Assembly: GCF_031457275.1 (NCBI RefSeq) | Contig: NZ_JAVDWH010000001.1 | Span: forward strand, 682,001-746,000 | DNA from: Aeromicrobium panaciterrae | GTDB taxonomy: Bacteria; Actinomycetota; Actinomycetes; Propionibacteriales; Nocardioidaceae | DNA length: 64,000 nt | Direction of reading: 5' to 3' | Shown here: one piece after another, positions 1 through 64,000 of the stretch | How positions within the stretch are numbered: position 1 is the first letter of the stretch | Layout: every line of letters starts with the position of its first letter | Notes under the pieces: model-generated | The model's input: the letters and a program-made list of their open reading frames with translations, nothing else | The model's database searches: none | Told to the model about the DNA's origin: nothing | Position numbers and translations under genes: made by a program

Positions 1-30
1 GACCCGGCAGCTTCTTAAAGCCACCGGGTC
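1..30 (-). terminator. possible hairpin downstream of vdh
   Basis: GACCCGG at 1-7 pairs with CCGGGTC at 24-30, with an inner GCTT/AAGC pairing. It lies 39 nt past the valine dehydrogenase stop on the minus strand. There is no clear U-tract and the window edge cuts off context, so the terminator role is tentative. Confidence 0.35.
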
Positions 31-68
31 GTTCCCAAACGATCTTGCCTAGCTTCGCAGCGCGGCGC

Positions 69-1157
69 CTAGGACTTAGGCAGCCACACCGAACGCAGTC
101 GGCCTACTTCGCGCATGCGCTGTTCCGCCACGCGATCGGCAGCCACCGCCGGTGTCACGCCTTCGCTCTTGGCGTGCTCAAGCACGCTAAGCGTCGTGTC
201 GTAGATCTTCGCTGCCCGCACCTTGGCGCGGTCGAAGTTGAAGCCTTCGAGCTCGTCGGCGACCTGTACGAGACCGCCTGCGTTGACGCAGTAGTCGGGC
301 GCGTACGTGATGCCGTGCTCTTCGAGCAGTTTGTCGATGCCTTCGTGGGCGAGCTGGTTGTTGGCAGCACCGCAGACGATCTTGGCCGACAGGACACCCA
401 CGACTTCGTCGTCGAGTGCGCCGCCCAGCGCGCACGGTGCGTAGATGTCGAGCGGCTCCCGGACGAGCGCTGCCGTGTCGGCGACGACCCGGATCTCGGG
501 GTGCTTCTCCTTGAGCGCTTCGACGGCGGGTGCGTAGACGTCGGTGACGACGACATTCGCCTTCTCCTCGAGAAGCAGCCCAACGAGGTGACGGCCAACC
601 TTGCCGACGCCGGCCACGCCGACGGTCTTGCCGGCGAGCGAAGCGTCGCCCCATACGTGGAACGCGCTCGCGCGCATGCCCTGGTAGACACCGAAGGCGG
701 TGAGGACCGACGAGTCACCGGCACCGCCGTGCTCGACAGTTCGACCGGTCACGAAGTCGCACTCGCGGGCGATGATGTCCATGTCGGGGCTGAACGTGCC
801 GACGTCGCACGCCGTGTAATAGCGGCCGTTGATCGACTGCACGAAGCGTCCGTACGCGCGCAGCAGGGCCTCAGACTTGAGGGTGTTCGGGTCACCAATG
901 ATGACGGCCTTGCCGCCACCGAGATCGAGACCCGCGAGAGCCGCCTTGTAGGCCATGCCCTGCGAAAGATTGAGGACGTCGGCGAGAGCTTCCTGCTCTG
1001 AGCCGTACGGATAGAAGCGCGTTCCGCCGAGCGCTGGGCCCAGGGCGGTGGAGTAGATCGCGATGATGGCCTTGAGGCCGGATGCTTCGTCGTGGCAGAA
1101 CACGACTTGCTCGTGCTCGGTGCCAAAGGCTGACGGTGGGGTGCTGGAGTCGGTCAC
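69..1157 (-). CDS. vdh: valine (branched-chain amino acid) dehydrogenase
   Basis: Glu/Leu/Phe/Val dehydrogenase family enzyme of 362 aa, oxidatively deaminating a branched-chain amino acid with NAD. The N-terminal domain has the glycine-rich substrate region and two lysines at about 71 and 83 (GGGK), where leucine dehydrogenase has its catalytic pair. A Rossmann domain follows with [12 protein letters not shown] near residue 180. GTG at 1157 is preferred because a purine-rich AAGAGAG lies upstream; ATG at 1208 or 1244 would add non-conserved residues. The exact amino-acid preference (Val versus Leu) cannot be read from sequence. It diverges from the gene at 1277 across a palindromic promoter. 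Confidence 0.87.
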
Positions 1158-1210
1158 GGTAGTGCTCTCTTGTAGAAGTGGCGAATGTGCGTTGGTGGGC
1201 ACATCCATCG

Positions 1211-1238
1211 TTCGAACCACGGGGTGGTGTGGTTCGAA
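1211..1238. promoter_or_regulatory. 10-bp inverted repeat operator candidate
   Basis: TTCGAACCAC (1211-1220) and GTGGTTCGAA (1229-1238) form a perfect inverted repeat with an 8-nt spacer. It sits in the divergent promoter between vdh and the small membrane protein gene. It looks like a dimeric regulator site; the regulator is unknown. Confidence 0.5.
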
Positions 1239-1276
1239 ACACATTCTACGCGTGTTCCAAGCCCTACATTGACCCC

Positions 1277-1597
1277 ATGACTGAGCGAACCTTCAAGGCC
1301 GGACTTCTCGGCATCGCAGCCCTTTTCATCGTGTTGTTCGTCGTGATCCTGGCGCCTGAGGTCAAGGACCTCACCTTCGGTGACGCGATCGACGACATGT
1401 TCGGAACTCCCGTCGCCTCGGGCGTCGCCACCGACATCCTGCTGACGTACGCAGCGCTCTTCCTGTGGGTCGTCTACGAAGCGGTGACCAAGAAGGTGCG
1501 TCGCGGATGGATTGCCCTCCTGCTCGGCGCAGTCGGCGTGGCCGTCGCGCTGCCGGCGTACCTGATCATCCGGATGAATCAGGTCAAAGAGTCCTAG
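1277..1597 (+). CDS. small membrane protein, unknown function
   Basis: Predicted 106-aa integral membrane protein with three hydrophobic segments: near the N-terminus ([16 protein letters not shown]), in the middle ([14 protein letters not shown]), and near the C-terminus ([20 protein letters not shown]). I recognise no family motif. ATG at 1277 is chosen because an upstream in-frame ATG at 1178 would run through the divergent promoter palindrome. Its stop shares a CTAG tetranucleotide with the stop of the convergent SDR gene. Confidence 0.7.
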
Positions 1598-2394
1598 TCC
1601 TTGACGCGTTTGGCCAGTGACTTGTCCATGCGCCGAAAGAGCGGCTGAGATGCCTTGGTGACAACGCCCGGGAGTGCGGCCATGCCGAGCTCGCCCATCG
1701 TGCCGGCGAAGCTGGTGACTCGTGTCGGTTTGTCGACAATTGCCTTGACGAGCCAGTTGGCCGCCTTGTTGGCGCTCAACATCGGCATGGCCTGATAGAT
1801 GTGCGTGGCCGTCGACATCTCGGTGCGGACCATGGGGAAGTAGACGACGGTTGACGTGATGCCCTTGTGGCCGAGCTCAGCGGTCAGCGACCGGGTGAAC
1901 GACTCGAGGGCCGCCTTGCTGGCGAGGTAAGCGGAGAACAACGGGATCGGAACCTGTGTCGACATGCTCGACGAGATGACAACGTGTCCGTGGCCCTGCT
2001 CCACGAAACGGGGCACCAAGGCGAGTGTCAGCCTGACGGCGCCAAAGTAATTGATCGCCATCGTGCGCTCGTAGTCGTGGGCGCGATCGACCGAGTCGAG
2101 AATCGGTCGGCGAATCGAGCGGCCCGCGTTGTTGATCAGTCCGTCGATCCGCGGATGCTCGGCGAGCAGCTGCTTGGCGACGGTGTCTGCAGCGTCAGGA
2201 TCCGAAAGGTCGACCGCGTACGTATGAGCCACGCCGCCCTCAGCCTCGATGCTCTCGCGAACCTCGGCGAGCTGATCCTCCCGCCTGGCCAGCAGGCATA
2301 CGGTCGCACCAAGGCGGGCGAGCTTCCGCGCGGCTTCGGCGCCGATACCGCTCGACGAGCCGGTGATGACGACGGTCTGACCTGCAAGCTTCAT
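1594..2394 (-). CDS. SDR family oxidoreductase
   Basis: Classical short-chain dehydrogenase of 266 aa. It carries the cofactor motif TGSSSGIG at residues 11-18, NNAG in the middle, and the catalytic Tyr-Lys in YLASK. The extended C-terminus with basic and hydrophobic residues resembles lipid- or steroid-acting SDRs; the substrate is unknown. Its start overlaps the stop of the upstream TetR gene by 4 nt (ATGA), so the two are probably co-transcribed and the regulator may control it. Confidence 0.85.
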   Translation of the reverse strand: MKLAGQTVVITGSSSGIGAEAARKLARLGATVCLLARREDQLAEVRESIEAEGGVAHTYAVDLSDPDAADTVAKQLLAEHPRIDGLINNAGRSIRRPILDSVDRAHDYERTMAINYFGAVRLTLALVPRFVEQGHGHVVISSSMSTQVPIPLFSAYLASKAALESFTRSLTAELGHKGITSTVVYFPMVRTEMSTATHIYQAMPMLSANKAANWLVKAIVDKPTRVTSFAGTMGELGMAALPGVVTKASQPLFRRMDKSLAKRVKD

Positions 2395-3002
2395 TCGCTG
2401 TCCCCAAAGAGTGCGGCGAGCAGTCGCATACAGCGCTGCATCATCTGCTCAGCTGTTTCAGTTGGATGGTCGAGCCACCAGTCCATCAGCGAATCCACGA
2501 TGCCGAGCCAGACGGTGGTCATCGCGGAGATATCGAGCTCATCGGTATTGCCGGCGAGTGTCATGAGCTCGGCAACGCCTTCCTCGGCGAGTTTGCCGAT
2601 GCGGTCGGCGTACAAGGCGACGGAGTCTGCGATCGGGCCGGTGCTAGGCGCCGTCGGATCGAAGAACAGGCGCCACAAGTAGGGCTGGGGCTCAAGAAGT
2701 GTGAACATGCCGCCGAGAGTCTGCATACCGCGCTCGATACCGACGGCGTCGCCGCGGGCGATCCGCTCGATCTCCTCGGCCACGATCGCGCCGCCTCGGT
2801 CGAGGCATGCTTCGTACAGGCCCTCTTTGGAGCCGAAGTAGTTGTAGATCAGCGGCTTGGAGATGCCGGCCTTCTCGGCGATGGTGGCAACCGACGTGCC
2901 GGCGAACCCGTCCGTACCGAATTGTGCGGAGGCGATCTCAAGGATCTGACTCTCGCGGTCGAGGCGGGGGACACCCTTGGTGCCTGCATTCGGTCTGGCC
3001 AC
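2391..3002 (-). CDS. TetR family transcriptional regulator
   Basis: 203-aa repressor-type protein. The N-terminal helix-turn-helix is recognisable in the stretch GTSVATIAEKAGISKPLIYN followed by YFGSKEGLY (about residues 35-65), and a ligand-binding helical domain fills the rest. It is divergent from the fatty acid hydroxylase gene at 3077 and overlaps the SDR gene downstream. A GGTAA-C-TTACC palindrome in the shared promoter is a likely operator. The ligand is not predictable; a fatty or sterol-like lipid would fit its neighbours. Confidence 0.88.
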   Translation of the reverse strand: MARPNAGTKGVPRLDRESQILEIASAQFGTDGFAGTSVATIAEKAGISKPLIYNYFGSKEGLYEACLDRGGAIVAEEIERIARGDAVGIERGMQTLGGMFTLLEPQPYLWRLFFDPTAPSTGPIADSVALYADRIGKLAEEGVAELMTLAGNTDELDISAMTTVWLGIVDSLMDWWLDHPTETAEQMMQRCMRLLAALFGDSE

Positions 3003-3032
3003 AAAAAGAGTCTAGCGGCATTGTATGAACTT

Positions 3033-3048
3033 GTGGTAACTTACCCAC
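3033..3048. promoter_or_regulatory. TetR operator candidate
   Basis: GTGGTAACTTACCCAC has perfect GGTAA/TTACC arms around one central base. It lies between the divergent TetR gene and the hydroxylase gene, as expected for autoregulation. Confidence 0.45.
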
Positions 3049-3076
3049 GAGTCATATACCGCGAGAGAGTGAATCA

Positions 3077-3976
3077 ATGAACGAACTGCTTGACCCACTC
3101 AAGAATCCGACGATCGTCGCAGCGCCGTTCTTCGTGCTGACCCTGCTCATCGAGCTCGCCGCGTTCAAGTTCCTTGAGACCGATGACGAGGACTTGCGCG
3201 GCTACGAAGGCAAGGACGCCCGCACGAGCATCCTGATGGGCGTTGGTTCACTGGTGTCGAGTGCACTCTTCAAAGCCGGCACGCTGGTCGTGTTCGTCGC
3301 AGCGAGCGTCTACATCGCACCGTGGCACCTCCCGACCGACACCTGGTGGTACTGGGTCGCCTTGATCCTGGGCCTCGACCTGTCGTTCTATCTCAACCAT
3401 CGCTTCGTCCATCGCGTACGCATCGGCTGGGCGGCGCACCAGGCACATCACTCGAGCGAGTACTTCAACTTCTCCACCGCGCTGCGTCAGAAGTGGAACC
3501 CGTGGGCCGATGCACTCTTCTGGCTGCCGTTCCCGCTGTTGGGCTTCGAGCCGTGGACGCTCTACATCGCGTTCTCGTTCAATTTGATCTATCAATTCTT
3601 CACCCACACCGAGCGCATCGGCTTCCTGTGGACGCCGATCGAGTTCGTCATGAACACCCCGTCGCACCACCGCGTGCATCACGGCAGCGATCCGGAGTAC
3701 CTCGACAAGAACTACGCCGGCATTTTCATCATCTGGGACCGCATGTTCGGCACGTTCCAGAAGGAGCTTCACCGCCCGACGTACGGACTCACGGTGCCTG
3801 TCGACACCTACAACGTGCTGCGACTGCAGTACGGCGCGTTCGCTGAGCTGTTCCGCGACGTGCACAACGCGACCCGCTGGCGCGACAAGCTCGGCTACGT
3901 TTTCATGCCGCCGGGCTGGCACCCGGGCGAGAAGCGTTCGGAGGCCGAGCAGCCTCGCGAGATGTCCAACGCGTGA
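3077..3976 (+). CDS. sterol desaturase / fatty acid hydroxylase family membrane enzyme
   Basis: 299-aa membrane di-iron oxygenase of the fatty acid hydroxylase superfamily. The histidine boxes are present: HRFVH, HQAHH and HHRVHH, placed between and after hydrophobic segments. The reaction would be O2-dependent hydroxylation or desaturation of a lipid at the membrane; the substrate is unknown. ATG 3077 follows a GAGAGAG ribosome-binding region. It is divergently paired with a TetR regulator and overlaps the next gene by 4 nt (GTGA), suggesting a two-gene operon. Confidence 0.85.
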   Translation: MNELLDPLKNPTIVAAPFFVLTLLIELAAFKFLETDDEDLRGYEGKDARTSILMGVGSLVSSALFKAGTLVVFVAASVYIAPWHLPTDTWWYWVALILGLDLSFYLNHRFVHRVRIGWAAHQAHHSSEYFNFSTALRQKWNPWADALFWLPFPLLGFEPWTLYIAFSFNLIYQFFTHTERIGFLWTPIEFVMNTPSHHRVHHGSDPEYLDKNYAGIFIIWDRMFGTFQKELHRPTYGLTVPVDTYNVLRLQYGAFAELFRDVHNATRWRDKLGYVFMPPGWHPGEKRSEAEQPREMSNA

Positions 3977-4551
3977 AGCGGTTCGCTCTGGTCGCCGGTG
4001 TCTCGGCGATCTTCCTGACGCTGTGCGATCAGCTGTTTCACGTTCGTACGGACACGCTCGTCTATCACTGGGATCCGCAGGTTCTTGGCCAGACGATCAT
4101 CGTGCCGTTGACCTTCCTGCTGGCGACGGTCTCGATGCTCGACACGAGCCTGCGTGTCAACGGCGTAGCGCCACGCTCGACGAGCAGCAACGGGGTGATG
4201 GCGAGCCTCGCGATCGTCACCTCTGTGTACCTCATCTCGGGGTTTGTCGATCAGAAGTACTCCGTCGCGTACGCGTTGGCATTGCTCGCAACGTGGGCGA
4301 TCCGAGTCGTACGTCGCGGCGAGCCCGCGATCGTCCTCGGCTCGGCAATCTTGATCGCGGTCGGCGGCGTGCTCGGCGAGGCGGCGCTGTCAGCAGTCGG
4401 CGAGTTCAGCTATCTGCAGCCAGACGTGATTGGGGTGCCGTGGTGGCTGTTCCCGCTCTACTTGCACGGCGCACTGGCCGCCCGTGACGTCGCTTCGACG
4501 GTAGTTTTACGACATGAGACCTCTCCGGTACTCCATCAACCTCTCCCTTGA
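3973..4551 (+). CDS. multi-pass membrane protein, unknown function
   Basis: 192-aa protein with about five to six hydrophobic segments, starting with GTG at 3973 inside the stop of the hydroxylase gene. The first segment (LVAGVSAIFLTLCDQLF) is signal-like. A conserved-looking GVPWWLFPLYLHGALAARD lies near the C-terminus. The translational overlap suggests it works with the lipid hydroxylase, perhaps as a partner subunit, but that is inference. Its end overlaps the next gene by 38 nt, longer than usual for this window. Confidence 0.7.
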   Translation: MKRFALVAGVSAIFLTLCDQLFHVRTDTLVYHWDPQVLGQTIIVPLTFLLATVSMLDTSLRVNGVAPRSTSSNGVMASLAIVTSVYLISGFVDQKYSVAYALALLATWAIRVVRRGEPAIVLGSAILIAVGGVLGEAALSAVGEFSYLQPDVIGVPWWLFPLYLHGALAARDVASTVVLRHETSPVLHQPLP

Positions 4552-5056
4552 CGGGTGCTGTGATCACACGGCACTCTCGCCGACCGAGGACATGCACCGG
4601 TTCGCCACCGAGATGATCGGTCGCGCCGATGCGCTGCTGTTCGGCCGCGTGACATACGAGCTGATGGAGGCTGGTTGGCGGGGGCCAACACCACCAGGCA
4701 GACCTGCCTGGATGGAGCCGTTCGCCAAGACCATCAACGAGGCCAAGAAGTACGTCGTGTCGAGCACTCTGGAGAGTGTCGACTGGAACTCGGAGCTCGT
4801 GCGCGGGGATCTCGCCGCATTTGTGCAGGACCTCAAGCAGCAGCCGGGCGACGCGATATACACCGGCGGCGTGACTCTCCCGATGGCGTTGGCGGAGCTC
4901 GGGCTGATCGATCAGTACGAGTTCTTTGTGCAGCCCGAGCTCGCGGGCCATGGTCGAAGGTTCTTTGAGGGGCTCGCTGAGCACGTTGAGTTGAAGCTCA
5001 TCGGAAGCAAGGAGTACGAGTCGGGAGCGGTGGCACTGAGCTACGTACCTGCCTAA
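4514..5056 (+). CDS. dihydrofolate reductase-like (RibD C-terminal fold) protein
   Basis: 180-aa protein of the RibD_C/YyaP family, NADPH-binding folds resembling dihydrofolate reductase but usually of unknown substrate. Typical features are the start MRPLRYSINLSLDGC, the FGRVTYELM segment near residue 50, and IYTGGVTLPMALAELGLIDQY in the C-terminal half. It overlaps the upstream membrane gene by 38 nt and ends in a 4-nt stop overlap with the convergent SDR gene. It is unlikely to be the housekeeping FolA, which has different substrate-loop motifs. Confidence 0.8.
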   Translation: MRPLRYSINLSLDGCCDHTALSPTEDMHRFATEMIGRADALLFGRVTYELMEAGWRGPTPPGRPAWMEPFAKTINEAKKYVVSSTLESVDWNSELVRGDLAAFVQDLKQQPGDAIYTGGVTLPMALAELGLIDQYEFFVQPELAGHGRRFFEGLAEHVELKLIGSKEYESGAVALSYVPA

Positions 5057-5808
5057 AGGCCGCGGATCAGCCCGCCGTCCACAGGGAGCATCGTGCCGGT
5101 GATGAAGCCAGCCGCGGGTGAGAGCAGGAAGGCAGCGGCTCGGCCGAACTCCTCGGGCTTGCCGTACCGGCGAAGTGGGATCGCGGCTTCGTTGGCTGCG
5201 CGTGCTGCAACTGGATCAGCGGCGAGGGCGTCGAGCTCACGTACGCGATCGGTGTCGACCCGCCCGGGCAAGAGGCCGTTGACGCGTATGCCGCGCGGCC
5301 CGAGCTCGTCTGCGAGTGTCTTGGCAGCCATCGCGAGGCCAGGTCGGAGCCCGTTGGAGATGGCGAGGTTGGCGACGGGCATCTTGGCTGAGGACGACAG
5401 AACGAACGCGATGGAGCCACCGTCCTCAAGCTCGGTCGCGATTGCGGTGGCCAGCCTGATGGAGCCGAGGAACACAGACTCGAATGCGCCCCGCCATTCA
5501 TCCTCGGTGCGCTCCATCAGCAGTCCCGCTGGCGGGCCGCCGACGCTGATCAGCGCGCCGTCGAGGCCGCCGAACGTGTCGCGGGCAGCTGCAATCAGTC
5601 GTGCCGGGGTCTCGGGATCCGAGTTGTCCGACGCGACGCCTGTCGCATTGGCGCCGAGCTCGGCAACGGTACGGTCGACGGACTCCGGAGATCGCGAGGA
5701 GATGACGACCTTCGCGCCATCGGCGACCAGTACCTTGGCGGTGGCAAGGCCGAGCCCGCCGGTCGCTCCGGTGAGGATGTACGTACGGTCAGCGAGTCCG
5801 AGGTCCAT
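5053..5808 (-). CDS. SDR family oxidoreductase lacking the canonical active-site Tyr
   Basis: 251-aa short-chain dehydrogenase with a clear cofactor motif (TGATGGLG near residue 14) and a typical C-terminus (TGTMLPVDGGL). In the active-site region SNGLRPGLAMAAK, the residue four before the conserved Lys is Ala rather than Tyr. Catalysis must therefore differ from the YxxxK mechanism, or the protein is a non-classical SDR subgroup. Directly upstream on the same strand is the ArsR gene (9-nt gap), so it may be co-transcribed with arsenic regulation, although an arsenic role is unproven. Confidence 0.82.
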   Translation of the reverse strand: MDLGLADRTYILTGATGGLGLATAKVLVADGAKVVISSRSPESVDRTVAELGANATGVASDNSDPETPARLIAAARDTFGGLDGALISVGGPPAGLLMERTEDEWRGAFESVFLGSIRLATAIATELEDGGSIAFVLSSSAKMPVANLAISNGLRPGLAMAAKTLADELGPRGIRVNGLLPGRVDTDRVRELDALAADPVAARAANEAAIPLRRYGKPEEFGRAAAFLLSPAAGFITGTMLPVDGGLIRGL

Positions 5809-5817
5809 GCCCCCACA

Positions 5818-6159
5818 TTAGAGCTCGAGATCCGCCTTCAACGTGCGCAGCCCTTCGTCGGCAACGCGGTACCAAGCCCACGTGCCTCGGCGCTCGCGCG
5901 TCAACAGGCCAGCGTCGACGAGGATGCGCAGGTGGTGGCTGACGGTGGGCTGGGACAGTTTCACGGTGTCAGTGAGGTCGCATACGCACGCTTCGTCGCG
6001 ACCGGCGCCGGCGACCAGGTGGAGCAGCTGCACGCGAGTGGGATCGGCGAGCGCCTTGAACCGGGCGGCCTTGGCTTCGGCATCCGTTGTCGAGAGTGCT
6101 GAGGGCAGGTCGCTGCAGCAGCTCACGTTCTCGACCACGGGCAACAGCTCGGTCTTCAT
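5818..6159 (-). CDS. arsR: ArsR-type arsenite-responsive repressor
   Basis: 113-aa winged-helix repressor. From ATG 6159, the adjacent cysteines are residues 14 and 15, with a further Cys pair in ACVCDL at the helix entering the DNA-binding domain. This matches the Corynebacterium glutamicum ArsR layout (Cys15, Cys16, Cys55), which senses As(III). The HTH is LSQPTVSHHLRILVDAGLL. An upstream ATG at 6186 is rejected because it lies inside the operator palindrome. It is divergent from the aquaporin-arsC pair and should repress both directions. Confidence 0.92.
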   Translation of the reverse strand: MKTELLPVVENVSCCSDLPSALSTTDAEAKAARFKALADPTRVQLLHLVAGAGRDEACVCDLTDTVKLSQPTVSHHLRILVDAGLLTRERRGTWAWYRVADEGLRTLKADLEL

Positions 6160-6170
6160 CGCGCCTCCTG

Positions 6171-6188
6171 TATTGACAAACATCAATA
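6171..6188. promoter_or_regulatory. ArsR operator site 1
   Basis: TATTGA-CAAACA-TCAATA is a perfect 6-bp inverted repeat with a 6-nt spacer. It shares arm geometry with three other sites in the window (6205, 59756, 59792), all beside arsR genes. Confidence 0.7.
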
Positions 6189-6204
6189 TAGCAGGGCACG
6201 CTTA

Positions 6205-6222
6205 CATCGAACAACGTCGATG
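6205..6222. promoter_or_regulatory. ArsR operator site 2
   Basis: CATCGA-ACAACG-TCGATG is a second perfect 6-6-6 inverted repeat, 34 nt from site 1 (centre to centre). An in-frame upstream ATG for the aquaporin (6220) falls within it, arguing for the later start at 6250. Confidence 0.65.
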
Positions 6223-6235
6223 AAAGGACAGTGTC

Positions 6236-6265
6236 ATGGGTGGCTGCGAATGCGGTTGTTGCTGA
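6236..6265 (+). CDS. nine-residue cysteine-rich leader peptide candidate
   Basis: ATG at 6236 follows an AAAGGAC ribosome-binding site with a 6-nt gap, the best-placed site in this leader. The ORF reads MGGCECGCC then TGA. Four of nine residues are Cys, as CxC then CC, and the stop lies 13 nt past the aquaporin start at 6250, so translation of the two is likely coupled. Polycysteine uORFs acting as cysteine-responsive attenuators are known from mycobacteria. Here such a peptide could instead sense arsenite or cysteine status. Expression is unproven. Confidence 0.5.
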   Translation: MGGCECGCC

Positions 6266-6906
6266 ACTCGAGGAGGGCGGTCTTCGCCGAGTTCGTGGGG
6301 ACCGCCATCCTCATCATGGCCGTCGTTGGTTCTGGCATTGCCGCCCAACGACTCACGGCTGACATCGGACTCCAGCTCCTGATCAACGCCGTTGCGACGG
6401 TGCTGGCCCTCGGTGTCCTCATTGCGCTGTTCCTGCCGATCAGTGGCGCCCATTTCAACCCGGTCGTGAGCGCCGTGATGCTTGTACGCCGAGACCTGTC
6501 CGTCGGTCTCGCTGGCGCGTACGTCGTCGCTCAGGTCGCCGGGGGCGCGCTCGGCACTCTGATCTCCCACGCGATGTACGACCGATCGCTGGTCTCGACC
6601 TTCGACGGTGATCGGTCCGAAGCGGGGCTGTGGCTCGGCGAGATCATCGCCACCGCGGGTCTCGTGCTGGTCGTCCTGCTGGCATCTCGCGAGGTCGTCG
6701 CCGTGGCTGTGCCGGCCTGGATCGGCGCGGCCTACTTCTTCACTTCGTCCACGTCCTTCGCAAACCCAGCCGTGACGATCGCTCGAGCACTCACGGACTC
6801 CTTCTCGGGGATCCGTTGGGAAGACGTCCCGTGGTTTGTGCTCGCACAACTGCTGGGGGGCGCCATCGCTATCGTTCTCGCACGATCACTCAAGGAGATG
6901 CCGTGA
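6250..6906 (+). CDS. aqpS: aquaglyceroporin (MIP family), arsenic-operon type
   Basis: 218-aa channel with six hydrophobic segments and the two pore half-helix motifs GAHFNPVV and FANPAVT. In arsR-aqpS-arsC operons, such as in Sinorhizobium meliloti, the channel lets As(III), produced from arsenate by ArsC, leave the cell down its gradient; no ArsB/Acr3 pump is present here. ATG 6250 is preferred over ATG 6220, which lies inside an operator. Its stop overlaps the arsC GTG by 4 nt. The symbol is assigned by context. Confidence 0.85.
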   Translation: MRLLLNSRRAVFAEFVGTAILIMAVVGSGIAAQRLTADIGLQLLINAVATVLALGVLIALFLPISGAHFNPVVSAVMLVRRDLSVGLAGAYVVAQVAGGALGTLISHAMYDRSLVSTFDGDRSEAGLWLGEIIATAGLVLVVLLASREVVAVAVPAWIGAAYFFTSSTSFANPAVTIARALTDSFSGIRWEDVPWFVLAQLLGGAIAIVLARSLKEMP

Positions 6907-7292
6907 AACCAACGGTCTTGTTCGTATGCGTCCACAACGCTGGCCGCTCACAGATGGCTGCGGGCTTCTTGCAGCATCTGGGTGAGGGGCGCATCGAGGT
7001 ACTGTCGGCAGGATCGCAGCCCGCGGATTCGGTCAACCCTGCGGCGGTTGAAGCGATGGCTGAAGTTGGCATCGACATAGCGACCGAGCAGCCGAAGCTC
7101 TTGACGGACAGTGCTGTCCAGACGGCCGACGTGGTGATCACGATGGGCTGCGGCGACGAGTGCCCGTTCTATCCCGGCAAGCGCTACGAGGACTGGGTGC
7201 TCGACGATCCGGCCGGTCAGGGTGTCGAGGCCGTACGGCCGATTCGCGACGAGATCAAGGGGCGAGTCGAGGCTTTGATCGCCTCGCTTTAA
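6903..7292 (+). CDS. arsC: arsenate reductase, low-molecular-weight phosphatase type
   Basis: 129-aa ArsC reducing arsenate to arsenite. The catalytic P-loop CVHNAGRS (Cys9, Arg15) is the Cx5R motif of LMW tyrosine phosphatases. Two further cysteines in GCGDECP (83 and 87) could relay the disulfide to thioredoxin or mycothiol, and sequence alone does not decide which. The GTG start overlaps the aqpS stop. Its TAA overlaps the convergent gene's stop in a TTAA palindrome. Confidence 0.92.
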   Translation: MKPTVLFVCVHNAGRSQMAAGFLQHLGEGRIEVLSAGSQPADSVNPAAVEAMAEVGIDIATEQPKLLTDSAVQTADVVITMGCGDECPFYPGKRYEDWVLDDPAGQGVEAVRPIRDEIKGRVEALIASL

Positions 7293-7837
7293 CGCCTCTT
7301 GCGGGGCGGGTCGGGCTCGATCCGCAGGGTGTTGAGCGCCGTTGCGAGCATCTCGTAGTGGCCAGTCAGGAGCAGGAACTCGACGGAGCGTCGCTCGTCG
7401 AGATGCTCACGGAGCGCGGCCCAGCTGGCATCGCTGAGGTCCTTCTTGTCGTGGAGTTCGTCGACAGCGGTCAGCAGCGCAACCTCACGAGCATTCCAGT
7501 GCTTGTCAGTCGGGCCAACGGTGACAGCGGCGAGATCCTCCGGCGTCACGCCGGCCCGTGCGCCGATGCGCTCGTGGTGGGCGCGCTCGTACGCGCTACC
7601 GGCCAGGGTCGCGACGCGGAGGATGATCAGCTCGGTCTCGCGACGAGGCAGCTTGCCGCCCGGCATTAGACCGCCGGCAAACATCAGCCATCCCCAGAAC
7701 AGCCGCTTGGTGCGGCCGAGCACCAGGAACACCTGCGGTGGCTCAGTACCCATCGATCTGCCAGCCAGCTTGCTGAACCCCTTGATGAACGGGCTCGTCT
7801 GGCGCCAGTTGCCTGATGTGATGCGAGGTTCGCTCAT
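7289..7837 (-). CDS. carboxymuconolactone decarboxylase family protein
   Basis: 182-aa helical protein of the CMD/AhpD-like family. The diagnostic stretch is ETELIILRVATLAGSAYERAHHERIGARAG. It has the YExxHH form without the redox CxxC of true AhpD, so peroxidase activity is not expected; the reaction is unknown. ATG 7837 overlaps the upstream SDR stop by 4 nt (ATGA). A much longer in-frame extension was rejected since it runs inside the SDR gene. Co-transcription with the SDR suggests a shared catabolic role. Confidence 0.85.
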   Translation of the reverse strand: MSEPRITSGNWRQTSPFIKGFSKLAGRSMGTEPPQVFLVLGRTKRLFWGWLMFAGGLMPGGKLPRRETELIILRVATLAGSAYERAHHERIGARAGVTPEDLAAVTVGPTDKHWNAREVALLTAVDELHDKKDLSDASWAALREHLDERRSVEFLLLTGHYEMLATALNTLRIEPDPPRKRR

Positions 7838-8691
7838 CGGATCGCCCGCGCCTTCTCGGCTTCGGGCAGAACCTTGTTGGCAACCTTGTTGAAGATGCGC
7901 ATCGCCAGGGAGTAGCCCGGCGGGAAGGCGCGCTGCAGCGTGAAGGCCAGGAAGATGTCGGGCGACGTGTAGACCATGTAGCGGTTGCGCTTCACGCCCC
8001 GCAGGATCGCCCGGGCAGCATGGTTGGGCGTCACCGCACGTTTCTTGAAATGCGCCTGTGCCTTCTTGAATGCCTTGCCGGCCTTGTCGACGCCGGCAAC
8101 CTCGATCGTCTCGGTCAGTCCTGTGTCGACGCCGCCTGGGCAGACCAGGCTGACCCGGATGCCATGACGTCGTAGATCGAAGCGCAGTACCTCGGAGACG
8201 CCGCGCAGGCCGAATTTGCTGGCCGAGTACGCCGCGTGCCACGGCATACCAATGAGTCCGGCAGCTGACGAGACGTTGACCAGGTGGCCGCCTCGACCGG
8301 CATCGACCATTGCAGGCACGAAGGCCTCGATGATGTGGATCGGGCCCATCAGGTTGACCTCGACCATGCTGCGCCAGTGCTTGTGCTCGAGCGCGGAGAC
8401 AGTGCCCCAGGCCGAGATGCCGGCGACATTCATGACGACATCGACTGAACCGTGGGCGTCATGGACTTCCTGGGCGAATGCCATCACGGCGTCGACGTCG
8501 GTGATGTCGAGCGACTTCGCATACGCGACGTCTCCGCCAGCGGCCTTGATCGTCGCGATGGTCTCGTCGAGGGGGTTGATGTCGGTCAGCACGACTCGCG
8601 CGCCACGCTCGGCGGCGACCTCAGCGGTCGCACGGCCGATACCGCTGGCTGCGCCGGTGACGAGCACGAGCTTGCCGGAGATGTCAGTCAT
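7834..8691 (-). CDS. SDR family oxidoreductase
   Basis: 285-aa classical SDR with TGAASGIG at about residues 12-19, NVAG, and the catalytic YSASK around residue 155. The long C-terminal tail (about 40 residues beyond the Rossmann core, with a hydrophobic AFTLQRAFPPGY segment) is typical of SDRs acting on membrane lipids or steroids. It heads a two-gene unit with the CMD-family gene. Substrate unknown. Confidence 0.85.
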   Translation of the reverse strand: MTDISGKLVLVTGAASGIGRATAEVAAERGARVVLTDINPLDETIATIKAAGGDVAYAKSLDITDVDAVMAFAQEVHDAHGSVDVVMNVAGISAWGTVSALEHKHWRSMVEVNLMGPIHIIEAFVPAMVDAGRGGHLVNVSSAAGLIGMPWHAAYSASKFGLRGVSEVLRFDLRRHGIRVSLVCPGGVDTGLTETIEVAGVDKAGKAFKKAQAHFKKRAVTPNHAARAILRGVKRNRYMVYTSPDIFLAFTLQRAFPPGYSLAMRIFNKVANKVLPEAEKARAIR

Positions 8692-8785
8692 GGCTCGATC
8701 CTAAAGGAGATTCACCCAGAAGTCGTACGTATGTCCCAGTTTGCTATGGGACACCAGGCACACGGCCGCTCGACCCGGCCCTGGC

Positions 8786-8827
8786 TACAAAAACATGCGG
8801 GCCACGACGTTGTGTCGTGACCCGCAT
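8786..8827 (-). terminator. intrinsic terminator after tRNA-Phe
   Basis: ATGCGGGCCACGAC (8795-8808) pairs with GTCGTGACCCGCAT (8814-8827), a 14-bp stem with one mismatch. On the minus strand it is followed by GTTTTTG. It ends the tRNA-Asp/tRNA-Phe transcription unit. Confidence 0.8.
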
Positions 8828-8852
8828 TCGGAGCCTGTGGCCCGCTGTTTTG

Positions 8853-8926
8853 TGGCCAGGGCCGGGGTCGAACCGGCGACCCTCCGCTTTTCAGGCGGAT
8901 GCTCGTACCAACTGAGCTACCTGGCC
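8853..8926 (-). tRNA. tRNA-Phe (GAA)
   Basis: Full cloverleaf of 74 nt with acceptor GGCCAGG/CCTGGCC, anticodon loop CTGAAAA and T-loop TTCGACC. It is a chromosomal copy, useful for comparison with the divergent array tRNA-Phe at 25518. Confidence 0.97.
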
Positions 8927-9013
8927 GTGCCTTCCCCCGTAACGGCGGAGAGGGCGACGATCACCTTATCGCACTGACTTGACCCGTCAGAAATCGGATT
9001 GGGGCAAGAAAAA

Positions 9014-9039
9014 CCCCGCATCTGGCATCAGATGCGGGG
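9014..9039 (-). terminator. intrinsic terminator after tRNA-Asp
   Basis: Perfect 11-bp stem CCCCGCATCTG/CAGATGCGGGG with a GCAT loop, followed on the minus strand by TTTTTCTT. A textbook rho-independent terminator between the two tRNAs. Confidence 0.88.
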
Positions 9040-9052
9040 AGCTTCAAGGTGG

Positions 9053-9126
9053 CGACCCCGACCGGACTCGAACCGGCGACCTCCGCCGTGACAGGGCGGC
9101 GCGCTAACCAACTGCGCCACGGGGCC
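9053..9126 (-). tRNA. tRNA-Asp (GTC)
   Basis: 74-nt cloverleaf with acceptor GGCCCCG/CGGGGTC, anticodon loop CTGTCAC, discriminator G and an encoded CCA (9050-9052). Chromosomal copy for comparison with the array tRNA-Asp. Confidence 0.97.
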
Positions 9127-9302
9127 TCGTGGCAACTCCGCGAAGGAGCAGACGCAACTGTAACGCACCGGCGGTCGACGAAACAAAACGGGTTGGTGTC
9201 CCGTTGAAGGCCTGCCGTTACCTCATCACGACCACTTTTGTCGCAGACGTCCGAAGGGTGAACCGTTCCCACAGCACAGGCGGAAATGGCTTGTATGAAG
9301 GC

Positions 9303-9812
9303 ATGACCGCACACGCCATTCCGTCCCCACTCTCACTTGCGCAGCTGGTGGAGTGGACGAGCTGTGTGGCTGAGGATGTTCGTGCCGGCCACTATGCCGT
9401 CGAGGCGGACGCCGACGAGCGGTGGCACGCACGCCTGCACCGCGACGACCAGATCGACATCTGGTTGATCAGCTGGACGACGGACCAAGGCACCCAACTG
9501 CACGACCACGGCGGCTCCTCGGGCGCCTTCACGGTCGTCAGCGGTGAACTGAGCGAGACGATCTGGACTCCCGGCGTCGAGAAGCTGGCCGAGACGCCTC
9601 GAACCGAGGGCGACACCGTCGTCTTCGGTGAGCACTACGTGCACGACGTGCGGAACATCGCTGCCGAAACAGCCGTGAGCGTGCACGCGTACTCGCCGCC
9701 CCTCTCGCTGATGAACTACTACGACACTGAGGGCAGCCAGCTCATCAAGCTCGCCTCGGTCTGGACCGACGATCCCGAAGAGCCCGCCCCGACACTGCAC
9801 GCTGTGAAATGA
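9303..9812 (+). CDS. cysteine dioxygenase-like cupin
   Basis: 169-aa cupin of the type I cysteine dioxygenase family, which uses Fe(II) and O2 to oxidise cysteine or related thiols to sulfinates. Metal-ligand histidines are visible in QLHDHGGSSGAF and, after the beta-barrel turn, in YVHDVRN. ATG 9303 fits the family N-terminus; an in-frame start at 9129 would begin in the tRNA flank. A ribosome-binding site is poor (AAGG only one base away), so a leaderless start is possible. It overlaps the rhodanese gene by 4 nt. Confidence 0.8.
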   Translation: MTAHAIPSPLSLAQLVEWTSCVAEDVRAGHYAVEADADERWHARLHRDDQIDIWLISWTTDQGTQLHDHGGSSGAFTVVSGELSETIWTPGVEKLAETPRTEGDTVVFGEHYVHDVRNIAAETAVSVHAYSPPLSLMNYYDTEGSQLIKLASVWTDDPEEPAPTLHAVK

Positions 9813-10246
9813 CGGAGCGTGCCATGACGTATGCGTCCGTCGACGAACTTCTCGAAGCATCGCGTGCCTCAATCGAACGCCTCGAACCGCACGAGGCGTC
9901 CGAGCGCGTTGCCTCTGGAGCGCTGATCGTTGACATACGACCTGAGTGGCAACGGGAATCAGATGGAGAGATTCCTGGTTCTGTCGTAGTTGAACGCAAT
10001 CATCTGGAATGGCGTCTGCATCCCGAGTCAGGCGCGAGCCTGCCGTTCGCGCAGGCTGGTCAGGAGTGGATCGTGGTTTGCACCGAGGGCTACACCTCAT
10101 CGTTGGCGGCATCAGCGCTCACATCGCTGGGGCTTCCGGCGAGTGACATCGCAGGCGGCATCCACGCCTGGCGTGACGCCGGGCTGCCCGTTGTGGCTGG
10201 TCCGACGGCTGTCGAGCATGTCGTCGCGGCGCCAACCTCGCCCTGA
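9809..10246 (+). CDS. rhodanese-like sulfurtransferase
   Basis: 145-aa single rhodanese domain with the substrate Asp-Arg loop IVDIRPEWQRESDGEIPGS and the active-site loop VCTEGYTSS, Cys near residue 91. It starts within the stop of the CDO-like gene. The pair resembles sulfur-oxidation modules where a dioxygenase product is handled by a rhodanese (sulfane sulfur to thiosulfate). The exact thiol substrate is unknown. A C-terminal tail of about 20 residues is not part of the fold. Confidence 0.85.
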   Translation: MTERAMTYASVDELLEASRASIERLEPHEASERVASGALIVDIRPEWQRESDGEIPGSVVVERNHLEWRLHPESGASLPFAQAGQEWIVVCTEGYTSSLAASALTSLGLPASDIAGGIHAWRDAGLPVVAGPTAVEHVVAAPTSP

Positions 10247-10357
10247 GATGACTGCCCATTCGCATTGCCGACTGACCAGACACGGGCAAGACTGTCCCGA
10301 GTCTGTTGATTGCCTACCAACGCCCCTGCCCACACTGTGCGTAACGCGGAGGACCGC

Positions 10358-11170
10358 ATGATCGAATACCGCTCCATCAGCAAGACGTTCGCTGACGGGA
10401 CGGAAGCGGTGAGCGACTTCAGCCTCGTTCTCCCTTCGCAGACCACGACCGTGTTCGTTGGCTCGTCCGGATGTGGCAAGACAACACTCCTTCGCATGGT
10501 CAACCGGATGGTTGAGCCGTCCGCAGGTCAGGTGCTGATCGACGACGTCGACATCGCGACCCGCAACCGCGTCCAGCTGCGCCGCAGCATCGGATACGTG
10601 ATGCAGCACGCCGGCCTGCTCCCACATCGCAAGGTCATCGACAACGTCGGCGCAGTGCTGCGTCTCAATGGCGTCGACAAGAAGGAAGCGCGAGAGCGTT
10701 CGTACGCGGTGCTCGAGACAGTTGGCCTCGATGCGTCGGTCGCGACGAAGTACCCGACGCAGCTCTCCGGAGGTCAGCAGCAGCGCGTAGGTGTTGCTCG
10801 CGGTCTCGTGACCGATCCCAACATCCTGCTGATGGACGAGCCGTTCGGTGCCGTCGATCCGATCGTCCGCGACGAGCTGCAGCAGGAGCTCCTTCGGCTT
10901 CAGCGTGAGCTCGACAAGACGATCGTCTTCGTCACGCACGACATCGATGAAGCCTTCTTGCTTGGCGACCAGGTCGTCATCCTCAAGACGGGCGGCCACA
11001 TCGCGCAGGTTGGTTCGCCCGCCGAAATCCTTGCCGAGCCAGCCAACGATTTCGTACGGAGCTTCGTGGGTCTCGACAAGGGGCACCGCAAACTGCACGT
11101 CGAGGACCGCGACGGCACGAGCATCGTCGTGGACGAGACGGGCAAAGTCACCGGAGTGCTCAACCCATGA
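10358..11170 (+). CDS. glycine betaine/choline ABC importer, ATP-binding subunit
   Basis: 270-aa ABC ATPase of the osmoprotectant (OpuCA/ProV-like) class. Walker A GSSGCGKTT, signature LSGGQQQR, Walker B ILLMDEPFGAVDP, and H-loop THD are all intact. It lacks the C-terminal CBS pair of OpuCA, so it is a short form. ATG 10358 has GGAGGA seven bases upstream. It is first of four overlapping genes with two permeases and a binding protein; uptake of compatible solutes is the expected role. Confidence 0.9.
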   Translation: MIEYRSISKTFADGTEAVSDFSLVLPSQTTTVFVGSSGCGKTTLLRMVNRMVEPSAGQVLIDDVDIATRNRVQLRRSIGYVMQHAGLLPHRKVIDNVGAVLRLNGVDKKEARERSYAVLETVGLDASVATKYPTQLSGGQQQRVGVARGLVTDPNILLMDEPFGAVDPIVRDELQQELLRLQRELDKTIVFVTHDIDEAFLLGDQVVILKTGGHIAQVGSPAEILAEPANDFVRSFVGLDKGHRKLHVEDRDGTSIVVDETGKVTGVLNP

Positions 11171-11853
11171 AGTGGCTCAACGCCAACTGGGACAAGGTCA
11201 TCGACCTGCTACTCGACCACCTGTGGTTGAGCGGCTTGCCGATCCTGCTCGGGTTCCTCATCGCATTGCCGATCGGCTGGTACGCCAATCGGCACCGCAG
11301 GCTCCGGGGCTTCATACTCAGCGTCAGCGGAATCCTCTACACCATCCCGTCGCTGGCGTTCTTCCTGATTTTGCCCAGCATCATTGGCACCGGCTTTTTG
11401 GATCCGATCAACGTCGTCGTGGCACTGACGGTCTATGCCGTCGCGATCATGGTGCGGTCATCGGCAGACGCGTTCGAGTCGGTGGCACCGGCGGTGCTTG
11501 ATGCCGCAACGGCGTCGGGATTCTCGGCTGTGGGCAGGGCCTTCCGCGTCGAGCTTCCGCTGGCCGGTCCCGTCCTGCTCGCGGGTCTGCGTGTAGTCGC
11601 GGTGAGCACCGTGAGCCTTGTGAGCGTCGGGGCCTTGATCGGCGTCAGCAATCTCGGCTCGTTGTTCACCGAGGGCTACCGCACAGACAACAACCCTGAG
11701 ATCTTGACCGGGGTCGTCGGGATCGTCGCCGTTGCACTCTTGTTCGACGCGCTGCTCGTGTTGGCCGGACGACTGTTGATGCCATGGGTGCGAGCCGCTC
11801 GGACTCCCACCCGCGCCCCGATCTCGGTGCGCTTGCGGAGTGGTCGCGCATGA
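11167..11853 (+). CDS. osmoprotectant ABC transporter permease 1
   Basis: 228-aa inner-membrane permease with about five to six transmembrane helices. The EAA-type cytoplasmic loop (FESVAPAVLDAATASGFSAVGRAFRVELPLAGP) contacts the ATPase. ATG overlaps the ATPase stop (ATGA), and its own stop overlaps the second permease. Two separate permeases are the OpuC (OpuCB/OpuCD) arrangement rather than the single OpuAB type. Confidence 0.9.
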   Translation: MKWLNANWDKVIDLLLDHLWLSGLPILLGFLIALPIGWYANRHRRLRGFILSVSGILYTIPSLAFFLILPSIIGTGFLDPINVVVALTVYAVAIMVRSSADAFESVAPAVLDAATASGFSAVGRAFRVELPLAGPVLLAGLRVVAVSTVSLVSVGALIGVSNLGSLFTEGYRTDNNPEILTGVVGIVAVALLFDALLVLAGRLLMPWVRAARTPTRAPISVRLRSGRA

Positions 11854-12530
11854 GCGTTGTCAACGACACGATCGACTGGTTCTCGGACTCCGCGCACTGG
11901 TCGGGCGAAGACGGTGTTCCGCACCGTCTGGTTCAGCATCTCGGCTACACCGGACTCACCGTCGTCATCGCCGCGGCGATCGCAATTCCGATCGGTCTGT
12001 GGATCGGTCACACCGGACGCTTGCGCGGTCTCGCCGTCGTCTCTTCGGGTGTGCTCAGGGCCTTGCCGACGCTGGGTGTCCTGACGTACGCGTCGCTGTT
12101 CACCGGGATCGGCATCAAGGCGGCGATCTTCACGCTCGTGCTCCTCGCGATCCCACCTTTGCTCGCTGGCGCTTATGCAGGACTTGAGTCGGTGGATCGC
12201 CAGACGATCGACGCTGCCCGCGCGATCGGGATGACCGAGTGGCAAGTGCTCACCAAGGTCGAGGCGCCATTGGCCCTCCCTTTGATCGTCGGCGGCTTCC
12301 GCTCGGCCACGCTCCAGGTCGTCGCCACGGCGACGGTTGCCGCGTTCGTCCCCGGTCCTGGCGGACTCGGCCGCTACTTGATCGACGGCCTTGCCCTTTC
12401 CGACTACCCACGCGTTGTCGCAGGCTCTGTCGTGGTCATCGTTCTCGCGCTGATACTCGACGGAATCTTCGTCCTGATCCAGCGTGCCGTGCTCGGCTCC
12501 CGCCCAGCTCTCAGTCCCACCTCTGCTTAA
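11850..12530 (+). CDS. osmoprotectant ABC transporter permease 2
   Basis: 226-aa second permease subunit, with EAA loop AGLESVDRQTIDAARAIGMTEWQVLTKVEAPLALP and about six hydrophobic helices. ATG 11850 overlaps the first permease stop by 4 nt; an in-frame start at 11784 would lie inside that gene. It should form a heterodimer with the 11167 product. Confidence 0.9.
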   Translation: MSVVNDTIDWFSDSAHWSGEDGVPHRLVQHLGYTGLTVVIAAAIAIPIGLWIGHTGRLRGLAVVSSGVLRALPTLGVLTYASLFTGIGIKAAIFTLVLLAIPPLLAGAYAGLESVDRQTIDAARAIGMTEWQVLTKVEAPLALPLIVGGFRSATLQVVATATVAAFVPGPGGLGRYLIDGLALSDYPRVVAGSVVVIVLALILDGIFVLIQRAVLGSRPALSPTSA

Positions 12531-12553
12531 CCCAACCCCCACCAAGGAGAAAA

Positions 12554-13459
12554 ATGTCCATCAAGAAACTCACCGTTGGCGCTGCAGTCGCTGCTCTGGG
12601 TCTTTCGCTTGCCGCGTGTGGCAGCGATCCGACCGACGGCGACAAGGCTGCGTCCGACTCGATCACGATCGGATCGGCGGCGTTCCCCGAGAACGAGATC
12701 ATCGCTGAGATCTATGCGCAGGGTCTCGAGGCCAAGGGCATCAAGGTCACCAAGAAGCTCAACATCGGCGCCCGCGAGGCGTACATTCCGGCGCTCAAGA
12801 ATGGCGAGATCGACTTGCTGCCTGAGTACTCCGGCAACCTGCTGTCCTACCTTGACCCCAAGGCGACTGCGACGTCGGAAGAAGACATCGAAGATGCTCT
12901 CGACGATGCCCTCCCCGACAACCTCGAGGTGCTTGACGCTGCGAAGGCAGAAGACAAGGACTCGCTCAATGTCACGCCCGAGTTCGCATCAGAGAACAGC
13001 GTGAAGACGATCGCTGACCTCAAGAATGTGAAGGGTCTGACGCTCGGCGCCAATCCGGAGTTCAAGGAGCGCGCTTACGGCATCCCCGGACTCGAAAAGG
13101 TCTACGGAATCACGGGCATCAAGTTCGTCCCGATCGGTGACGGCGGCGGTCCCAAGACGCTGAAGTCGCTGCTCGATGGTGACATCGATGTGGCTGACAT
13201 CTACTCGACGACTCCGTCGATCCTCGCCAACAAGCTCGTGACCCTCGAGGATCCCGAGAACCTCATCGCCGCTCAGCAGGTCATCCCGCTGATCAACGAT
13301 GACAAGGCAACGGACACGGTCGAGGACGTCCTGGACGCCATCTCGGCACAGCTCACCACTGCTGATCTGCTCGACCTCAACAGCAAGAACCAGGGCCCCG
13401 ACAAGACGGCTCCCGCGGTTCTCGCCAAGGAATGGCTGACGGCAAAGGGCCTGATCTAA
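12554..13459 (+). CDS. glycine betaine/choline-binding lipoprotein
   Basis: 301-aa substrate-binding lipoprotein. The signal peptide ends in the lipobox LAAC near residue 23, anchoring it outside the membrane. The mature part (ITIGSAAFPENEIIAEIYAQ) is typical of OpuAC/ProX family solute-binding proteins for quaternary amines. ATG 12554 has AAGGAGA nine bases upstream. It is last in the importer operon and is followed by a long hairpin. Confidence 0.9.
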   Translation: MSIKKLTVGAAVAALGLSLAACGSDPTDGDKAASDSITIGSAAFPENEIIAEIYAQGLEAKGIKVTKKLNIGAREAYIPALKNGEIDLLPEYSGNLLSYLDPKATATSEEDIEDALDDALPDNLEVLDAAKAEDKDSLNVTPEFASENSVKTIADLKNVKGLTLGANPEFKERAYGIPGLEKVYGITGIKFVPIGDGGGPKTLKSLLDGDIDVADIYSTTPSILANKLVTLEDPENLIAAQQVIPLINDDKATDTVEDVLDAISAQLTTADLLDLNSKNQGPDKTAPAVLAKEWLTAKGLI

Positions 13460-13468
13460 GGCTCACAT

Positions 13469-13519
13469 CACGAACGGCCCGACCACAGCATGTATCTGGC
13501 TCGTGTCGGGCCGTTCGTG
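13469..13519. terminator. bidirectional hairpin terminator candidate
   Basis: CACGAACGGCCCGAC (13469-13483) and GTCGGGCCGTTCGTG (13505-13519) form a perfect 15-bp stem with a 21-nt loop between the convergent importer and MMPL genes. No strong U-tract on either side, common in actinobacteria. Confidence 0.7.
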
Positions 13520-13529
13520 CGTTCCAGAA

Positions 13530-15659
13530 CTAGACCTTCACGGGCTCGAGCTCATCCGGCTCGCCCTCGGAGAGGCCGATGCGGTCGTGCAGCTTGCGCA
13601 GCGGTTTCGGTGCCCACCAGTTGCGCTTGCCGAGCAGGGCCATCAGCGATGGAACCAACATCGCGCGGACAATGGTTGCGTCGATCAGGACTGCCGCAGC
13701 CGTACCGATACCGAGCTGCTTGATGAAGATGATCTCCGACGTCGCGAACGAGCCGAGAGCGACGGCGAACAGCAGCGCCGCCGCGGTGACGATGCGACCC
13801 GTACGTTGCAGGCCGAGTGCCACCGACTCGCGCTCTCCGGCACCGGCGTCGCGGGCTTCCTTGATACGCGTCAGCAGGAAAACCGCGTAGTCGGTGGAGA
13901 GGCCGAAGACGACCGCGAACAGGAACACCGGCTGCGTCGACTCGAGGGCGCCCTGACTTACGTAGTCGAGAGGTCCCTGGAATCGGCCTTCCTGAAAGAT
14001 CAGCACCAAGATGCCGAACGTCGCGGTGATGGTCAGGACGTTCATGATCAGAGCCTTGATCGGGAGCACGACCGATCCAGTCATCAGGAACAGGGTGATG
14101 AACGTGACGATGACGAGGATCAGCATCGCGAGCGGAACGCCAGCCTTGATCGCGTGTACCTGGTCGACCTGCTCTGCGGCTGCACCACCCACCAACACGG
14201 GCTCAGGCGCCTTGAGCTCTCGGATCTCGGTCACAAGGTCGAGCGACTTCTCGTCCATCGTCGGGAACTTCGAGCTGACGTCGATCTGCCAGGTGTCGCC
14301 ACCGCGGTAGCGGGGTTCACTGACGGCCGCTGCGCTGTCCAGTTCGCCCAGCTGGCTGGCGTACGCGGTGACTTCGGCAGTGTCTGACTCGGCGGCGGGC
14401 AAGGCGACGATGATCGGTAGGGACTCAGCGCCGACGAACTCGGTCCGCAGGGTCGTGTCGACCACGTGGGCCGACGCATCCTTCGGCAACACTGTCGCGT
14501 CGACGCCGGTGAACTTCACGCCGAGGAATGGTGATCCGAGCGCGAGCAGGATTGCCGTACCGGTCAGTGCGATCGCGATCGGGAAGCGCATGACGAACTT
14601 CGAAAGCTGGTACCAGAAGCCGTGCTTCTCGGCCGCGATCTCGGCAGCCTGTGCACGCTGCCAACGCTTGGGAGAGCCGGCGTTGACGCGGTGCTGCAGC
14701 ACGGCGAACAGAGCGGGAAGCACGATGACTGACACAGCTGCGGCCATGAGCGCGACGATCGATACGCCGATGCCCATCGAGTAGAGGAAGCGCAGAGGGA
14801 ACACCAGCAGTGCGAGTCCGGCGCCGGCGACGGTGACCGCCGAGAACACGACGGTACGACCTGCAGTGGCGATCGTACGGCGGATCGCCTCAGGTCCGGG
14901 CCCCGTACGTACGAGCTCTTCTCGATAGCGCGAGACGAGGAACAACGAATAGTCGATCGCGAGACCGAGTCCGAGACCGGTGATCAGGTTGAGCGCGAAG
15001 ATCGAGATGTCGACGAACTCGTTGATGCCGCGGACCACCAGCAGTGAGCCAACGATCGTGATGCCGCCGACAAGGAGGGGCAGGAGTGCGGCGACAGCGG
15101 ATCGGAACACCCACAGTGACACCAGGAACAGCAGTGGGAAGGCGATCAGCTCGGCCTTGACCAGATCGCTTTCGACCTGCTCATTGACCTGCTGGTAGGC
15201 CGGACCGAATCCGCCGATCGTGACGCCATCGACCTCGCCGAGTTCGTCGCGAAGGTGCTCGGTCGTGCTGTCGGGGTCGCCGTGCGACTTGTAGATCGCG
15301 ACGACATACGTCTTGCTGCCGTCCTTGGAGACGAACGCGGGACCGGAGTCGGGTCCGCCAGCGACTTGGGCGACGTTCTTCTCGGACTTCAGGATCGAGA
15401 GCGTTTCGTCGAGTGCCGCGGTGTCCTTGGCGGGCATGACGGCGATGAGGTCCGGTGATGCCATCTCGCCTGAGGCCTTCTCGATCCGTTCGAGCGCCTT
15501 CGCGCTCTCGGCGCCGGTGTCGGAGAACGAGTCGTTGTCGCTGTTGAGCAGCGAGGCGACTGGGCCGCCCAGCGCTCCGGCAACAGCGAAGAAGAGCACG
15601 GTGATGGCGAGTACCCGTCGTGGATACGTGTTGGCGAGACGAGCGAGTGCAGCAAACAT
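13530..15659 (-). CDS. MMPL family RND-type transporter
   Basis: 709-aa membrane exporter of the MMPL family, proton-driven pumps of lipids or drugs in actinobacteria. Two repeats are seen, each with one N-terminal helix, a large extracytoplasmic domain and five helices. The motif GLGLAIDYSLFLVSRYREE and its partner GLSTDYAVFLLTRIKEA contain the Asp-Tyr pair used for proton relay. The TetR gene upstream ends in TGATG over its start, so translation is coupled and the TetR probably controls it. Confidence 0.9.
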   Translation of the reverse strand: MFAALARLANTYPRRVLAITVLFFAVAGALGGPVASLLNSDNDSFSDTGAESAKALERIEKASGEMASPDLIAVMPAKDTAALDETLSILKSEKNVAQVAGGPDSGPAFVSKDGSKTYVVAIYKSHGDPDSTTEHLRDELGEVDGVTIGGFGPAYQQVNEQVESDLVKAELIAFPLLFLVSLWVFRSAVAALLPLLVGGITIVGSLLVVRGINEFVDISIFALNLITGLGLGLAIDYSLFLVSRYREELVRTGPGPEAIRRTIATAGRTVVFSAVTVAGAGLALLVFPLRFLYSMGIGVSIVALMAAAVSVIVLPALFAVLQHRVNAGSPKRWQRAQAAEIAAEKHGFWYQLSKFVMRFPIAIALTGTAILLALGSPFLGVKFTGVDATVLPKDASAHVVDTTLRTEFVGAESLPIIVALPAAESDTAEVTAYASQLGELDSAAAVSEPRYRGGDTWQIDVSSKFPTMDEKSLDLVTEIRELKAPEPVLVGGAAAEQVDQVHAIKAGVPLAMLILVIVTFITLFLMTGSVVLPIKALIMNVLTITATFGILVLIFQEGRFQGPLDYVSQGALESTQPVFLFAVVFGLSTDYAVFLLTRIKEARDAGAGERESVALGLQRTGRIVTAAALLFAVALGSFATSEIIFIKQLGIGTAAAVLIDATIVRAMLVPSLMALLGKRNWWAPKPLRKLHDRIGLSEGEPDELEPVKV

Positions 15660-16198
15660 CAGTACTCCTTTACTACGGCGAGGGGGTCGCCGAACAGGTC
15701 TGTCAGGTCGAGTGAGGCAAGAACGGTGAGCAACATTCCGTGACCCATGAAGTCGCGGACTTCGTCAGCAGTGGCACCGCTCAACTCAGCGATGTCTTCC
15801 CAGATCTCGCGGTACGTGCGTTGGGCGACGTCCTTGATGGCCGGGTCGGATGCGGCTGCCCAGGTGTGAAGCTGGCAGCGCAGGGAGTTGACGTCTTCGT
15901 TCATGAAGCCGAGGTACGCCAGCGCCATTGCCTCGAGTGGGGAGGTTTCGGGGTCGCGCTGGTCGACAGCGTCACGGAAGGCTTGGCGCAGCTTTGCGGT
16001 GTGGTGCTCGATCACGGCGGCCATCAGGTCGTTCTTGGTTCCGAACAGCCGGAAGATGTACGGCTGGGAGACTCCGGCCCGATCTGCGATGACCTCGACG
16101 GAGGTGGCGTGCATACCTGCGCGGCCGTACTCCTCTTGAGCTGCCTCGAGGATCAGGATGCGGCGATCCGCTGCCTTCATACGCTTTCCGGTTGCCAT
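15659..16198 (-). CDS. TetR family regulator of the MMPL exporter
   Basis: 179-aa TetR protein with N-terminal HTH (MHATSVEVIADRAGVSQPYIFRLFGTKNDL, about residues 28-57). The C-terminal domain is helical and ends in a hydrophobic stretch. It overlaps the exporter gene by one base and is likely a drug- or lipid-sensing repressor of that unit. A partial palindrome (TTAGTGA-ccac-TCACAAA, 16205-16222) lies just upstream. Confidence 0.88.
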   Translation of the reverse strand: MATGKRMKAADRRILILEAAQEEYGRAGMHATSVEVIADRAGVSQPYIFRLFGTKNDLMAAVIEHHTAKLRQAFRDAVDQRDPETSPLEAMALAYLGFMNEDVNSLRCQLHTWAAASDPAIKDVAQRTYREIWEDIAELSGATADEVRDFMGHGMLLTVLASLDLTDLFGDPLAVVKEY

Positions 16199-16204
16199 GG
16201 AATT

Positions 16205-16222
16205 AAGTTAGTGACCACTCAC
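16205..16222. promoter_or_regulatory. possible TetR operator
   Basis: TTAGTGA-CCAC-TCACAAA, arms matching at 5 of 7 positions, sits directly before the TetR gene start. Weak but well placed. Confidence 0.3.
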
Positions 16223-16319
16223 AAACATGTCAAGAGTGTTCGATATGTGGGAATTCACCGGCGTCGAAGGCATCCACACGCCTACGATTCAGGCACTCCC
16301 ACCACATGCAAGGAACACC

Positions 16320-16904
16320 ATGCGTACTGCCAACCGGTCGCTTGTCCTCGTGCTCGCGTTCTTGGTCTCGGTCATCGCCGCCCCGGCCTACGCCTCCGAT
16401 GACTCGCCAGGCTTGCTCAACACTGTCGAGAAGACGGTGGATGCGGTCGCGTCACCGGCTCAGTCGCCCGCTGTCGCGCCGAAGGTCGCCGGCCCGGTTG
16501 GACAACTGAGTTCAGTCGTCGATTCGACTTTTGGCGGGCATACCTCGCTGAGCGATCTTCCGTTGGTCTCAGGTGTGGACCAGGCCCTCACCGGCGGCGC
16601 GGTTAGCCCGACGGATCCGGGGTCTGAAGGTGGCTCCGACGGCGACGACTCGCTCTCCGAGTCCTCGACCTCAGGCAATGAACAGGTGGTTGCATCTCGA
16701 CCGCTGACGTCCGTCTTGCAGCTCAACTCGTTCTCGGCGTCGGTCCCGGCAGCGGGTACGCCCTCTGCCGAGGGCGCTGAGCTCGGGGCGACATCGACAC
16801 TTCCCGATGGCGGAAGTCCACTCACGCTCGCCTGGCTGGTGCTTTGCGCAGTCCTGACAACAGCCGGCATGGCCGTCATCAGGAGAACGCGTGCGTCGGC
16901 CTAG
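16320..16904 (+). CDS. secreted surface protein with sorting-like C-terminus
   Basis: 194-aa protein with an N-terminal signal peptide (cleavage near APAYA/SDD), a low-complexity Gly/Ser/Asp-rich middle, and a C-terminus of LPDGGSP, one hydrophobic helix and RRTRASA. That layout is the classical cell-wall sorting architecture, but the motif is LPDGG rather than LPXTG or LAXTG, so covalent anchoring is uncertain. ATG 16320 has AAGGAA upstream. No domain recognised. Its stop overlaps the convergent gene (CTAG). Confidence 0.72.
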   Translation: MRTANRSLVLVLAFLVSVIAAPAYASDDSPGLLNTVEKTVDAVASPAQSPAVAPKVAGPVGQLSSVVDSTFGGHTSLSDLPLVSGVDQALTGGAVSPTDPGSEGGSDGDDSLSESSTSGNEQVVASRPLTSVLQLNSFSASVPAAGTPSAEGAELGATSTLPDGGSPLTLAWLVLCAVLTTAGMAVIRRTRASA

Positions 16905-17488
16905 TTGACGGCCTTCAGGACGATTCGGTTTTCGGCCAGGTCCCAGAAGGTGTCGGCCCGCATCCATATGCGTCGGACGATGCCCGAGAGTGGGCCAGTG
17001 TGGGGAGAATTTGGGTGCGGCCTGGTCAGGCCGGATGCCTCGGCAGACAGGAGGCGTGAGGCGATGCGGCCACCGAGACGAGGACCCACCGCGACGGCAA
17101 GGTCACCAATCAACCGATGCTCAAGGGCCATCAGCTCCCTGAACTCGCTGCAGAGCTGAGCCCACACGCCAGCCCACGGCAAATGGACTGAGCGCGACTG
17201 ACCGTAGAGGCGCCCCTTGGCCTGGGCGATGGCTCGCTCCAGACGACGGAGCTGATGCACATATTCCTTGACCCGCTGCTTGCCATCCGGAAGGCGCCTT
17301 CTTGCGGTCGGGAGGACAACTGCGCACACAGACGATACGTGCCGGCAGGCGTGGATGAGGAATGCGTCGGCCTTCTGAACAAGGTCGCCAGTCCTTGCCT
17401 TGCCGTAGGTCGAATGGGCGGAGGCATCGATCTCATCGGCAAATGTGCGGTGGGAATGCCGGACGATTTCTGGCAAGGAGTCATGCAT
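16901..17488 (-). CDS. helical protein, hemerythrin-like (tentative)
   Basis: 195-aa, mostly alpha-helical cytoplasmic protein. His-containing helices (LIHACRHVSSVCAVVLP; LMALEHRLIGDLA) and the C-terminal TRPHPNSPHTGP linker resemble actinobacterial hemerythrin-like proteins, but I cannot place a full set of iron ligands. ATG 17488 is chosen for its AGAGGTG ribosome-binding site; an upstream in-frame start exists at 17584. It is divergent from the iron transporter operon, which fits an iron or O2 role only loosely. Confidence 0.6.
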   Translation of the reverse strand: MHDSLPEIVRHSHRTFADEIDASAHSTYGKARTGDLVQKADAFLIHACRHVSSVCAVVLPTARRRLPDGKQRVKEYVHQLRRLERAIAQAKGRLYGQSRSVHLPWAGVWAQLCSEFRELMALEHRLIGDLAVAVGPRLGGRIASRLLSAEASGLTRPHPNSPHTGPLSGIVRRIWMRADTFWDLAENRIVLKAVN

Positions 17489-17624
17489 GACGTACACCTC
17501 TTTGTGATCTTGTGAATCTCTTGCAGGTGGTTCGCCACGGCACATCGCCTGGTTTGGTCGCGGCGCTCTCGCGCCTAGATCCATCTCACACAGGGTTGGC
17601 TTGGAGGCACCCCCGGCGTTCTAC

Positions 17625-17643
17625 TAAGGTTAGGCACACCTGA
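17625..17643. promoter_or_regulatory. IdeR/DtxR iron box
   Basis: TAAGGTTAGGCACACCTGA matches 15 of 19 positions of the DtxR/IdeR consensus (TTAGGTTAGSCTAACCTAA). It ends 18 nt before the iron-binding lipoprotein start, so iron-replete repression of this operon is expected. Confidence 0.85.
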
Positions 17644-17661
17644 CGCTTAGGAGAGATGTAC

Positions 17662-18669
17662 GTGAGGCTCAAAACCCTTGCAATTGCAGTGGTCGCAGCA
17701 TTGACCGTGCCCATGCTCACCGCATGTGGTGGTGACGACGCACCGTCGATTACGGTCTACAACGCTCAGCACGAAGAACTGCTCCAGGATCTCGCCCCAG
17801 CGTTCACCAAGAAGACCGGCATCAAGGTCAAGCTCCGCAATGGCAGTGATTTCGAGCTCGCCAACCAACTGGTGCAGGAGGGCAGCTCGTCGCCCGCCGA
17901 CGTCTTCCTCACCGAGAACTCCCCGGCCATGTCGCTGGTTGAGAGCAAGGGCCTGTTCGCCAAGCTCGATGCTTCGACATTGGAACTGGTTCCCGCGCAG
18001 TACGAAGCCAAGAGCGGCCAGTGGATGGGATTCACTGCACGATCGACCGTGCTGGTCTACAACAAGGCCAAGGTCGACGAAGCAGACCTGCCCAAATCTC
18101 TCCTCGATCTCGCCGACCCGAGGTGGAAGGGCAAGGTCTCGTTCTCTCCGACCGGTGCCGACTTCCAGGCGATCGTCAGTGCCGTCCTTCAGCTCAAGGG
18201 TGAGAAGGCCACGAAGGCGTGGATCGAAGGCCTCAAGGCGAACGGCACGGTCTACCAGGGCAACAATGTCGTCCTCAAGGAAGTCAACGCCGGCACGATC
18301 GACGCCGGCGTGATCTACCACTACTACTGGTACCGCGACCAGGAGGAATCGGGCGAGAACAGCAATGACTCGGCCCTTCACTTCTTCGGCAACCAGGACC
18401 CTGGCGCCTTCCTCAGCGTCTCGGGTGCAGGAGTTCTCAAGGCGAGCAAGCACTCGGCCAACGCGCAGAAGTTCGTCGCCTTCCTCGCGAGCGAGGGAGG
18501 GCAGAAGGCCCTCGCGGCCAGCTATGCGCTCGAGTACCCGCTCAACCCGGCGGTTGACCTGGGCCGTGGCGTCAAGCCGCTGTCGGAGCTCGATCCGCCG
18601 GTCGTCGACCTTTCCGCGTTGAACGGTCCCGACGTCATCGCGATGCTCCAAGACGCCGGGTTCCTCTGA
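17662..18669 (+). CDS. fbpA: Fe(III) ABC transporter substrate-binding lipoprotein
   Basis: 335-aa periplasmic-type binding protein of the FbpA/IdiA class. A signal peptide ends in the lipobox LTAC. The core has ITVYNAQHEELL, a typical FbpA N-terminus, and the C-terminal YHYYWYRDQEE segment with the adjacent tyrosines that coordinate ferric ion in the family. GTG 17662 is preferred over ATG 17656 because AGGAG sits 8 nt before it and only 2 nt before the ATG. It is first in an IdeR-boxed operon. Confidence 0.88.
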   Translation: MRLKTLAIAVVAALTVPMLTACGGDDAPSITVYNAQHEELLQDLAPAFTKKTGIKVKLRNGSDFELANQLVQEGSSSPADVFLTENSPAMSLVESKGLFAKLDASTLELVPAQYEAKSGQWMGFTARSTVLVYNKAKVDEADLPKSLLDLADPRWKGKVSFSPTGADFQAIVSAVLQLKGEKATKAWIEGLKANGTVYQGNNVVLKEVNAGTIDAGVIYHYYWYRDQEESGENSNDSALHFFGNQDPGAFLSVSGAGVLKASKHSANAQKFVAFLASEGGQKALAASYALEYPLNPAVDLGRGVKPLSELDPPVVDLSALNGPDVIAMLQDAGFL

Positions 18670-18680
18670 TCGACACGCTC

Positions 18681-20225
18681 GTGGCAACTCGACGGCAGGG
18701 AAGGCGGAGCAGCGCTCCTCCCTCCCTTGTCGTCATTTCCGCCGTGGTGGCAGCGTTCGCCCTCATCCCGCTCGGCTACGTCATCGTCTACGCGGCCTCT
18801 CTCGGTGGCCAGGAAATGTGGGACCTGCTCGTACGCCCACGTATGGGCGAACTCCTCTGGAACACGTCGCGGCTCGTCGTTGGTGGCTGCCTGCTGAGCC
18901 TGGTGCTCGGCGTCGGCTGTGCGTGGGTCGTCGAACGTACGGACGTACCCGCCCGCAACCTGTGGCACGTGCTCGCGGCAGCGCCTCTCGCAATCCCGGC
19001 CTTCGTCAACAGCTATGGCTGGTCCTCGCTGACACCCGATGTTGAGGGCTACACCGGTGCGTTGGTGATCGTGACCCTCTCGTACTTCCCGCTCGTCTAC
19101 CTGCCGACCGCTGCCACGCTTCGCGGACTCGACCCGGCCATGGAGGAAGTAGCCCGGTCGCTCGGCTTCGGACCCGGCTGGACCTTCGTTCGAGTCGTCC
19201 TCCCGCAGCTGCGACCCGCCATGATCGGCGGTGCTCTGTTGGTGGGGCTCCACATGCTGTCTGAGTTCGGTGCCCTTCAGATGCTCCGCTTCCCGACGTT
19301 CACGACCGCGATCTACGACCAATACAAGTCGTCGTTCAACAGCGCGGGCGCCAATGTCATCGCGGCCGTCCTCGTGTTGTGCTGCCTGGTGTTGCTGATG
19401 GCGGACCTGCGTCTGCGATCCAATCGTCGGCTCGCGCGCGTCGGCAGTGGTGCCAAGAGGGATGTCGTACCGGTGCGACTGGGCGCTCGCCGGGTCCCCG
19501 TACTCCTGATGCTGGTCGCGTTGTCGGCTGCGTCATTGGGCGTCCCGATTTACAGCCTGATCCATTGGCTCGTCGTCGGCTCGTCAACGGCTTTCCCGGT
19601 CGGCGAAATCCTCACTGCGGCAGGCACATCGATCGGGCTCGGCTTGGCCGCTGCAGTGATCACGGTGCTGATCGCCCTGCCAGTCGCATGGCTCTCGGTG
19701 CGCCACCGTACGAGGATCTCCACGTCGATCGAACGCAGTGCGTACACGGCCAATGCTCTTCCCGGCATCGTCGTCGCGCTCGCACTTGTCACGGTGTCGA
19801 TCCGCTACGTGCCGGGCATCTATCAGACCTACCTGCTGCTGGTCGCCGCGTACGCGATCATGTTCCTCCCGCGAGCGTTGGTCAGCGTGCGGTCGGCGGC
19901 CGAGCAGTCTCCGCCCGTCTACGAAGACGTCGCGCACGGGCTGGGCATGGGTCGGATCGCGACTGCTCGTCGCGTCACCCTTCCGCTCATCGCACCGGGC
20001 ATCGGCGCCGGTTGTGCGCTCGTCTTCCTCGCTGTGACGACCGAGCTCACGGCGACGCTGCTGCTGTCGCCGATTGGAACGACGACCCTCGCCACCGAGT
20101 TCTGGACCAGCTCCTCCTCGGTCGCCTACGGAGCTGCGGCGCCGTACGCACTGCTCATGGTGCTGATCTCCCTGCCCGCGACGTATCTGCTGGCTCGCCG
20201 CCCAGCCTTGGGGGTGGGGGCATGA
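18681..20225 (+). CDS. fbpB: Fe(III) ABC transporter permease (fused double domain)
   Basis: 514-aa permease with two tandem BPD-type permease domains of about 240 residues, each with an EAA loop (MEEVARSLGFGPGWTFVRVVLPQL; YEDVAHGLGMGRIATARRVTLPL). This fusion is typical of ferric-iron FbpB/SfuB. GTG 18681 lies 11 nt past the fbpA stop. The stop is embedded in an ATGA that would once have been the overlap to the ATPase gene, now separated by a repeat. Confidence 0.88.
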   Translation: MATRRQGRRSSAPPSLVVISAVVAAFALIPLGYVIVYAASLGGQEMWDLLVRPRMGELLWNTSRLVVGGCLLSLVLGVGCAWVVERTDVPARNLWHVLAAAPLAIPAFVNSYGWSSLTPDVEGYTGALVIVTLSYFPLVYLPTAATLRGLDPAMEEVARSLGFGPGWTFVRVVLPQLRPAMIGGALLVGLHMLSEFGALQMLRFPTFTTAIYDQYKSSFNSAGANVIAAVLVLCCLVLLMADLRLRSNRRLARVGSGAKRDVVPVRLGARRVPVLLMLVALSAASLGVPIYSLIHWLVVGSSTAFPVGEILTAAGTSIGLGLAAAVITVLIALPVAWLSVRHRTRISTSIERSAYTANALPGIVVALALVTVSIRYVPGIYQTYLLLVAAYAIMFLPRALVSVRSAAEQSPPVYEDVAHGLGMGRIATARRVTLPLIAPGIGAGCALVFLAVTTELTATLLLSPIGTTTLATEFWTSSSSVAYGAAAPYALLMVLISLPATYLLARRPALGVGA

Positions 20226-20311
20226 GCGAGCGGAGCGAGCTCATCATGAGGCAGGGATCATGCCGGATCCTCCGTACCGTGCCCTTTCCTACGGAGGCGG
20301 AGGCATGAGCG
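20219..20311. repeat. 73-bp insert flanked by 10-bp direct repeats
   Basis: GGCATGAGCG occurs at 20219-20228 and again at 20302-20311. Between them lies a hairpin (ATGAGC...GCTCAT, 20222-20244) made of GAGCGA units. The first copy forms the expected ATGA overlap at the permease stop; the second is the real ATPase start. It looks like a small palindromic element inserted at a gene junction. Confidence 0.5.
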
Positions 20312-21327
20312 GTTTGAAGATCAGAGGTGTTTCGAAGTCGTTCGGAGATCAGCTCGTACTCGATCAGGTCGACCTCGAGATCCCGAACGGATCGATCGTC
20401 GCCGCGCTTGGCCCGTCGGGTGGCGGCAAGACAACACTGCTCCGCATCATCGCGGGCTTCCTCGACGCCGATGCCGGATCGATCAGCCTCGGTGGCACCT
20501 CCCTGGTCACCGGCGGCCGGGGAATCCCGCCGCAACACCGCGGCATTGGTTACGTGCCGCAGGAGGGTGCGCTGTTCCCGCACCTCAACGTCGCAGCCAA
20601 CATCGCGTTCGGTGTGCGGCGCCGCGGATTCGACGTTGACGAGATGCTTGAGCTGGTCGATCTCGATCCGTCACTGAAGCGCCGCTTTCCGCATGAGCTT
20701 TCGGGTGGCCAGCAGCAGCGCGTCGCTCTGGCTCGTGCACTCGCGCCTCGCCCGTCGATGGTGCTGATGGACGAGCCCTTCTCGTCCCTCGATGCTGGTC
20801 TGCGAGTCGAGACCGGCAAGGCGGTCATCCGCGCGCTCCGGGCGGCGGACGCGACGGCGATCCTGGTGACGCACGATCAGGACGAAGCCTTGGCGCTCGC
20901 GGACCAGGTAGCCGTCATGCGCGACGGTCGGGTTGCCCAGTTGGCGAGCCCCGAGGAGCTCTACCGCGCACCAGTAGACGCCGCGGTCGCCGGTTTCGTT
21001 GGCAGCGTCGTGATCCTGCCCGCAGCGATCTCCGGGCAGGTCGCCAGCACTCCGCTGGGAGACATCAGCATCCCGGCCGGTACGTCGAGCGGCACCGCTC
21101 AGGTCCTCGTACGACCTGAGCAGCTCGTACTCGGCACGGCGGGTGTACGGGCAATCGTCGAGGACGTCAGCTTCTTCGGTCATGACGCCACGGTCCGGCT
21201 GATCCTCGTCGACAGCGCCCTGACTGTAGAAGCGCGCGTACCCGGCACCGACGTGCCGGCAGTCGGCGATGCTGTCGGCATTTCGATCCGTGGCACTGGC
21301 TCGGTGCTGGGGGCGGCACCGCAGTGA
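20305..21327 (+). CDS. fbpC: Fe(III) ABC transporter ATP-binding protein
   Basis: 340-aa ABC ATPase. Walker A GPSGGGKTT (with Gly in place of the common Cys), signature LSGGQQQR, Walker B MVLMDEPFSSLDA and THDQDEA are present. The C-terminal beta-rich regulatory (TOBE-type) domain covers about residues 240-340. ATG 20305 follows GGAGGCGGAGG. It completes the FbpABC system and its stop overlaps the GTG of the ligase-acyltransferase fusion by 4 nt. Confidence 0.88.
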   Translation: MSGLKIRGVSKSFGDQLVLDQVDLEIPNGSIVAALGPSGGGKTTLLRIIAGFLDADAGSISLGGTSLVTGGRGIPPQHRGIGYVPQEGALFPHLNVAANIAFGVRRRGFDVDEMLELVDLDPSLKRRFPHELSGGQQQRVALARALAPRPSMVLMDEPFSSLDAGLRVETGKAVIRALRAADATAILVTHDQDEALALADQVAVMRDGRVAQLASPEELYRAPVDAAVAGFVGSVVILPAAISGQVASTPLGDISIPAGTSSGTAQVLVRPEQLVLGTAGVRAIVEDVSFFGHDATVRLILVDSALTVEARVPGTDVPAVGDAVGISIRGTGSVLGAAPQ

Positions 21328-23855
21328 TCACCACCAGCAATGCATTCGGCACGCTTCGTGCGAATGGCGACCGTCCAGCGCTGATCACCCCCGGCAACAC
21401 GGTCACGTTTGCCGAACTCGGTGACCGCATCGATGCTGTCGGCGATGTCCTCGCGGGCGAAAAGCGCCTCGTCGTCGTCGGCGGAGCCAATACGCCAGAA
21501 GCGCTGACCGCGTACCTCGCAGCGATGTCGCATGGACACGCCGTGCTCCTCGTGCCAGGAGACAGCCCGGTCAATCTCGACTCGATCGTCGACGCGTACG
21601 ACCCGGACGTCGTTTTCGATCCGGCGCACGGCAGCTTTGTGGAGCGCCGCGAAGACTCGCGCCATGAGCTGCACCCTGACCTCGCGCTGCTCATGTCGAC
21701 ATCGGGCACGACGGGTTCGCCCAAGCTGGTCCGGCTGTCGCTCGACAACGTCGTCAGCAACGCCCGCTGCATCGCGGAGTACCTCGACATCCGTGAGGGT
21801 GATCGCGCGATCACAACCTTGCCGATGCACTACTGCTACGGACTTTCGGTGGTCAACAGCCACGTTCTCAGTGGGGCTGGCCTGGTGATCACCGACCTGT
21901 CCGTTGTCGATGAATGTCTCTGGACGCTCGCCGCAGAGGAGCAGGCCACATCGTTCGCCGGCGTGCCATACACGTTCGACCTGCTCGACTCGACGGACTT
22001 CGCCGATCGCGACCTGCCGTCCCTGCGCCACGTCACGCAGGCGGGCGGACGACTCGCTCCTGAGCGCATCGCCGCGTACGCCGAGCTCGGTCGCGAACGT
22101 GGTTGGGACTTCTACGCGATGTATGGGCAGACCGAGGCGACCGCACGGATGGCCTATCTGCCGTCGGATCTTGCTCTCGAGCGTCCTGCGGCGCTGGGCG
22201 TTCCAGTGCCCGGCGGGTCGTTCCGATTGGCCCACGTTCCGGAGTCCACGGACGACGCCGTCGGTGAGCTCGTCTACAGCGGGCCCAACGTGATGATGGG
22301 CTACGCGACTTCCCAGGCCGACCTCGCGAACGGGCCGGAGCTGAGTGAGCTGCGTACCGGCGACCTCGCGCGGCAACACGCCGACGGATCCTACGAATGG
22401 GTCGGTCGACGCAGTCGCATCTCCAAGGTGTTCGGACTGCGGATTGATCTCGACGAAGTCGAATGCGCACTGCTCGGCGAAGAGCTTTCCGCTCGGTGTG
22501 TGTCGGTGGGCGACCGCGTCCACGCATTCGTGGACTGGCACGCCGACGTCGCACATGCGCGCACAGTTGTGGCGCAACGCTGTGGTCTGCCAGAGCACGT
22601 CGTGAGTGTTGGGCGACTGCGAGACATGCCGCGCACCTCGAACGGCAAGACTGACTACGCCGCGCTTGGACGCCAGGCCCGACTGCTTGACTCGGCTGGA
22701 ACACCGGCGCGCGCATCGGACAAGTGCAGAAGCCGCCTCGACGTCGTGCGCGATATGTACGCCGAGTTGCTGGCGCGGCCCGATGCGGCACCGGGTGACA
22801 GCTTCACGAGCCTGCGGGGCGACTCCCTGTCGTACGTCGAGCTCTCCACAAAACTGGCCGGCGAAGGTATCGATCTTCCCTCGGACTGGCATCGTCGAAC
22901 GATTGCCGAGCTGGTCCAGGCGCCGTCGCGCCGTCGTCGCGGCACACGTGTGGAGATGTCGATCCTGCTGCGTGCCGTCGCGATTCTGCTGATCGTCGGC
23001 ACCCACGGCAACCTCTGGACGGTTCCTGGCGGGGCGCACTTGCTGCTCGCTGTGGTCGGCTACAACTTCGCGCGGTTCCAGCTCGGCCGAGGCGGAGTCG
23101 AGACGCTCAGGTCCGGGGTCGGATCGTTGGTGCAGCTGGCTCTGCCGTGCATGGTCTGGATCGGCGCTGTAGCGCTGGTGATCGGCACGTACGAGCCCGG
23201 CACCGTCTTCTTCCTCAACGGTTTGGTCGGCAGTGACCAGTGGACTGTCCAATGGCAGTTCTGGTTCCTCGAGGCGATCATCTGGACCCAGCTCATAGCC
23301 CTCGCCGCATTGGCGATCCCGTGGCTTCATAGGACCGAGCGTCGCTCACCGTTCATGTTTGCGATGGCGGTCTTGGTGGGCTCGCTGGCTGTCCGCTACG
23401 CCGTAACCGGCGTCGAGGCGGGAGCGACTGAGCGCTACACGCCGTTGATCGTGCTCTGGTGCTTCATGCTCGGATGGGTCGTTGCGGTCGCCCGCACCCA
23501 CCTGCAGCGGGCCGCCGTCTCGGTCCTCGCTGCTGTCGCAACGGTCGGCTTCTTCGATGACCTTCTTCGCGAAGGAGTCATTGTCGCGGGCATCCTGCTA
23601 CTGATCTGGGTGCCTGCGGTCCGCATGCCTCGGTCGGCCTCTCGAGCGGTCGGCATCATTGCGGCTGCGTCGCTCTACATCTACCTGACGCATTGGCAGA
23701 TTTACCCGTACCTCGAAGACCGCGTACCGGCGCTCGCGGTGCTGGCCTCGATCGCGATGGGCCTCGCGTACCAGTTCGCATGGAAGGGCCTGGTTGATCG
23801 GATGCGAAACCTTCGAGCTCTGTTCCAGGCGAGGACTTTCGCGGCAGTGAGTTAA
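21324..23855 (+). CDS. AMP-ligase / carrier / membrane acyltransferase fusion
   Basis: 843-aa three-part protein. Residues about 1-450 are an adenylate-forming ligase (STSGTTGSPK; YGQTEATARM; LRTGDLA; SNGKTD). Residues about 470-530 are a carrier domain with DSLSYVEL, Ser being the phosphopantetheine site. Residues about 550-840 are roughly ten membrane helices of an acyltransferase-3-like domain (RAVAILLIVGTHGN; LYIYLTHWQIYP). It would activate an acid, load it on its own carrier and transfer it across or within the membrane. The GTG overlaps fbpC, tying it to iron supply; a siderophore- or envelope-modifying role is inferred. Confidence 0.8.
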   Translation: MITTSNAFGTLRANGDRPALITPGNTVTFAELGDRIDAVGDVLAGEKRLVVVGGANTPEALTAYLAAMSHGHAVLLVPGDSPVNLDSIVDAYDPDVVFDPAHGSFVERREDSRHELHPDLALLMSTSGTTGSPKLVRLSLDNVVSNARCIAEYLDIREGDRAITTLPMHYCYGLSVVNSHVLSGAGLVITDLSVVDECLWTLAAEEQATSFAGVPYTFDLLDSTDFADRDLPSLRHVTQAGGRLAPERIAAYAELGRERGWDFYAMYGQTEATARMAYLPSDLALERPAALGVPVPGGSFRLAHVPESTDDAVGELVYSGPNVMMGYATSQADLANGPELSELRTGDLARQHADGSYEWVGRRSRISKVFGLRIDLDEVECALLGEELSARCVSVGDRVHAFVDWHADVAHARTVVAQRCGLPEHVVSVGRLRDMPRTSNGKTDYAALGRQARLLDSAGTPARASDKCRSRLDVVRDMYAELLARPDAAPGDSFTSLRGDSLSYVELSTKLAGEGIDLPSDWHRRTIAELVQAPSRRRRGTRVEMSILLRAVAILLIVGTHGNLWTVPGGAHLLLAVVGYNFARFQLGRGGVETLRSGVGSLVQLALPCMVWIGAVALVIGTYEPGTVFFLNGLVGSDQWTVQWQFWFLEAIIWTQLIALAALAIPWLHRTERRSPFMFAMAVLVGSLAVRYAVTGVEAGATERYTPLIVLWCFMLGWVVAVARTHLQRAAVSVLAAVATVGFFDDLLREGVIVAGILLLIWVPAVRMPRSASRAVGIIAAASLYIYLTHWQIYPYLEDRVPALAVLASIAMGLAYQFAWKGLVDRMRNLRALFQARTFAAVS

Positions 23856-23935
23856 TTCGCTTGGAGGAATCACCGGTCAGCACCTACCGTTGATGTCAGA
23901 GGGCAAGCCCGCCCCACATCTGAGAGGTCTCATCC

Positions 23936-24085
23936 GTGAGTACGTATCGCAGCACAGAATGCATGATCGGCTTGACAGCCGATCGTGAGCTTCGTGCTGC
24001 CTTTGCGCAGCGCGTCGGGATTGAGCCCTCGCCGGTGAACGGCAGCCACAAGCGGCTGTCCCTCGTTCAGGAGCTCCGTATGTAG
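23936..24085 (+). CDS. 49-residue ORF at the head of the tRNA array
   Basis: GTG start with GAGAGG about nine bases upstream, ending TAG at 24085. The product is polar and helical (LTADRELRAAFAQRVG) with no recognised family. Its final codons overlap a stem-loop (24076-24110) that abuts a terminator-like hairpin, the layout of a leader peptide. It may equally be a small array-encoded protein. Coding status is unproven. Confidence 0.45.
   Translation: MSTYRSTECMIGLTADRELRAAFAQRVGIEPSPVNGSHKRLSLVQELRM
23965..23984. promoter_or_regulatory. 7-bp inverted repeat around TTGACA
   Basis: GATCGGC-TTGACA-GCCGATC is a perfect palindrome inside the leader ORF. The spacer equals a consensus -35 element, but no convincing -10 follows at 16-18 nt, so an operator or RNA hairpin is as likely as a promoter. 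Confidence 0.35.
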
Positions 24086-24151
24086 GTGCATATTCGCACC
24101 CGACATACGGGCCGTTCCAGCGAGGAGACCACCTCATGGGGCGGCCCTTTT
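24076..24151 (+). promoter_or_regulatory. attenuator-like double hairpin before the tRNA array
   Basis: Hairpin 1 (24076-24110) pairs CCGTATG with CATACGG, with an inner GGTGC/GCACC. Hairpin 2 (24109-24147) pairs GGGCCG with CGGCCC, with an inner GAGG/CCTC, and is followed by TTTT (24148-24151). The two share bases 24109-24110 and hairpin 1 contains the leader ORF stop, as in transcription attenuators. Confidence 0.5.
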
Positions 24152-24171
24152 GCATGTCCAAACGCGTACGA

Positions 24172-24243
24172 ATGGGCGAAGCCGACTGGTCGAGGCAGCG
24201 GTTTCCAAAACCGCCGAAGGGAGTTCGATTCTCTCCGCCCATG
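24172..24243 (+). tRNA. array tRNA-Trp (CCA)
   Basis: Acceptor ATGGGCG/CGCCCAT, anticodon stem GCGGT/ACCGC with loop TTCCAAA, T-loop TTCGATT, discriminator G as expected for Trp. No encoded CCA. Confidence 0.88.
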
Positions 24244-24497
24244 CAAGACAACTTCATTGAGACAGGACTTCACGGGCACCGGACCCGCGAGCCAGCCGAG
24301 AGGCTGACGAGCAAAGTGGCACCGGGCTCACCGTCACAAGGCCGTGAAGAACACCATCCAGCCCAGACCCGTCAGGGAGTGGGAGCGAACTCAAGAGTGA
24401 ACAGCATCAGGCAGGCACCGGACCCGAGAGGGAGCGGCGACCTGCCAGCCGCGGTGGCCCGCTTGGAGACAAATGGGAAGCCAGCGCCGCGGCACAT
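24244..24497 (+). ncRNA. unidentified structured RNA between tRNA-Trp and tRNA-Tyr
   Basis: About 250 nt without a coding signal but with three nested stems, each containing a short hairpin with a GAGA tetraloop. (1) CTTCACGG/CCGTGAAG (24268-24275 with 24342-24349) encloses GAGCC/GGCTC and AGCC-GAGA-GGCT. (2) GGCAGG/CCTGCC (24410-24415 with 24441-24446) encloses CCC-GAGA-GGG. (3) GCCGCGGTGGC (24448-24458) pairs with GCCA and CCGCGGC (24480-24493) and encloses TTG-GAGA-CAA. GGCACCGGACCCG is repeated exactly at 24275 and 24414. I looked for tmRNA, RNase P, T-box and group I features and found none convincing. Confidence 0.6.
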
Positions 24498-24579
24498 GCG
24501 TCGGTTGGGCAATTGGTAGCCCGCTTGGCCGTAACCCAGGTCCCTTCGGGGTATGCAGGTTCGAGCCCTGCCCGGCGCA
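24498..24579 (+). tRNA. array tRNA-Tyr (GTA) with C33
   Basis: Acceptor GCGTCGG/CCGGCGC, D-stem GGGC/GCCC, long variable arm (TCCCTTCGGGGTAT), discriminator A and encoded CCA. The anticodon loop reads CCGTAAC, so the near-universal U33 is C. Confidence 0.85.
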
Positions 24580-24583
24580 CCAC

Positions 24584-24654
24584 GCCTCGCAAGCATTGCG
24601 GTGATGCTCCGGACTCTTAATCCGGAGAGCAAGGTTCGATTCCTTGGTGGGGCA
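24584..24654 (+). tRNA. array tRNA-Lys (CTT)
   Basis: Acceptor GCCTCGC/GTGGGGC with two wobbles, D-stem GCAT/ATGC, loop CTCTTAA, T-stem CAAGG/CCTTG, discriminator A. Starts one base after the tRNA-Tyr CCA. Confidence 0.88.
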
Positions 24655-24659
24655 CATAT

Positions 24660-24744
24660 GGAGGTAGTCCGGCTGGACGAGGACACCGTTTTGAAAACGG
24701 CTGGCGGTGCGAATCGCTTGGGGGTTCGAGTCCCTCTGCCTCCG
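24660..24744 (+). tRNA. array tRNA-Ser (TGA)
   Basis: Acceptor GGAGGTA/TGCCTCC, anticodon loop TTTGAAA, long class II variable arm, discriminator G as required for Ser. Confidence 0.88.
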
Positions 24745-24748
24745 CTGT

Positions 24749-24832
24749 GGATGACGATGCACCGGTGGCGGTGCGCCCGGTTGCTAACCGGGAGGCACCT
24801 CACGGTGTGTGGTTCGACTCCACCGTCTTCCG
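24749..24832 (+). tRNA. array tRNA-Ser (GCT)
   Basis: Acceptor GGATGAC/GTCTTCC with one T-T mismatch, anticodon stem CCCGG/CCGGG with loop TTGCTAA, long variable arm, discriminator G, encoded CCA. Confidence 0.85.
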
Positions 24833-24836
24833 CCAA

Positions 24837-24909
24837 GCTCTGTCGGTCCAGTGGAGTGGACACCCGCCTGTCGAGCGGAAGATCACGGGTTCGAGTCCCG
24901 TACGGAGCG
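24837..24909 (+). tRNA. array tRNA-Asp (GTC)
   Basis: Acceptor GCTCTGT/ACGGAGC, D-stem GTCC/GGAC, loop CTGTCGA, discriminator G. The chromosomal tRNA-Asp at 9053 has loop CTGTCAC. Confidence 0.9.
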
Positions 24910-24913
24910 CTGT

Positions 24914-24985
24914 GCCGTGGTGGCTGTTGGTTGCCAATTCGGACTTTCAATCCGGGCCGCGCGAGTTCGATCCTCGTCCACGGTG
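24914..24985 (+). tRNA. array tRNA-Glu (TTC)
   Basis: Acceptor GCCGTGG/CCACGGT, anticodon loop CTTTCAA, T-stem GCGAG/CTCGT, discriminator G, encoded CCA. The chromosomal copy at 28520 has loop CTTTCAC. Confidence 0.9.
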
Positions 24986-24989
24986 CCAC

Positions 24990-25061
24990 GCCTCGTTGGT
25001 CTAGCGGCAGGACGCCTGGTTCTCAACCAGGAGATGGCGGGTTCGACCCCCGCACGAGGTA
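24990..25061 (+). tRNA. array tRNA-Glu (CTC)
   Basis: Acceptor GCCTCGT/ACGAGGT, anticodon stem CCTGG/CCAGG with loop TTCTCAA, T-stem GCGGG/CCCGC, discriminator A. Confidence 0.92.
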
Positions 25062-25069
25062 CGTACGAC

Positions 25070-25138
25070 GGGGCGGGGACCGGGGTCCAAGACTTCCTTG
25101 CAAGAAGACTCCGCAGGGTTCGACTCCCTGTCGCTCCA
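25070..25138 (+). tRNA. array tRNA-Ala (TGC) with collapsed D-arm
   Basis: Acceptor GGGGCGG/TCGCTCC includes G3:U70, the alanine identity pair. Loop CTTGCAA, T-stem CAGGG/CCCTG, discriminator A. The D-arm is only GGAC-CGGG-GTCC, giving 69 nt overall. Confidence 0.82.
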
Positions 25139-25139
25139 C

Positions 25140-25213
25140 GCAGATGTAGCTCAGTTGGTTAGAGCGCGACCTTGCCATGGTCGAGGCCCCGGGTTCGAGT
25201 CCCGGTATCTGCT
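25140..25213 (+). tRNA. array tRNA-Gly (GCC)
   Basis: Canonical cloverleaf: acceptor GCAGATG/TATCTGC, loop TTGCCAT, T-stem CCGGG/CCCGG, discriminator U as in bacterial Gly, encoded CCA. Confidence 0.95.
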
Positions 25214-25217
25214 CCAC

Positions 25218-25291
25218 GCTCGCCTAGCCCAACTGGCAGAGGCGCCGGTCTCAGAAACCGGAGGATCGGGGTTCGAATCCCCGGGCGAGTA
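25218..25291 (+). tRNA. array tRNA-Leu (CAG) with short variable loop
   Basis: Acceptor GCTCGCC/GGCGAGT, anticodon stem CCGGT/ACCGG with loop CTCAGAA, T-stem CGGGG/CCCCG, discriminator A. The variable region is only AGGAT, whereas bacterial tRNA-Leu normally has a long arm. Confidence 0.88.
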
Positions 25292-25295
25292 CTTA

Positions 25296-25368
25296 CCGGG
25301 TGTAGGCCAGCGGCTAGGCCACCTGCTTTGGGAGCAGGGGATCGGGGGTTCGAGTCCCTCCACCCGGA
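25296..25368 (+). tRNA. array tRNA-Pro (TGG)
   Basis: Acceptor CCGGGTG/CACCCGG, D-stem GGCC/GGCC, loop TTTGGGA, discriminator A. Confidence 0.93.
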
Positions 25369-25369
25369 C

Positions 25370-25441
25370 TTGCCTGTCGACCAATGGTCAGGTCACCTCG
25401 CTGATATCGAGGAAACGCCAGTTCGATTCTGGCCGGGCAGA
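25370..25441 (+). tRNA. array tRNA-Ile (GAT)
   Basis: Acceptor TTGCCTG/CGGGCAG, D-stem GACC/GGTC, anticodon stem CCTCG/CGAGG with loop CTGATAT, discriminator A. It abuts tRNA-Val with no spacer. Confidence 0.9.
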
Positions 25442-25513
25442 CGGCTGGTAGCTCAGTGGCAGAGCAGCTCTCTTACAAGGAGTGGAGCGGGGGTTCGAGT
25501 CCCTCTCAGCCGA
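25442..25513 (+). tRNA. array tRNA-Val (TAC)
   Basis: Acceptor CGGCTGG/TCAGCCG, D-stem GCTC/GAGC, loop CTTACAA, discriminator A, encoded CCA. Confidence 0.92.
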
Positions 25514-25517
25514 CCAC

Positions 25518-25589
25518 GGGTCTGAGGCGTTGTAGGCGGCGCGGCCGGTTGAATCCCGGCAGGGCGAGGTTCGATTCCTCGCGGACCCA
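25518..25589 (+). tRNA. array tRNA-Phe (GAA)
   Basis: Acceptor GGGTCTG/CGGACCC, anticodon stem GCCGG/CCGGC with loop TTGAATC, discriminator A. Positions 32, 37 and 38 differ from the chromosomal tRNA-Phe loop CTGAAAA; T37 is unusual. Confidence 0.88.
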
Positions 25590-25605
25590 CTGGCCTTCGG
25601 GCGAA

Positions 25606-25678
25606 TGCTCGATAGCTCAGATGGCAGAGCGGCCGGTTGTTACCCGGATGCGCCCAGGTTCGAGTCCTGGTCGAGCAG
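25606..25678 (+). tRNA. array tRNA-Asn (GTT)
   Basis: Acceptor TGCTCGA/TCGAGCA, D-stem GCTC/GAGC, loop TTGTTAC, discriminator G as expected for Asn. Confidence 0.93.
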
Positions 25679-25683
25679 CTCAA

Positions 25684-25755
25684 TGCGGATTGGTCCAGTG
25701 GCACGGATGCCCGGCTCTGAATCGGGAGACCGAGGTTCAACTCCTCGATCCGCAG
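25684..25755 (+). tRNA. array tRNA-Gln (CTG)
   Basis: Acceptor TGCGGAT/ATCCGCA, loop CTCTGAA, T-loop TTCAACT, discriminator G as expected for Gln. Confidence 0.92.
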
Positions 25756-25775
25756 CTCAGCACGTCAAAAACCAA

Positions 25776-25843
25776 TGCGGGTGTCGGGAGACGCCATGGG
25801 TCTCATAAGCCCGTCGGTCCACGTTCAACTCGTGGCCCCGCAA
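25776..25843 (+). tRNA. array tRNA-Met (CAT) with reduced D-arm
   Basis: Acceptor TGCGGGT/CCCCGCA (one mismatch), loop CTCATAA, T-stem CCACG/CGTGG, encoded CCA. The D-arm is GTC-GGGA-GAC, giving 68 nt. Initiator, elongator or Ile-lysidine identity cannot be decided; the acceptor begins T1-A72, unlike bacterial initiators. Confidence 0.82.
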
Positions 25844-25850
25844 CCATTTC

Positions 25851-25923
25851 GCCTCGCGAGCACGACTGGCTGTGCAGCGGACTTTTACTCCGTGGGCTCC
25901 GGGTTCGAATCCCGGGCGAGGCA
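25851..25923 (+). tRNA. array tRNA-Lys (TTT)
   Basis: Acceptor GCCTCGC/GCGAGGC, D-stem GCAC/GTGC, loop CTTTTAC, discriminator A. The chromosomal tRNA-Lys at 60673 has loop CTTTTAA. Confidence 0.92.
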
Positions 25924-25958
25924 CTGTGCCACCAAACATTTGAAGGAGGTGACGGCAC

Positions 25959-26276
25959 ATGAAGAAGGAACGCAAGGAGGAGCAGTTCGCGCTGATCCTC
26001 AACACGACTGCGGTGAACGGCGCCTACGAGCACCCGACGCCGAACGTTGCATGGGCATGTGCCGGCATCGATCCGGACATGTTCTTCCCTGCCGATGATG
26101 AAGCCCTGGCAGCAGCTACCGCGATTTGCGATGGCTGCGCCGTGCGGACCCTGTGCCGCACCATCGCCATGGCTCGGGCCGAGACCGGTGTCTGGGGTGG
26201 CGTTCTCCTGGCGGAGGGCATTCCTCAGTCCGGTGTGAAGCGTCGGGGACGGCCATCCAAGATGGCCGTCGCCTGA
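25959..26276 (+). CDS. WhiB family iron-sulfur regulator inside the tRNA array
   Basis: 105-aa WhiB-like protein. The four cluster-binding cysteines are C34, C57, C60 and C66 (C-x22-C-x2-C-x5-C), followed by the GVWGG turn at 77-81 and a basic GRPSK tail that would contact DNA. GAAGGAGGT lies nine bases before ATG 25959. It sits between tRNA-Lys and tRNA-Arg on the same strand with no terminator seen, so it is probably transcribed with the array. WhiB proteins act as redox/NO-responsive sigma partners; controlling the array or an antibiotic/stress response is inference. Confidence 0.9.
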   Translation: MKKERKEEQFALILNTTAVNGAYEHPTPNVAWACAGIDPDMFFPADDEALAAATAICDGCAVRTLCRTIAMARAETGVWGGVLLAEGIPQSGVKRRGRPSKMAVA

Positions 26277-26283
26277 CCGTGCA

Positions 26284-26317
26284 GGCTGCGCGCGAAAGGG
26301 ACTCGGTCCCAGCAGCC
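26284..26317 (+). other. stable hairpin between whiB-like gene and tRNA-Arg
   Basis: GGCTGC (26284-26289) pairs with GCAGCC (26312-26317), enclosing GGGAC-TCG-GTCCC. No U-tract follows. It may be a processing signal or a remnant of a tRNA; function unknown. Confidence 0.45.
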
Positions 26318-26321
26318 ACCT

Positions 26322-26393
26322 ACGCTCGTGGTCCAGAGGACACGACGCCGGCCTACGAAGTCGGAGACGGAGGTTCGATTCCTCCCGAGCGTG
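26322..26393 (+). tRNA. array tRNA-Arg (ACG)
   Basis: Acceptor ACGCTCG/CGAGCGT, anticodon stem CCGGC/GTCGG with loop CTACGAA (A34 would be inosine), discriminator G. D-stem has three pairs. Confidence 0.88.
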
Positions 26394-26395
26394 CT

Positions 26396-26466
26396 GTGTC
26401 CGTGGTGTAGCGGCAGCACATCTCCTTGTGACGGAGACGGCGCCGGTTCGAATCCGGTCGGACACC
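26396..26466 (+). tRNA. array tRNA-His (GTG) without encoded G-1
   Basis: Acceptor GTGTCCG/CGGACAC, D-stem GTGT/GCAC, loop TTGTGAC, discriminator C as required for His, encoded CCA. The base at position -1 (26395) is T, where bacteria normally encode G. Confidence 0.88.
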
Positions 26467-26469
26467 CCA

Positions 26470-26542
26470 GCCGGTGTAACTCAGTGGCCAGAGTGCCTCT
26501 CTCGTAAAGAGGAAGTCGAGAGTTCGACTCTCTCCACCGGCT
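26470..26542 (+). tRNA. array tRNA-Thr (CGT)
   Basis: Acceptor GCCGGTG/CACCGGC, anticodon stem CCTCT/AGAGG with loop CTCGTAA, T-stem GAGAG/CTCTC, discriminator T. It begins on the base after the tRNA-His CCA. Confidence 0.93.
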
Positions 26543-26546
26543 CGAT

Positions 26547-26617
26547 GCGGATGAAGTGTTGTGGCGGCACGCGGGCGTTCCATGTCCGAGGAGCGAGTTC
26601 GATTCTCGTCATCCGTT
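26547..26617 (+). tRNA. array tRNA-Gly (TCC)
   Basis: Acceptor GCGGATG/CATCCGT, anticodon stem CGGGC/GTCCG with loop GTTCCAT, discriminator U as in bacterial Gly. Confidence 0.87.
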
Positions 26618-26620
26618 CCG

Positions 26621-26689
26621 GCCTCCAGTAGTGGATCTACCGCCCGGCGTCCGAAGCCGGACTGCCTGGTTCGAGTCCAGGTGGAGGCA
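26621..26689 (+). tRNA. array tRNA-Arg (CCG) with reduced D-arm
   Basis: Acceptor GCCTCCA/TGGAGGC, anticodon stem CCGGC/GCCGG with loop GTCCGAA, T-stem CCTGG/CCAGG, discriminator A. D-arm GTAG-TGGAT-CTAC follows the acceptor directly. Confidence 0.85.
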
Positions 26690-26735
26690 CGTTCAAGAGA
26701 TACATCAACGATCAATCAACAGAAGGAGGTGGCCC

Positions 26736-27929
26736 ATGGCCACGACATTTCCAGTTGCGCTCGAGGGCGCAGGAGCCGAGACGCTCATGTGGGCCTCGCC
26801 CGAAGAGGTGGAGAGCGCTGCTCTAGACCAGCTGCGCAACATCTCTCGGCTGCCATGGGTCCACGGGCTCCGTGTCATGCCGGACGTCCACCTCGGCAAG
26901 GGCGCAACGGTTGGCTCGGTGGTTGCGATGAAGAACGCCGTGTCGCCAGCAGCTGTTGGCGTCGACATCGGCTGCGGCATGCAGGCAGTTCTGACGGACT
27001 TGTTTGTTGCCGACCTGCCCGATGACCTGGGCGCTCTTCGTGCTGCGGTCGAGGCGACGATTCCGGTCGGCTTCTCGGCTCACGAGAGTGCACCCGACAC
27101 CGGTGTAGGTGTCGGTTGGGATGCGTTCTGGGCGGGCTTCCGCGACCTTCACCCTGGTGTGCAAGACCGTGAGTCGCGGGCCATGAAGCAGATGGGAACG
27201 CTCGGAGGTGGCAACCACTTCATCGAGCTCACCGTCGATGGCGATGGTCGAGTGTGGCTGATGCTGCACTCGGGTTCGCGCAACATCGGCAAGGAGGTCG
27301 CCGAGCGACACATCAACGGAGCCAAGGGTTTGGAGCACAATCTCGATCTGCCAGATCGTGATCTGGCTGTGTTCCTCGCTGGAACTCCGCAGATGGATGC
27401 CTACCTGCGCGACTTGTACTGGGCGCAGGACTACGCAGCGCGCAATCGTGCCGTGATGATGGCTCTGTTCCAGGGAGTGGTCCGTGAGTACTTCGGTCGT
27501 TTGGGCCGCGAGGTCTCATTTGGCGAGCAGGTGAGTGCGCACCACAACTACGTCAGCGAGGAGACGTACGACGGCGTGGACCTGATCGTCACCCGCAAGG
27601 GGGCGATCTCGGCGAAGTCGGGCGAGTATGGCCTGATCCCCGGTTCGATGGGAACGGGCTCCTATGTCGTGCGGGGACTGGGCAACACCCAGAGCTACTG
27701 CTCGGCGTCGCATGGCGCGGGACGGCGTATGTCGCGGACAAAGGCGCGCAAGACATTCACCGTCGAAGATTTGGTTGCACAGACAGCCGGTGTCGAGTGC
27801 CGCAAGGACGTCGGCGTCGTCGACGAGATCCCGGGCGCCTACAAGTCGCTCGAGGCAGTGATGGAGGCGCAGACCGACCTCGTAGAGGTGGTCGCTCGTC
27901 TCCAGACGTTGATGTGCGTCAAGGGATGA
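26736..27929 (+). CDS. rtcB: RtcB-type 3'-phosphate RNA ligase
   Basis: 397-aa GTP-dependent RNA ligase joining 2',3'-cyclic phosphate (or 3'-phosphate) ends to 5'-OH ends, the ends left by many anticodon nucleases. Metal-site residues are visible: D77 and C80 in GVDIGCGM, H161 in GGGNHFIEL, H178 in HSGSRNIG, H270 in HHNYV. H326 in SASHGAGRRMSR is the expected GMP-accepting histidine. AGAAGGAGGT precedes ATG 26736. It follows tRNA-Arg(CCG) by 46 nt on the same strand. No archease, PrfH or RtcR gene is nearby; its genetic partners are the tRNAs. Confidence 0.95.
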   Translation: MATTFPVALEGAGAETLMWASPEEVESAALDQLRNISRLPWVHGLRVMPDVHLGKGATVGSVVAMKNAVSPAAVGVDIGCGMQAVLTDLFVADLPDDLGALRAAVEATIPVGFSAHESAPDTGVGVGWDAFWAGFRDLHPGVQDRESRAMKQMGTLGGGNHFIELTVDGDGRVWLMLHSGSRNIGKEVAERHINGAKGLEHNLDLPDRDLAVFLAGTPQMDAYLRDLYWAQDYAARNRAVMMALFQGVVREYFGRLGREVSFGEQVSAHHNYVSEETYDGVDLIVTRKGAISAKSGEYGLIPGSMGTGSYVVRGLGNTQSYCSASHGAGRRMSRTKARKTFTVEDLVAQTAGVECRKDVGVVDEIPGAYKSLEAVMEAQTDLVEVVARLQTLMCVKG

Positions 27930-27959
27930 ACCGTTTCAACTAGTGAAAGGAGGTTGACG

Positions 27960-28406
27960 GTGAGTACTCAAGTAGCGCTCCTGAACGCCTCCTACGAGCG
28001 ATTGGGCAGCGTGCCGTTCAAGCACGCTGTCCGGATGCTCTTCCGCGAGGTCGCAATTGTTGAGGAGGGACGGGCCGATCGCATGATCGGCCCGCATCCA
28101 TGGCCGAGTGTGATTCGGCTGGTGCGGTACGTCGCTGCGAAGTGGCTCTATCGAGATGCAGCTTGGTCTCGTCAGAACCTGCTTCAACGCGACCGGCACA
28201 AATGCGCGTACTGCGGAGGTCGCGCCGAGACGGTCGATCATGTTCTGCCCGCCTCGCGCGGTGGCCTTTGGGAATGGATCAACACCGTCGCGGCATGCGA
28301 GCGGTGCAACAACCGCAAGGGTGACCGCACGCCGACCGAAGCGGGTATGCCGCTGCGGTTCAGTCCGTACGTACCGACGCGCGCCCAGTTGGCAGCACTC
28401 GACTGA
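27960..28406 (+). CDS. HNH endonuclease
   Basis: 148-aa HNH nuclease. The core is C82-x2-C85, D93-H94, N108, C113-x2-C116-N117-N118-x-K120, with zinc cysteines flanking the HNH fold. The N-terminal 75 residues (ALLNASYERLGSVPFKHAVRML) are typical of stand-alone actinobacterial and phage HNH proteins. GTG 27960 follows AAAGGAGG by six bases. It lies between rtcB and tRNA-Cys, same strand, so it is part of the island. It could be a mobility enzyme or a nuclease effector. Confidence 0.9.
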   Translation: MSTQVALLNASYERLGSVPFKHAVRMLFREVAIVEEGRADRMIGPHPWPSVIRLVRYVAAKWLYRDAAWSRQNLLQRDRHKCAYCGGRAETVDHVLPASRGGLWEWINTVAACERCNNRKGDRTPTEAGMPLRFSPYVPTRAQLAALD

Positions 28407-28425
28407 GGCGCGTGTCGGTGCGCTG

Positions 28426-28496
28426 GTTCTTGTGGCCGAGAGGCAAGGCGACGGCCTGCAAAGCCGTAGACACCGGTTCGAATCCGGTCAGGAACT
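28426..28496 (+). tRNA. array tRNA-Cys (GCA)
   Basis: Acceptor GTTCTTG/CAGGAAC, anticodon stem ACGGC/GCCGT with loop CTGCAAA, T-stem ACCGG/CCGGT, discriminator U as required for Cys. It completes the set of 20 amino acids and lies 19 nt past the HNH gene. Confidence 0.93.
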
Positions 28497-28519
28497 CGAA
28501 GTTGGCGTTGAAACTTTGG

Positions 28520-28592
28520 TACCCCCAACGGGATTCGAACCCGTGCTACCGCCGTGAAAGGGCGGCGTCCTAGGCCGCTAGACGATGGGGGC
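28520..28592 (-). tRNA. tRNA-Glu (TTC), chromosomal
   Basis: Canonical 73-nt cloverleaf, acceptor GCCCCCA/TGGGGGT, anticodon loop CTTTCAC. Opposite strand to the array and far closer to typical actinobacterial tRNA-Glu, so it marks the right edge of the island. Confidence 0.97.
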
Positions 28593-28659
28593 CAGAAAAC
28601 CAGTCCAGCATAGTGGGTGAGCAAGGTGGCTCCCAAACCGGATCGGGCAGGATGGAGGC

Positions 28660-29010
28660 ATGGTCGAGATCAGCGAGGATCGGTTCGCCGAGCTCGTCGA
28701 GGCCGCATTCGCTGCGGTACCGGCTGAGTTGGCTGCGCTGCTCGACAATGTCGTGCTGTTCATCGAGGATGACGCGCCAGCCGACGAGCCCGATCTGCTC
28801 GGTTTGTACGACGGGATCCCGCTCACGGAGCGCGACAGTACGTACGGCGGCGCCATGCCGGATCGCATCTTCGTCTACCGCAACCCGACGCTGGCGATCT
28901 GCGACACCGAGGCGGACGTGATCGAAGAAGTAGGCATCACGGTGGTGCACGAGATCGCGCACCATTTCGGTATCGAAGACGATCGACTGCATGAGCTCGG
29001 TTATGCGTGA
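28660..29010 (+). CDS. zincin-like metallopeptidase family protein
   Basis: 116-aa member of the minimal metallopeptidase (MMPzincin/DUF1025) family. The active-site segment HEIAHHFGIEDDRLHELG gives the HExxH zinc motif and a third ligand. The N-terminal half (YDGIPLTERDSTYGGAMPDRIFVYRNP) is characteristic. Substrate unknown. Its stop overlaps the start of the pirin gene. Confidence 0.88.
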   Translation: MVEISEDRFAELVEAAFAAVPAELAALLDNVVLFIEDDAPADEPDLLGLYDGIPLTERDSTYGGAMPDRIFVYRNPTLAICDTEADVIEEVGITVVHEIAHHFGIEDDRLHELGYA

Positions 29011-29662
29011 GATCCGCCGCGCCGACGAGCGCTACCAAACCGACGGTGACGGGGTGATGACCCGGCACAGCTTCTCGTACGGTGCGCACTACGACCCCGA
29101 CAACATCGGATTCGGACCGCTGATCGCGATCAACACCGAGACCATCGACCCGGCGGAGGGCTACGACCAGCACCACCACGCTGATGTCGAGATCGTGACC
29201 TGGGTTCTTGAGGGCGTTCTGATGCATGCCGACTCGACCGGTCATCGCGGAGTGGTCCGCCCTGGCACGGCGCAACGACTCAGCGCAGGCACCGGCGTGC
29301 AGCACACGGAGCAGAACGCCTCGCAAGATGAGCCGCTCGTCTTCGTACAGATGATGCTGCGGTCGTCGTATGACGCCAAACCGGAGTACGTCGACGCCGT
29401 GGTCGAGCCTCGTGGGCTGACACCTGTGATCGGCGTCCATGCGGCGGCAGAACTGTTCGTCGTTCGACTCGCAGCAGGCGACTCGATCACCGTGCCAGCC
29501 AGCCCGAGGAGCCTTGTCCACGTCACGAAAGGCTCGATCCGGCTCGATGACACCACTCTGACCGGCGGCGATGAGGCGCGTCTGACGGACGAACGCGCGT
29601 ACGATCTGAGTGCTGCCGAAGACGGTGGCGAAGCACTGATCTGGCAGCTGGGGAGCTCATGA
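29003..29662 (+). CDS. pirin family protein
   Basis: 219-aa bicupin with the pirin N-terminus [11 protein letters not shown] and [11 protein letters not shown]. The metal-site pattern is [18 protein letters not shown], then [12 protein letters not shown]. Bacterial pirins are iron-binding proteins, some with quercetinase activity. ATG 29003 is chosen to match the family N-terminus, giving an 8-nt overlap with the upstream gene; ATG 28991 is possible. Its end overlaps aroQ. Confidence 0.88.
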
Positions 29663-30084
29663 ACGTCCTCGTCCTCAACGGACCCAACCTCGGTCGTCTC
29701 GGCGTACGCGAGCCTGACATCTACGGCACCGCGACGTACGGCGACCTGGTCGCGCGCTGCGCGGAAGTTGCCGAGGAGACCGGACTTGACGTCGAAGTTC
29801 GTCAGACCGACACCGAATCCGAGATGATCGGCTGGCTCCACGATGCGGCCGACTCCGGTGCATCCGTGATCCTCAACGCTGGCGCCTGGACCCACACCTC
29901 AGTGGCCGTACGCGATGCCGCGAGCCAGCTCGCCGGTCCGCTGGTCGAGGTGCACCTCAGCAACGTCTACGCGCGCGAAACCTTCCGTCACAAGTCCTAC
30001 CTCAGCGACATCGCGGTCGCTGTAGTCGTCGGCATGGGCCTTGAGGGCTACGCCGCCGCTTTGAGATTTCTCAAACAGTCGTAA
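29659..30084 (+). CDS. aroQ: 3-dehydroquinate dehydratase, type II
   Basis: 141-aa type II dehydroquinase of the shikimate pathway. The N-terminus [23 protein letters not shown] contains the flexible lid Arg and catalytic Tyr. HTSVAVRDA and [17 protein letters not shown] carry the active-site His/Arg set. It overlaps the pirin gene by 4 nt. Not surrounded by other aro genes here, so regulation with pirin is by position only. Confidence 0.93.
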
Positions 30085-30093
30085 TCTTCAGGT

Positions 30094-31452
30094 GTGAGGG
30101 GTTGGCAAGCGCATCACACCGCTGTTGACCGGCTCGGGGAATCATTCGGACGCATCCCGGCCGGCGATCGCGTACGCCTCGCCAAGAAGACCTCCAACCT
30201 GTTTCGCCCTCGCGATTCCTCGATCAGTGGGCTGGATGTCAGCGGACTCGACGGCGTGATCGAGATCGACATCAATGCGCTGACGGCTGATGTGCAGGGG
30301 ATGTGCACGTACGAGCATCTGGTTGCCGAAACCCTGCCGCGAGGGCTGATGCCGTACGTCGTGCCTCAACTCAAGACGATCACCCTCGGTGGAGCGGTCA
30401 CGGGCCTTGGCATCGAGTCAACGTCATTTCGCAGCGGACTGCCGCATGAGTCAGTGCTCGAGATGGACATTCTCACCGGTTCCGGCGAGGTCATCACGGC
30501 AACTCCGGACAACGATCACGCGGATCTGTTCGACGCGTTCCCCAACTCGTACGGCAGCCTCGGCTACACGACTCGGCTCAAGATCAAGCTCGAGAAGGTG
30601 CCGGCTCGTGCCGCATTGCGCCACATACGGATGGCCGACGCCGCGTCCGCGGTCAAGACGATTGAGGCGATCGCCGACTCCGGTGAGTGGGAGGGCGTGC
30701 GGGTCGACGGCCTCGACGGCACGGCGTTCAGCCCGGACGAGATCTACCTGACGCTCGCTAACTTCACGAACGATGTGCAGCGCAGGCCGAGCGACTACAC
30801 AGGCCAGCAGATCTACTACAAATCGATCCAGCGGCGCGAAACCGACGCCGTGACGATGGAGCAGTACATCTGGCGCTGGGACACCGACTGGTTCTGGTGT
30901 TCGGGTGCGTTCGGTGCGCAGAACCGTTGGCTACGTCGCATCTGGCCACGACGCTGGCGACGTAGCGACGTCTATCACCGGATCGTGGCACTCGACGAGA
31001 AGGTCGGCCTCAGCCGGTTGATCGATCGCATCAAGAAGGTGCCGGGCCGCGAGCGCGTCATCCAGGACATCGAGGTGCCGGTCGACCGGCTTCCAGAGTT
31101 CCTCGAGTGGTTCGATGCCGAGGTCGGCATGCGGCCCGTGTGGCTGTGCCCGCTGCGAACAACTCGCGCCTGGCCCGTTTACCCGCTCGATCCCGGGGCA
31201 ACCTATGTCAATGCTGGCTTTTGGGGCACCGTCGAGGTCCCGGCCGACGCCGAGCCCGGCTCGGTCAACCGGCGGATCGAGGAAGCCGTCCAGAAGTTGG
31301 GCGGACACAAGTCTCTGTACTCCGAGGCGTTCTATGACCAGGACACCTTCGAGCAGATGTATGGCGGCGAGACCCTCGCCGCTGCGCGTCGTCGCTACGA
31401 CCCCGAGGGACGACTCAGCACTCTGTACGAGAAAGCGGTGAGGAACTCATGA
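30094..31452 (+). CDS. bfaA: FAD-binding reductase for 10-methyl fatty acids (BfaA/TmsA-like)
   Basis: 452-aa PCMH-type FAD-binding oxidoreductase, related to DHCR24. The FAD segment LKTITLGGAVTGLGIESTSFRSGLPHE is typical. In mycobacteria and relatives, a protein of this type (BfaA/TmsA) reduces a 10-methylene acyl chain to 10-methyl, after the methylene is made by the methyltransferase next door. GTG 30094. Its stop overlaps the methyltransferase start (ATGA). Assignment rests on family plus the adjacent partner. Confidence 0.82.
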   Translation: MRGWQAHHTAVDRLGESFGRIPAGDRVRLAKKTSNLFRPRDSSISGLDVSGLDGVIEIDINALTADVQGMCTYEHLVAETLPRGLMPYVVPQLKTITLGGAVTGLGIESTSFRSGLPHESVLEMDILTGSGEVITATPDNDHADLFDAFPNSYGSLGYTTRLKIKLEKVPARAALRHIRMADAASAVKTIEAIADSGEWEGVRVDGLDGTAFSPDEIYLTLANFTNDVQRRPSDYTGQQIYYKSIQRRETDAVTMEQYIWRWDTDWFWCSGAFGAQNRWLRRIWPRRWRRSDVYHRIVALDEKVGLSRLIDRIKKVPGRERVIQDIEVPVDRLPEFLEWFDAEVGMRPVWLCPLRTTRAWPVYPLDPGATYVNAGFWGTVEVPADAEPGSVNRRIEEAVQKLGGHKSLYSEAFYDQDTFEQMYGGETLAAARRRYDPEGRLSTLYEKAVRNS

Positions 31453-32738
31453 CAACAGATGTAGGCATACGACTCTCGATCGCCGACGCACTCGGCAGGT
31501 TGATGAAGGACGGGCTGCCGTTCCGCTTCGAGGCATTCGACGGCAGTGTCGGTGGACCGGAGGACGCCCCCATCACGATTCGTCTGTTGAACGAGAGAGG
31601 CCTGGCGTACCTGATGACGTCGCCTGGCGATCTCGGCTTCGCTCGCGCGTACGTCTCGGGTGACCTCGAGCTCGAGGGCGTGCACCCAGGCAATCCGTAT
31701 GACGCGATGGTGCTGATGATGAGCCAGCTCCGCTTCAAGATGCCGTCGGCGCCCGAAATGTTGCAGATCATTCGCAGTCTCGGCTTCGGCAATCTCAAGC
31801 CGCCGCCACCGCCAGAGGAAGAGCACCTGCCCAAATGGCGGCGTGCGCTCGAGGGGCTGCGGCACAACAAGAAGCGCGATGCCGAGGCGATCCACCACCA
31901 CTACGACGTGTCCAACCGCTTCTACGAGCTCGTGCTCGGCCCGTCGATGACCTACACCTGCGCGGTGTTCCCGACGCTCGAATCAACGCTCGAGGAGGCG
32001 CAGTACGAGAAGTACGACCTCGTCGCCCGCAAGCTCAACCTCCAGCCGGGGCAGCGACTGCTCGACATCGGCTGCGGCTGGGGCGGCATGGTCCGCCACG
32101 CTGCGAAGCATTACGGCGTCAAAGTGCTCGGCGTGACGCTGTCACAGGAGCAGGCGAGCTGGGCTCAGGAGGAGATCAAGCGCCAGGGGCTCGAGGACTT
32201 GGCCGAGGTGCGATTCATGGACTATCGCGACGTCACAGAGACGGGCTTCGACGCCATCAGCTCGATCGGGCTGACAGAGCACATCGGCGTCAAGAACTAC
32301 GCGTCGTACTTCACGTTCATGCGAGATCACGTCAAGACCGGCGGCCGCATCCTCAACCACTGCATCACTCGCCCCCACAACAAGACGATGTCGACGGGTG
32401 CGTTCATCGACCGGTACGTGTTCCCCGACGGCGAGCTGAACGGAGTTGGCCGCATCACGACGGCAGCTCAGGACGTCGGCCTCGAAGTGCGTCACGTCGA
32501 GAATCTGCGCGAGCACTACGCGATGACCCTCCATGGCTGGTGCGACAACCTCGTCGAACACTGGGATGAGGCGCTCGAGGAAGTCAGTCTCGGTCGCGCG
32601 AAGGTGTGGGGCATCTACATGGCTGGCTCGCGGCTGGCATTCGAGCGCAACGAAATCGAGCTCCATCACGTGCTCGCGGTCAAGGCCGACGAGATGGGGA
32701 ACGCCGACTGGCCGCTGAGGCCCGACTGGCTGAGCTGA
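31449..32738 (+). CDS. bfaB: SAM methyltransferase of the cyclopropane/10-methylene fatty acid family (BfaB/TmsB-like)
   Basis: 429-aa enzyme of the cyclopropane-fatty-acyl-phospholipid synthase family. SAM motif LLDIGCGWGGMVRHAA at about residues 202-217, the family HHYDVSNRFYELVLGPSMTYTCAVF around residue 150, and GGRILNHCITRPHN are all present. It methylenates the double bond of oleoyl phospholipid; with the partner reductase the product would be tuberculostearic acid, a chemotaxonomic marker in Nocardioidaceae. Translationally coupled to the upstream gene. Confidence 0.88.
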   Translation: MTTDVGIRLSIADALGRLMKDGLPFRFEAFDGSVGGPEDAPITIRLLNERGLAYLMTSPGDLGFARAYVSGDLELEGVHPGNPYDAMVLMMSQLRFKMPSAPEMLQIIRSLGFGNLKPPPPPEEEHLPKWRRALEGLRHNKKRDAEAIHHHYDVSNRFYELVLGPSMTYTCAVFPTLESTLEEAQYEKYDLVARKLNLQPGQRLLDIGCGWGGMVRHAAKHYGVKVLGVTLSQEQASWAQEEIKRQGLEDLAEVRFMDYRDVTETGFDAISSIGLTEHIGVKNYASYFTFMRDHVKTGGRILNHCITRPHNKTMSTGAFIDRYVFPDGELNGVGRITTAAQDVGLEVRHVENLREHYAMTLHGWCDNLVEHWDEALEEVSLGRAKVWGIYMAGSRLAFERNEIELHHVLAVKADEMGNADWPLRPDWLS

Positions 32739-32748
32739 CCGTACGGCC

Positions 32749-34008
32749 TCAGAGTCGCTCGACCGAGGGATGGTCGATGGCGCCCTTGGTGTCGAATAGG
32801 CGTTTGGCCGTTGTTGCGATCGAGGCGAGGTCGTACTCGTGGTGATTCTGCAGCAGGACCGATAGATCCGCGGTTGCCAGCACCTCGTCGAGATCGGTCG
32901 CGCGCGGGACGCTCGTCCCGTTGGGTGCCCATTCCTCTACGTGCGGGTCGTGGAAGACCAGGTTCGCCCCCTTGTCCAGCAGCAACTGAGCCAGAGGGAT
33001 CGCGGGCGACTCCCGCTTGTCGGCGATGTTGGGTTTGTACGTCACGCCCAGGAGCAGAATGGTCGATCCGCGAAGAGGCTTGCCTTCGTCGTTGAGCAGG
33101 CTGGTGATGCGATCGACGATGTACGACGGCATCTGCAGGTTGATGGTCTGCGCCAGCTCGATGAGCTGGAATGGTCGACCGAGGGTCGCGTGGACCTTGT
33201 AGGACAGGTAGTTGGGGTCGATTGGGATGCACTGGCCACCGACGCCGGGCCCGGGATAGAACGCCTGAAACCCGAACGGCTTGGTCGCAGCATTGCGGAT
33301 GACCTCCCATAGATCGATGTCCATGTCGTGGCAGAACTGAGCCATCTCGTTGACCAGCGCAATGTTGATGTGGCGGTAGGTGTTCTCGAGCAGCTTGGTC
33401 ATCTCGGCTTCACGCGTCCCCTTCGACGGGACAACCGTGTCGATGAAGCGGCCGTAGAACGCGGTCGCGACTTCGGTGCAGGTGGGCGTGTGGCCACCGA
33501 CGACCTTTGGGGTGTTGGCGATGCCGTACGTCGGGTTGCCCGGGTCGACCCGCTCGGGGCTGAAGGCGAGGTGGAAGTCCTTGCCCGCGACGAGACCGCC
33601 CTGCTCCAGGATCGGGCGCACCACCTCGTCCGTCGTACCCGGATACGTCGTCGACTCCAGCACGACCAGCTGACCGGACCGCAAATGGCGGGAGATCGAG
33701 GCTGTTGCCGCGGTGACGGCAGCGAGATCGGGCTCGCCTTCGACCGACAGCGGAGTCGGGACGCAGATGACGATTGCATCCGCCTCGGCGAGCACGCTCT
33801 CGTCGGCAGAGGCAGTGAAGCCACGTTTCATCATCTCGGCGACGTCGTCATCCGAGAGGTCGTCGACGTGACTCACGCCGCTGTTGAGTGAGTCGACCAT
33901 GGCCTTGTCCATGTCGAAGCCAGCGACCCGAAGTCCGGATCGGGACGCCTGTTGGGCAAGCGGAAGTCCGACGTACCCGAGGCCGATGATTGCCATGTCT
34001 AGGGACAA
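32749..34008 (-). CDS. UDP-sugar (UDP-N-acetylmannosamine/glucosamine type) dehydrogenase
   Basis: 419-aa NAD-dependent nucleotide-sugar dehydrogenase making a uronic acid. Rossmann motif GLGYVGLPLA at the N-terminus, ESTTYPGTTDE, the NTYRHINIALVNE helix, and the catalytic cysteine in GPGVGGQCIPIDP are intact, followed by the C-terminal UDP-binding domain. It resembles WecC/WbpA more than Ugd. No other polysaccharide genes are adjacent, so the final glycan is unknown. Confidence 0.9.
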   Translation of the reverse strand: MSLDMAIIGLGYVGLPLAQQASRSGLRVAGFDMDKAMVDSLNSGVSHVDDLSDDDVAEMMKRGFTASADESVLAEADAIVICVPTPLSVEGEPDLAAVTAATASISRHLRSGQLVVLESTTYPGTTDEVVRPILEQGGLVAGKDFHLAFSPERVDPGNPTYGIANTPKVVGGHTPTCTEVATAFYGRFIDTVVPSKGTREAEMTKLLENTYRHINIALVNEMAQFCHDMDIDLWEVIRNAATKPFGFQAFYPGPGVGGQCIPIDPNYLSYKVHATLGRPFQLIELAQTINLQMPSYIVDRITSLLNDEGKPLRGSTILLLGVTYKPNIADKRESPAIPLAQLLLDKGANLVFHDPHVEEWAPNGTSVPRATDLDEVLATADLSVLLQNHHEYDLASIATTAKRLFDTKGAIDHPSVERL

Positions 34009-34059
34009 CGGAGTTCCTTCGTCGCTGCGTTGCCGAAGGCTATCGCAGGACGGGGTGCG

Positions 34060-34851
34060 TCAGCTGATGTCGATGACCACGGGGGCGTGGTCGCTGGGGC
34101 CCTTGCCCTTGCGTTCTTCGCGGTCGATGAACGCGGAATCGACGCGAGCGGCCAGCGCTGGCGACGCCAGGATGAAATCGATGCGCAGTCCGCGCTTCTT
34201 GGGGAACGCCAACTGCTGATAGTCCCAGTAGGTGTAGACACCCGGGCCGGGCGTGTGGGGCCGTACGACGTCGGCGTATCCCGCGTCGACGATCGCCTGG
34301 AACGCCTCGCGCTCGGGAACCGAGACGTGGGTGTGGCCCTCGAAGACCGACATGTCCCAGACGTCTTCGTCGGTAGGTGCAACGTTCCAGTCACCGACCA
34401 TCGCGATCTGCGCCTGCGGGTCGTCGGCGAGCCACTGGCTGGAGGCTGCGTGCAATCGCTCGAGCCAGGCGAGTTTGTAGGTGTAGTGGGGGTCGTCGAG
34501 CGTACGGCCGTTGGGCACGTAGAAGCTCCAGACTCGAACTCCTCCGCAGGTCGCCCCGATCGAGCGAGCTTCGAGATGTGCCGGATCACCGAAGTGCGGC
34601 TGGTCGTCGGCGTATGACATGGCGACGTCTTCGAGGCCGACACGTGAGATCAGCGCGACGCCGTTCCACTGATTGAGGCCGAAATGCACGTATTCGTAGC
34701 CCAGGGCCGACAACTCAAGGCCGGGGAACTGGTCTTCGCGGCACTTGGTCTCCTGGATGGCCAAGACATCGACATCGTTGGCCTCGAGCCAAGCGACAAC
34801 ACGGTCGATGCGGCTGCGGATGGAGTTGACGTTCCAGGTCGCGATTCGCAC
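34060..34851 (-). CDS. xth: exodeoxyribonuclease III (AP endonuclease)
   Basis: 263-aa exonuclease III family enzyme for base-excision repair. The motifs are TWNVNSIRSR at the start, IQETKC with the metal-binding Glu, SFYVPNGR, GDWNVAPTDEDV, LRIDFILAS and SDHAPVVIDI at the end with the catalytic Asp-His. Length and motif order match XthA-type nucleases. It stands alone on the minus strand. Confidence 0.94.
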   Translation of the reverse strand: MRIATWNVNSIRSRIDRVVAWLEANDVDVLAIQETKCREDQFPGLELSALGYEYVHFGLNQWNGVALISRVGLEDVAMSYADDQPHFGDPAHLEARSIGATCGGVRVWSFYVPNGRTLDDPHYTYKLAWLERLHAASSQWLADDPQAQIAMVGDWNVAPTDEDVWDMSVFEGHTHVSVPEREAFQAIVDAGYADVVRPHTPGPGVYTYWDYQQLAFPKKRGLRIDFILASPALAARVDSAFIDREERKGKGPSDHAPVVIDIS

Positions 34852-34958
34852 GGTTCGAACCTATCCCAGCCTTCCGACCTCTTCGTCTCCCGATCGTTCC
34901 TGTTACAGAAGTGACTAATGGTGCGTATCATCGAAGGTCGATGCGGAGGAGGGAACCC

Positions 34959-36092
34959 ATGCGCCGACTGCTTCTGATCGCCTTCAGTACGGTCCTGTGC
35001 CTTGGCATGTTCGTCTCCGCTGAGGCCGCCGGAAGCCCGCCGGTCACGTTCCCAACCAGCCCCAAGGGCCTCAAGGCCCCGGTCACGCTGCCCTCGGCGC
35101 TCGACGCAACTCCCAAGTACGTACCGCAGATCTCGTGCCAGCCGAGCACCCCGCCAGGCATCAGGAAACTCCGCGCGCTCGTTCTCGAGACCTATCAGGA
35201 GGGTGGCGCTGGCAACACCGCGCGCAAGTGCAACGAAGGCACGTCCGAGCATGCGGATGGCCGCGCGTGGGACTGGATGGTCAACGTCAATGACGCCAGT
35301 GAGAAGAAGGCCGCGGCTGACTTCCTTGCGTGGCTCACGGCGAACCATGGTGCCAAGGCCAAGCGTCTCGGGATCATGTACGTGATCTACAACAAGAAGA
35401 TCTGGGCCGTCTATCGCGAGTCGGACGGGTGGCGCGAGAGCTCGGGCCACACCGACCACATCCACATCTCGTTCAGCTGGAACGGCACTCGCGGCAACAC
35501 CTCGTTCTGGACCGGGGAGCTGCAGCCGACGGACTACGGCCCCTGCATCGTCTTCGCGGGGGCGACCGCTGTGATCCGGTCGACCCCAAACACCAAGCCT
35601 TGCCCCGCGACCACAACTCCGGTCCGCAAGCACCCCAATACGCTCATCCAACTCGGGTCGAAGGCCTCGACCGTGGTGTCAGCCCAGGCGGCTCTCAAGG
35701 TCAAGCAGACCAAGGTTTTCGACGCGGACACGCGTGTCGCAATCCGCGCCTATCAGCTGGCGCACGACCTGCCGATCACCGGAACGTTGGACGACCCGAC
35801 ATGGGCATCGCTCTTCCCGTCCAAGGCGACGGATGACGTCACGGCTGGCTACACCGCGGAGGAAGCAGCTGCGTACGGGCTCGAGCACTACGGAGACTCG
35901 ACGCTGCGCGAGAAGTCAGTCGGCAAGGCGACGGCGTTCTTGCAGCTCGCCCTCGGATTGGCACCCGCAGATCGCAACGGCTACTTCGGGGCGGTCACGA
36001 TCGATGCGGTCAAGAAGCTTCAAGCTGATGCGGGTCTGGAGCAGACCGGCAAAGTCGGAAAGTCTGAATGGCAGGTCCTCGCCGGAGTCTGA
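34959..36092 (+). CDS. secreted M15-like peptidase with two peptidoglycan-binding domains
   Basis: 377-aa exported protein. Signal peptide to about residue 26. The central domain has HADGRAWDW and GHTDHIHISFSW, the His/Asp pattern of M15-like zinc D-Ala carboxypeptidases and their relatives. Two C-terminal PG_binding_1 repeats follow (IQLGSKASTVVSAQAALKV...AIRAYQLAHDLPITGTLDDPTWASL and the second to the end). ATG 34959 has GGAGGAGG eight to nine bases upstream. A wall-remodelling role is likely; catalytic activity is unproven. Confidence 0.82.
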   Translation: MRRLLLIAFSTVLCLGMFVSAEAAGSPPVTFPTSPKGLKAPVTLPSALDATPKYVPQISCQPSTPPGIRKLRALVLETYQEGGAGNTARKCNEGTSEHADGRAWDWMVNVNDASEKKAAADFLAWLTANHGAKAKRLGIMYVIYNKKIWAVYRESDGWRESSGHTDHIHISFSWNGTRGNTSFWTGELQPTDYGPCIVFAGATAVIRSTPNTKPCPATTTPVRKHPNTLIQLGSKASTVVSAQAALKVKQTKVFDADTRVAIRAYQLAHDLPITGTLDDPTWASLFPSKATDDVTAGYTAEEAAAYGLEHYGDSTLREKSVGKATAFLQLALGLAPADRNGYFGAVTIDAVKKLQADAGLEQTGKVGKSEWQVLAGV

Positions 36093-36131
36093 GCCGTGGC
36101 GACCGCGAGGCGGTGATGCCATGATGTGGCC

Positions 36132-36764
36132 ATGACTCAGGACGAGGTCGCCAAGCCAGAGCCCAGCAAGGACGAGCCTCACAAGGAGGCTCCCGCTGGG
36201 GCCCAACCTGCTGATCGGATCAACGCCCCAGAGGGTGACGGGCCCAACTGGGTCCTGAGGATCGTGCTGGTCATGGTCGCCCTCGTCGCTGCTTTCATCG
36301 CGTTCCGCGTGTCCGCCGCGTTCTTCCCGCGCTGGTGGGCGCAACGGGTCGCCGACCAGGTCAAGGGTGATTTCACGGATGGCACGTTGTGGGGTCTGTT
36401 CTACGGATTCGTGTTCACCTTCGTACCGTTGCTGCTCCTGTTCCAGATCCGTCGCCGGTTCTTCAATTGGACCTGGCGGATCATTGTCACCCTCATTGCG
36501 CTGCTGCTCGCGGCGCCCAACTGGCTGACCCTCTCGGTCGTGCTCGGCACGAGCAAGGCGGCACATGCCGGCGAACGCATCATGGACGTCGACGCACCCA
36601 ATTTCCGCGCTGGAACGCTTGCTGGCGTCATCATCGGAGCGGCGGCCGCGCTTGCCCTGACGGCCATGAGCCTGTGGTTGGCGCGCCGCAAGAACCAGGT
36701 CAAGCGTCTCAAGAACGAACGCGATCAGCTGCGGAAGGCTGTTTCGAAGCCGGCTGACGAATAG
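36132..36764 (+). CDS. membrane protein with C-terminal coiled coil, unknown function
   Basis: 210-aa protein. A charged, Pro/Glu-rich cytoplasmic N-terminus (about 40 residues) is followed by four hydrophobic segments, and a basic coiled-coil-like tail (RRKNQVKRLKNERDQLRKAV) closes it. This resembles a permease-like family of small actinobacterial membrane proteins, function unknown. ATG 36132 is preferred over the in-frame GTG 36126 on composition only. Confidence 0.65.
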   Translation: MTQDEVAKPEPSKDEPHKEAPAGAQPADRINAPEGDGPNWVLRIVLVMVALVAAFIAFRVSAAFFPRWWAQRVADQVKGDFTDGTLWGLFYGFVFTFVPLLLLFQIRRRFFNWTWRIIVTLIALLLAAPNWLTLSVVLGTSKAAHAGERIMDVDAPNFRAGTLAGVIIGAAAALALTAMSLWLARRKNQVKRLKNERDQLRKAVSKPADE

Positions 36765-36825
36765 CGAGTATTTGGTGCGCGCCGCGACTGATTCCGTCGT
36801 GTGTCCGGCTCGTAACTTGTGCATC

Positions 36826-36838
36826 AAAGGTCTAGATG
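36826..36838. promoter_or_regulatory. GntR/HutC-type operator candidate 1
   Basis: AAAGGTCTAGATG, with the GTCTAGA core of HutC-subfamily sites such as the DasR consensus TGGTCTAGACCA, 58 nt before the permease start. The same element appears inverted at 39315. Confidence 0.5.
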
Positions 36839-36895
36839 CAAAGGCAACGCCCGCGCTAGCATGCAGCAACTTCACTGAAAGTTGGGTGCACTTAC

Positions 36896-38470
36896 ATGGC
36901 GGATCAACTCAGCGCGGATGAACAACACCTCGCCAGGCTTGGCTACAAGCAGGAGCTCAATCGTTCCTGGTCGAGTTTCTCGAACTTCGCGATCTCCTTT
37001 TCGATCATTTCGATCCTGGCGGGTTGCTTCACGACCTTCGGCCAAGCTTGGAACAACGGTGGCCCAGTGGCCATCTCGTGGGGCTGGCCAATCATCTCGA
37101 TCTTTATCCTGATCATCGGCTTCACCATGTCGGAATTGGTTTCGGCCTATCCGACCTCGGGCGGAATCTACTGGTGGGCCTCCAAGATGGGCGGGCCAGC
37201 GGCAGGCTTCTTCACCGGCTGGCTCAACCTCATTGGCCTCCTTGCCGTCACCGCGTCGGTGGCATATGGGTGCGCAACATTCCTTGATCTCACGCTCGGA
37301 ACTCTGAGCAGCGGATGGGCGGACGACTACAGCCTCAAGCGCGTGTTCGTACTGTTCGTGATCATCTTGACTATTGCTGCCCTACTCAACATCTTCAGTG
37401 GGCACCTGCTGGCGATCGTCAACAACATCTCGGTGTGGTGGCACGTGGCTGGTGTCGCGGTTGTCGTGTTGATTCTCGCGATTGTCCCGAAGACGCACCT
37501 CGCAATCAGCGAGGTGTTTGGCGGGAAGGTCAACAACTCAGGCTATGCCGAGGCGGCGACGAGCGGTCATACCTATTGGTTCCTCGTCCTCCCGCTTGGG
37601 TTCTTGCTCACGCAGTACACGATCACTGGCTTCGACGCTTCGGCTCACCTGTCTGAGGAGACGCACGATGCCTCTGACGCAGCAGCCAAGGGAATCTGGC
37701 GTTCGATCTTCTACTCCGCCGTGGGTGGCTGGATCCTTCTTCTGGCATTCCTGTTTGCGGTTCAGGACAAGGACGCCGTGACTGCTGGTGGTGGCGGCGT
37801 GGACCTGATCTTCGGACAGGCACTTGGTCAGGGGTGGCACGTCACGGTGTTGGCGATCTCGGTGGCAGGGCAGTTCTTCTGCACGATCGCTTGTCTCACC
37901 AGTGCATCGCGCATGACCTTCGCGTTCAGTCGCGACGGCGCGATTCCTGGATCGCAGATCTGGTCGAAGGTCACTGCAGCGAAGGTACCGGCGAATGCCG
38001 TTATCCTCGTCGCGGTCATTGGTGTGCTCATCACCCTTCCCGCCTTGGTCGAGGTCAACCTGGGCACGAAGGACGCTCCACTCATCGTCCCAATCGCCTT
38101 CTACGCCGTCGTGTCGGTGGCGGTGATCGGCCTCTATCTCGCGTTCCTGATCCCGATCTGGCTCCGTTGGAAGATGGGTGACGAGTTCAAGCCCGGCAGC
38201 TGGAACAACGGCAAGAAGTACAAGTGGATGAACCTCGTTGCGGTCGCCGAGATCGCTGTCATCTCGGTCTACTTCGTCCTGCCGTTCACTCCGGCTGCGG
38301 CCCCGTGGAATGACAACTTCTCCTGGAAGTTCGTCAACTATGCGCCGATCCTGACGGGTGGTGCGCTTCTCCTCCTGACGCTGTGGTGGCACCTGTCGGC
38401 GAAGAAGTGGTTCACCGGTCCGAAGCACACGATTGACGAGGCTGTCATCGAGGCTTTCAAGGATCAGTAG
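36896..38470 (+). CDS. APC superfamily amino acid/amine permease
   Basis: 524-aa transporter with about twelve hydrophobic helices. The APC signature region FAISFSIISILAGCFTTFGQAW and the consensus GGIYWWASKMGGPAAGFFTGWLNLIG match the amino acid/choline/GABA permease branch (Bat1/UGA4-like). ATG 36896. It leads the catabolic cluster and lies upstream of a HutC-type GntR regulator. Substrate is probably an amine or small amino acid, by context. Confidence 0.87.
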   Translation: MADQLSADEQHLARLGYKQELNRSWSSFSNFAISFSIISILAGCFTTFGQAWNNGGPVAISWGWPIISIFILIIGFTMSELVSAYPTSGGIYWWASKMGGPAAGFFTGWLNLIGLLAVTASVAYGCATFLDLTLGTLSSGWADDYSLKRVFVLFVIILTIAALLNIFSGHLLAIVNNISVWWHVAGVAVVVLILAIVPKTHLAISEVFGGKVNNSGYAEAATSGHTYWFLVLPLGFLLTQYTITGFDASAHLSEETHDASDAAAKGIWRSIFYSAVGGWILLLAFLFAVQDKDAVTAGGGGVDLIFGQALGQGWHVTVLAISVAGQFFCTIACLTSASRMTFAFSRDGAIPGSQIWSKVTAAKVPANAVILVAVIGVLITLPALVEVNLGTKDAPLIVPIAFYAVVSVAVIGLYLAFLIPIWLRWKMGDEFKPGSWNNGKKYKWMNLVAVAEIAVISVYFVLPFTPAAAPWNDNFSWKFVNYAPILTGGALLLLTLWWHLSAKKWFTGPKHTIDEAVIEAFKDQ

Positions 38471-38488
38471 CGGGAGGTAGGACGAGGA

Positions 38489-38578
38489 CGGGCATGTGAG
38501 GGTTCTCGCTGTCGACGATGAGGCGCTGGGTGACAAGCCAGACCTCGACGCCACAGCCGATGAACCCTCACATGCCCG
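38489..38578. repeat. 17-bp perfect inverted repeat spanning the GntR start
   Basis: CGGGCATGTGAGGGTTC (38489-38505) and its exact reverse complement (38562-38578) are separated by 56 nt. The left arm contains the GTG start of the gntR gene; the right arm is inside the coding region. It could be an autoregulatory site pair or an mRNA structure hiding the start. Confidence 0.6.
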
Positions 38579-39308
38579 CATCTCTTCGTGGCTGCTGGCC
38601 CGCGTTGTGGCCGGCAAGCTGCGACCGGACGACAAGCTCCCGCCAGAAGAAAGTCTTGCTGCTGCCCTCGGGGTGAGCCGAATGACGCTTCGCCAAGCGC
38701 TCGGCTCGCTGGCACAGCAGGGTTGGATCGAACGCCGTCGTGGCCGGTCAGGCGGAAATTTCATCCGCGAGCCGCGCATTGAGGTCGATCTCACCGGATT
38801 GCCCGGGTTCACCGAGCAGATGAGGCGAGCCAACGTACGGGCCGGTGCGCGGGTCATCCGCGCCCGCTTGGTCGAGGCCGATGCTGATGTCGCAGACGGG
38901 CTCGAGGTGTCGCGGGGTCAGCAGGCGATCGAGATCGTACGCGTACGTTCGGCCCGACGGGAGCCCCTTGCGCTGGAGGAGACGTACCTCCCCGCGCACC
39001 TGTTCCCGGGTCTGCTCGACCACAAGTTGACCGGCTCTCTCTACGAGCTGATGCGCAGTGCATACAGCCTGGCCCCGGACTCTGCGGTGGAGTCGCTCGA
39101 GCCCGAGATCTCGACGCCCGAGCACGCATCGCTGCTCGAGGTGAAGCCTGGGACGGCGCTGATGCTCGTCACGCGCAAGGCGTCCACTGCGGCCGGGGTT
39201 GTCGTCGAATACGCACGCGATCGCTATCGCTCGGATCGCACCCGCATCAGCCTTCAGACCGGTGTCGGTTCGCAGGTCGCGACCGAGCTCAGAGTCGAGC
39301 TCACGTGA
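38496..39308 (+). CDS. GntR family regulator, HutC subfamily
   Basis: 270-aa regulator. A winged HTH spans about residues 27-95 (ARISSWLLARVVAGKLRPDDKLPPEESLAAALGVSRMTLRQALGSLAQQGWIERRRGRSGGNFI, read as segments). A UTRA ligand-binding domain follows. GTG 38496 is the only in-frame start before the HTH; it lies within an inverted repeat and has only GAGGAC upstream. It likely controls the permease before it and the kinase-like gene after it through GTCTAGA sites. Confidence 0.85.
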   Translation: MRVLAVDDEALGDKPDLDATADEPSHARISSWLLARVVAGKLRPDDKLPPEESLAAALGVSRMTLRQALGSLAQQGWIERRRGRSGGNFIREPRIEVDLTGLPGFTEQMRRANVRAGARVIRARLVEADADVADGLEVSRGQQAIEIVRVRSARREPLALEETYLPAHLFPGLLDHKLTGSLYELMRSAYSLAPDSAVESLEPEISTPEHASLLEVKPGTALMLVTRKASTAAGVVVEYARDRYRSDRTRISLQTGVGSQVATELRVELT

Positions 39309-39314
39309 CCGTTA

Positions 39315-39327
39315 CGTCTAGACCTTT
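39315..39327. promoter_or_regulatory. GntR/HutC-type operator candidate 2
   Basis: CGTCTAGACCTTT, the reverse complement of the element at 36826 apart from one base, lies 28 nt before the start of the kinase-like gene. It contains the full GTCTAGAC palindrome. Confidence 0.5.
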
Positions 39328-39354
39328 AGCGGCCGGCATCGATAGGCTCCGCGT

Positions 39355-40254
39355 ATGACGGACCTGGAGGCACTGCTCGACCAGGTCCCTGCGCTTGCAG
39401 GCAATCCACGCACAATTGAGGATCTGTCGGGCGGGCTGACCAACCGTAATCTCAAGGTCACCACGCCTGATGGTGTGTTCGTAGCCAGGCTTAACCTGAG
39501 CGACTCGGCTCTGCTCGACATCGATCGCGAGGCGGAGGCTTTCAACACCCGCGCCGCGGAGGCGTCAGGGGTGGGCGCGCCGTACGTCGACTTTCGGCCC
39601 GACCTCGGGTTGCTGGTGATCGGCTTCATCGAGGGACGCACGTTCACCGATGTCGACCTGCGAACAGCCGGCGCTTTGGACCGCGTGGCAATCGCCTTGC
39701 GCACGCTGCACTCCGGACCGCGCTTTCAGAACGACTTCGACATGTTCGTGCGGCAGTCGACCTACCTTCGCACCTGTGTCGATCGAGGGTTCAAGATCCC
39801 GGACGGCTACGAGGACTTCAGCAGAGACTTCGCGCGTATCCAGGGCGCGCTTTCGGTCAATCCAGTCGAGTCGGTGCCCTGCAACAACGACCTGCTCGCC
39901 GGCAACATCGTCGACGACGGCAGCAAGCTCTGGCTGATCGACTACGAGTACTCCGGCAACAACGATCCGTACTTTGAGCTCGGCAACTGCTGGACGGAGT
40001 GCGGTCTCGACGATGACCACCTCGCCGAGTTGGTGACCGCGTACGTCGGCCGTGAATCGCCGGCGCTGCTCGCGCGCACGCGCTTGAGGGCGGTGACGTC
40101 CCGCTATGGATGGTCGCTGTGGGGCTTCATCCAGGCAGAGACCCGGGACGACGACTTCGACTTCTACGGCTGGGGGCAAGAGCGATTCGACAAGGCGGTC
40201 GCTGACTTCCGCTCGCCCGAGTTCGCAACCTGGCTCGAGGCGGCGGCGTCATGA
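39355..40254 (+). CDS. aminoglycoside phosphotransferase/choline kinase-like protein
   Basis: 299-aa small-molecule kinase of the APH/ChoK fold. The catalytic loop is CNNDLLAGNIV (N-terminal Asn in place of the usual HxD His, with D present), followed by the DFG-equivalent LIDYEYSGNNDPYFELGN, the choline/ethanolamine kinase form. ATG 39355 lies behind a GTCTAGAC site. It overlaps the dehydrogenase gene by 4 nt. Likely phosphorylates an amino alcohol taken up by the permease; that is inferred. Confidence 0.83.
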   Translation: MTDLEALLDQVPALAGNPRTIEDLSGGLTNRNLKVTTPDGVFVARLNLSDSALLDIDREAEAFNTRAAEASGVGAPYVDFRPDLGLLVIGFIEGRTFTDVDLRTAGALDRVAIALRTLHSGPRFQNDFDMFVRQSTYLRTCVDRGFKIPDGYEDFSRDFARIQGALSVNPVESVPCNNDLLAGNIVDDGSKLWLIDYEYSGNNDPYFELGNCWTECGLDDDHLAELVTAYVGRESPALLARTRLRAVTSRYGWSLWGFIQAETRDDDFDFYGWGQERFDKAVADFRSPEFATWLEAAAS

Positions 40255-42704
40255 GCATTCCCAGTCGAGCCCGGATCGTCATCATCGGTGGCGGCATTGT
40301 CGGCACGAGCGTGGCCTATCACCTCACTCTGAACGGTGAGTCTGATGTGGTGCTGCTCGAGCAGGGAGAGCTGTCGTCCGGAACGACCTGGCACGCCGCG
40401 GGACTTGTCGGCCAACTTCGAGCGACGCAGTCGGGCACGACTCTGGTGCAGTACTCCGCATCGCTGTACGAGCAGCTCGAGGCCGAGACGGGACTGAGCG
40501 CGGGGTTCAAGCGCTGTGGAGGCGTCACGGTTGCCCGTACGGAGGACCGGATGGAGCAGCTCCGCCGTACTGCCGCGACCGCGACGGCATACAACCTCGA
40601 GTGCGAGCTGCTGACGCCCGAGGAGGCAGGTGAGCGCTGGCCGCTCATTGCCACTGAGGATCTCGTCGGCGGTCTCTGGCTTCCCGGCGATGGCACGGCC
40701 AACCCCACAGATGTCACTCAGTCGCTTGCCCGCGGCGCCCGTAGGCGTGGCGCGACCGTGGTCGAGCACGTGCGCGTCCTTGAGGTGCTCGTCGAGGACG
40801 GCGCAGTGACCGGCGTGCGTACGGATCAAGGCGACATCGAAGCCGAGATCGTCGTCAACTGTGCAGGTCAGTGGGCTCACCATCTTGCCGCGAAGATCGG
40901 CGTCAGCGTTCCGCTGCACTCCGCTGAGCACTTCTATGTCGTCACGGACCAGATCGAGGGTGTGCGCCCCGACCTGCCGATCCTGCGTGACCCCGACGGC
41001 TACACGTACTTCAAGGAAGAAGTCGGCGGACTCGTAGTCGGCGGCTTCGAGCCTGTCGCAAAACCATGGGTCGCTCCCGATGAGATCCCGTACCCGTTCG
41101 AATTCCAGCTGCTCGGCGAGGACTGGGAGCACTTCCAGATCCTGATGGACAGCGCCTTGGAGCGAATCCCGGTGCTGCACGAGACAGGCATTCGCAAGTT
41201 CTACAACGGGCCGGAGAGCTTCACGCCCGACAACCAATTCATCCTCGGCGAAGCGCCGAGCCTCCGGGGATTCTTCGTCGGCGCGGGCTTCAACTCAGTC
41301 GGCATCGCGTCCGCAGGAGGTGCTGGTCGGGCCCTGGCCGAGTGGATCCTCGAAGGCGAGCCGAGTGTCGATCTGCTGGCCGTCGACATCCGCCGGTTTG
41401 CTCCGTTCCAAAACGACAAGGAGTACCTCCGCGCTCGGGTAGCGGAGGTCCTCGGTCTGCACTACGCCGTGCCGTGGCCTAATCGGGAGTTCGACACGGC
41501 GCGACCGCTACGTACGTCACCCCTGTACGAGCGGTTGCGCGACGCCAACGCGGGATTTGGCAGCAAGATGGGCTGGGAGCGCGCCAACTTCTTTGCTCCG
41601 CCGGCCGTGGATTCGGTCATCCAATACGCGTGGGGCAAGCAGAACTGGCTCCCATGGTCGGCGGCCGAGCAGAAGGCATGCCGAGAGGCCGTCGCGGTGT
41701 TCGACCAGACTTCGTTCTCCAAATACGTCGTGCACGGTGCTGATGCTGAAGCGGCCCTGCAGTGGATCTGCAGCAACGACGTTGCTGTGGCGAACGACGA
41801 GACGGTCTACACCGCACTGCTCAACTCGCGGGGAGGCTACGAGTCGGACCTGACGGTCACCCGGGTTGCCGCGGACGAGTACTTCCTCGTCAGCAGCTCG
41901 GCGACCACCGAGCGAGACCAGGACTGGATACGCCGCAACATCCCCGCCGGGCTGGACGCACACGTTGCCGATGTCACGGACCGGCTATCGGTTCTGGGCG
42001 TGATGGGGCCGCATTCACGAGCGCTCCTGAGTCGGCTCACGAATGCTGACCTGAGCGAGGACGGTTTCGCGTTCGGCATGAGTCGGGAGATCCAGCTAGC
42101 TGGCGCAACGATTCGGGCCACCCGGATCACGTACGTCGGCGAGCTCGGCTGGGAGCTCTACATCAAGAACGACGATGCGCTGCAGGTCTATGAGGCGATC
42201 AAGGTTGAGGGTGCAGCCTTCGGGATCGTCGATGCGGGCTACTACGCGATCGAGGCGATGCGACTCGAGAAGGGCTATCGCGCCTTCGGTCGTGAGTTGA
42301 CGCCCGAGATCAACCCCGTCGAGGCCGGACTGTCGTTCACCTGCAAGCTCGCCACCGACATCGATTTCATCGGTCGCGCCGCTGTCGAGAAGGCCAAAGC
42401 CACCGGCGCCTCACGCCGAATCGTGTCCTTCGCCTGCGACGACCCAAGCGTCATGATCTGGGGCGGCGAGCTCCTCGTACGCGATGGCATCGCTGCTGGT
42501 CAGGCGATGTCTGGCTCGTGGGGGGCGACGATCGGCTCGGGAGTCGGACTGGCCTGGATCAATGGACTGTCAGGACAGATTGTCGATCCGGCGTACGTTC
42601 GTGAGGGGGCGTACGAACTGGATGTAGGCGGTCGGCGAATCCCAGTACGGGTGTCGCTCAAGCCGCTCTTCGACCCAGCGGGCGACAAGATCCGACCTGC
42701 CTGA
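40251..42704 (+). CDS. dimethylglycine/sarcosine dehydrogenase-like FAD-GcvT protein
   Basis: 817-aa two-domain flavoprotein. The N-terminal DAO domain has GGGIVGTSVAYHL and TTWHAAGLVGQLR, where the His is the expected covalent FAD site. The C-terminal 430 residues are a GcvT-like tetrahydrofolate domain (GELGWELYI; AIEAMRLEKGYRAFGREL). Enzymes of this build oxidatively demethylate dimethylglycine or sarcosine and pass formaldehyde to THF. It is translationally coupled to the kinase-like gene. Substrate within the methylglycine series is not resolved. Confidence 0.88.
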   Translation: MSIPSRARIVIIGGGIVGTSVAYHLTLNGESDVVLLEQGELSSGTTWHAAGLVGQLRATQSGTTLVQYSASLYEQLEAETGLSAGFKRCGGVTVARTEDRMEQLRRTAATATAYNLECELLTPEEAGERWPLIATEDLVGGLWLPGDGTANPTDVTQSLARGARRRGATVVEHVRVLEVLVEDGAVTGVRTDQGDIEAEIVVNCAGQWAHHLAAKIGVSVPLHSAEHFYVVTDQIEGVRPDLPILRDPDGYTYFKEEVGGLVVGGFEPVAKPWVAPDEIPYPFEFQLLGEDWEHFQILMDSALERIPVLHETGIRKFYNGPESFTPDNQFILGEAPSLRGFFVGAGFNSVGIASAGGAGRALAEWILEGEPSVDLLAVDIRRFAPFQNDKEYLRARVAEVLGLHYAVPWPNREFDTARPLRTSPLYERLRDANAGFGSKMGWERANFFAPPAVDSVIQYAWGKQNWLPWSAAEQKACREAVAVFDQTSFSKYVVHGADAEAALQWICSNDVAVANDETVYTALLNSRGGYESDLTVTRVAADEYFLVSSSATTERDQDWIRRNIPAGLDAHVADVTDRLSVLGVMGPHSRALLSRLTNADLSEDGFAFGMSREIQLAGATIRATRITYVGELGWELYIKNDDALQVYEAIKVEGAAFGIVDAGYYAIEAMRLEKGYRAFGRELTPEINPVEAGLSFTCKLATDIDFIGRAAVEKAKATGASRRIVSFACDDPSVMIWGGELLVRDGIAAGQAMSGSWGATIGSGVGLAWINGLSGQIVDPAYVREGAYELDVGGRRIPVRVSLKPLFDPAGDKIRPA

Positions 42705-42731
42705 GTCTGGACACCGGGCTCGGCCGGACTA

Positions 42732-42753
42732 TAAGGTTCGAAATCAGACCTTA
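42732..42753. promoter_or_regulatory. FadR/GntR operator candidate
   Basis: TAAGGT-N10-ACCTTA is a perfect 6-bp inverted repeat 17 nt before the FCD-type regulator gene, so autoregulation is likely. Confidence 0.5.
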
Positions 42754-42770
42754 AAGCGCAAGGAGGCGAG

Positions 42771-43496
42771 ATGACGGAGCAGTTGCTGGAGCACGACGCC
42801 CTCGCCGACGCAGTCCTCCGACCGGTCCGTGGGCACCACGCGTTCGAGTCCTGTGTCGAAAAACTCGCCACGTCGATCCGTCTCGGAATCTACGCAGATG
42901 GCTCAACCCTGCCGCCCGAGCGAGAACTTGCCGAACGTATTGGCGTCTCGCGCGCCACCCTGCGCGAGGCGATCGCTGCCCTTCGCGAGGCCGGCTTGGT
43001 CACGACCCGCCGCGGTAGGGGAGGCGGCACCGTCGTCGACTTCCGTCCCGGCGAACCAGGTTCACGCATGCTCGCCCGTCCGCGCGAGGAGCTCCTCGAC
43101 GCGCTCGACTTCCGTCGCATCGTCGAGCCCGGTGCCGCGCAGGCTGCTGCAGCGACGACGCTCACCGACCAGCAGGAGGCGATGCTGCGTGCCGCTCTCG
43201 ACAAGGTCAACACCGCGTCGAGCAAAGCGCTGCACCGGCAGGCTGACTCGCAGTTCCACCTCGCGATCGCATCGTTGTCGGACTCCGCGCTGCTGATCGA
43301 TGCGGTCACCAACGTCCAGATCTGCCTGCACGACATGCTCGACGCGATCCCGCTGCTTGACCGCAACATCGATCACTCGCGTCAGCAGCACGACGCCATC
43401 GCCAAGGCGATTCTCGCCGGCAGCGGTGCTCGTGCCAGGCGGATCATGGAAAGCCACTGCGACGACACGGCTGCTCTGCTCCGAGGCCTGATGTGA
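42771..43496 (+). CDS. FadR-subfamily GntR regulator (FCD domain)
   Basis: 241-aa regulator with an N-terminal GntR winged HTH (GSTLPPERELAERIGVSRATLREAIAALREAGLVTTRRGRGGGTVV in segments). The all-helical FCD domain has metal-ligand-type Asp/His residues (DFRRIVEPG; HRQADSQFHLAIA; HSRQQHDAI). AAGGAGG precedes ATG 42771. It is upstream of the GlnA-like gene, as in many gamma-glutamyl-amine catabolic clusters. Confidence 0.88.
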   Translation: MTEQLLEHDALADAVLRPVRGHHAFESCVEKLATSIRLGIYADGSTLPPERELAERIGVSRATLREAIAALREAGLVTTRRGRGGGTVVDFRPGEPGSRMLARPREELLDALDFRRIVEPGAAQAAAATTLTDQQEAMLRAALDKVNTASSKALHRQADSQFHLAIASLSDSALLIDAVTNVQICLHDMLDAIPLLDRNIDHSRQQHDAIAKAILAGSGARARRIMESHCDDTAALLRGLM

Positions 43497-43524
43497 AGGC
43501 GCCAGTTATGAAAGGGAAGTGCGC

Positions 43525-44886
43525 ATGACGACACGACACCCGAAGCTCCTCTCGCTCGAGCAACTCCGCGTCAAGATCACGGAGGGCGAGGTCGACACCG
43601 TCATCGTCGCGTTCACCGACATGCAGGGTCGATTGCAAGGCAAGCGGCTTCACGGCCACTACTTCGTCGACCACGTCATCGAGGACGGCACCGAGGGCTG
43701 CAACTACCTCCTGAGCGTCGACGTCGACATGAACACGGTCGACGGCTACGAGATGTCGTCGTGGGACAAGGGCTATGGCGACATGGAGTTCGCTCTCGAC
43801 TTCGACACGATCCGTCTGCTGGGCCATTTGCCGGGCACTGCGATGGTTCAGTGCGACCTGGTGTGGCTCGACCACAAACCGGTCGTCCAGTCGCCGCGCA
43901 CGATCCTCAAGGACCAGCTCGCCAAGGCAGCCGCCGCCGGTTTCACCGCGCTGGCTGGCACTGAGCTCGAGTTCATCCTGTTCAACACGACGTACGAAGA
44001 GGCCTGGCGTACCAACTACCAGGACTTGCCCGCCGCCAACCAGTACAACGTTGACTACTCGATCGTTGGCACGACCCGGGTCGAGCCGCTGCTGCGGGAG
44101 ATCCGCAACACGATGTACGACGCCGGCATGAACGTCGAGGGTGCCAAAGGCGAGTGCAACTTTGGTCAGCACGAGATCGGCTTCCTCTATGACGAGGTGC
44201 TGGTGACGGCCGACAACCATGCGGTCTACAAGACGGCCGCCAAGGAGATCGCCGCGCAGCATGGACAGGCACTGACGTTCATGGCGAAGTACAACGAGCG
44301 TGAGGGCAATTCCTGCCACGTCCACCTGTCGCTGCGCGGCAAGGACGGCGAGCTCGTGTTCTGGGAGAAGGACAAGAGGAGCGCCACGTACGACCAGTTC
44401 ATCGCTGGCATCCTCGCGACGATGCGCGACTTCACCTTGCTCTATGCGCCCAACATCAACTCGTACAAGCGTTTCGCTGGTGGCTCGTTCGCGCCTACGA
44501 CGGTCGCCTGGGGACTCGACAACCGCACCTGCGCCGTACGCCTCGTAGGCCACGGTCCGAGCGCACGCCTCGAGAACCGGGTGCCCGGCGGGGACACCAA
44601 CCCGTATCTCGCGCTCGCCGCCATGCTCGCCGGTGGCCTCTATGGCATCGAGAAGGGTCTCAAGCTCGAGCCGGAGCAAACCGGCAACGCGTATGAGTCC
44701 GACAAGCCCAAGGTTCCGACGACCCTGCGCGAAGCTCGCGACGCGTTTGCGCAATCCGAGCTCGCAAGTCTGCTGCTTGGCGACGATGTCGTCCGGCACT
44801 ACACCAACATGGCCGACGTTGAGCTCGCCGCTTATGACGCCGCTGTGACCGATTGGGAGCTGCGCCGCAGCTTCGAAAGAATGTAG
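43525..44886 (+). CDS. glutamine synthetase-like gamma-glutamyl amine ligase
   Basis: 453-aa GS-fold enzyme. The beta-Grasp N-domain (DTVIVAFTDMQGRLQGKRL) and catalytic-domain motifs are present: TELEFILF, GECNFGQHEIGF, FMAKYNEREGNSCHVHLSL and NRTCAVRLVGHG. It lacks the adenylylation-loop region of housekeeping GlnA. With a nearby aldehyde dehydrogenase and PuuD-type hydrolase, it most likely glutamylates an amine (putrescine- or ethanolamine-like) using ATP. ATG 43525 chosen over GTG 43519. Confidence 0.85.
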   Translation: MTTRHPKLLSLEQLRVKITEGEVDTVIVAFTDMQGRLQGKRLHGHYFVDHVIEDGTEGCNYLLSVDVDMNTVDGYEMSSWDKGYGDMEFALDFDTIRLLGHLPGTAMVQCDLVWLDHKPVVQSPRTILKDQLAKAAAAGFTALAGTELEFILFNTTYEEAWRTNYQDLPAANQYNVDYSIVGTTRVEPLLREIRNTMYDAGMNVEGAKGECNFGQHEIGFLYDEVLVTADNHAVYKTAAKEIAAQHGQALTFMAKYNEREGNSCHVHLSLRGKDGELVFWEKDKRSATYDQFIAGILATMRDFTLLYAPNINSYKRFAGGSFAPTTVAWGLDNRTCAVRLVGHGPSARLENRVPGGDTNPYLALAAMLAGGLYGIEKGLKLEPEQTGNAYESDKPKVPTTLREARDAFAQSELASLLLGDDVVRHYTNMADVELAAYDAAVTDWELRRSFERM

Positions 44887-44892
44887 CGCGCC

Positions 44893-44962
44893 GGGCTCCG
44901 CCCGCCCAGCGACTTCGTCGCTGCCACGCTTCGCGTGGGCGCTTAGCCTCGCTTCGCTCGGC
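44893..44962. repeat. train of short hairpins with 3-nt loops
   Basis: Three stems follow each other: GGGC-TCC-GCCC (44893-44903), AGCGAC-TTC-GTCGCT (44908-44922), CCACGC-TTC-GCGTGG (44924-44938). A fourth, looser one is built on TCGCTTCGCTCGG (to 44962). They fill the gap between the ligase and the aldehyde dehydrogenase; they may end or stabilise transcripts. Confidence 0.5.
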
Positions 44963-45006
44963 CCATGGTCGGGGCGCAAACTGAACTTGTAGAGGAAAGG
45001 AAGCCA

Positions 45007-46368
45007 GTGAGTAGTACGTACACCGTCGTCAATCCGGCGACGGAAGAACAGGTCACGGAGATCCATCTCGCGACGCTCGAAGAGACCGACGCCGTGATCG
45101 AGCGGGCTGCGGATGCCTACCCGGCCTGGCGCGATCTACCGCCGGGCGAGCGGGCGACGCTGCTGCGCCGCTTTGCCTGCTTGGTCGACGAACACGTCGA
45201 CGAGCTTGCCGAGCTGGAGGTGCGCAACTCCGGCCACACGTGGGGCAATGCCACGTGGGAGGCGCGGAACGTACGCGATGTCCTCAACTACTACTCGGCT
45301 GCTCCCGAACGGCTGACCGGACACCAGATTCCAGTCGCCGGCGGTATCAACGTGACATTCCACGAGCCGCTCGGCGTCGTCGGGATCATCGTTCCCTGGA
45401 ACTTCCCGATGCCGATCGCGGGCTGGGGATTCGGTCCAGCGCTGGCTGCCGGCAACACCGTCGTGCTCAAGCCCGCTGAACTAACGCCGCTCACCGCTAT
45501 CCGCCTCGGCGAGCTGGGACTCGAGGCAGGACTGCCTGAGGGTGTCTTCAGCGTGATTCCGGGCAAGGGTTCAGTCGTCGGTGAGCGGTTCGTGACGCAC
45601 CCGGCCGTACGCAAGGTCTGCTTCACAGGATCGACAGAAGTCGGCAAGAAGATCATGGCCGGCGCTGCCGACCAGGTTAAGCGCGTGACGCTCGAGCTGG
45701 GGGGCAAAAGCGCCAACATCGTCTTCGCAGACGCCGACCTGGCCAAAGCGGCGGCCTCCGCACCGTCGGCGGTCTTCGACAATGCCGGGCAGGACTGCTG
45801 CGCACGATCGCGGATCTTGGTCGAGCGGTCCGCATACGACGAGTTTGTCTCGCTGCTGGAGCCGGCAGTCAAGGGCGTCAAGGTGCTCGACCCGTCCGAC
45901 CGGACGAGCGAGATGGGCCCGCTCATCTCGGCTGCGCAGAAGACGACCGTTCAGGGCTTCGTCGACGAGGTGGAGGTTGCATTCAGCGGCTCCGTTCCCG
46001 ACGGGCCCGGCTTCTGGTTCGCGCCGACGGTCGTACTCGCGGGTGACACGCAACAGCGGATCTGGCGTGAAGAGGTCTTCGGTCCCGTCGTCGCGGTGAT
46101 GCCGTTCGACTCCGAAGAAGAAGCGATCCGCCTTGCCAACGACACAGAGTTCGGCCTTTCGGGTTCGATCTTCACTCACGACCTCGGTCGCGCGCTGAGG
46201 GTCTCGCGTGGTGTCGAGGCCGGCAACCTCAGCGTCAATTCGCACTCCTCGGTGCGCTACTGGACACCGTTTGGTGGTTTCAAGCAGTCGGGCCTCGGCC
46301 GCGAGCTCGGACCCGACGCACCACATTCGTTCACCGACGTGAAGAACGTCTTCTTTTCAAACGACTAG
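45007..46368 (+). CDS. aldehyde dehydrogenase (NAD(P)-dependent)
   Basis: 453-aa ALDH. Key motifs are VGIIVPWNFP (cofactor), FTGSTEVGKKI, LELGGKSANIV with the general-base Glu, AGQDCCARSRI with the catalytic Cys, and EEVFGPV. GTG 45007 is preferred to an upstream ATG at 44965 because AGAGGAAAGG lies just before it. The context suggests oxidation of a gamma-glutamyl-aminoaldehyde (PuuC-like) made by an oxidase. Confidence 0.9.
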   Translation: MSSTYTVVNPATEEQVTEIHLATLEETDAVIERAADAYPAWRDLPPGERATLLRRFACLVDEHVDELAELEVRNSGHTWGNATWEARNVRDVLNYYSAAPERLTGHQIPVAGGINVTFHEPLGVVGIIVPWNFPMPIAGWGFGPALAAGNTVVLKPAELTPLTAIRLGELGLEAGLPEGVFSVIPGKGSVVGERFVTHPAVRKVCFTGSTEVGKKIMAGAADQVKRVTLELGGKSANIVFADADLAKAAASAPSAVFDNAGQDCCARSRILVERSAYDEFVSLLEPAVKGVKVLDPSDRTSEMGPLISAAQKTTVQGFVDEVEVAFSGSVPDGPGFWFAPTVVLAGDTQQRIWREEVFGPVVAVMPFDSEEEAIRLANDTEFGLSGSIFTHDLGRALRVSRGVEAGNLSVNSHSSVRYWTPFGGFKQSGLGRELGPDAPHSFTDVKNVFFSND

Positions 46369-46398
46369 ACCTCTCCAACGACTAGAAGGACTCAGAAC

Positions 46399-47166
46399 AT
46401 GGCAGGACGCATCGAAGGCAAGACAGCAGTCGTCACGGGAGGTTGCTCGGGCATCGGCCTGGCGACCGCTCGACGCTTCGCCGAGGAAGGCGCCAACGTG
46501 GTGATTGGCGACCTCGACGACGCCAAGGGACCCGGCATTGCCGAAGAGCTTGGTGGCACGTACGTACACGTCGACGTCACCGACAAGGATCAGGTCGACG
46601 CGCTCTTCAAGACCGCGAAGGACACGTACGGCTCGGTCGACATCGCTTTCAACAACGCGGGCATCAGTCCTCCGGAGGACGACTCGATCCTCGACACCGA
46701 CCTCGAGGCGTGGAAGCGCGTACAGGACGTCAACCTGACCAGCGTCTATCTCTGCTGCAAGGCCGCGCTGCCCTACATGCTTGAGCAGAAGAAGGGCTCG
46801 ATCATCAACACGGCGTCCTTCGTCGCGGTGATGGGTGCGGCCACCTCGCAGATCTCCTACTCGGCATCCAAGGGTGGCGTGCTGTCGATGTCGCGTGAGC
46901 TCGGCGTGCAGTTCGCCCGTGAAGGCGTACGCGTCAACGCCCTGTGCCCGGGCCCGGTCAACACCCCGCTGCTCCAGGAACTGTTCGCCAGCGATCCTGA
47001 ACGAGCCGCACGTCGACTGGTCCACGTACCGGTTGGCCGCTTCGCCGAACCTGAGGAGATGGCGAACGCTGTGCTGTTCCTGGCTTCGGATGAGTCCTCG
47101 TTCATCACCGCCTCGACGTTCCTCGTCGATGGCGGCATCTCCGGGGCATACGTCACGCCGCTGTGA
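46399..47166 (+). CDS. SDR family 3-oxoacyl-ACP reductase-like oxidoreductase
   Basis: 255-aa classical SDR with TGGCSGIG (residues 13-20), NNAG, the catalytic YSASK near 155, and a typical VDGGISGAYVTPL ending. AGAAGGA precedes ATG 46399. It lies 30 nt past the aldehyde dehydrogenase and overlaps the PuuD-like gene by 4 nt, so it is a step of the same pathway, oxidising or reducing an alcohol/carbonyl intermediate. Confidence 0.88.
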   Translation: MAGRIEGKTAVVTGGCSGIGLATARRFAEEGANVVIGDLDDAKGPGIAEELGGTYVHVDVTDKDQVDALFKTAKDTYGSVDIAFNNAGISPPEDDSILDTDLEAWKRVQDVNLTSVYLCCKAALPYMLEQKKGSIINTASFVAVMGAATSQISYSASKGGVLSMSRELGVQFAREGVRVNALCPGPVNTPLLQELFASDPERAARRLVHVPVGRFAEPEEMANAVLFLASDESSFITASTFLVDGGISGAYVTPL

Positions 47167-47855
47167 AGCCACTGATTGGAGTCACGACGTACCGGGAGCA
47201 GTCCCGGTGGGGAGTGTGGGACGAGAAGGCTGACGTGTTGCACGCGGTCTACGCGCAGACGATCGAGGCAGCGGGCGGAGTCGCCGTACTCCTGCCGCCA
47301 TCCGATGCCGACGCGGCATTGGCCCTGGTGGGACGCCTAGACGGCCTCGTCATCGCTGGTGGTGCAGATGTTGATCCGTGGCAGTACGGAGCCGAGCCGC
47401 ACGAGCGCACCGAAGGTTGGCGTCCCGACAGGGACACCTGGGAGCTTGCGCTGCTCGACGCCGCTTGGGAGGCCCGGCTGCCGGTGCTCGGCATCTGCCG
47501 AGGCATGCAGCTGATGGCGGTGCACGGCGGCGGATCGCTCGTCCAGCATGTGCCCGACGCAGTCGGCGACGAACGACACTCGCCCGGCGGGGACGAGTAC
47601 GGCGAGATCGCGGTCGATGTCGTGCCCGGTACGAAGCTGGCCGGTGCAATCGGAGAGCTGGGCGTGGTCTCCTGCCACCACCACCAAGGCGTACGCGAAC
47701 ACCCCGGATTCATCGCATCGGCCCATGCCGCCGACGGCACGCTCGAGGCGATTGAGCGTCAGGACCGGCCGTTCTGGCTTGCGGTGCAATGGCACCCCGA
47801 AACGCGGGAGGACGCCGGGCTCTTCAGAAGTCTGGTCGACGCAGCCTCCCAGTGA
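47163..47855 (+). CDS. puuD: gamma-glutamyl-gamma-aminobutyrate hydrolase family protein
   Basis: 230-aa class I glutamine-amidotransferase-like hydrolase. The nucleophile elbow is LGICRGMQL, and WHPE supplies the His-Glu pair. GGADVDPWQYG and HHHQGV match PuuD, which releases glutamate from gamma-glutamyl compounds. GTG 47163 overlaps the SDR stop. As the last enzyme of the cluster it would regenerate glutamate used by the GS-like ligase. The symbol follows family membership; the true substrate may differ. Confidence 0.88.
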   Translation: MKPLIGVTTYREQSRWGVWDEKADVLHAVYAQTIEAAGGVAVLLPPSDADAALALVGRLDGLVIAGGADVDPWQYGAEPHERTEGWRPDRDTWELALLDAAWEARLPVLGICRGMQLMAVHGGGSLVQHVPDAVGDERHSPGGDEYGEIAVDVVPGTKLAGAIGELGVVSCHHHQGVREHPGFIASAHAADGTLEAIERQDRPFWLAVQWHPETREDAGLFRSLVDAASQ

Positions 47856-47895
47856 ATGTCCGGCCGGCTCAGTACCGTTGAGGTCAGGAGGTCAG

Positions 47896-48720
47896 GTGCG
47901 CATCAACAGGTTTGCAGCAGTGGGCGTCGCAGCAGTCGGCATTGCCGCAGGAGTCGCGGCGGCGATCGTCATCAAGCGCCTGACGCCCGACGGCAAACCC
48001 AAGCCACCTCCGCGCGGAGACCATGACGGCTGGCACCAGGTCGCACTCGCTTCACTCGACTTCGAGACGACAGGTATCGACCCGCTCAACGATCGGGTCC
48101 TCAGCTATGCGCTGATCGCCGACCGAGGTCCAGACATCAACGGGCTGATCAACCCCGGCATGCCGATCCCCGCTTCATCGGCTGAGGTCCACGGCATCAC
48201 CGACGTACTCCTCGCTGACGCTCCAGCTCCGGCAGTTGGCATCGCGATCGTCGCCGAGTGGGTTCAGTCGCTGATCGACAGGGGCATCGGCCTCGTGGTT
48301 TTCAACGCCGCCTACGACCTGTCGATGCTTCACGCGGAAGCGACGCGGTGGGGCGTCACCCAGCCCGACTGGGACCGACTCCTCGTGGTCGATCCGTACG
48401 TCATCGACTGGGGCATCCAGCGAGGGACGCTCGGGTCACGCAAGCTCACCGATGTCGCGGCCTACTACTCGGTGTCCCTCGACAACGCGCATGACGCTGC
48501 AGCTGACGCCAAGGCAGCGAGGGGTGTTGCCTACGAGATCGGCTTTCGGCACCCGCACGTTGCCGCGAGCAGCCTCGTCGAGCTCATGCAGCGTCAGCGC
48601 TCTTGGTACGCCGATCGCGTCGAGGACTGGAACTCGTACGCCCGCACCGTCGGCCGCACTCTCGATGACCCGAACGGTTGGCCACTGGCTTCAGCCCTGA
48701 CCAACCGCTCGGCCGAGTGA
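47896..48720 (+). CDS. membrane-anchored DEDDh 3'-5' exonuclease
   Basis: 274-aa protein with an N-terminal hydrophobic helix (FAAVGVAAVGIAAGVAAAIVI) then a DnaQ-like exonuclease domain. Exo I is LASLDFETTGIDP, Exo II FNAAYDLSMLH, Exo III HDAAADAKAARG. GTG 47896 has AGGAGG upstream; an in-frame start at 47548 would lie inside puuD. Membrane tethering of a DnaQ-type nuclease is unusual; the helix could also be an uncleaved signal. Confidence 0.82.
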   Translation: MRINRFAAVGVAAVGIAAGVAAAIVIKRLTPDGKPKPPPRGDHDGWHQVALASLDFETTGIDPLNDRVLSYALIADRGPDINGLINPGMPIPASSAEVHGITDVLLADAPAPAVGIAIVAEWVQSLIDRGIGLVVFNAAYDLSMLHAEATRWGVTQPDWDRLLVVDPYVIDWGIQRGTLGSRKLTDVAAYYSVSLDNAHDAAADAKAARGVAYEIGFRHPHVAASSLVELMQRQRSWYADRVEDWNSYARTVGRTLDDPNGWPLASALTNRSAE

Positions 48721-49326
48721 TCAGTTGATCTTGTAGACCCGGGTGCCGCAGATCATGTCGGCGAACGTGCGCTTCTCGTTGTCCCACAGTGGCCACAGCA
48801 CACCGAGGTAGCAGGGAAGCAGGTCGAGGAACCGGGCGAAGTAGCGCCCAATGGCAAGGCCGTAGCCGGTTGGCTGATTCGTGCCGGCACGGTAGACGGC
48901 GATTCCGAGCACCTTCTTGCCAATTGTTTGACCGGTCGTGCCCTGCAGGTAGATCGAGTTGAAGATGATCCACAGAAACCCGAGGCCATAGCTTGCGAGG
49001 ATTGCGGTGCTGTCGGACTCGAAGTGCAGCTGATCTGCGCTGTCCACCGTCACGGTGAACGGTTCGCCGAAGATCGCTGCTGCGGCGAAGCTAATCGCCA
49101 CTCCCGGAAGGGAGTCGAGGATCAACGCACCGAATCGTTCGAGCCAACTGGCAAAGCGGACCTGACCGGTCGGGTAGCCGTACTGACCGGGAGGCGGTGG
49201 GTAGGCGCCGTACTGGGGCGGCGGTGGCGGGAATCCGCCCTCCGGCGGGGCCCCCGGATAGCTCGGGTACGTCGGGTAGCTGGGGTCCGGTTGCTGGTTC
49301 TCTGGCGGCTGAGTCACGTCAGACAA
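48721..49326 (-). CDS. RDD family membrane protein
   Basis: 201-aa protein with a Pro/Gly/Tyr-rich cytoplasmic N-terminus of about 55 residues, then the RDD motif region (ASWLERFGALILDSLPG), three to four membrane helices and TGQTIGKKVLGIAVYRAGT. RDD proteins are common in actinobacteria; roles include transport accessory and Na+ antiport, not determined here. Its stop abuts the convergent exonuclease stop in TGATCA. Confidence 0.87.
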   Translation of the reverse strand: MSDVTQPPENQQPDPSYPTYPSYPGAPPEGGFPPPPPQYGAYPPPPGQYGYPTGQVRFASWLERFGALILDSLPGVAISFAAAAIFGEPFTVTVDSADQLHFESDSTAILASYGLGFLWIIFNSIYLQGTTGQTIGKKVLGIAVYRAGTNQPTGYGLAIGRYFARFLDLLPCYLGVLWPLWDNEKRTFADMICGTRVYKIN

Positions 49327-49335
49327 CCTAGAGGG

Positions 49336-50175
49336 TCAACCCTGGACGCGGGCGATGATTGCGGCAGCGAGCACATCGGGCGATTGTTCGGGGATCCAGT
49401 GGGTCATGCCGTTGAGCTCGATGAACCGGTAGTCCGCATCGACGAACTCAGCGCACTGCTCGGCCGGTACGCGACCGATCGCCAGGTCCTGATCGCTCCA
49501 CACGTACGTCGTCGGGACGGTCACTGCCGGCAGCGAGGCGAGATCGGCACCCATCGCCCGGTACCAATTGAGTGCCGCGGTCAGGGCTCCCGGCTCGGAG
49601 AGATGAGCGACGTAGCCGGAGGCTTGATCGGCAGGCACGGCATCGCCGTACATCGCGAACAGGCGCTCGCCGTCGTTCTCGAGGAGGAGATGTTCGGCCT
49701 TGCCCTCCTGGCGGAGCAGGCCGATGTACGACGCACGCTGCTGCTGGTCCGGATCGCCGACGAGAGCTGCACCATACGCCGCAAGGTGTGGAACGGATAC
49801 CGCCGTCAGCGACTCCAGCCGGTCGCCGTGGTTGGCCGCGGCCACCCAAGCCACTGCGCCACCCCAGTCGTGACCGACGAGATGGAACGTTCCGAGGCCC
49901 AGCGCGTCAGCGATCGCGACGACGTCGTCAGCGAGCACGTCGGTGGCGTAGTCGGCGACCTCGAGTGGCCGCGCGCCTGGCGAATAGCCGCGCTGATTGG
50001 GCGCAATGACCCGCAGCCCGGATGCGACGAGCAGCGGCGTGATGGCCGACCACGACAGCGAGGTCTCTGGGAATCCATGCAGCAACATGACGGGCGTGCC
50101 GTCCTCGGGCCCGTCGAACCGTACGTCGAACGTCATCTCGCCGACCGTCACCGGCGTGGTCTCATCGAAGGTCAT
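49336..50175 (-). CDS. alpha/beta hydrolase (epoxide hydrolase/dehalogenase type)
   Basis: 279-aa alpha/beta-hydrolase fold enzyme. Oxyanion motif LHGFPETSLSW, nucleophile elbow VGHDWGGAVAW with Asp as nucleophile (as in epoxide hydrolases and haloalkane dehalogenases), and the catalytic His in NGMTHWIPEQSP. Substrate unknown. It is coupled to the upstream acyltransferase through TAATG. Confidence 0.88.
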   Translation of the reverse strand: MTFDETTPVTVGEMTFDVRFDGPEDGTPVMLLHGFPETSLSWSAITPLLVASGLRVIAPNQRGYSPGARPLEVADYATDVLADDVVAIADALGLGTFHLVGHDWGGAVAWVAAANHGDRLESLTAVSVPHLAAYGAALVGDPDQQQRASYIGLLRQEGKAEHLLLENDGERLFAMYGDAVPADQASGYVAHLSEPGALTAALNWYRAMGADLASLPAVTVPTTYVWSDQDLAIGRVPAEQCAEFVDADYRFIELNGMTHWIPEQSPDVLAAAIIARVQG

Positions 50176-50921
50176 TACTCAAACGTATCGCCGATACGTG
50201 CAACTGCTTCGCGATCGAGGATGGCCGCCGTCTCGGGGTCTGGCGCACTCCCGCCACGGTCATACGGCATCCACCAACGGTCTGCATCGTTGCGTGGCTT
50301 GGCCGGATAGGTGTCTATGGCTTCGTCGAGAAGCGCCTCCATAGCGATGTGCAGCCGAGCCGAAAGCTCGTCGATCGACTCGCCCTCGCCGGGTGTGAGC
50401 GCCTCGCCGACGCTGACCGTGACCGGCATACGCCTCCGCAGCGATCGGTGACCGTCGACGGTGAGGATGCGGTGACCTCCCCATACGACGACGGGAATGA
50501 TGGGCACTTGGCCGTGCACCGCCAGTCCCGCGGCACCTCGTTTGAACGGCTTGAGCAGCCAGGACCGGCTGATCGTCGCCTCCGGGAACACGCCCACCAG
50601 TTCGCCCTCGTCGATCAGCCGCAGACCTTGACGGTAGGCGCGCCAACCTTCGCGTCGATCCACCGGGATGTGGCGCATCTTGCGCATCAACCACCCCGCG
50701 AGGCGGGACTCGAACACTGACCGCTTGGCCATGAATCGGACCAGTCGATCGCGATCGCGGGCGGCGTACCCGATGAACGTGAAATCGAGGAAGCCGATGT
50801 GGTTTCCCGCGATGACCCCGGCGCCAGTCGCCGGTATGTGTTCAGCACCGCGTACGTCGAACCGGTAACCCATCACCGTGAACAGCGTCGCGAAGATGCG
50901 ATTGACGACCCGGTAGGTCAT
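50175..50921 (-). CDS. 1-acyl-glycerol-3-phosphate acyltransferase-like protein
   Basis: 248-aa PlsC-fold lysophospholipid acyltransferase. The catalytic NHIGFLD (NHx4D) is near residue 39 and the substrate-binding VFPEATIS replaces the common FPEG. It should transfer acyl chains to a lysophospholipid at the inner membrane. Stop and start overlap with the hydrolase downstream. Confidence 0.88.
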   Translation of the reverse strand: MTYRVVNRIFATLFTVMGYRFDVRGAEHIPATGAGVIAGNHIGFLDFTFIGYAARDRDRLVRFMAKRSVFESRLAGWLMRKMRHIPVDRREGWRAYRQGLRLIDEGELVGVFPEATISRSWLLKPFKRGAAGLAVHGQVPIIPVVVWGGHRILTVDGHRSLRRRMPVTVSVGEALTPGEGESIDELSARLHIAMEALLDEAIDTYPAKPRNDADRWWMPYDRGGSAPDPETAAILDREAVARIGDTFE

Positions 50922-51638
50922 CTAGGACTTGGCGTCGGGGAAGACCGGCCAACAGTCTGTGCGGATGGTCGGATCGAAGCCGGGTCCGGCCGCAATCGTT
51001 GCCTTCTCGCGGTTCAGGACGCCGGAGGTGAGGAAGAAGATTGACGCAATGTAGAGGGCCATGATCGCGAGCCCGCTTGCAACCGCGTCCTTGTCGATGC
51101 GATCGGCCTCTCCGAGCAGGATGATCCCGTCGGACAGCAGGAACAGCAGGCCGCCGATACCTGCTCGAACATCCGTTGCCATCGAGGTGGCGGCGGTGCC
51201 GACGAGAAGCGCGGCATAGATCGGTACGACCGGTTTGAGCCCGTCCTCCAGTCCGCTCCAGGCGTATGCAATCATCGCGATGCCCGCGACGGTGTAGATC
51301 GCGAGGATCCACGGTTTGCGCTTGAGCTGTCCCATCGCGCCGCGGGAGATGAAGAACCGGATGAAGCAGATGTGGCCGAGTGCGAACGCCGCCATGCCGA
51401 CGATGAACAGGTCCTCGAACTCAAGGAAGAGGTCGCCGAAGAAGCAGAACACCAATGCGGCAGCCAGCAGTCGCGGACCCTTTTGCTCGATCACCCAGGC
51501 GACGAGCAGGGGAGCGAGCACGCATTTGGAGATGCTGTCCCAGGGGTCAGCCTCGGCACCGTTGAGTACGAGGTGGACCACGGTCATCACGCCGAAAGCG
51601 ATGATCCACGGACTCTTCAAAGCGGTCATGGGGATCAC
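50922..51638 (-). CDS. YhhN/TMEM86-like lysoplasmalogenase family membrane protein
   Basis: 238-aa polytopic protein with about eight hydrophobic helices. The family signatures CFFGDLFLEFEDLFIVGMAAFALGHICF and GGLLFLLSDGIILL are present. Family members hydrolyse the vinyl-ether bond of lysoplasmalogens; activity in this organism is unproven. It lies upstream of the acyltransferase, supporting a lipid-remodelling unit. Confidence 0.85.
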   Translation of the reverse strand: MIPMTALKSPWIIAFGVMTVVHLVLNGAEADPWDSISKCVLAPLLVAWVIEQKGPRLLAAALVFCFFGDLFLEFEDLFIVGMAAFALGHICFIRFFISRGAMGQLKRKPWILAIYTVAGIAMIAYAWSGLEDGLKPVVPIYAALLVGTAATSMATDVRAGIGGLLFLLSDGIILLGEADRIDKDAVASGLAIMALYIASIFFLTSGVLNREKATIAAGPGFDPTIRTDCWPVFPDAKS

Positions 51639-51694
51639 GCTACCGCTCAGATTGCTCCTTGAGGCGGTACGGGCGACTGTGCAACCGTGGAGCC

Positions 51695-52096
51695 ATGACC
51701 TCGCGTATCTCTCATACGACCGTCGACTCGCGGAATGCGTACGAGCAGTCCGCGTGGTGGGCCAAAGTGCTCGACATGAGCGAAGATCCGGCCGATCCCA
51801 ACCTGCCTGGTCACGAGGAATGCATGATCTTCTCGGCCGATGGCCGCCAACGGGTGCTGTTCATCGAAGTGCCCGAAACGAAGGAGATCAAGAACCGTCT
51901 GCACTTCGATCTCCGCCCAATCGATGTCACCCGAGACGAGGAGATCGCGCGAGTCCTGGCTCTTGGCGCAACTGAATTTGAGGATCACCGTTTACCTGAC
52001 GGGCGCGGTTGGATGACGCTCAAAGATCCTGAGGGCAACGAGTTCTGCATCCTGCGTGGCGACCTCGAGGTGTCGGACGACTACGCGCCTCAGTGA
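51695..52096 (+). CDS. VOC (glyoxalase-like) family protein
   Basis: 133-aa single VOC module with paired beta-alpha-beta-beta-beta repeats. The start MTSRISHTTVDSRN and the end GWMTLKDPEGNEFCIL are typical of the glyoxalase-like domain. The metal ligands His and Glu appear near the ends of the two halves. ATG 51695 fits the fold start. Function unknown; could be dioxygenase-, resistance- or isomerase-like. Confidence 0.82.
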   Translation: MTSRISHTTVDSRNAYEQSAWWAKVLDMSEDPADPNLPGHEECMIFSADGRQRVLFIEVPETKEIKNRLHFDLRPIDVTRDEEIARVLALGATEFEDHRLPDGRGWMTLKDPEGNEFCILRGDLEVSDDYAPQ

Positions 52097-53068
52097 CTAG
52101 CGGCTGACCGACCGCGCTTGCTTGTTGGCATACATGTCGGCATCTGCCTTCGCGAACGTGGCCACGACGCTTTCTCCGGGGCCGGTCGAGGCGAACCCCA
52201 TGGACGCCTGGACATCGTGACCCGCCATCGCATCCATGAAGATCCCGAAATGGACGGGCAGCTCATCGACCGCGACATTGTTGGACAGCACTGCGAACTC
52301 GTCACCGCCATAGCGAGCGATCCGATCGCCCGAACCAGCGACCGCCGTCAATGCGTTGGCCGCTCGTCGGATGAGCTCGTCACCAGCCGTGTGCCCTCGC
52401 TTGTCGTTGAGCGCCTTGAGCCCGTCGAGATCGATCACGGCTACAGCGATGGGATCGGCATAGGCGTCGACCCGCTGCTGAGCATCCGCGACGAACATGT
52501 CCCAGCCGCGGCGGTTGGTGAGGCCGGTGAGGGCATCCCGTTGGGCGAGGGCCTCCGCGATCTCCGCCGCTCGGCGTTCGCGGTCTGCGCTGCGTGACAT
52601 CGCGAGCTGAGATGACAACAGCTCGCCCATCAGCTCGATGAGCTCGGTGTCGACCGATTCGATGCTGGCGATCGGCTCGGCACCCACTCCACACAAGGTG
52701 CCGAACGTGCTGCCGTCATCGTCCTTGATCGGGAATCCGGCATACGCGCGAATGCCGACTGCGTCAGGGTGATCCGCGTAGCCGGGGTCGTCATGGGAAT
52801 CGATCACAAAGCGGGATGCGCCGCGCAGCATGCGAATGCAGAAAGTTTCGTCCCACGGCACGCGCTGCCCGACCTCGAGTAGGCCTTCGTCGTGAACGTG
52901 GACGTGGACCTGTTCGCCGCCAGCGACGCGTGACACCGACCAGTCGCTCATGGGTGTGTGCGCGTTGAGGTAATCGACGATGCGCTGTGCAGACATGCTG
53001 AAGTGATCAGCGCCGTCGACCTGTGCCCAAGTTTCCACGTACTCATTGTGGCTGAGCTGGTGGGCCAC
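52097..53068 (-). CDS. GAF-GGDEF diguanylate cyclase
   Basis: About 323 aa. The N-terminal half is a GAF sensor domain (WDETFCIRMLRG; FGTLCGVG). The C-terminal half is a GGDEF domain with AVIDLDGLKALNDKRGHTAGDELI and the active-site RYGGDEFAV. It would make c-di-GMP; an upstream RxxD inhibitory site is not evident. The start is uncertain: GTG 53068 leaves an 11-nt gap to the SDR stop, ATG 52996 would trim the N-terminus, and 53155 would overlap the SDR gene. Confidence 0.83.
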   Translation of the reverse strand: MAHQLSHNEYVETWAQVDGADHFSMSAQRIVDYLNAHTPMSDWSVSRVAGGEQVHVHVHDEGLLEVGQRVPWDETFCIRMLRGASRFVIDSHDDPGYADHPDAVGIRAYAGFPIKDDDGSTFGTLCGVGAEPIASIESVDTELIELMGELLSSQLAMSRSADRERRAAEIAEALAQRDALTGLTNRRGWDMFVADAQQRVDAYADPIAVAVIDLDGLKALNDKRGHTAGDELIRRAANALTAVAGSGDRIARYGGDEFAVLSNNVAVDELPVHFGIFMDAMAGHDVQASMGFASTGPGESVVATFAKADADMYANKQARSVSR

Positions 53069-53079
53069 CGCTCGGGGAA

Positions 53080-53865
53080 TCAGACGGTGTAGCCGCCATC
53101 GATGTCGAGCTTCTGTCCGGTAATGAAGCCTGCGCGATCCGACGCCAGGAAGCACACGGCTTCGGCGATGTCGGCGGCATTGCCGAAGCGCCGGAGCGGG
53201 ATGTTGTTGCGGGTGATCGCAAGCGCGTTGTCATCGAGCTCGCCTGATTCGATGAGTCGTGCGGCCATACCGTCCGTCAGCATGCCGGGCCCCACGGCGT
53301 TGATGCGAATGCCGAATCGGCCTTCCTCTGCGGCAATCCCGCGTACGAGTTGTTCGACGGCACCCTTTGGCGCTGACGAGAGCCCATCGCGTACGGGGAA
53401 CCGCGCCGTTGCTGCCGTCGTGACGGCGACGATCGACCCCTTGGTCTCCCGCAGCCGCGCCAGCGACGGGTGAACGACGTTGAAGAAGCCAACCGCGTCC
53501 TGGGTGAGTTGCTCGGCGAAGTCGGCAGGGGACACCTTCGACAGGTGGACCATCGGAACGTGCGGACCGGAGGCATAGACGAGGGTGTGGATGCCGCCGT
53601 AAACCGTTGCAACCTCCGCAAGAACGGAACTGCAGGCCTCGGCCGAGGTTACGTCGAGAGCGTGGGCGGACGTACGTACGCCGTGCTTGGCGGCTGCCGC
53701 GGCGACGGATTCACCGGCGTCCTTGTTGCTCCGATAGGTCACCGCTACGTCGCTGCCGCGCGCGGCGAGCATCTCAGCGATCGCAGCACCCAGACCACCA
53801 CTGCCGCCGACGACGAGGGCGGCACCAGTTGCGTCTGCAAAGTCTGTTGAAAGTTCATTGGTCAT
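53080..53865 (-). CDS. SDR family oxidoreductase with Ser at the Tyr position
   Basis: 261-aa SDR. The glycine motif VVGGSGGLGAAIAE is near residue 20 and the C-terminus TGQKLDIDGGYTV is typical. In the active-site stretch GLSSAPKGAV, the residue four before Lys is Ser, not Tyr, so classical catalysis is doubtful. ATG 53865 is chosen; a longer in-frame extension to 54549 runs through the divergent KstR-like promoter and the opposite gene. Confidence 0.83.
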   Translation of the reverse strand: MTNELSTDFADATGAALVVGGSGGLGAAIAEMLAARGSDVAVTYRSNKDAGESVAAAAAKHGVRTSAHALDVTSAEACSSVLAEVATVYGGIHTLVYASGPHVPMVHLSKVSPADFAEQLTQDAVGFFNVVHPSLARLRETKGSIVAVTTAATARFPVRDGLSSAPKGAVEQLVRGIAAEEGRFGIRINAVGPGMLTDGMAARLIESGELDDNALAITRNNIPLRRFGNAADIAEAVCFLASDRAGFITGQKLDIDGGYTV

Positions 53866-53912
53866 GAGGTCCCGAACTCTACCGAGTGGTTGTCCTTGAC
53901 ACGGGGAACTGG

Positions 53913-53926
53913 TAGAACGTGTTCTA
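53913..53926. promoter_or_regulatory. KstR-like operator
   Basis: TAGAAC-GT-GTTCTA matches the KstR consensus TnnAACnnGTTnnA with perfect arms. It is 20 nt before the DUF1214 gene start and is shared with the divergent SDR gene. KstR controls cholesterol/steroid catabolism in mycobacteria and rhodococci. Confidence 0.65.
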
Positions 53927-53946
53927 GATTTCACCTTGGAGGTGTC

Positions 53947-55026
53947 ATGGGCGACGGTGCCGCGGAGGTGGTCTCCGGCAAGGCTTGGACCGATTTTTGC
54001 CGTGCGTTGGAGCAGGCTGGCGAGGTCATCCTGCGAGACAAAGCACCGTCCACGCCGCTTGATCGGGCGGAGGGCTATCGCTATCTGACGCGCCTTCTGC
54101 GCCAGATGATGTACACGACGATCGAGAACGCCGATCCCGACTTCCCGCGACTGCATGAGCTCGACCGGGTCAAGCTCGGCGCCGACAACCCGGACAACGT
54201 CTATTTGTCGGCCAACATCCGCGGAGACCGTACGTACAAGATCACTGGCACTCGCGGCAGCATCTACTACTTCAGTATCGGTTCGAAGGCCAACCGCTAC
54301 GCAATCGACGGCACCATGGCGTCGACTGGTGAGCTTGGCGACAAGGACCTCGTCATCGAGCCTGACGGCACGGTGGAGATCATTGTCAGCGCCGAACCGC
54401 ACGACAAGAACTGGCTGCCGCTCGAGCCGGACTCGACCGGTCTTGTGGTGCGTCAGACGTACATGGATCGGGCGACTGAGGTTCCCGGCCAGTGGACGAT
54501 TGAGCGGGTCGGCGAGCCGATCCAGCGTAAGGAACTCAACCCGGACCATTTCGTCAAGGCGCTCCAGACGGCTGCGTTTTCACTCCATGGAACCGCCGCG
54601 ATGTTCGCCGGCTGGACAGAGATGTTCATGGAGCGGCCCAACGAGATGCCTGACTTCGGCCAGGAGTTCTTTCAGAAGGCTGGCGGCGACCCCGAGATCT
54701 TCTACGCGCACGGCTACTGGACGCTCAAGCCCGGTCAGGCGTGGGTCATCGAGACCGAGGTCCCCGAGTGCCCCTACTGGAACTTCCAGCTCGACAACTG
54801 GTGGATGGAATCGCTCGACTGGGAGCGCAAGATCACCATCAACAAGCACAGCGCCAAGCTCAACGATGACGGCACGCTGACGATCGTTGTGGCCGAGCGC
54901 GATCCGGGCTACGGCAACTGGATCGACACGTGCGGCCACGAAACCGGCACGGCGCTGCTGCGCTGGCTCGGTGCCAGTGAGCACCCGCTCCCCACCTGCA
55001 CTGTTATTGATCTGGAGGCTTCATGA
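53947..55026 (+). CDS. DUF1214-type domain protein
   Basis: 359-aa soluble protein of unknown function, similar to actinobacterial DUF1214 proteins (YWNFQLDNWWMESLDW near residue 280 is typical). No catalytic motif recognised. TTGGAGG precedes ATG 53947. It is first in an operon with a sulfotransferase-like gene, an SDR and an SRPBCC protein, behind a KstR-like site, suggesting steroid or lipid metabolism. Confidence 0.75.
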   Translation: MGDGAAEVVSGKAWTDFCRALEQAGEVILRDKAPSTPLDRAEGYRYLTRLLRQMMYTTIENADPDFPRLHELDRVKLGADNPDNVYLSANIRGDRTYKITGTRGSIYYFSIGSKANRYAIDGTMASTGELGDKDLVIEPDGTVEIIVSAEPHDKNWLPLEPDSTGLVVRQTYMDRATEVPGQWTIERVGEPIQRKELNPDHFVKALQTAAFSLHGTAAMFAGWTEMFMERPNEMPDFGQEFFQKAGGDPEIFYAHGYWTLKPGQAWVIETEVPECPYWNFQLDNWWMESLDWERKITINKHSAKLNDDGTLTIVVAERDPGYGNWIDTCGHETGTALLRWLGASEHPLPTCTVIDLEAS

Positions 55027-56180
55027 CCACCGCAGCCGAGACTGCGACCGCCCTGGATGTTCAGGGGCTGCTCGACGCCGCGCGCGTCAAGACCGGACTC
55101 AGCGACTACGGCGACGAGTGGTTCGTCGAGCCGCTGACCGTGCTGACCAAGGCACTGGCCGACGAGGCCAAGCTCTCCGAGATGGGTCTGGCCCTGACCA
55201 AGAGTCGCTTCATCGCATCGCTGGCCGATCGACTGCGTCTCAAGCAGTTGCAGGTCGAGAACCCCGAGATCCTTGAAGAAGAGGTGACGGTCGCCGCGGA
55301 GATCTGCGGACTACCGCGTACGGGTTCGACGCTCTTGCATCGATTGCTTGCATCGTCGCCGGAGGTCACCTCGACGCTGTCGTGGGAGACGTCGTACCCC
55401 TTGCCGTTCCCGGGCGAAAGCCCCGCTGCCGAGATCCGTACGAAGCGTGCTCGCGATCGCTACGAGATGTTCCTCGAGATGGCGCCCGACTTCGGCGACA
55501 TCCACACGATCGAGTGGGACGGTCCTGAAGAGGACGTCATCCTGATGGACCGCACGTTCACCTCGATGAGCTTCGACTCGTTCTACTGGATCCCGACCTA
55601 TGGGCTCTGGCTGCGCGAGTTCGATCAGGCTCCGGCCTACCAGGATCTGAAGCAGTGGCTGCAGGTCCTGCAGTGGCAGAGCCCCGAGCGCCACGGCCAG
55701 CCGTGGATGCTCAAGTCGCCGCACCACCTGACTGCGGTCGACACCGTGCTCGACACGTTCCCCGGCTGCAAAATCATCATGACGCACCGTTCGCCGACCA
55801 AGGCTGTGCCGTCGTACGCCTCGATGGTCTGCGCGATCTCCGCCCAGTACAGCAACGATGTCGATCCGAAAGATGTCGGCCCCTACTGGCGTGATCGCTT
55901 CGTCTCGGCTCTGACGCAGTTCTCCGACGTACGTGCCAAGCGACCCGAACGGTTCATCGACGTCGACTTCCTCGAAGTCGTCAAAAACCCCGTCGACACA
56001 GCAACACGAGTCATGGGCGAACTCGGCCTCCCAGCCGACCGCGAAGCGTTGGAGGCCTACATGGCCCGCAACGAGGAGCAGCGTCACGGCTCCCACACAT
56101 ACACAGCCGAGGACTTCGGACTCACCGAAGCCGGGCTGGAGCAAGATTTCGCGTTCTATCAGAAGGAGATTGCACCGTGA
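55023..56180 (+). CDS. sulfotransferase family protein
   Basis: 385-aa P-loop sulfotransferase fold. The PAPS 5'-phosphosulfate loop is GLPRTGSTLLHRLL near residue 100, the 3'-phosphate-binding region is MTHRSPTKAVPS, and WMLKSPHHL lies between. It would transfer sulfate from PAPS to a hydroxylated lipid or steroid, though many actinobacterial members are uncharacterised. Overlaps the upstream gene by 4 nt (ATGA) and the next SDR by 4 nt. Confidence 0.85.
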   Translation: MTTAAETATALDVQGLLDAARVKTGLSDYGDEWFVEPLTVLTKALADEAKLSEMGLALTKSRFIASLADRLRLKQLQVENPEILEEEVTVAAEICGLPRTGSTLLHRLLASSPEVTSTLSWETSYPLPFPGESPAAEIRTKRARDRYEMFLEMAPDFGDIHTIEWDGPEEDVILMDRTFTSMSFDSFYWIPTYGLWLREFDQAPAYQDLKQWLQVLQWQSPERHGQPWMLKSPHHLTAVDTVLDTFPGCKIIMTHRSPTKAVPSYASMVCAISAQYSNDVDPKDVGPYWRDRFVSALTQFSDVRAKRPERFIDVDFLEVVKNPVDTATRVMGELGLPADREALEAYMARNEEQRHGSHTYTAEDFGLTEAGLEQDFAFYQKEIAP

Positions 56181-56953
56181 TCCTCAAAGACGAGGTCGTC
56201 GTTATTTCAGGTGTTGGAGCCGGGCTTGGCGCCAAGCTGGCCATCCGGGCAGCCAAGGAAGGCGCGAAGGTCGTCATGTCGGCGCGCTCCGCCGACGTCA
56301 TGGACGCGACGCTGAAGGAGATCACGGCAGCGGGAGGCGACGCGATCGCCGTGCAGTGCGATGTTCGCAAGACCGATCAGGTCGAAGCTGTCATGGCTGC
56401 GGCTGTCGAGAAGTACGGCAAGATCAGCGGACTGGTCAACAGCGCGTACGGTCACCCCGGCTTCACGGATCTGCTCGACACCGAAGAGAAGAACCTTCGT
56501 CGTGCGATGGACATCATCCTTTTCGGATCGCTCAACATGGCCCGTGCTGCCGTCCCGCACATGACCGATGGTGGATCGATCGTCAACGTCGGCACGATGT
56601 CGACGCGCGTACCGCTTCAGGGCGAAGGCGGCTACGCCATCTCGAAGGCGGCAATGGGCTGTGCCACGCAGTACATGGCACTCGAGCTCGGTGGCAAGGG
56701 CATCCGCGTCAACCAGGCGATCCTCGGCTGGCTCGACGGACCCGGCGTCCGGTTCTACCTGACGATGACGGCGGAAGAGAAGGGCATCACTGAGCAGGAG
56801 GTGTACGACGACATCGCGTCGCGCAACCCGCTCGGCCGGATCCCGACGGATGAAGCCTGTGCCGGCGGCATCCTCTACTTGCTTTCGAAGTACGCGTCCG
56901 AAGTCACTGGCGCAACCCTGGATGTCAACGGTGGGGAGCACATGCCGGCATGA
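56177..56953 (+). CDS. SDR family oxidoreductase
   Basis: 258-aa SDR. The cofactor motif is SGVGAGLG (TGxxxGIG variant starting with Ser), and the catalytic set is Ser near MSTRVP with YAISK near residue 155. The C-terminus GATLDVNGGEHMPA is typical. GTG 56177 overlaps the sulfotransferase stop and its own stop overlaps the SRPBCC gene, so it is translated as part of the KstR-like operon. Confidence 0.86.
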   Translation: MILKDEVVVISGVGAGLGAKLAIRAAKEGAKVVMSARSADVMDATLKEITAAGGDAIAVQCDVRKTDQVEAVMAAAVEKYGKISGLVNSAYGHPGFTDLLDTEEKNLRRAMDIILFGSLNMARAAVPHMTDGGSIVNVGTMSTRVPLQGEGGYAISKAAMGCATQYMALELGGKGIRVNQAILGWLDGPGVRFYLTMTAEEKGITEQEVYDDIASRNPLGRIPTDEACAGGILYLLSKYASEVTGATLDVNGGEHMPA

Positions 56954-57408
56954 CCACCCATCTCGTGACGTCCGTGACGGTGCAGATCAACGCGCCGGCG
57001 GCGTTCGTGTGGGACGTGCTGGTCGACTATCCGAGCTATCCAGAGTGGAATCCGTACACAATTGCTGCGGAAACCACTCTGGAGCTCGGTGATCGGATCG
57101 ACCTGACGCTTCCTCAGGTCGACGGCTCTGACTCCACGTTCATCAACCGCGAGTTCATTCGCGTCGTGGACCCGCCACATCACCTGCGTTATGACACGGG
57201 CGAGGAAATGCAGGGGATTCACGCGCAGCGCGATCAGTACATCGCCGAGACGGGTCCGGACACGTGCGAGTACTACACGACCGACACCTTCGTCGGAGAG
57301 CTCGCTGACCTGGTTATGGAGACGACCGGTGAGTGGGTCAAGGCCGGCTTCGACTCCGTGGCCACCTCGTTGAAGGCTCGAGCCGAAGCGTTGTACGCAG
57401 CGCGCTAG
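56950..57408 (+). CDS. SRPBCC (START-like) ligand-binding protein
   Basis: 152-aa helix-grip protein. The polyketide cyclase/START start VTVQINAPAAFVWDVLVDYPSYPEWNPY and the long C-terminal helix (FDSVATSLKARAEALYA) are typical. It would bind a hydrophobic ligand and could shuttle a steroid or lipid intermediate between the neighbouring enzymes. It ends in a CTAG stop overlap with the convergent peptidase gene. Confidence 0.85.
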   Translation: MTTHLVTSVTVQINAPAAFVWDVLVDYPSYPEWNPYTIAAETTLELGDRIDLTLPQVDGSDSTFINREFIRVVDPPHHLRYDTGEEMQGIHAQRDQYIAETGPDTCEYYTTDTFVGELADLVMETTGEWVKAGFDSVATSLKARAEALYAAR

Positions 57409-58361
57409 CTCGCGAAGCGGTCTGTTGCTTCGATGATCGCGTCCAGAATCCCAGGCTCGGTGAACGCGTGCCCGGCGTCAGGGATCATGCGGAACTCCGC
57501 TTCCGGCCAGGCTCGGTGTAGATCCCAGGCCGTCGTCGCTGGCGTGCACATGTCGTAGCGACCCTGGATGATCACGCCAGGAATGTCCTTGAGCTTGGCC
57601 GATTCGGTCACCAGTTGGTTGTCGGTGAACCAACCGTCGTTCATGAAGAAGTGGTTCTCGATACGAGCGAACGCCACGGCGAAGGCATCTTCGGTGAAGT
57701 GATCGATCAGCTCAGTGTCTTGGAGAAGCGTGATGGTCGACGATTCCCAGCGCGACCAGGCCTTGGCGGCAGGTACGTGGACCGCGGGGTCGGGGTTGTT
57801 GAGTAGGCGGCTGTAGGCCTCAATGAGATGCCCACGCTCGACTTCAGGGACCGGCGCGATGTATCCCTCCCAGAGGTCGGGGTAGACGTTGGCCGCGCCG
57901 CCTTCGTAGAACCAGTCGAGTTCGCTCCTGCGGAGGGTGAAGATGCCACGCAGCACGAGCTCGCTCACAGCGGCCGGATGCTTCTGGGCGTAAGCAAGAG
58001 CCAGGGCGGAGCCCCAGGATCCGCCGCATACGAGCCAGCGGTCGATGCCGAGGTGCTCGCGCAGCGTCTCAATATCCTGGACGAGGTGCCAGGTCGTGAT
58101 GGCGCTGAGATCGGCATCTGGCGCGCTGGTGTGCGGCAGGCTGTTGCCGCAGCCACGTTGGTCGAACAGAACGATGCGGTACTTCGACGGATCGAAGCAA
58201 CGCCGCTGATCTGGGCTCGATGCGCCACCTGGCCCGCCATGGAGATAGACCGCAGGCTTGCCGTCAGGGTTCCCCGACACCTCGTAATAGATCTGTTGAC
58301 CGTCGCCGACGTCGAGCAATCCAGAGTCGAAGGGTTCGATGTCGGGGTAGAAGGTGCGCAT
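57405..58361 (-). CDS. pip: proline iminopeptidase
   Basis: 318-aa alpha/beta-hydrolase of the S33 family removing N-terminal proline. The oxyanion motif is YLHGGPGG, the nucleophile elbow GGSWGSALA, FDQRGCGNS is diagnostic, and the C-terminal GRYDMCTP and DAGHAF supply Asp and His. ATG 58361 matches the family start MRTFYPDIEPF. It is 25 nt downstream of the flavoprotein gene on the same strand. Confidence 0.93.
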   Translation of the reverse strand: MRTFYPDIEPFDSGLLDVGDGQQIYYEVSGNPDGKPAVYLHGGPGGASSPDQRRCFDPSKYRIVLFDQRGCGNSLPHTSAPDADLSAITTWHLVQDIETLREHLGIDRWLVCGGSWGSALALAYAQKHPAAVSELVLRGIFTLRRSELDWFYEGGAANVYPDLWEGYIAPVPEVERGHLIEAYSRLLNNPDPAVHVPAAKAWSRWESSTITLLQDTELIDHFTEDAFAVAFARIENHFFMNDGWFTDNQLVTESAKLKDIPGVIIQGRYDMCTPATTAWDLHRAWPEAEFRMIPDAGHAFTEPGILDAIIEATDRFAS

Positions 58362-58386
58362 ACGCAAAACCCTAACGATGGGGTCC

Positions 58387-59733
58387 CTACTGAACGCCTG
58401 GGCGTCCGAGTGTGAGGAGTTCTGGCTCGGAAGCGGTACCGCAGCACCCACCTGCGTCTGCGGAGTCATCGTCGAACAGGCCGGAGCCTCCGCAAACGCC
58501 CGTTTCTGGCAGGGTCAGTTCGACCCGAGCGGCCGCCTCGTGGTCACCGGCGATTGCCGCAGCTACGGACCGAGTCTGTTCAAACCCAGTGAGTGCCAGG
58601 AATGACGTGGCGCGGCCGTACGACTTCATGCCCACGAGATAGAAGCCGGCCTCGGGCTGAGCGAGCTCCTTGGCGCCGTGCGGATAGACCGTGCCACAGG
58701 AGTGTTCGTTCGGATCGATGAGTGGTGCGAGCTGCCGCGGAGCCTGAAGCACGGGATCGAGATCCAGTCTGATCTCGGACAAGATGTCGAGGTCTGGTCG
58801 GAATCCGGTGAGCACAATGACCTCATCGATGCCGTCGACGACCTGGCCGTCGAACGACTCGATGCGCAGGCGGCCGTCCGGGCCGTGGCCGATCTCGGCC
58901 GTGCGGAATCCGTTGAGAGTCGTCACCGGGCCCTCGGTGACCGCGGCCTGTGCAAGTTGACCCAACGCACCGCGCTCGGGAAGTTCGTCCTGACCGCCGC
59001 CGGAGAATGCCGCGCCGACGGTGGCGCGACGTACGAGCCAGGTCACCCGCGTTTCGGGCTCGTCCTTGGCCAGGGCGGTCAGTCCGATCAGCGCACCTTT
59101 GGCGGATGCGCCAGTGCCGGCGACCACTACGTGCTTTCCGGCGTAGCGGGCGCGATCGGACTCATTCCGGAGGTCAGGGATGCGGTAGCTGATGCGATCT
59201 GCTGCCTCGGCCTCCCCGATTGCCGTGACACCGTCACCTCCGAGTGGGTTCGGCCCGGTCCAGGTCCCCGACGCGTCGACTACTGCTCGGGCTTGGATGT
59301 GGCCAGCGCCGTCAACTGTCCTCGTATGAATCGTGAACGGTGCTTCGTCCCGCCCGGAGCTGACGAGTCGATCACGGCTCTGCTTGGCCACTGAGGTCAC
59401 TTTGGTGCCAAAGCGCACCGAGTCACCCAACGCCTCGGCGAGTGGCTGCAGGTAGTCGGCGACCCATTCGGCTCCCGTCGGGTAGCGCTTGGCGCTTGGC
59501 GCGGTCCACCCAGCGTCGATCAGCAACTTTTCAGCGGCCGGATCGATGAGCTCGGACCAGGCAGAGAACAGGCGCACGTGCCCCCATTGGCTGACTGTGG
59601 CACCTGCAGCTGGACCGGACTCGAGTACGAGGACGTCGACGTCCCGGCTGCGGAGATGAGCGGCGGCGGCGAGGCCGGATGGTCCGGCGCCGATGACGAC
59701 GACGGGCAGTTCGGTGGTGATCTGGTGAGGCAT
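58387..59733 (-). CDS. ArsR-associated FAD-dependent oxidoreductase with Cys-rich tail
   Basis: 448-aa flavin monooxygenase/NAD(P)-binding protein with two dinucleotide folds (GAGPSGLAAAAHLRS near residue 14; GTGASAKGAL near 205). The C-terminus carries CGGSG...GGCCG cysteines that could bind arsenite. It is divergent from an arsR, like ArsO-type flavoproteins in actinobacterial ars loci; the reaction is not established. ATG 59733 has AAGGA six to seven bases upstream. Confidence 0.8.
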   Translation of the reverse strand: MPHQITTELPVVVIGAGPSGLAAAAHLRSRDVDVLVLESGPAAGATVSQWGHVRLFSAWSELIDPAAEKLLIDAGWTAPSAKRYPTGAEWVADYLQPLAEALGDSVRFGTKVTSVAKQSRDRLVSSGRDEAPFTIHTRTVDGAGHIQARAVVDASGTWTGPNPLGGDGVTAIGEAEAADRISYRIPDLRNESDRARYAGKHVVVAGTGASAKGALIGLTALAKDEPETRVTWLVRRATVGAAFSGGGQDELPERGALGQLAQAAVTEGPVTTLNGFRTAEIGHGPDGRLRIESFDGQVVDGIDEVIVLTGFRPDLDILSEIRLDLDPVLQAPRQLAPLIDPNEHSCGTVYPHGAKELAQPEAGFYLVGMKSYGRATSFLALTGFEQTRSVAAAIAGDHEAAARVELTLPETGVCGGSGLFDDDSADAGGCCGTASEPELLTLGRPGVQ

Positions 59734-59755
59734 CAGGGTTCCTTGAGGGTTCATA

Positions 59756-59773
59756 CATTCACGTTTGTCGATG
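59756..59773. promoter_or_regulatory. ArsR operator site 3
   Basis: CATTCA-CGTTTG-TCGATG, the same 6-6-6 geometry as the sites at 6171 and 6205, lies 22 nt before the flavoprotein start. Confidence 0.6.
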
Positions 59774-59791
59774 CATGCGACTCTACCCAAA

Positions 59792-59809
59792 CATCGAAGA
59801 ATGTCAATG
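59792..59809. promoter_or_regulatory. ArsR operator site 4
   Basis: CATCGA-AGAATG-TCAATG, five of six arm positions paired, 19 nt before the second arsR start. Confidence 0.6.
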
Positions 59810-59828
59810 TATGGGCTAGCATTGGAGT

Positions 59829-60176
59829 ATGCCGACAGCACTGACCGTCATCGAGACAACGGATTCGACCTGCTGCTCACCCATCACGAGTGGGGTCATG
59901 AGTGACGATGAGGCGACCTCCTTGGCTATCAAGTTCAAGGCAATGAGCGACCCGACTCGACTCAAACTGCTCTCGTTGGTCGCCGCCACTCAGGACGGCG
60001 AAGCCTGCGTGTGCGACCTGAATGAGCCCCTCGACCTGTCGCAGCCGACTGTGTCGCATCACCTCAAGATTCTTGTCGAGGCAGGGTTGCTGACCCGTGC
60101 GAAGCGTGGTCGGTGGGCCTACTTCGCGCTCGTTCCAGGCGCTTTGCCGTCGCTGGCGGACACGCTTCAAGCCTGA
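59829..60176 (+). CDS. arsR: second ArsR-type arsenite-responsive repressor
   Basis: 115-aa winged-helix repressor with adjacent cysteines exactly at residues 15 and 16 and a further pair in EACVCDL, the Corynebacterium-type As(III) site. The HTH LSQPTVSHHLKILVEAGLL is nearly the same as in the first ArsR. A TAGCAT box ends six bases before ATG 59829 and no good ribosome-binding site exists, so the transcript may be leaderless. Stop abuts the convergent acetyltransferase stop (TGATCA). Confidence 0.92.
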   Translation: MPTALTVIETTDSTCCSPITSGVMSDDEATSLAIKFKAMSDPTRLKLLSLVAATQDGEACVCDLNEPLDLSQPTVSHHLKILVEAGLLTRAKRGRWAYFALVPGALPSLADTLQA

Positions 60177-60671
60177 TCAGAAGCCAGCGCGGCGTTCCAG
60201 AAGGATCGTGTCGCGCCAGACCCCGTCGAGGTGAGCGATTCGCTCGCGTCGCCCAACGTCTCGAAAGCCCGCCGCATGATGAATCGCGAGGCTGGCAATG
60301 TTTTCAGGAAAGATTGACGTCTGGAGCGTCCATAGTCCGGCGACCTCGGCAGCTGCCACCTGATGTCGAACGAGCGCCGAGCCCACTCCCATACCGGCGC
60401 TGGCGACGTCGACGTAAACAGAGGTCTCGCCGACTCCCCGGTAGCAGTCGCGGGCGGAGGTGGGTGAGATCGACGCCCAGCCGATGACCGTCCCGTTCAA
60501 CTCTGCGACCCAACGCTGTCCGGGCAGCCACTTCGAATCGAGGACATCTGCCGGCGGCACGTCGGTTTCGAAGGTTGCGTTGCCCGTGGCGATTCCGTCA
60601 GCGTAGATCTGGCGCACCGCTTGCCAGTCGCCCTGCTGAAGGGCGCGCAGCCGGACGTCCACCGCATTCAC
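60177..60671 (-). CDS. arsN1: GNAT acetyltransferase, ArsN1/phosphinothricin type
   Basis: 164-aa GNAT enzyme of the PAT/Bar class. The GATFET-like NATFETDVPP, ETSVYVDVASAGMGVGSALV (acetyl-CoA loop) and AGFRDVGRRERIAHLDGVWRDTILLER match phosphinothricin N-acetyltransferases. Being beside an arsR and arsenic flavoprotein, it fits ArsN1, which acetylates the arsenical antibiotic arsinothricin. Phosphinothricin or methionine sulfoximine acetylation is an alternative. Confidence 0.8.
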   Translation of the reverse strand: MNAVDVRLRALQQGDWQAVRQIYADGIATGNATFETDVPPADVLDSKWLPGQRWVAELNGTVIGWASISPTSARDCYRGVGETSVYVDVASAGMGVGSALVRHQVAAAEVAGLWTLQTSIFPENIASLAIHHAAGFRDVGRRERIAHLDGVWRDTILLERRAGF

Positions 60672-60672
60672 G

Positions 60673-60745
60673 TGGGCCCTGTGGGACTCGAACCCACAAC
60701 CCGCGGATTAAAAGTCCGCTGCTCTGCCAATTGAGCTAAAGGCCC
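60673..60745 (-). tRNA. tRNA-Lys (TTT), chromosomal
   Basis: 73-nt cloverleaf, acceptor GGGCCTT/AGGGCCC, anticodon loop CTTTTAA, T-stem GTGGG/CCCAC, discriminator A. It ends one base before the acetyltransferase start on the same strand. Confidence 0.97.
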
Positions 60746-60867
60746 TGCGGCCCAAGTCTGCCAGTCCAATCTTGAAAGTCCTGCGCGGGGACGTTGTAAC
60801 GACTAGCCTCGAATTCAGGGGATGACGAGGCGGTCGTGAACTACATCGCGGATAGGATTGCCGTTTC

Positions 60868-61053
60868 GTGACGGAGCAACTCATCACCGGGAGAGCACGG
60901 ATGCCAGAGCCCTTGGACAGTCGCCTTCGCGACGACCAGGCACTCGACGAGATCGAGCTGACGAGTCGACTCATGATCGCGGCATCTGCCAAAGAAGGTC
61001 ATCTGTCGCAGCGAGAAGTCGACGAACTCCTCGGCATCGCCCAAGCTGGCTGA
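60868..61053 (+). CDS. small conserved-looking helical protein
   Basis: 61 aa from GTG 60868 or 50 aa from ATG 60901. The C-terminal half (ELTSRLMIAASAKEGHLSQREVDELLGI) looks like small actinobacterial proteins of unknown function. A TAGGAT -10-like box ends nine bases before the GTG, compatible with a leaderless start; GGGAG sits seven bases before ATG 60901, giving an alternative. Function unknown. Confidence 0.6.
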   Translation: MTEQLITGRARMPEPLDSRLRDDQALDEIELTSRLMIAASAKEGHLSQREVDELLGIAQAG

Positions 61054-61136
61054 CAAAGTGGTACCCGCGATTGACACTCCAGTTCGTTGTGCATCTAGCA
61101 TGGGCGTGCCCTATCCAGCACTGACGGGAGTTTGTC

Positions 61137-61754
61137 GTGCGTTTTCGCATTCGACCAACTGAGACATCGTTCTACGATCTGTTCTCCGAGATGGCAGCCC
61201 ATCTCGTGACCGGAGCAAACCTCCTGGCACAGATGCTTGATGCGGACACTGACAAGGTCGCGCTCGGCGAGCAGATGCGTGAAGCTGAGCATCAGGCCGA
61301 CGAAACAACCCACAAGATCGTGAAGCGCGCCAACAGCACGTTCATCACGCCGTTCGACCGCGAGGACATCTACCGCCTCGCCAGCAGCCTCGATGACGTC
61401 ATGGACTTCATGGAAGAAACGGTCGACCTGGTCGGCTTGTACGAGCTTGGCGATCTGCCGTCCGACTTCGCACCTCAGGTCGAGGTGTTGCAGCGCGCGA
61501 CCCAGCTCACCGCTGAGGCGATGCCGAAGCTGCGGACCATGAAGGACCTCGACGAGTACTGGATCGAGATCAACCGTCTCGAGAACCAGGGCGACCGGTC
61601 ATACCGTCGCGCCGTCGCGAAGCTCTTCAGTGGCAGCTACAAGTCCCTCGAAGTGCTGAAGCTCAAGGACGTCGTCGACTCCCTTGAACACGCCATCGAC
61701 GCGCTCGAGTCCGTCGCCAACACGGTGGAGCAGATCGCCGTCAAGGAGTCCTGA
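61137..61754 (+). CDS. DUF47 (PhoU-like) accessory protein of Pit
   Basis: 205-aa helical protein of the DUF47/YkaA family, a PhoU-like bundle that regulates low-affinity phosphate transport. The region MREAEHQADETTHKIVKRANSTFITPFDREDIYRLASSLDDVMDFMEE (in segments) is the family core with metal-binding Glu/Asp. GTG 61137. It is followed after 3 nt by the Pit transporter, the usual pairing. Confidence 0.92.
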   Translation: MRFRIRPTETSFYDLFSEMAAHLVTGANLLAQMLDADTDKVALGEQMREAEHQADETTHKIVKRANSTFITPFDREDIYRLASSLDDVMDFMEETVDLVGLYELGDLPSDFAPQVEVLQRATQLTAEAMPKLRTMKDLDEYWIEINRLENQGDRSYRRAVAKLFSGSYKSLEVLKLKDVVDSLEHAIDALESVANTVEQIAVKES

Positions 61755-61757
61755 GTC

Positions 61758-62771
61758 GTGGACCTCACCCTGGCGTTGGTGATCACGACTGTCGCCATAG
61801 CGCTCTTCTTCGACTACACGAACGGCTTCCACGACGCCGCGAACGCCATCGCGACTTCGGTGTCGACGCGTGCGCTCACACCGCGCATCGCATTGACGAT
61901 GGCCGCGATCCTCAACTTCGTCGGAGCATTGCTTGGTGTCGGGGTGGCCAAGACCATCAAGGACATTCTCACCGGATTTGATGGCCTGACGGCCAATCAC
62001 GCCTTGACGGTCGTGCTCAGCGCACTCGTCGGCGCCATCGTATGGAACCTCATCACCTGGTATTTCGGCATCCCGTCGTCGTCATCCCATGCGCTCATCG
62101 GTGGCCTGATCGGCGTCGGCCTCGCAGCGGGCGTATCCGTCGACTGGGACAAGGTCATCGACAAGGTCGCGATCCCGATGCTGATGAGCCCCGCAATGGG
62201 CTTCTGTGGAGCATTCCTGATCATGCTCGCGATCATGTGGATCTTCCGTAAGGCCAACCCCCACACCGTCAACCGCGGATTCCGTATGTCGCAGACGGTC
62301 TCCGCTGCAGCGCTCTCGCTGGGTCACGGTCTGCAGGATGCGCAGAAGACGATGGGTGTCATCGTGCTGGCGCTGATCGCTGGCGGCGAGCACACGGGCG
62401 ACGACATCCCACTCTGGGTCATTCTCGCCGCGGCCGGTGCGATCTCGCTGGGCACGATGTCCGGCGGTATGCGTATCATGCGCACGATGGGCCGCCGCAT
62501 CATCGCGCTCGACCCGCCTCGTGGATTCGCTGCTGAGACCACCGCAGCCGTCGTGCTGTACGGCATGGCGATCGGGCTGCACGCGCCCGTCTCGACGACT
62601 CACACGATGACGTCAGCCGTCATGGGTGCCGGTGCGACGAAGCGCTTCAGCGCGGTCCGGTGGGGAGTGGCGAGAAGTATCGTCACGGCCTGGATCATCA
62701 CGATCCCGGCGGCCGCCTCAGTCGGCGCTCTCTGCTACTTCGTGCTGCACTTCGTCATTCCTGGCAACTGA
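61758..62771 (+). CDS. pitA: low-affinity inorganic phosphate transporter (Pit family)
   Basis: 337-aa permease with about ten helices. Both PD001131-type signatures are visible: FDYTNGFHDAANAIATSVSTRAL near the N-terminus and SLGHGLQDAQKTMGVIVLAL in the second half, plus PSSSSHALIGGLIG. It imports metal-phosphate with protons. Co-transcribed with the DUF47 gene. Confidence 0.93.
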   Translation: MDLTLALVITTVAIALFFDYTNGFHDAANAIATSVSTRALTPRIALTMAAILNFVGALLGVGVAKTIKDILTGFDGLTANHALTVVLSALVGAIVWNLITWYFGIPSSSSHALIGGLIGVGLAAGVSVDWDKVIDKVAIPMLMSPAMGFCGAFLIMLAIMWIFRKANPHTVNRGFRMSQTVSAAALSLGHGLQDAQKTMGVIVLALIAGGEHTGDDIPLWVILAAAGAISLGTMSGGMRIMRTMGRRIIALDPPRGFAAETTAAVVLYGMAIGLHAPVSTTHTMTSAVMGAGATKRFSAVRWGVARSIVTAWIITIPAAASVGALCYFVLHFVIPGN

Positions 62772-62817
62772 GCTGACTCACGCTGGGACTACCCGGTCAC
62801 CTGGTTTCGACCTTCCT

Positions 62818-62940
62818 GGCGGCTTCGCCGCGGCACGCGCCCCCTACGCACTTACGTCGGGAGTCATCCCGCCCGAAGCATGCGTGGGGGGACCCCCAAA
62901 CCTGGCTTCGCGCGCGCTCGCAGAGCTCGCTTGGCTCAGC
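62818..62940. repeat. hairpin-rich intergenic region between pit and pstB
   Basis: Contains GCGGC-TTC-GCCGC (62819-62831), CGGGAGTCATCCCG (62858-62871) and TGGGGGGACCCCCA (62885-62898), then GC-rich TCGC/GCGA units. Probably bidirectional termination for convergent phosphate genes; similar in style to the hairpin train at 44893. Confidence 0.4.
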
Positions 62941-63715
62941 CAAACCGTCCCTGGATGTAGGCCTCAGTGGCCGGGTCCTGTGGGTTGCTGAAGATTGCCT
63001 CGGTACGACCTGTCTCGATCAAACGTCCGGGCTTGCCGACACCTGACAGGTTGAAGAACGCCGTTTCGTCCGACACTCGTGCAGCCTGCTGCATGTTGTG
63101 CGTGACGATCACGATCGTGTACTTCTCCTTGAGCTCGTGGATCAGGTCCTCGATGACGCTCGTCGAGATCGGGTCAAGTGCGGAGCACGGCTCGTCCATG
63201 AGCAGGATCTCCGGCTCGACCGAGATCGCGCGGGCGATGCACAGACGCTGCTGCTGACCACCCGAAAGGCTTGAACCGGGACGGTCGAGACGATCCTTGA
63301 CCTCAGTCCACAGTCCGGCGCTGCGCAGCGAACGCTCGACGATGTCGTCGGACTCGGCCTTCTTCATGCGCTTGCTGTTGAGCTTCTGCCCGGCGAGGAC
63401 GTTGTCGTAGATCGACATCGTCGGGAACGGGTTCGGGCGCTGGAACACCATGCCGATCATGCGGCGTACGTTCACCGGGTCCATGTCGGGTGCGTAGAGA
63501 TCCTGGCCGTCGACCAGCACCTTGCCCTCGACACGTGCGCCACGGATGACCTCGTGCATGCGGTTGAGCGAACGCAGGAAGGTCGATTTGCCGCAGCCCG
63601 ACGGACCGATGAAGGCGGTTACGGAGCGCGCGGGGATCGGGATGGTGACACCTTCTACGGCGAGGAAGTCGCCGTAGTAGATGTCGAGATCTGCGACATC
63701 AATGCTTTTGGCCAT
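62936..63715 (-). CDS. pstB: phosphate ABC transporter ATP-binding protein
   Basis: 259-aa PstB. Walker [10 protein letters not shown], PstB-specific [16 protein letters not shown], signature [14 protein letters not shown], Walker [14 protein letters not shown] and [13 protein letters not shown] are all present. It powers high-affinity phosphate uptake, and lies downstream of pstA with a 21-nt gap. Confidence 0.95.
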
Positions 63716-63736
63716 GTGAGTGGTCCTTTCGCGCGG

Positions 63737-64000
63737 TTAGCGCTCGCCCTTGGGCGAGAAGAAGTAGGAGACGAGGCGGGCGATCAAGTTGAGGAGCATC
63801 ACGATGAGCAGAAGCACGAGGGCGGCTCCCCAGGCGCGATCGATGCTGAACTGCGGCGGGATGCCGGGGTTGGCGATTGAGGAGAACGTGAACACGGGCA
63901 ACGTGGCCATACGTCCTTCGAACAAGTTGAAGTTCACCGAATCGGTGATTCCGGCGATGATCAGCAGCGGTGCCGTCTCGCCGATAACTCGCGCGATCGA
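63737..64000 (-). CDS. pstA: phosphate ABC transporter permease PstA, partial
   Basis: C-terminal 87 residues of a permease running off the window edge (5' end missing). The end of the EAA loop region reads ARVIGETAPLLIIAG, followed by a last periplasmic loop and helix (ALVLLLIVMLLNLIARLVSYFF). Position before pstB supports PstA. Confidence 0.88.
   Translation of the reverse strand, partial: SIARVIGETAPLLIIAGITDSVNFNLFEGRMATLPVFTFSSIANPGIPPQFSIDRAWGAALVLLLIVMLLNLIARLVSYFFSPKGER

Follow-up and report, generated by a model that had tools for sequence, protein, structure and literature searches.

Introduction

In attenuators of amino-acid operons such as trp, the leader peptide contains many residues of the very amino acid that the cell must not run out of. 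The leader attenuator of actinobacterial whiB7/wblC is described as an upstream ORF (uORF) followed by a rho-independent terminator, behind a promoter with an AT-rich box 3 nt before the -35 element and in front of a gene for a WhiB protein with an AT-hook, while its proposed antiterminator overlaps both the uORF and the terminator (PMC10727445). Cleavage of tRNA-Ser by VapC5 is reported to make whiB7 the most induced transcript (PMC10287673).

Large tRNA arrays, the role of which is described as still debated, are defined as units by their many (19-39) and densely packed tRNA genes (PMC6515697). Those of Mycobacterium, phages, and plasmids are reported to be dense, to cover about 20 isotypes redundantly with the chromosome, and commonly to include an HNH gene (PMC5966550, PMC6515697); the words RtcB, WhiB, leader, and promoter are absent from the available text of PMC5966550. 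In Anabaena, the 26 tRNA genes of the plasmid-borne trn operon are reported to stay silent until translational stress under a protein repressor, TrcR, which they share with an rtcB gene located elsewhere on the chromosome, and expression of rtcB and HNH genes is raised in a trcR mutant (PMC10272220). Phage RtcB, finally, has been described in one genome together with tRNA genes (PMC3203893).

The locus described here lies on the chromosome of Aeromicrobium panaciterrae within an analysed stretch of 64,000 nucleotides, hereafter the window. It resembles the whiB7/wblC attenuator in uORF, terminator, AT-rich promoter box, and AT-hook WhiB, with a candidate antiterminator motif that is conserved in relatives and pairs weakly in the window, and differs from it in its predicted output (a tRNA array with RtcB), in a leader composition that follows the array, and in a WhiB protein without the EPW motif. 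Unlike trp-type attenuators, which serve the biosynthesis of a single amino acid, it would deliver tRNAs, and as many as 20 different amino acids can be represented in its leader. It shares density, isotype coverage, redundancy, and an HNH gene with the mycobacterial, phage, and plasmid units but differs in isotype order from the mycobacterial plasmid array L254, the one compared. A large tRNA operon and rtcB also recur in the Anabaena system, yet there with a protein repressor, a plasmid-borne array, and a separate rtcB, while phages that combine RtcB with tRNA genes differ from this chromosomal locus with its own predicted attenuator and full tRNA set. With a probability of roughly 0.7, we propose that the 25 tRNA genes and the whiB7-like, rtcB, and HNH genes form one operon under a ribosome-stalling attenuator, which would release replacement tRNAs and tRNA repair upon stalling in the leader.

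A redundant and diverged second set of tRNA genes

On the forward strand of the window, ARAGORN calls exactly 25 tRNA genes between positions 24172 and 28497, with each of the 20 amino acids represented (Table 1), just as the earlier note had described them: co-oriented and closely packed. With 25 tRNAs in 4.3 kb, the locus lies within the number and density that define array units, and a chance origin is excluded because 11 related genomes carry largely colinear, partly eroded homologous arrays. The Rfam tRNA model is stricter, with 19 of the 25 genes reaching its gathering score in a scan of the window and 20 in a scan of the genome, where Glu-TTC is added. Five calls are the least certain ones, since the two Ser genes match the Sec-tRNA model alone, under its cut-off, and those for Ala, Met, and Arg-CCG have no match to the Rfam tRNA model.

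Table 1. Features of the array locus and its surroundings, in window coordinates.
Feature	Position	Strand	Basis or remark
WhiB7/WblC-type promoter (putative): AT-rich TTAATT, CGC, TTGGAG, 18 nt, TACCGT	23852..23890	+	sequence, consensus score
Leader ORF, 49 codons, 19/20 amino acids (no Trp)	23936..24085	+	same layout in relatives
Proposed antiterminator strand GGAGC, 13 nt ahead of leader stop	24070..24074	+	identical in all 14 leaders of alignment A2
Hairpin over leader stop codon	24078..24107	+	fold
Intrinsic-terminator-like hairpin, TTTT tail, directly before first tRNA	24109..24151	+	fold, conservation
tRNA-Trp, first gene of the array	24172..24244	+	ARAGORN
Conserved structured RNA between tRNA-Trp and tRNA-Tyr	24255..24403	+	no Rfam match
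18 tRNA genes: Tyr, Lys, Ser, Ser, Asp, Glu, Glu, Ala, Gly, Leu, Pro, Ile, Val, Phe, Asn, Gln, Met, Lys	24498..25924	+	ARAGORN
WhiB7-like regulator, C-terminal AT-hook RGRPSK	25959..26276	+	Pfam WhiB, 49.7 bits
5 tRNA genes: Arg, His, Thr, Gly, Arg	26322..26690	+	ARAGORN
RtcB-family RNA ligase, the genome's only rtcB	26736..27929	+	Pfam, 398.9 bits
HNH-domain protein	27954..28406	+	Pfam
tRNA-Cys, last gene of the array	28426..28497	+	ARAGORN
Host tRNA-Glu, convergent to the array	28517-28592		basis of att-site idea

Comparison with all tRNAs of the genome, as the earlier note had suggested, places every array anticodon among the 45 tRNAs that ARAGORN finds outside the array (34 genome stretches and four window genes), with array genes 54-74% identical to these; Rfam gives 66 matches genome-wide, 46 of them outside the array. 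The array is a redundant, strongly diverged second tRNA set, as replacement tRNAs should be, which supports that idea. Anticodons are unchanged and anticodon loops differ from host isoacceptors in 21 of 25 array tRNAs, a raw count among tRNAs that are diverged as wholes. Such loops would also fit a specific defence, akin to the earlier note's proposal, against anticodon nucleases, be they from phages, toxins, or rivals, in which altered loops are uncuttable and RtcB mends the rest. Phage tRNAs have been proposed to evade nucleases through loop changes (PMC10264068), and mycobacteriophage authors proposed RtcB as a guard against tRNA cleavage (PMC3203893). However, the loop differences may just follow the low whole-tRNA identity, the anticodons themselves have not changed, and rtcB is present in just 3 of 12 family arrays. 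We regard this explanation as possible but not probable; it is compatible with an attenuator-controlled operon.

A putative attenuator in front of the array

The earlier note had not included a control region with a WhiB7/WblC-type promoter, a leader ORF, and a terminator-like hairpin, and a generic scan finds no promoter and does not list this terminator. The promoter scores 11/13 against the published WblC consensus GAAAWY-N3-TKGMNN-N16..19-TANNNT (shuffles 8.9, p 0.03), with the scoring script preferring a register shifted downstream by one or two bases (TAATTC, GCT, TGGAGG, 17 nt, TACCGT). Matches at p<=0.05 precede 16 of the 21 array leaders scored. By sequence, the window promoter is of the type activated by WhiB7/WblC, which would be predicted to bind it. 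Downstream, sequence and folding reveal the whiB7-type succession of uORF and predicted rho-independent terminator, a layout that also precedes the arrays of relatives and array-less whiB-rtcB operons. All 10 terminator pairs are kept in all 14 leaders of A2, four of them varying on one side within pairing rules, and double-sided covariation is absent from these 14 leaders.

The proposed antiterminator strand GGAGC recurs in 18 of 19 family leaders of alignment A1, the exception being GGAAC opposite GTTCC in L162. It lies 11-22 nt ahead of the stop in family leaders (with a second copy at 25 in L245), stands in another codon phase in L120 and L121, and is replaced by GGGGTGG opposite CCATCCC in Micromonospora; the motif or a variant of it is missing in 7 of 32 leaders, mainly of the Terrabacter/Intrasporangium group. 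In the window, GGAGC pairs with GTTCC alone, including one G-U, and the best pairing is no better than in shuffled sequence. Pairing reaches p<=0.03 in 5 of 23 leaders, three of which are Micromonospora leaders with the same segment.

In a healthy cell, the ribosome would run to the leader stop and cover GGAGC, leaving the hairpin free to terminate transcription. If a tRNA were missing, cleaved, or uncharged, or the ribosome inhibited, it would halt earlier in the leader, and GGAGC would then base-pair to the hairpin's 5' arm and let transcription enter the array, a step best supported in relatives. The array would thereby supply tRNAs with mostly host-unlike anticodon loops, which may resist nucleases. 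RtcB would rejoin cleaved RNA, and amplification of the response would fall to the WhiB7-like protein.

Leader peptides follow the content of their arrays

The window leader lacks Trp, yet tRNA-Trp heads the array. Its amino-acid diversity on its own is marginal (P=0.047). Some leaders of relatives show low diversity (12 amino acids in L247, 16 in L162), while a leader before an array-less rtcB is diverse (18 amino acids in L120); as a sole argument, diversity was too weak, and an array-matching test was used in its place. If each leader polls what its array refills, it should be enriched in the amino acids of that array. This "menu" idea arose from L256, L257, and L258, together with the diverse leaders found in the window and in L245, L246, L155, and L156. 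The 37 arrays studied are a non-random sample that combines 12 family arrays with four plasmid loci and with loci from 20 of 99 pattern-matching class genomes, picked by hit number and sequence, and that leaves out clusters of <3 tRNAs (L155, L253, L267) and the duplicate L264. The leader rule was written after the upstream DNA of L259-L267 had been inspected by eye, and its 10-35 nt limit was fixed after the leader peptides were known.

By this fixed rule, a leader precedes 23 of the 37 arrays, compared to 18 of 250 random windows. Among the other 14, L277, L244, L254, and L276 fall outside the 10-35 nt limit (the "leader" of L277 is the end of an rtcB, and the automatic choice for L244 was wrong, its true leader being added by hand); L245, L246, L247, L256, and L265 have leaders found by eye; L269, L273, L275, and L279 have none by rule; and L255, which looks phage-like, has none by rule or by eye. 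Eye-picked leaders (L244-L247, L256, L265) entered only the AUTO+MANUAL row of the test.

For the 23 leaders, which include the idea-source loci window, L156, L257, and L258, the fraction of residues in the amino-acid set of their own array is 0.704 versus 0.591 with leaders swapped (P<5e-5). The other reading frames give 0.543/0.544 and 0.585/0.593, with coverage in frame +2 reaching P=0.038. Loci inside one lineage are not independent, and the match between lineages (P=0.00005 by frequency, 0.00045 by presence) comes from 8 lineages, assigned from similarity of leaders and gene order and not from a tree; lineage-level tests have 8 and 6 units only. Thirteen held-out loci, obtained after the idea arose and free of its source loci, agree (P<5e-5). 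Without the 10-35 nt limit, 27 loci give 0.656 versus 0.560, and choosing the longest ORF instead of the best Shine-Dalgarno gives 0.632 versus 0.555, with P<=0.00035 across alternative selection rules; under these, 15 held-out loci give 0.719 versus 0.639 and 0.698 versus 0.637 (P<=0.00035). At the codon level, 0.745 of leader codons are read by the own array, against 0.699 by arrays from other lineages. L257 and L262, two related arrays, differ in tRNA-Ala versus tRNA-Val, and their leaders are Ala-rich and Val-bearing, respectively. As these 23 leaders show, enrichment for the amino acids that an array serves is a property of leader peptides in several actinobacterial families.

These leaders bear on the alternative that the locus is an ordinary WhiB7/WblC-regulon operon answering ribosome-targeting antibiotics, with the leader as a general stall sensor and extra tRNAs merely aiding translation under drugs. 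The promoter match in the window and array leaders would fit, as would reports that the Streptomyces WblC regulon includes six tRNAs and aminoacyl-tRNA synthetases under the same promoter consensus (PMC7157823) and that whiB7 leaders sense drug-stalled ribosomes (PMC10727445). However, a general stall sensor predicts neither a leader composition that follows the identities of the array tRNAs nor a resident RtcB, and we regard this reading as possible but not probable.

Beyond the attenuator-controlled operon of the window, it seems fairly probable that actinobacterial tRNA arrays are self-matching: the leader would list, like a menu, the amino acids served by the tRNAs behind it, a ribosome stalled for any of them would open exactly the genes that relieve it, and arrays and leaders would co-evolve, with the window as the full form that has its own WhiB7-like amplifier and RtcB. 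If true, this would reveal a new means by which cells survey and replenish their translation machinery, and it would offer a sequence rule to predict what a tRNA array protects against. It would also join three separately studied fields, i.e., the WhiB7-type antibiotic response, RtcB RNA repair, and spare tRNAs against anticodon nucleases.

The embedded genes and their association with tRNA arrays

Pfam confirms the RtcB, WhiB-like, and HNH genes that the earlier note had recognized. For the array WhiB, WhiB7 is the best match among solved structures (E 2.9e-10, against 5.5e-6 for the next kind); translation, Pfam, and alignment to 7kif show four cysteines and the G[IVL]W[GA]G turn, and the C-terminal AT-hook RGRP, as KRRGRPSK, is found in this protein alone among the genome's seven WhiB matches. 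An EPW motif adjoining the turn is a WhiB7 feature (PMC10727445). It is missing here (ETGVWGG; EWGVWGG or ESGVWGG in relatives), and the protein is therefore named WhiB7-like. The RtcB domain is full-length (Pfam profile 1-426 covered) and conserves, in an alignment with TTHA1785, the DxxC and HGAGR motifs of the active site. NCBIfam equivalog cut-offs are not reached, and the protein is a predicted RNA-repair enzyme. PADLOC finds the HNH protein weakly like PtuB, and we claim no defence system. The RNA in the Trp-Tyr spacer was considered as RNase P-like, and Rfam has no match of that kind at E<=10.

Across the 12 family arrays examined (window and 11 relatives), the AT-hook whiB is present in 8, HNH in 7, and rtcB in 3; these counts do not support the array with rtcB as a fixed unit. 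Nor does any of 80 named relatives of the window rtcB have at least 10 tRNAs within up to 8 kb on either side, a neighbourhood that the earlier note had proposed to search for within 2 kb. Window-type rtcB in the family has a same-strand tRNA <=2.5 kb upstream in 12 of 21 genomes, of which five carry the gene in partial or broken form. For the other rtcB type, with matches in 103 further genomes, 14 loci were examined and none has such a tRNA, which supports an association of window-type rtcB with tRNA genes. The suggestion of one unit for tRNA replacement and repair stands as far as the redundant, diverged array and the tRNA-associated rtcB type go, and is weakened by the absence of rtcB from most family arrays.

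Origin and flanks of the array

In a comparison of ten proteins (18681-31452) with PHROGs, whiB, rtcB, and HNH have phage relatives, while flanking genes match transporter or unknown families only, and no integrase is among the ten. An att-site duplication of the host tRNA-Glu was considered, and no fitting repeat occurs in 23800-29100; plasmid or phage origin by DNA similarity was likewise set aside, as the matches listed are small pieces only and no record among them spans 80% of the query at a single location. We consider it unlikely that the array is what is left of a tRNA cluster from a phage or plasmid, retained by chance and now decaying, with the leader as an inherited relic. Besides the phage relatives, arrays on actinobacterial plasmids, erosion and broken rtcB copies in relatives, and viral contigs with rtcB inside tRNA arrays (L083, 27 tRNAs; L090, 36) point that way. 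However, PHROGs finds no phage structural gene among the ten proteins, except that the HNH domain weakly matches a terminase small subunit. Leaders also follow the tRNA content of their arrays, and leaders and terminators are intact where tRNAs have been lost. The downstream flank (five genes and tRNA-Glu) is, moreover, common to the window and the eroded locus of the related genome G022.

A redundant tRNA array behind a control region

The earlier note had described a same-strand array of tRNA genes for all 20 amino acids with embedded whiB, rtcB and HNH genes, and the array was confirmed by ARAGORN. What the note overlooked is a control region upstream of the first tRNA, in which a promoter-like stretch is followed by a short leader ORF and a terminator-like hairpin (see table). 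The 126-nt stretch bearing the hairpins folds at -59.3 kcal/mol (z -5.25 vs shuffles).

Features of the tRNA array and its control region (window positions)
Feature	Position	Location or content
Promoter-like stretch	23852-23890	between upstream gene and first tRNA
Leader ORF, 49 codons	23936-24085	between upstream gene and first tRNA
Hairpin with terminal TTTT	24109-24151	between upstream gene and first tRNA
Array, 25 tRNA genes, + strand	24172-28497	W Y K S S D E E A G L P I V F N Q M K (whiB) R H T G R (rtcB, HNH) C
Structured RNA	24255-24403	between tRNA-Trp and tRNA-Tyr

The genome is a single contig of 2.82 Mb with one rtcB copy and seven WhiB matches. Outside the array it encodes 45 tRNAs (counted by ARAGORN in 34 genome stretches and, for four of them, in the window; 46 Rfam matches in a genome scan), and the array is fully redundant because every one of its anticodons is among them. 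Array tRNAs share 54-74% global identity with their best host isoacceptors and 21/25 differ from them in the 7-nt anticodon loop, so they are not recent copies; five (two Ser, Ala, Met and Arg-CCG) fall below the Rfam tRNA cut-off. Under ordinary wobble the array could read 41/61 codons, i.e., 75.6% of the 4003 codons in eleven window genes. For whiB, rtcB and HNH alike, phage protein families include relatives, so an old phage or plasmid source of the parts is possible.

Leader composition matches array content

To the family (Nocardioidaceae) arrays described below we added arrays of other actinobacterial families, taken from four plasmid records and from 20 genomes of our choice out of the 99 that matched when 393 genomes of the class were scanned. 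Leaders were called by a fixed rule that ignores composition and demands a terminator fold, a leader stop 10-35 nt before it and a Shine-Dalgarno match of at least 3 nt. This rule found a leader before 23/37 arrays vs 18/250 random windows of the same loci. Among these 23 leaders, 70.4% of residues belong to the amino-acid set of their own array vs 59.1% when leaders are swapped (P<5e-5, 20000 permutations), and 90.7% of array amino acids are present in the own leader vs 78.3% after swapping. All 20 amino acids are commoner in leaders whose array has the corresponding tRNA. The other two frames of the leader DNA showed no residue enrichment (P 0.54 and 0.75), while coverage of array amino acids reached P=0.038 in one of them.

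The match persists for arrays serving up to seven amino acids (14 loci), for larger arrays (nine loci) and for equal-length pieces, and it holds both within lineages (P=1e-4 by frequency) and between eight lineages (P=0.00005 by frequency, 0.00045 by presence). The idea of matching had arisen from loci L256-L258 and the full arrays, and 13 loci fetched later served as a held-out set; these alone gave 81.6% vs 70.5% swapped (P<5e-5), P=0.00175 across six lineages and the expected direction for 17/20 amino acids. The 10-35 nt limit was chosen after the peptides had been seen, and the match survives without it or when the longest or shortest ORF is taken. Within the family, leaders are most complete before the fullest arrays, with 19 amino acids in the window, 20 at L245 and 19 at L246, the latter two leaders being chosen by eye.

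On the Mycolicibacterium alvei plasmid pJCM12272 (L254), an array of 28 tRNAs is accompanied by an HNH protein that shares 44% identity with that of the window. Upstream lie an AT-rich box, with TACCGT after it, and a long ORF that the fixed rule missed and that may be a similar leader.

Conservation of the control region

The same layout precedes Aeromicrobium whiB-rtcB operons with one tRNA or none (L120-L125), rtcB with few or no tRNAs at L155 and L159-L161, HNH-whiB-rtcB operons in Terrabacter and Intrasporangium, and rtcB in Micromonospora. The window promoter agrees with the published WblC consensus (PMC7157823) at 11/13 positions (p 0.03). Across 23 leaders of relatives' operons, some of them near-identical, the promoter scores 10.96/13 vs 8.17 in shuffles, and the terminator begins 15-32 nt after the leader stop.

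Pairing was studied in 14 of 19 aligned family leaders (leaving out L121, L160, L161, L162 and L246). All ten terminator pairs are kept in 14/14, and no covariation can be counted because the four variable pairs change on one side only. In 18 of the 19 leaders, a GGAGC segment precedes the leader stop by 11-22 nt and complements the 5' arm of the terminator; the remaining one, L162, has GGAAC opposite GTTCC, and Micromonospora leaders have GGGGTGG opposite CCATCCC. GGAGC stands in another codon phase in L120 and L121, which argues for selection on the RNA. No GGAGC-like motif was found in 7/32 leaders inspected, and by free energy the antiterminator pairing reaches p<=0.03 in 5/23 leaders, the window not among them.

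The WhiB regulator and the proposed working of the operon

The array WhiB carries an AT-hook, and WhiB7 is its best alignment among solved structures. A motif search found no RGRP in the genome's six remaining WhiB proteins; its one further hit is an unrelated frame near another whiB. PMC10727445 describes an EPW motif as specific to WhiB7; since the array protein does not have it, we call it WhiB7-like rather than WhiB7.

With its leader ORF and the terminator-like hairpin after it, the window control region has the layout of the whiB7 leader, in which a stalled ribosome allows the antiterminator to form (PMC10727445). Most likely, the operon would be governed by a whiB7-like attenuator with tRNAs and RtcB as its output, and its leader would sample the amino acids served by that same output; the natural trigger could be a nuclease, a drug or starvation. 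Cutting of a tRNA can set off whiB7: in M. abscessus, VapC5, which cleaves tRNA-Ser, induces whiB7 more than any other transcript, an effect that its authors tie to ribosome stalling and the uORF (PMC10287673). An independent case of coupling between a tRNA array and rtcB is offered by Anabaena, where a 26-tRNA operon and rtcB are jointly repressed by TrcR and freed by translational stress (PMC10272220).

Taken singly, leader attenuators, WhiB7, tRNA arrays and RtcB are already known. Searches of the open-licence literature brought up tRNA arrays together with RtcB in the Anabaena paper; they revealed neither an attenuated tRNA array nor a leader whose composition follows that of its array.

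Related arrays and the context of rtcB

A pattern of three close T-loops matched 59 of 341 family genomes and yielded further arrays, and 12 family loci were inspected (the window, L156, L162 and L244-L252). Their tRNA order is largely common, with losses, insertions and a few exchanges, e.g., Asp precedes Ser at L247 and Lys-CTT takes the place of Lys-TTT at L162. L245 has 29 tRNAs, L246 24, L162 11 and the others apart from the window 4-8; whiB is present in 8/12, HNH in 7/12 and rtcB in 3/12. L244 (genome G022) shares the downstream flank of the window (tRNA-Glu and five genes, 71-89% protein identity) with an array only partly retained and rtcB missing; the same search did not find the window's upstream genes there.

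A structured RNA of ca. 150 nt lies near the array start in 7/12 (the window, L156, L162, L245, L246, L248 and L249). Two-sided changes affect 10/37 pairs of its consensus fold, each in one sequence or more. Rfam contains no match to it, and when a model of these seven copies was run on 293 family genomes, it recovered only the same seven, with filters tightened so that weak matches may be missed.

At the expected tRNA-Met site of L162, a reading frame (6300-6880) with zinc-finger/HNH-like cysteines, seen by eye, is followed by a tRNA-Met-like sequence, possibly reflecting insertion of a homing-type gene into the tRNA.

The window type of rtcB occurs in 21 family genomes, five of them with partial or broken copies, and a same-strand tRNA lies within 2.5 kb upstream in 12/21 vs 0/14 inspected loci of the other rtcB type (103 further genomes matched). 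No array (at least 10 tRNAs, up to 8 kb on each side) was found at 80 named rtcB relatives. Some of 20 viral contigs have rtcB within or next to tRNA clusters, the fullest with rtcB inside being L083 (27 tRNAs) and L090 (36); the latter contig also has a lysozyme-like reading frame, seen by eye.

Partial, split or duplicated window-type rtcB was seen at L163, L164, L165, L166 and L167 (genomes G161, G209, G110, G312 and G122, all Nocardioidaceae), and in G161, G209 and G312 a lone tRNA-Arg remains directly upstream. In a genome of a different family (G362, L277), another rtcB, 63% identical, has tRNAs Q R W G E N immediately behind it at a contig end. A Phycicoccus MAG (L008) has tRNA-Arg between leader ORF and rtcB, and by eye the 5' end of this tRNA can pair with the stretch just before it, as if the terminator hairpin took its 3' arm from the tRNA start itself. 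In Rhodococcus (L043, L071 and L074), a single tRNA-Val and a terminator-like hairpin lie directly upstream of rtcB.
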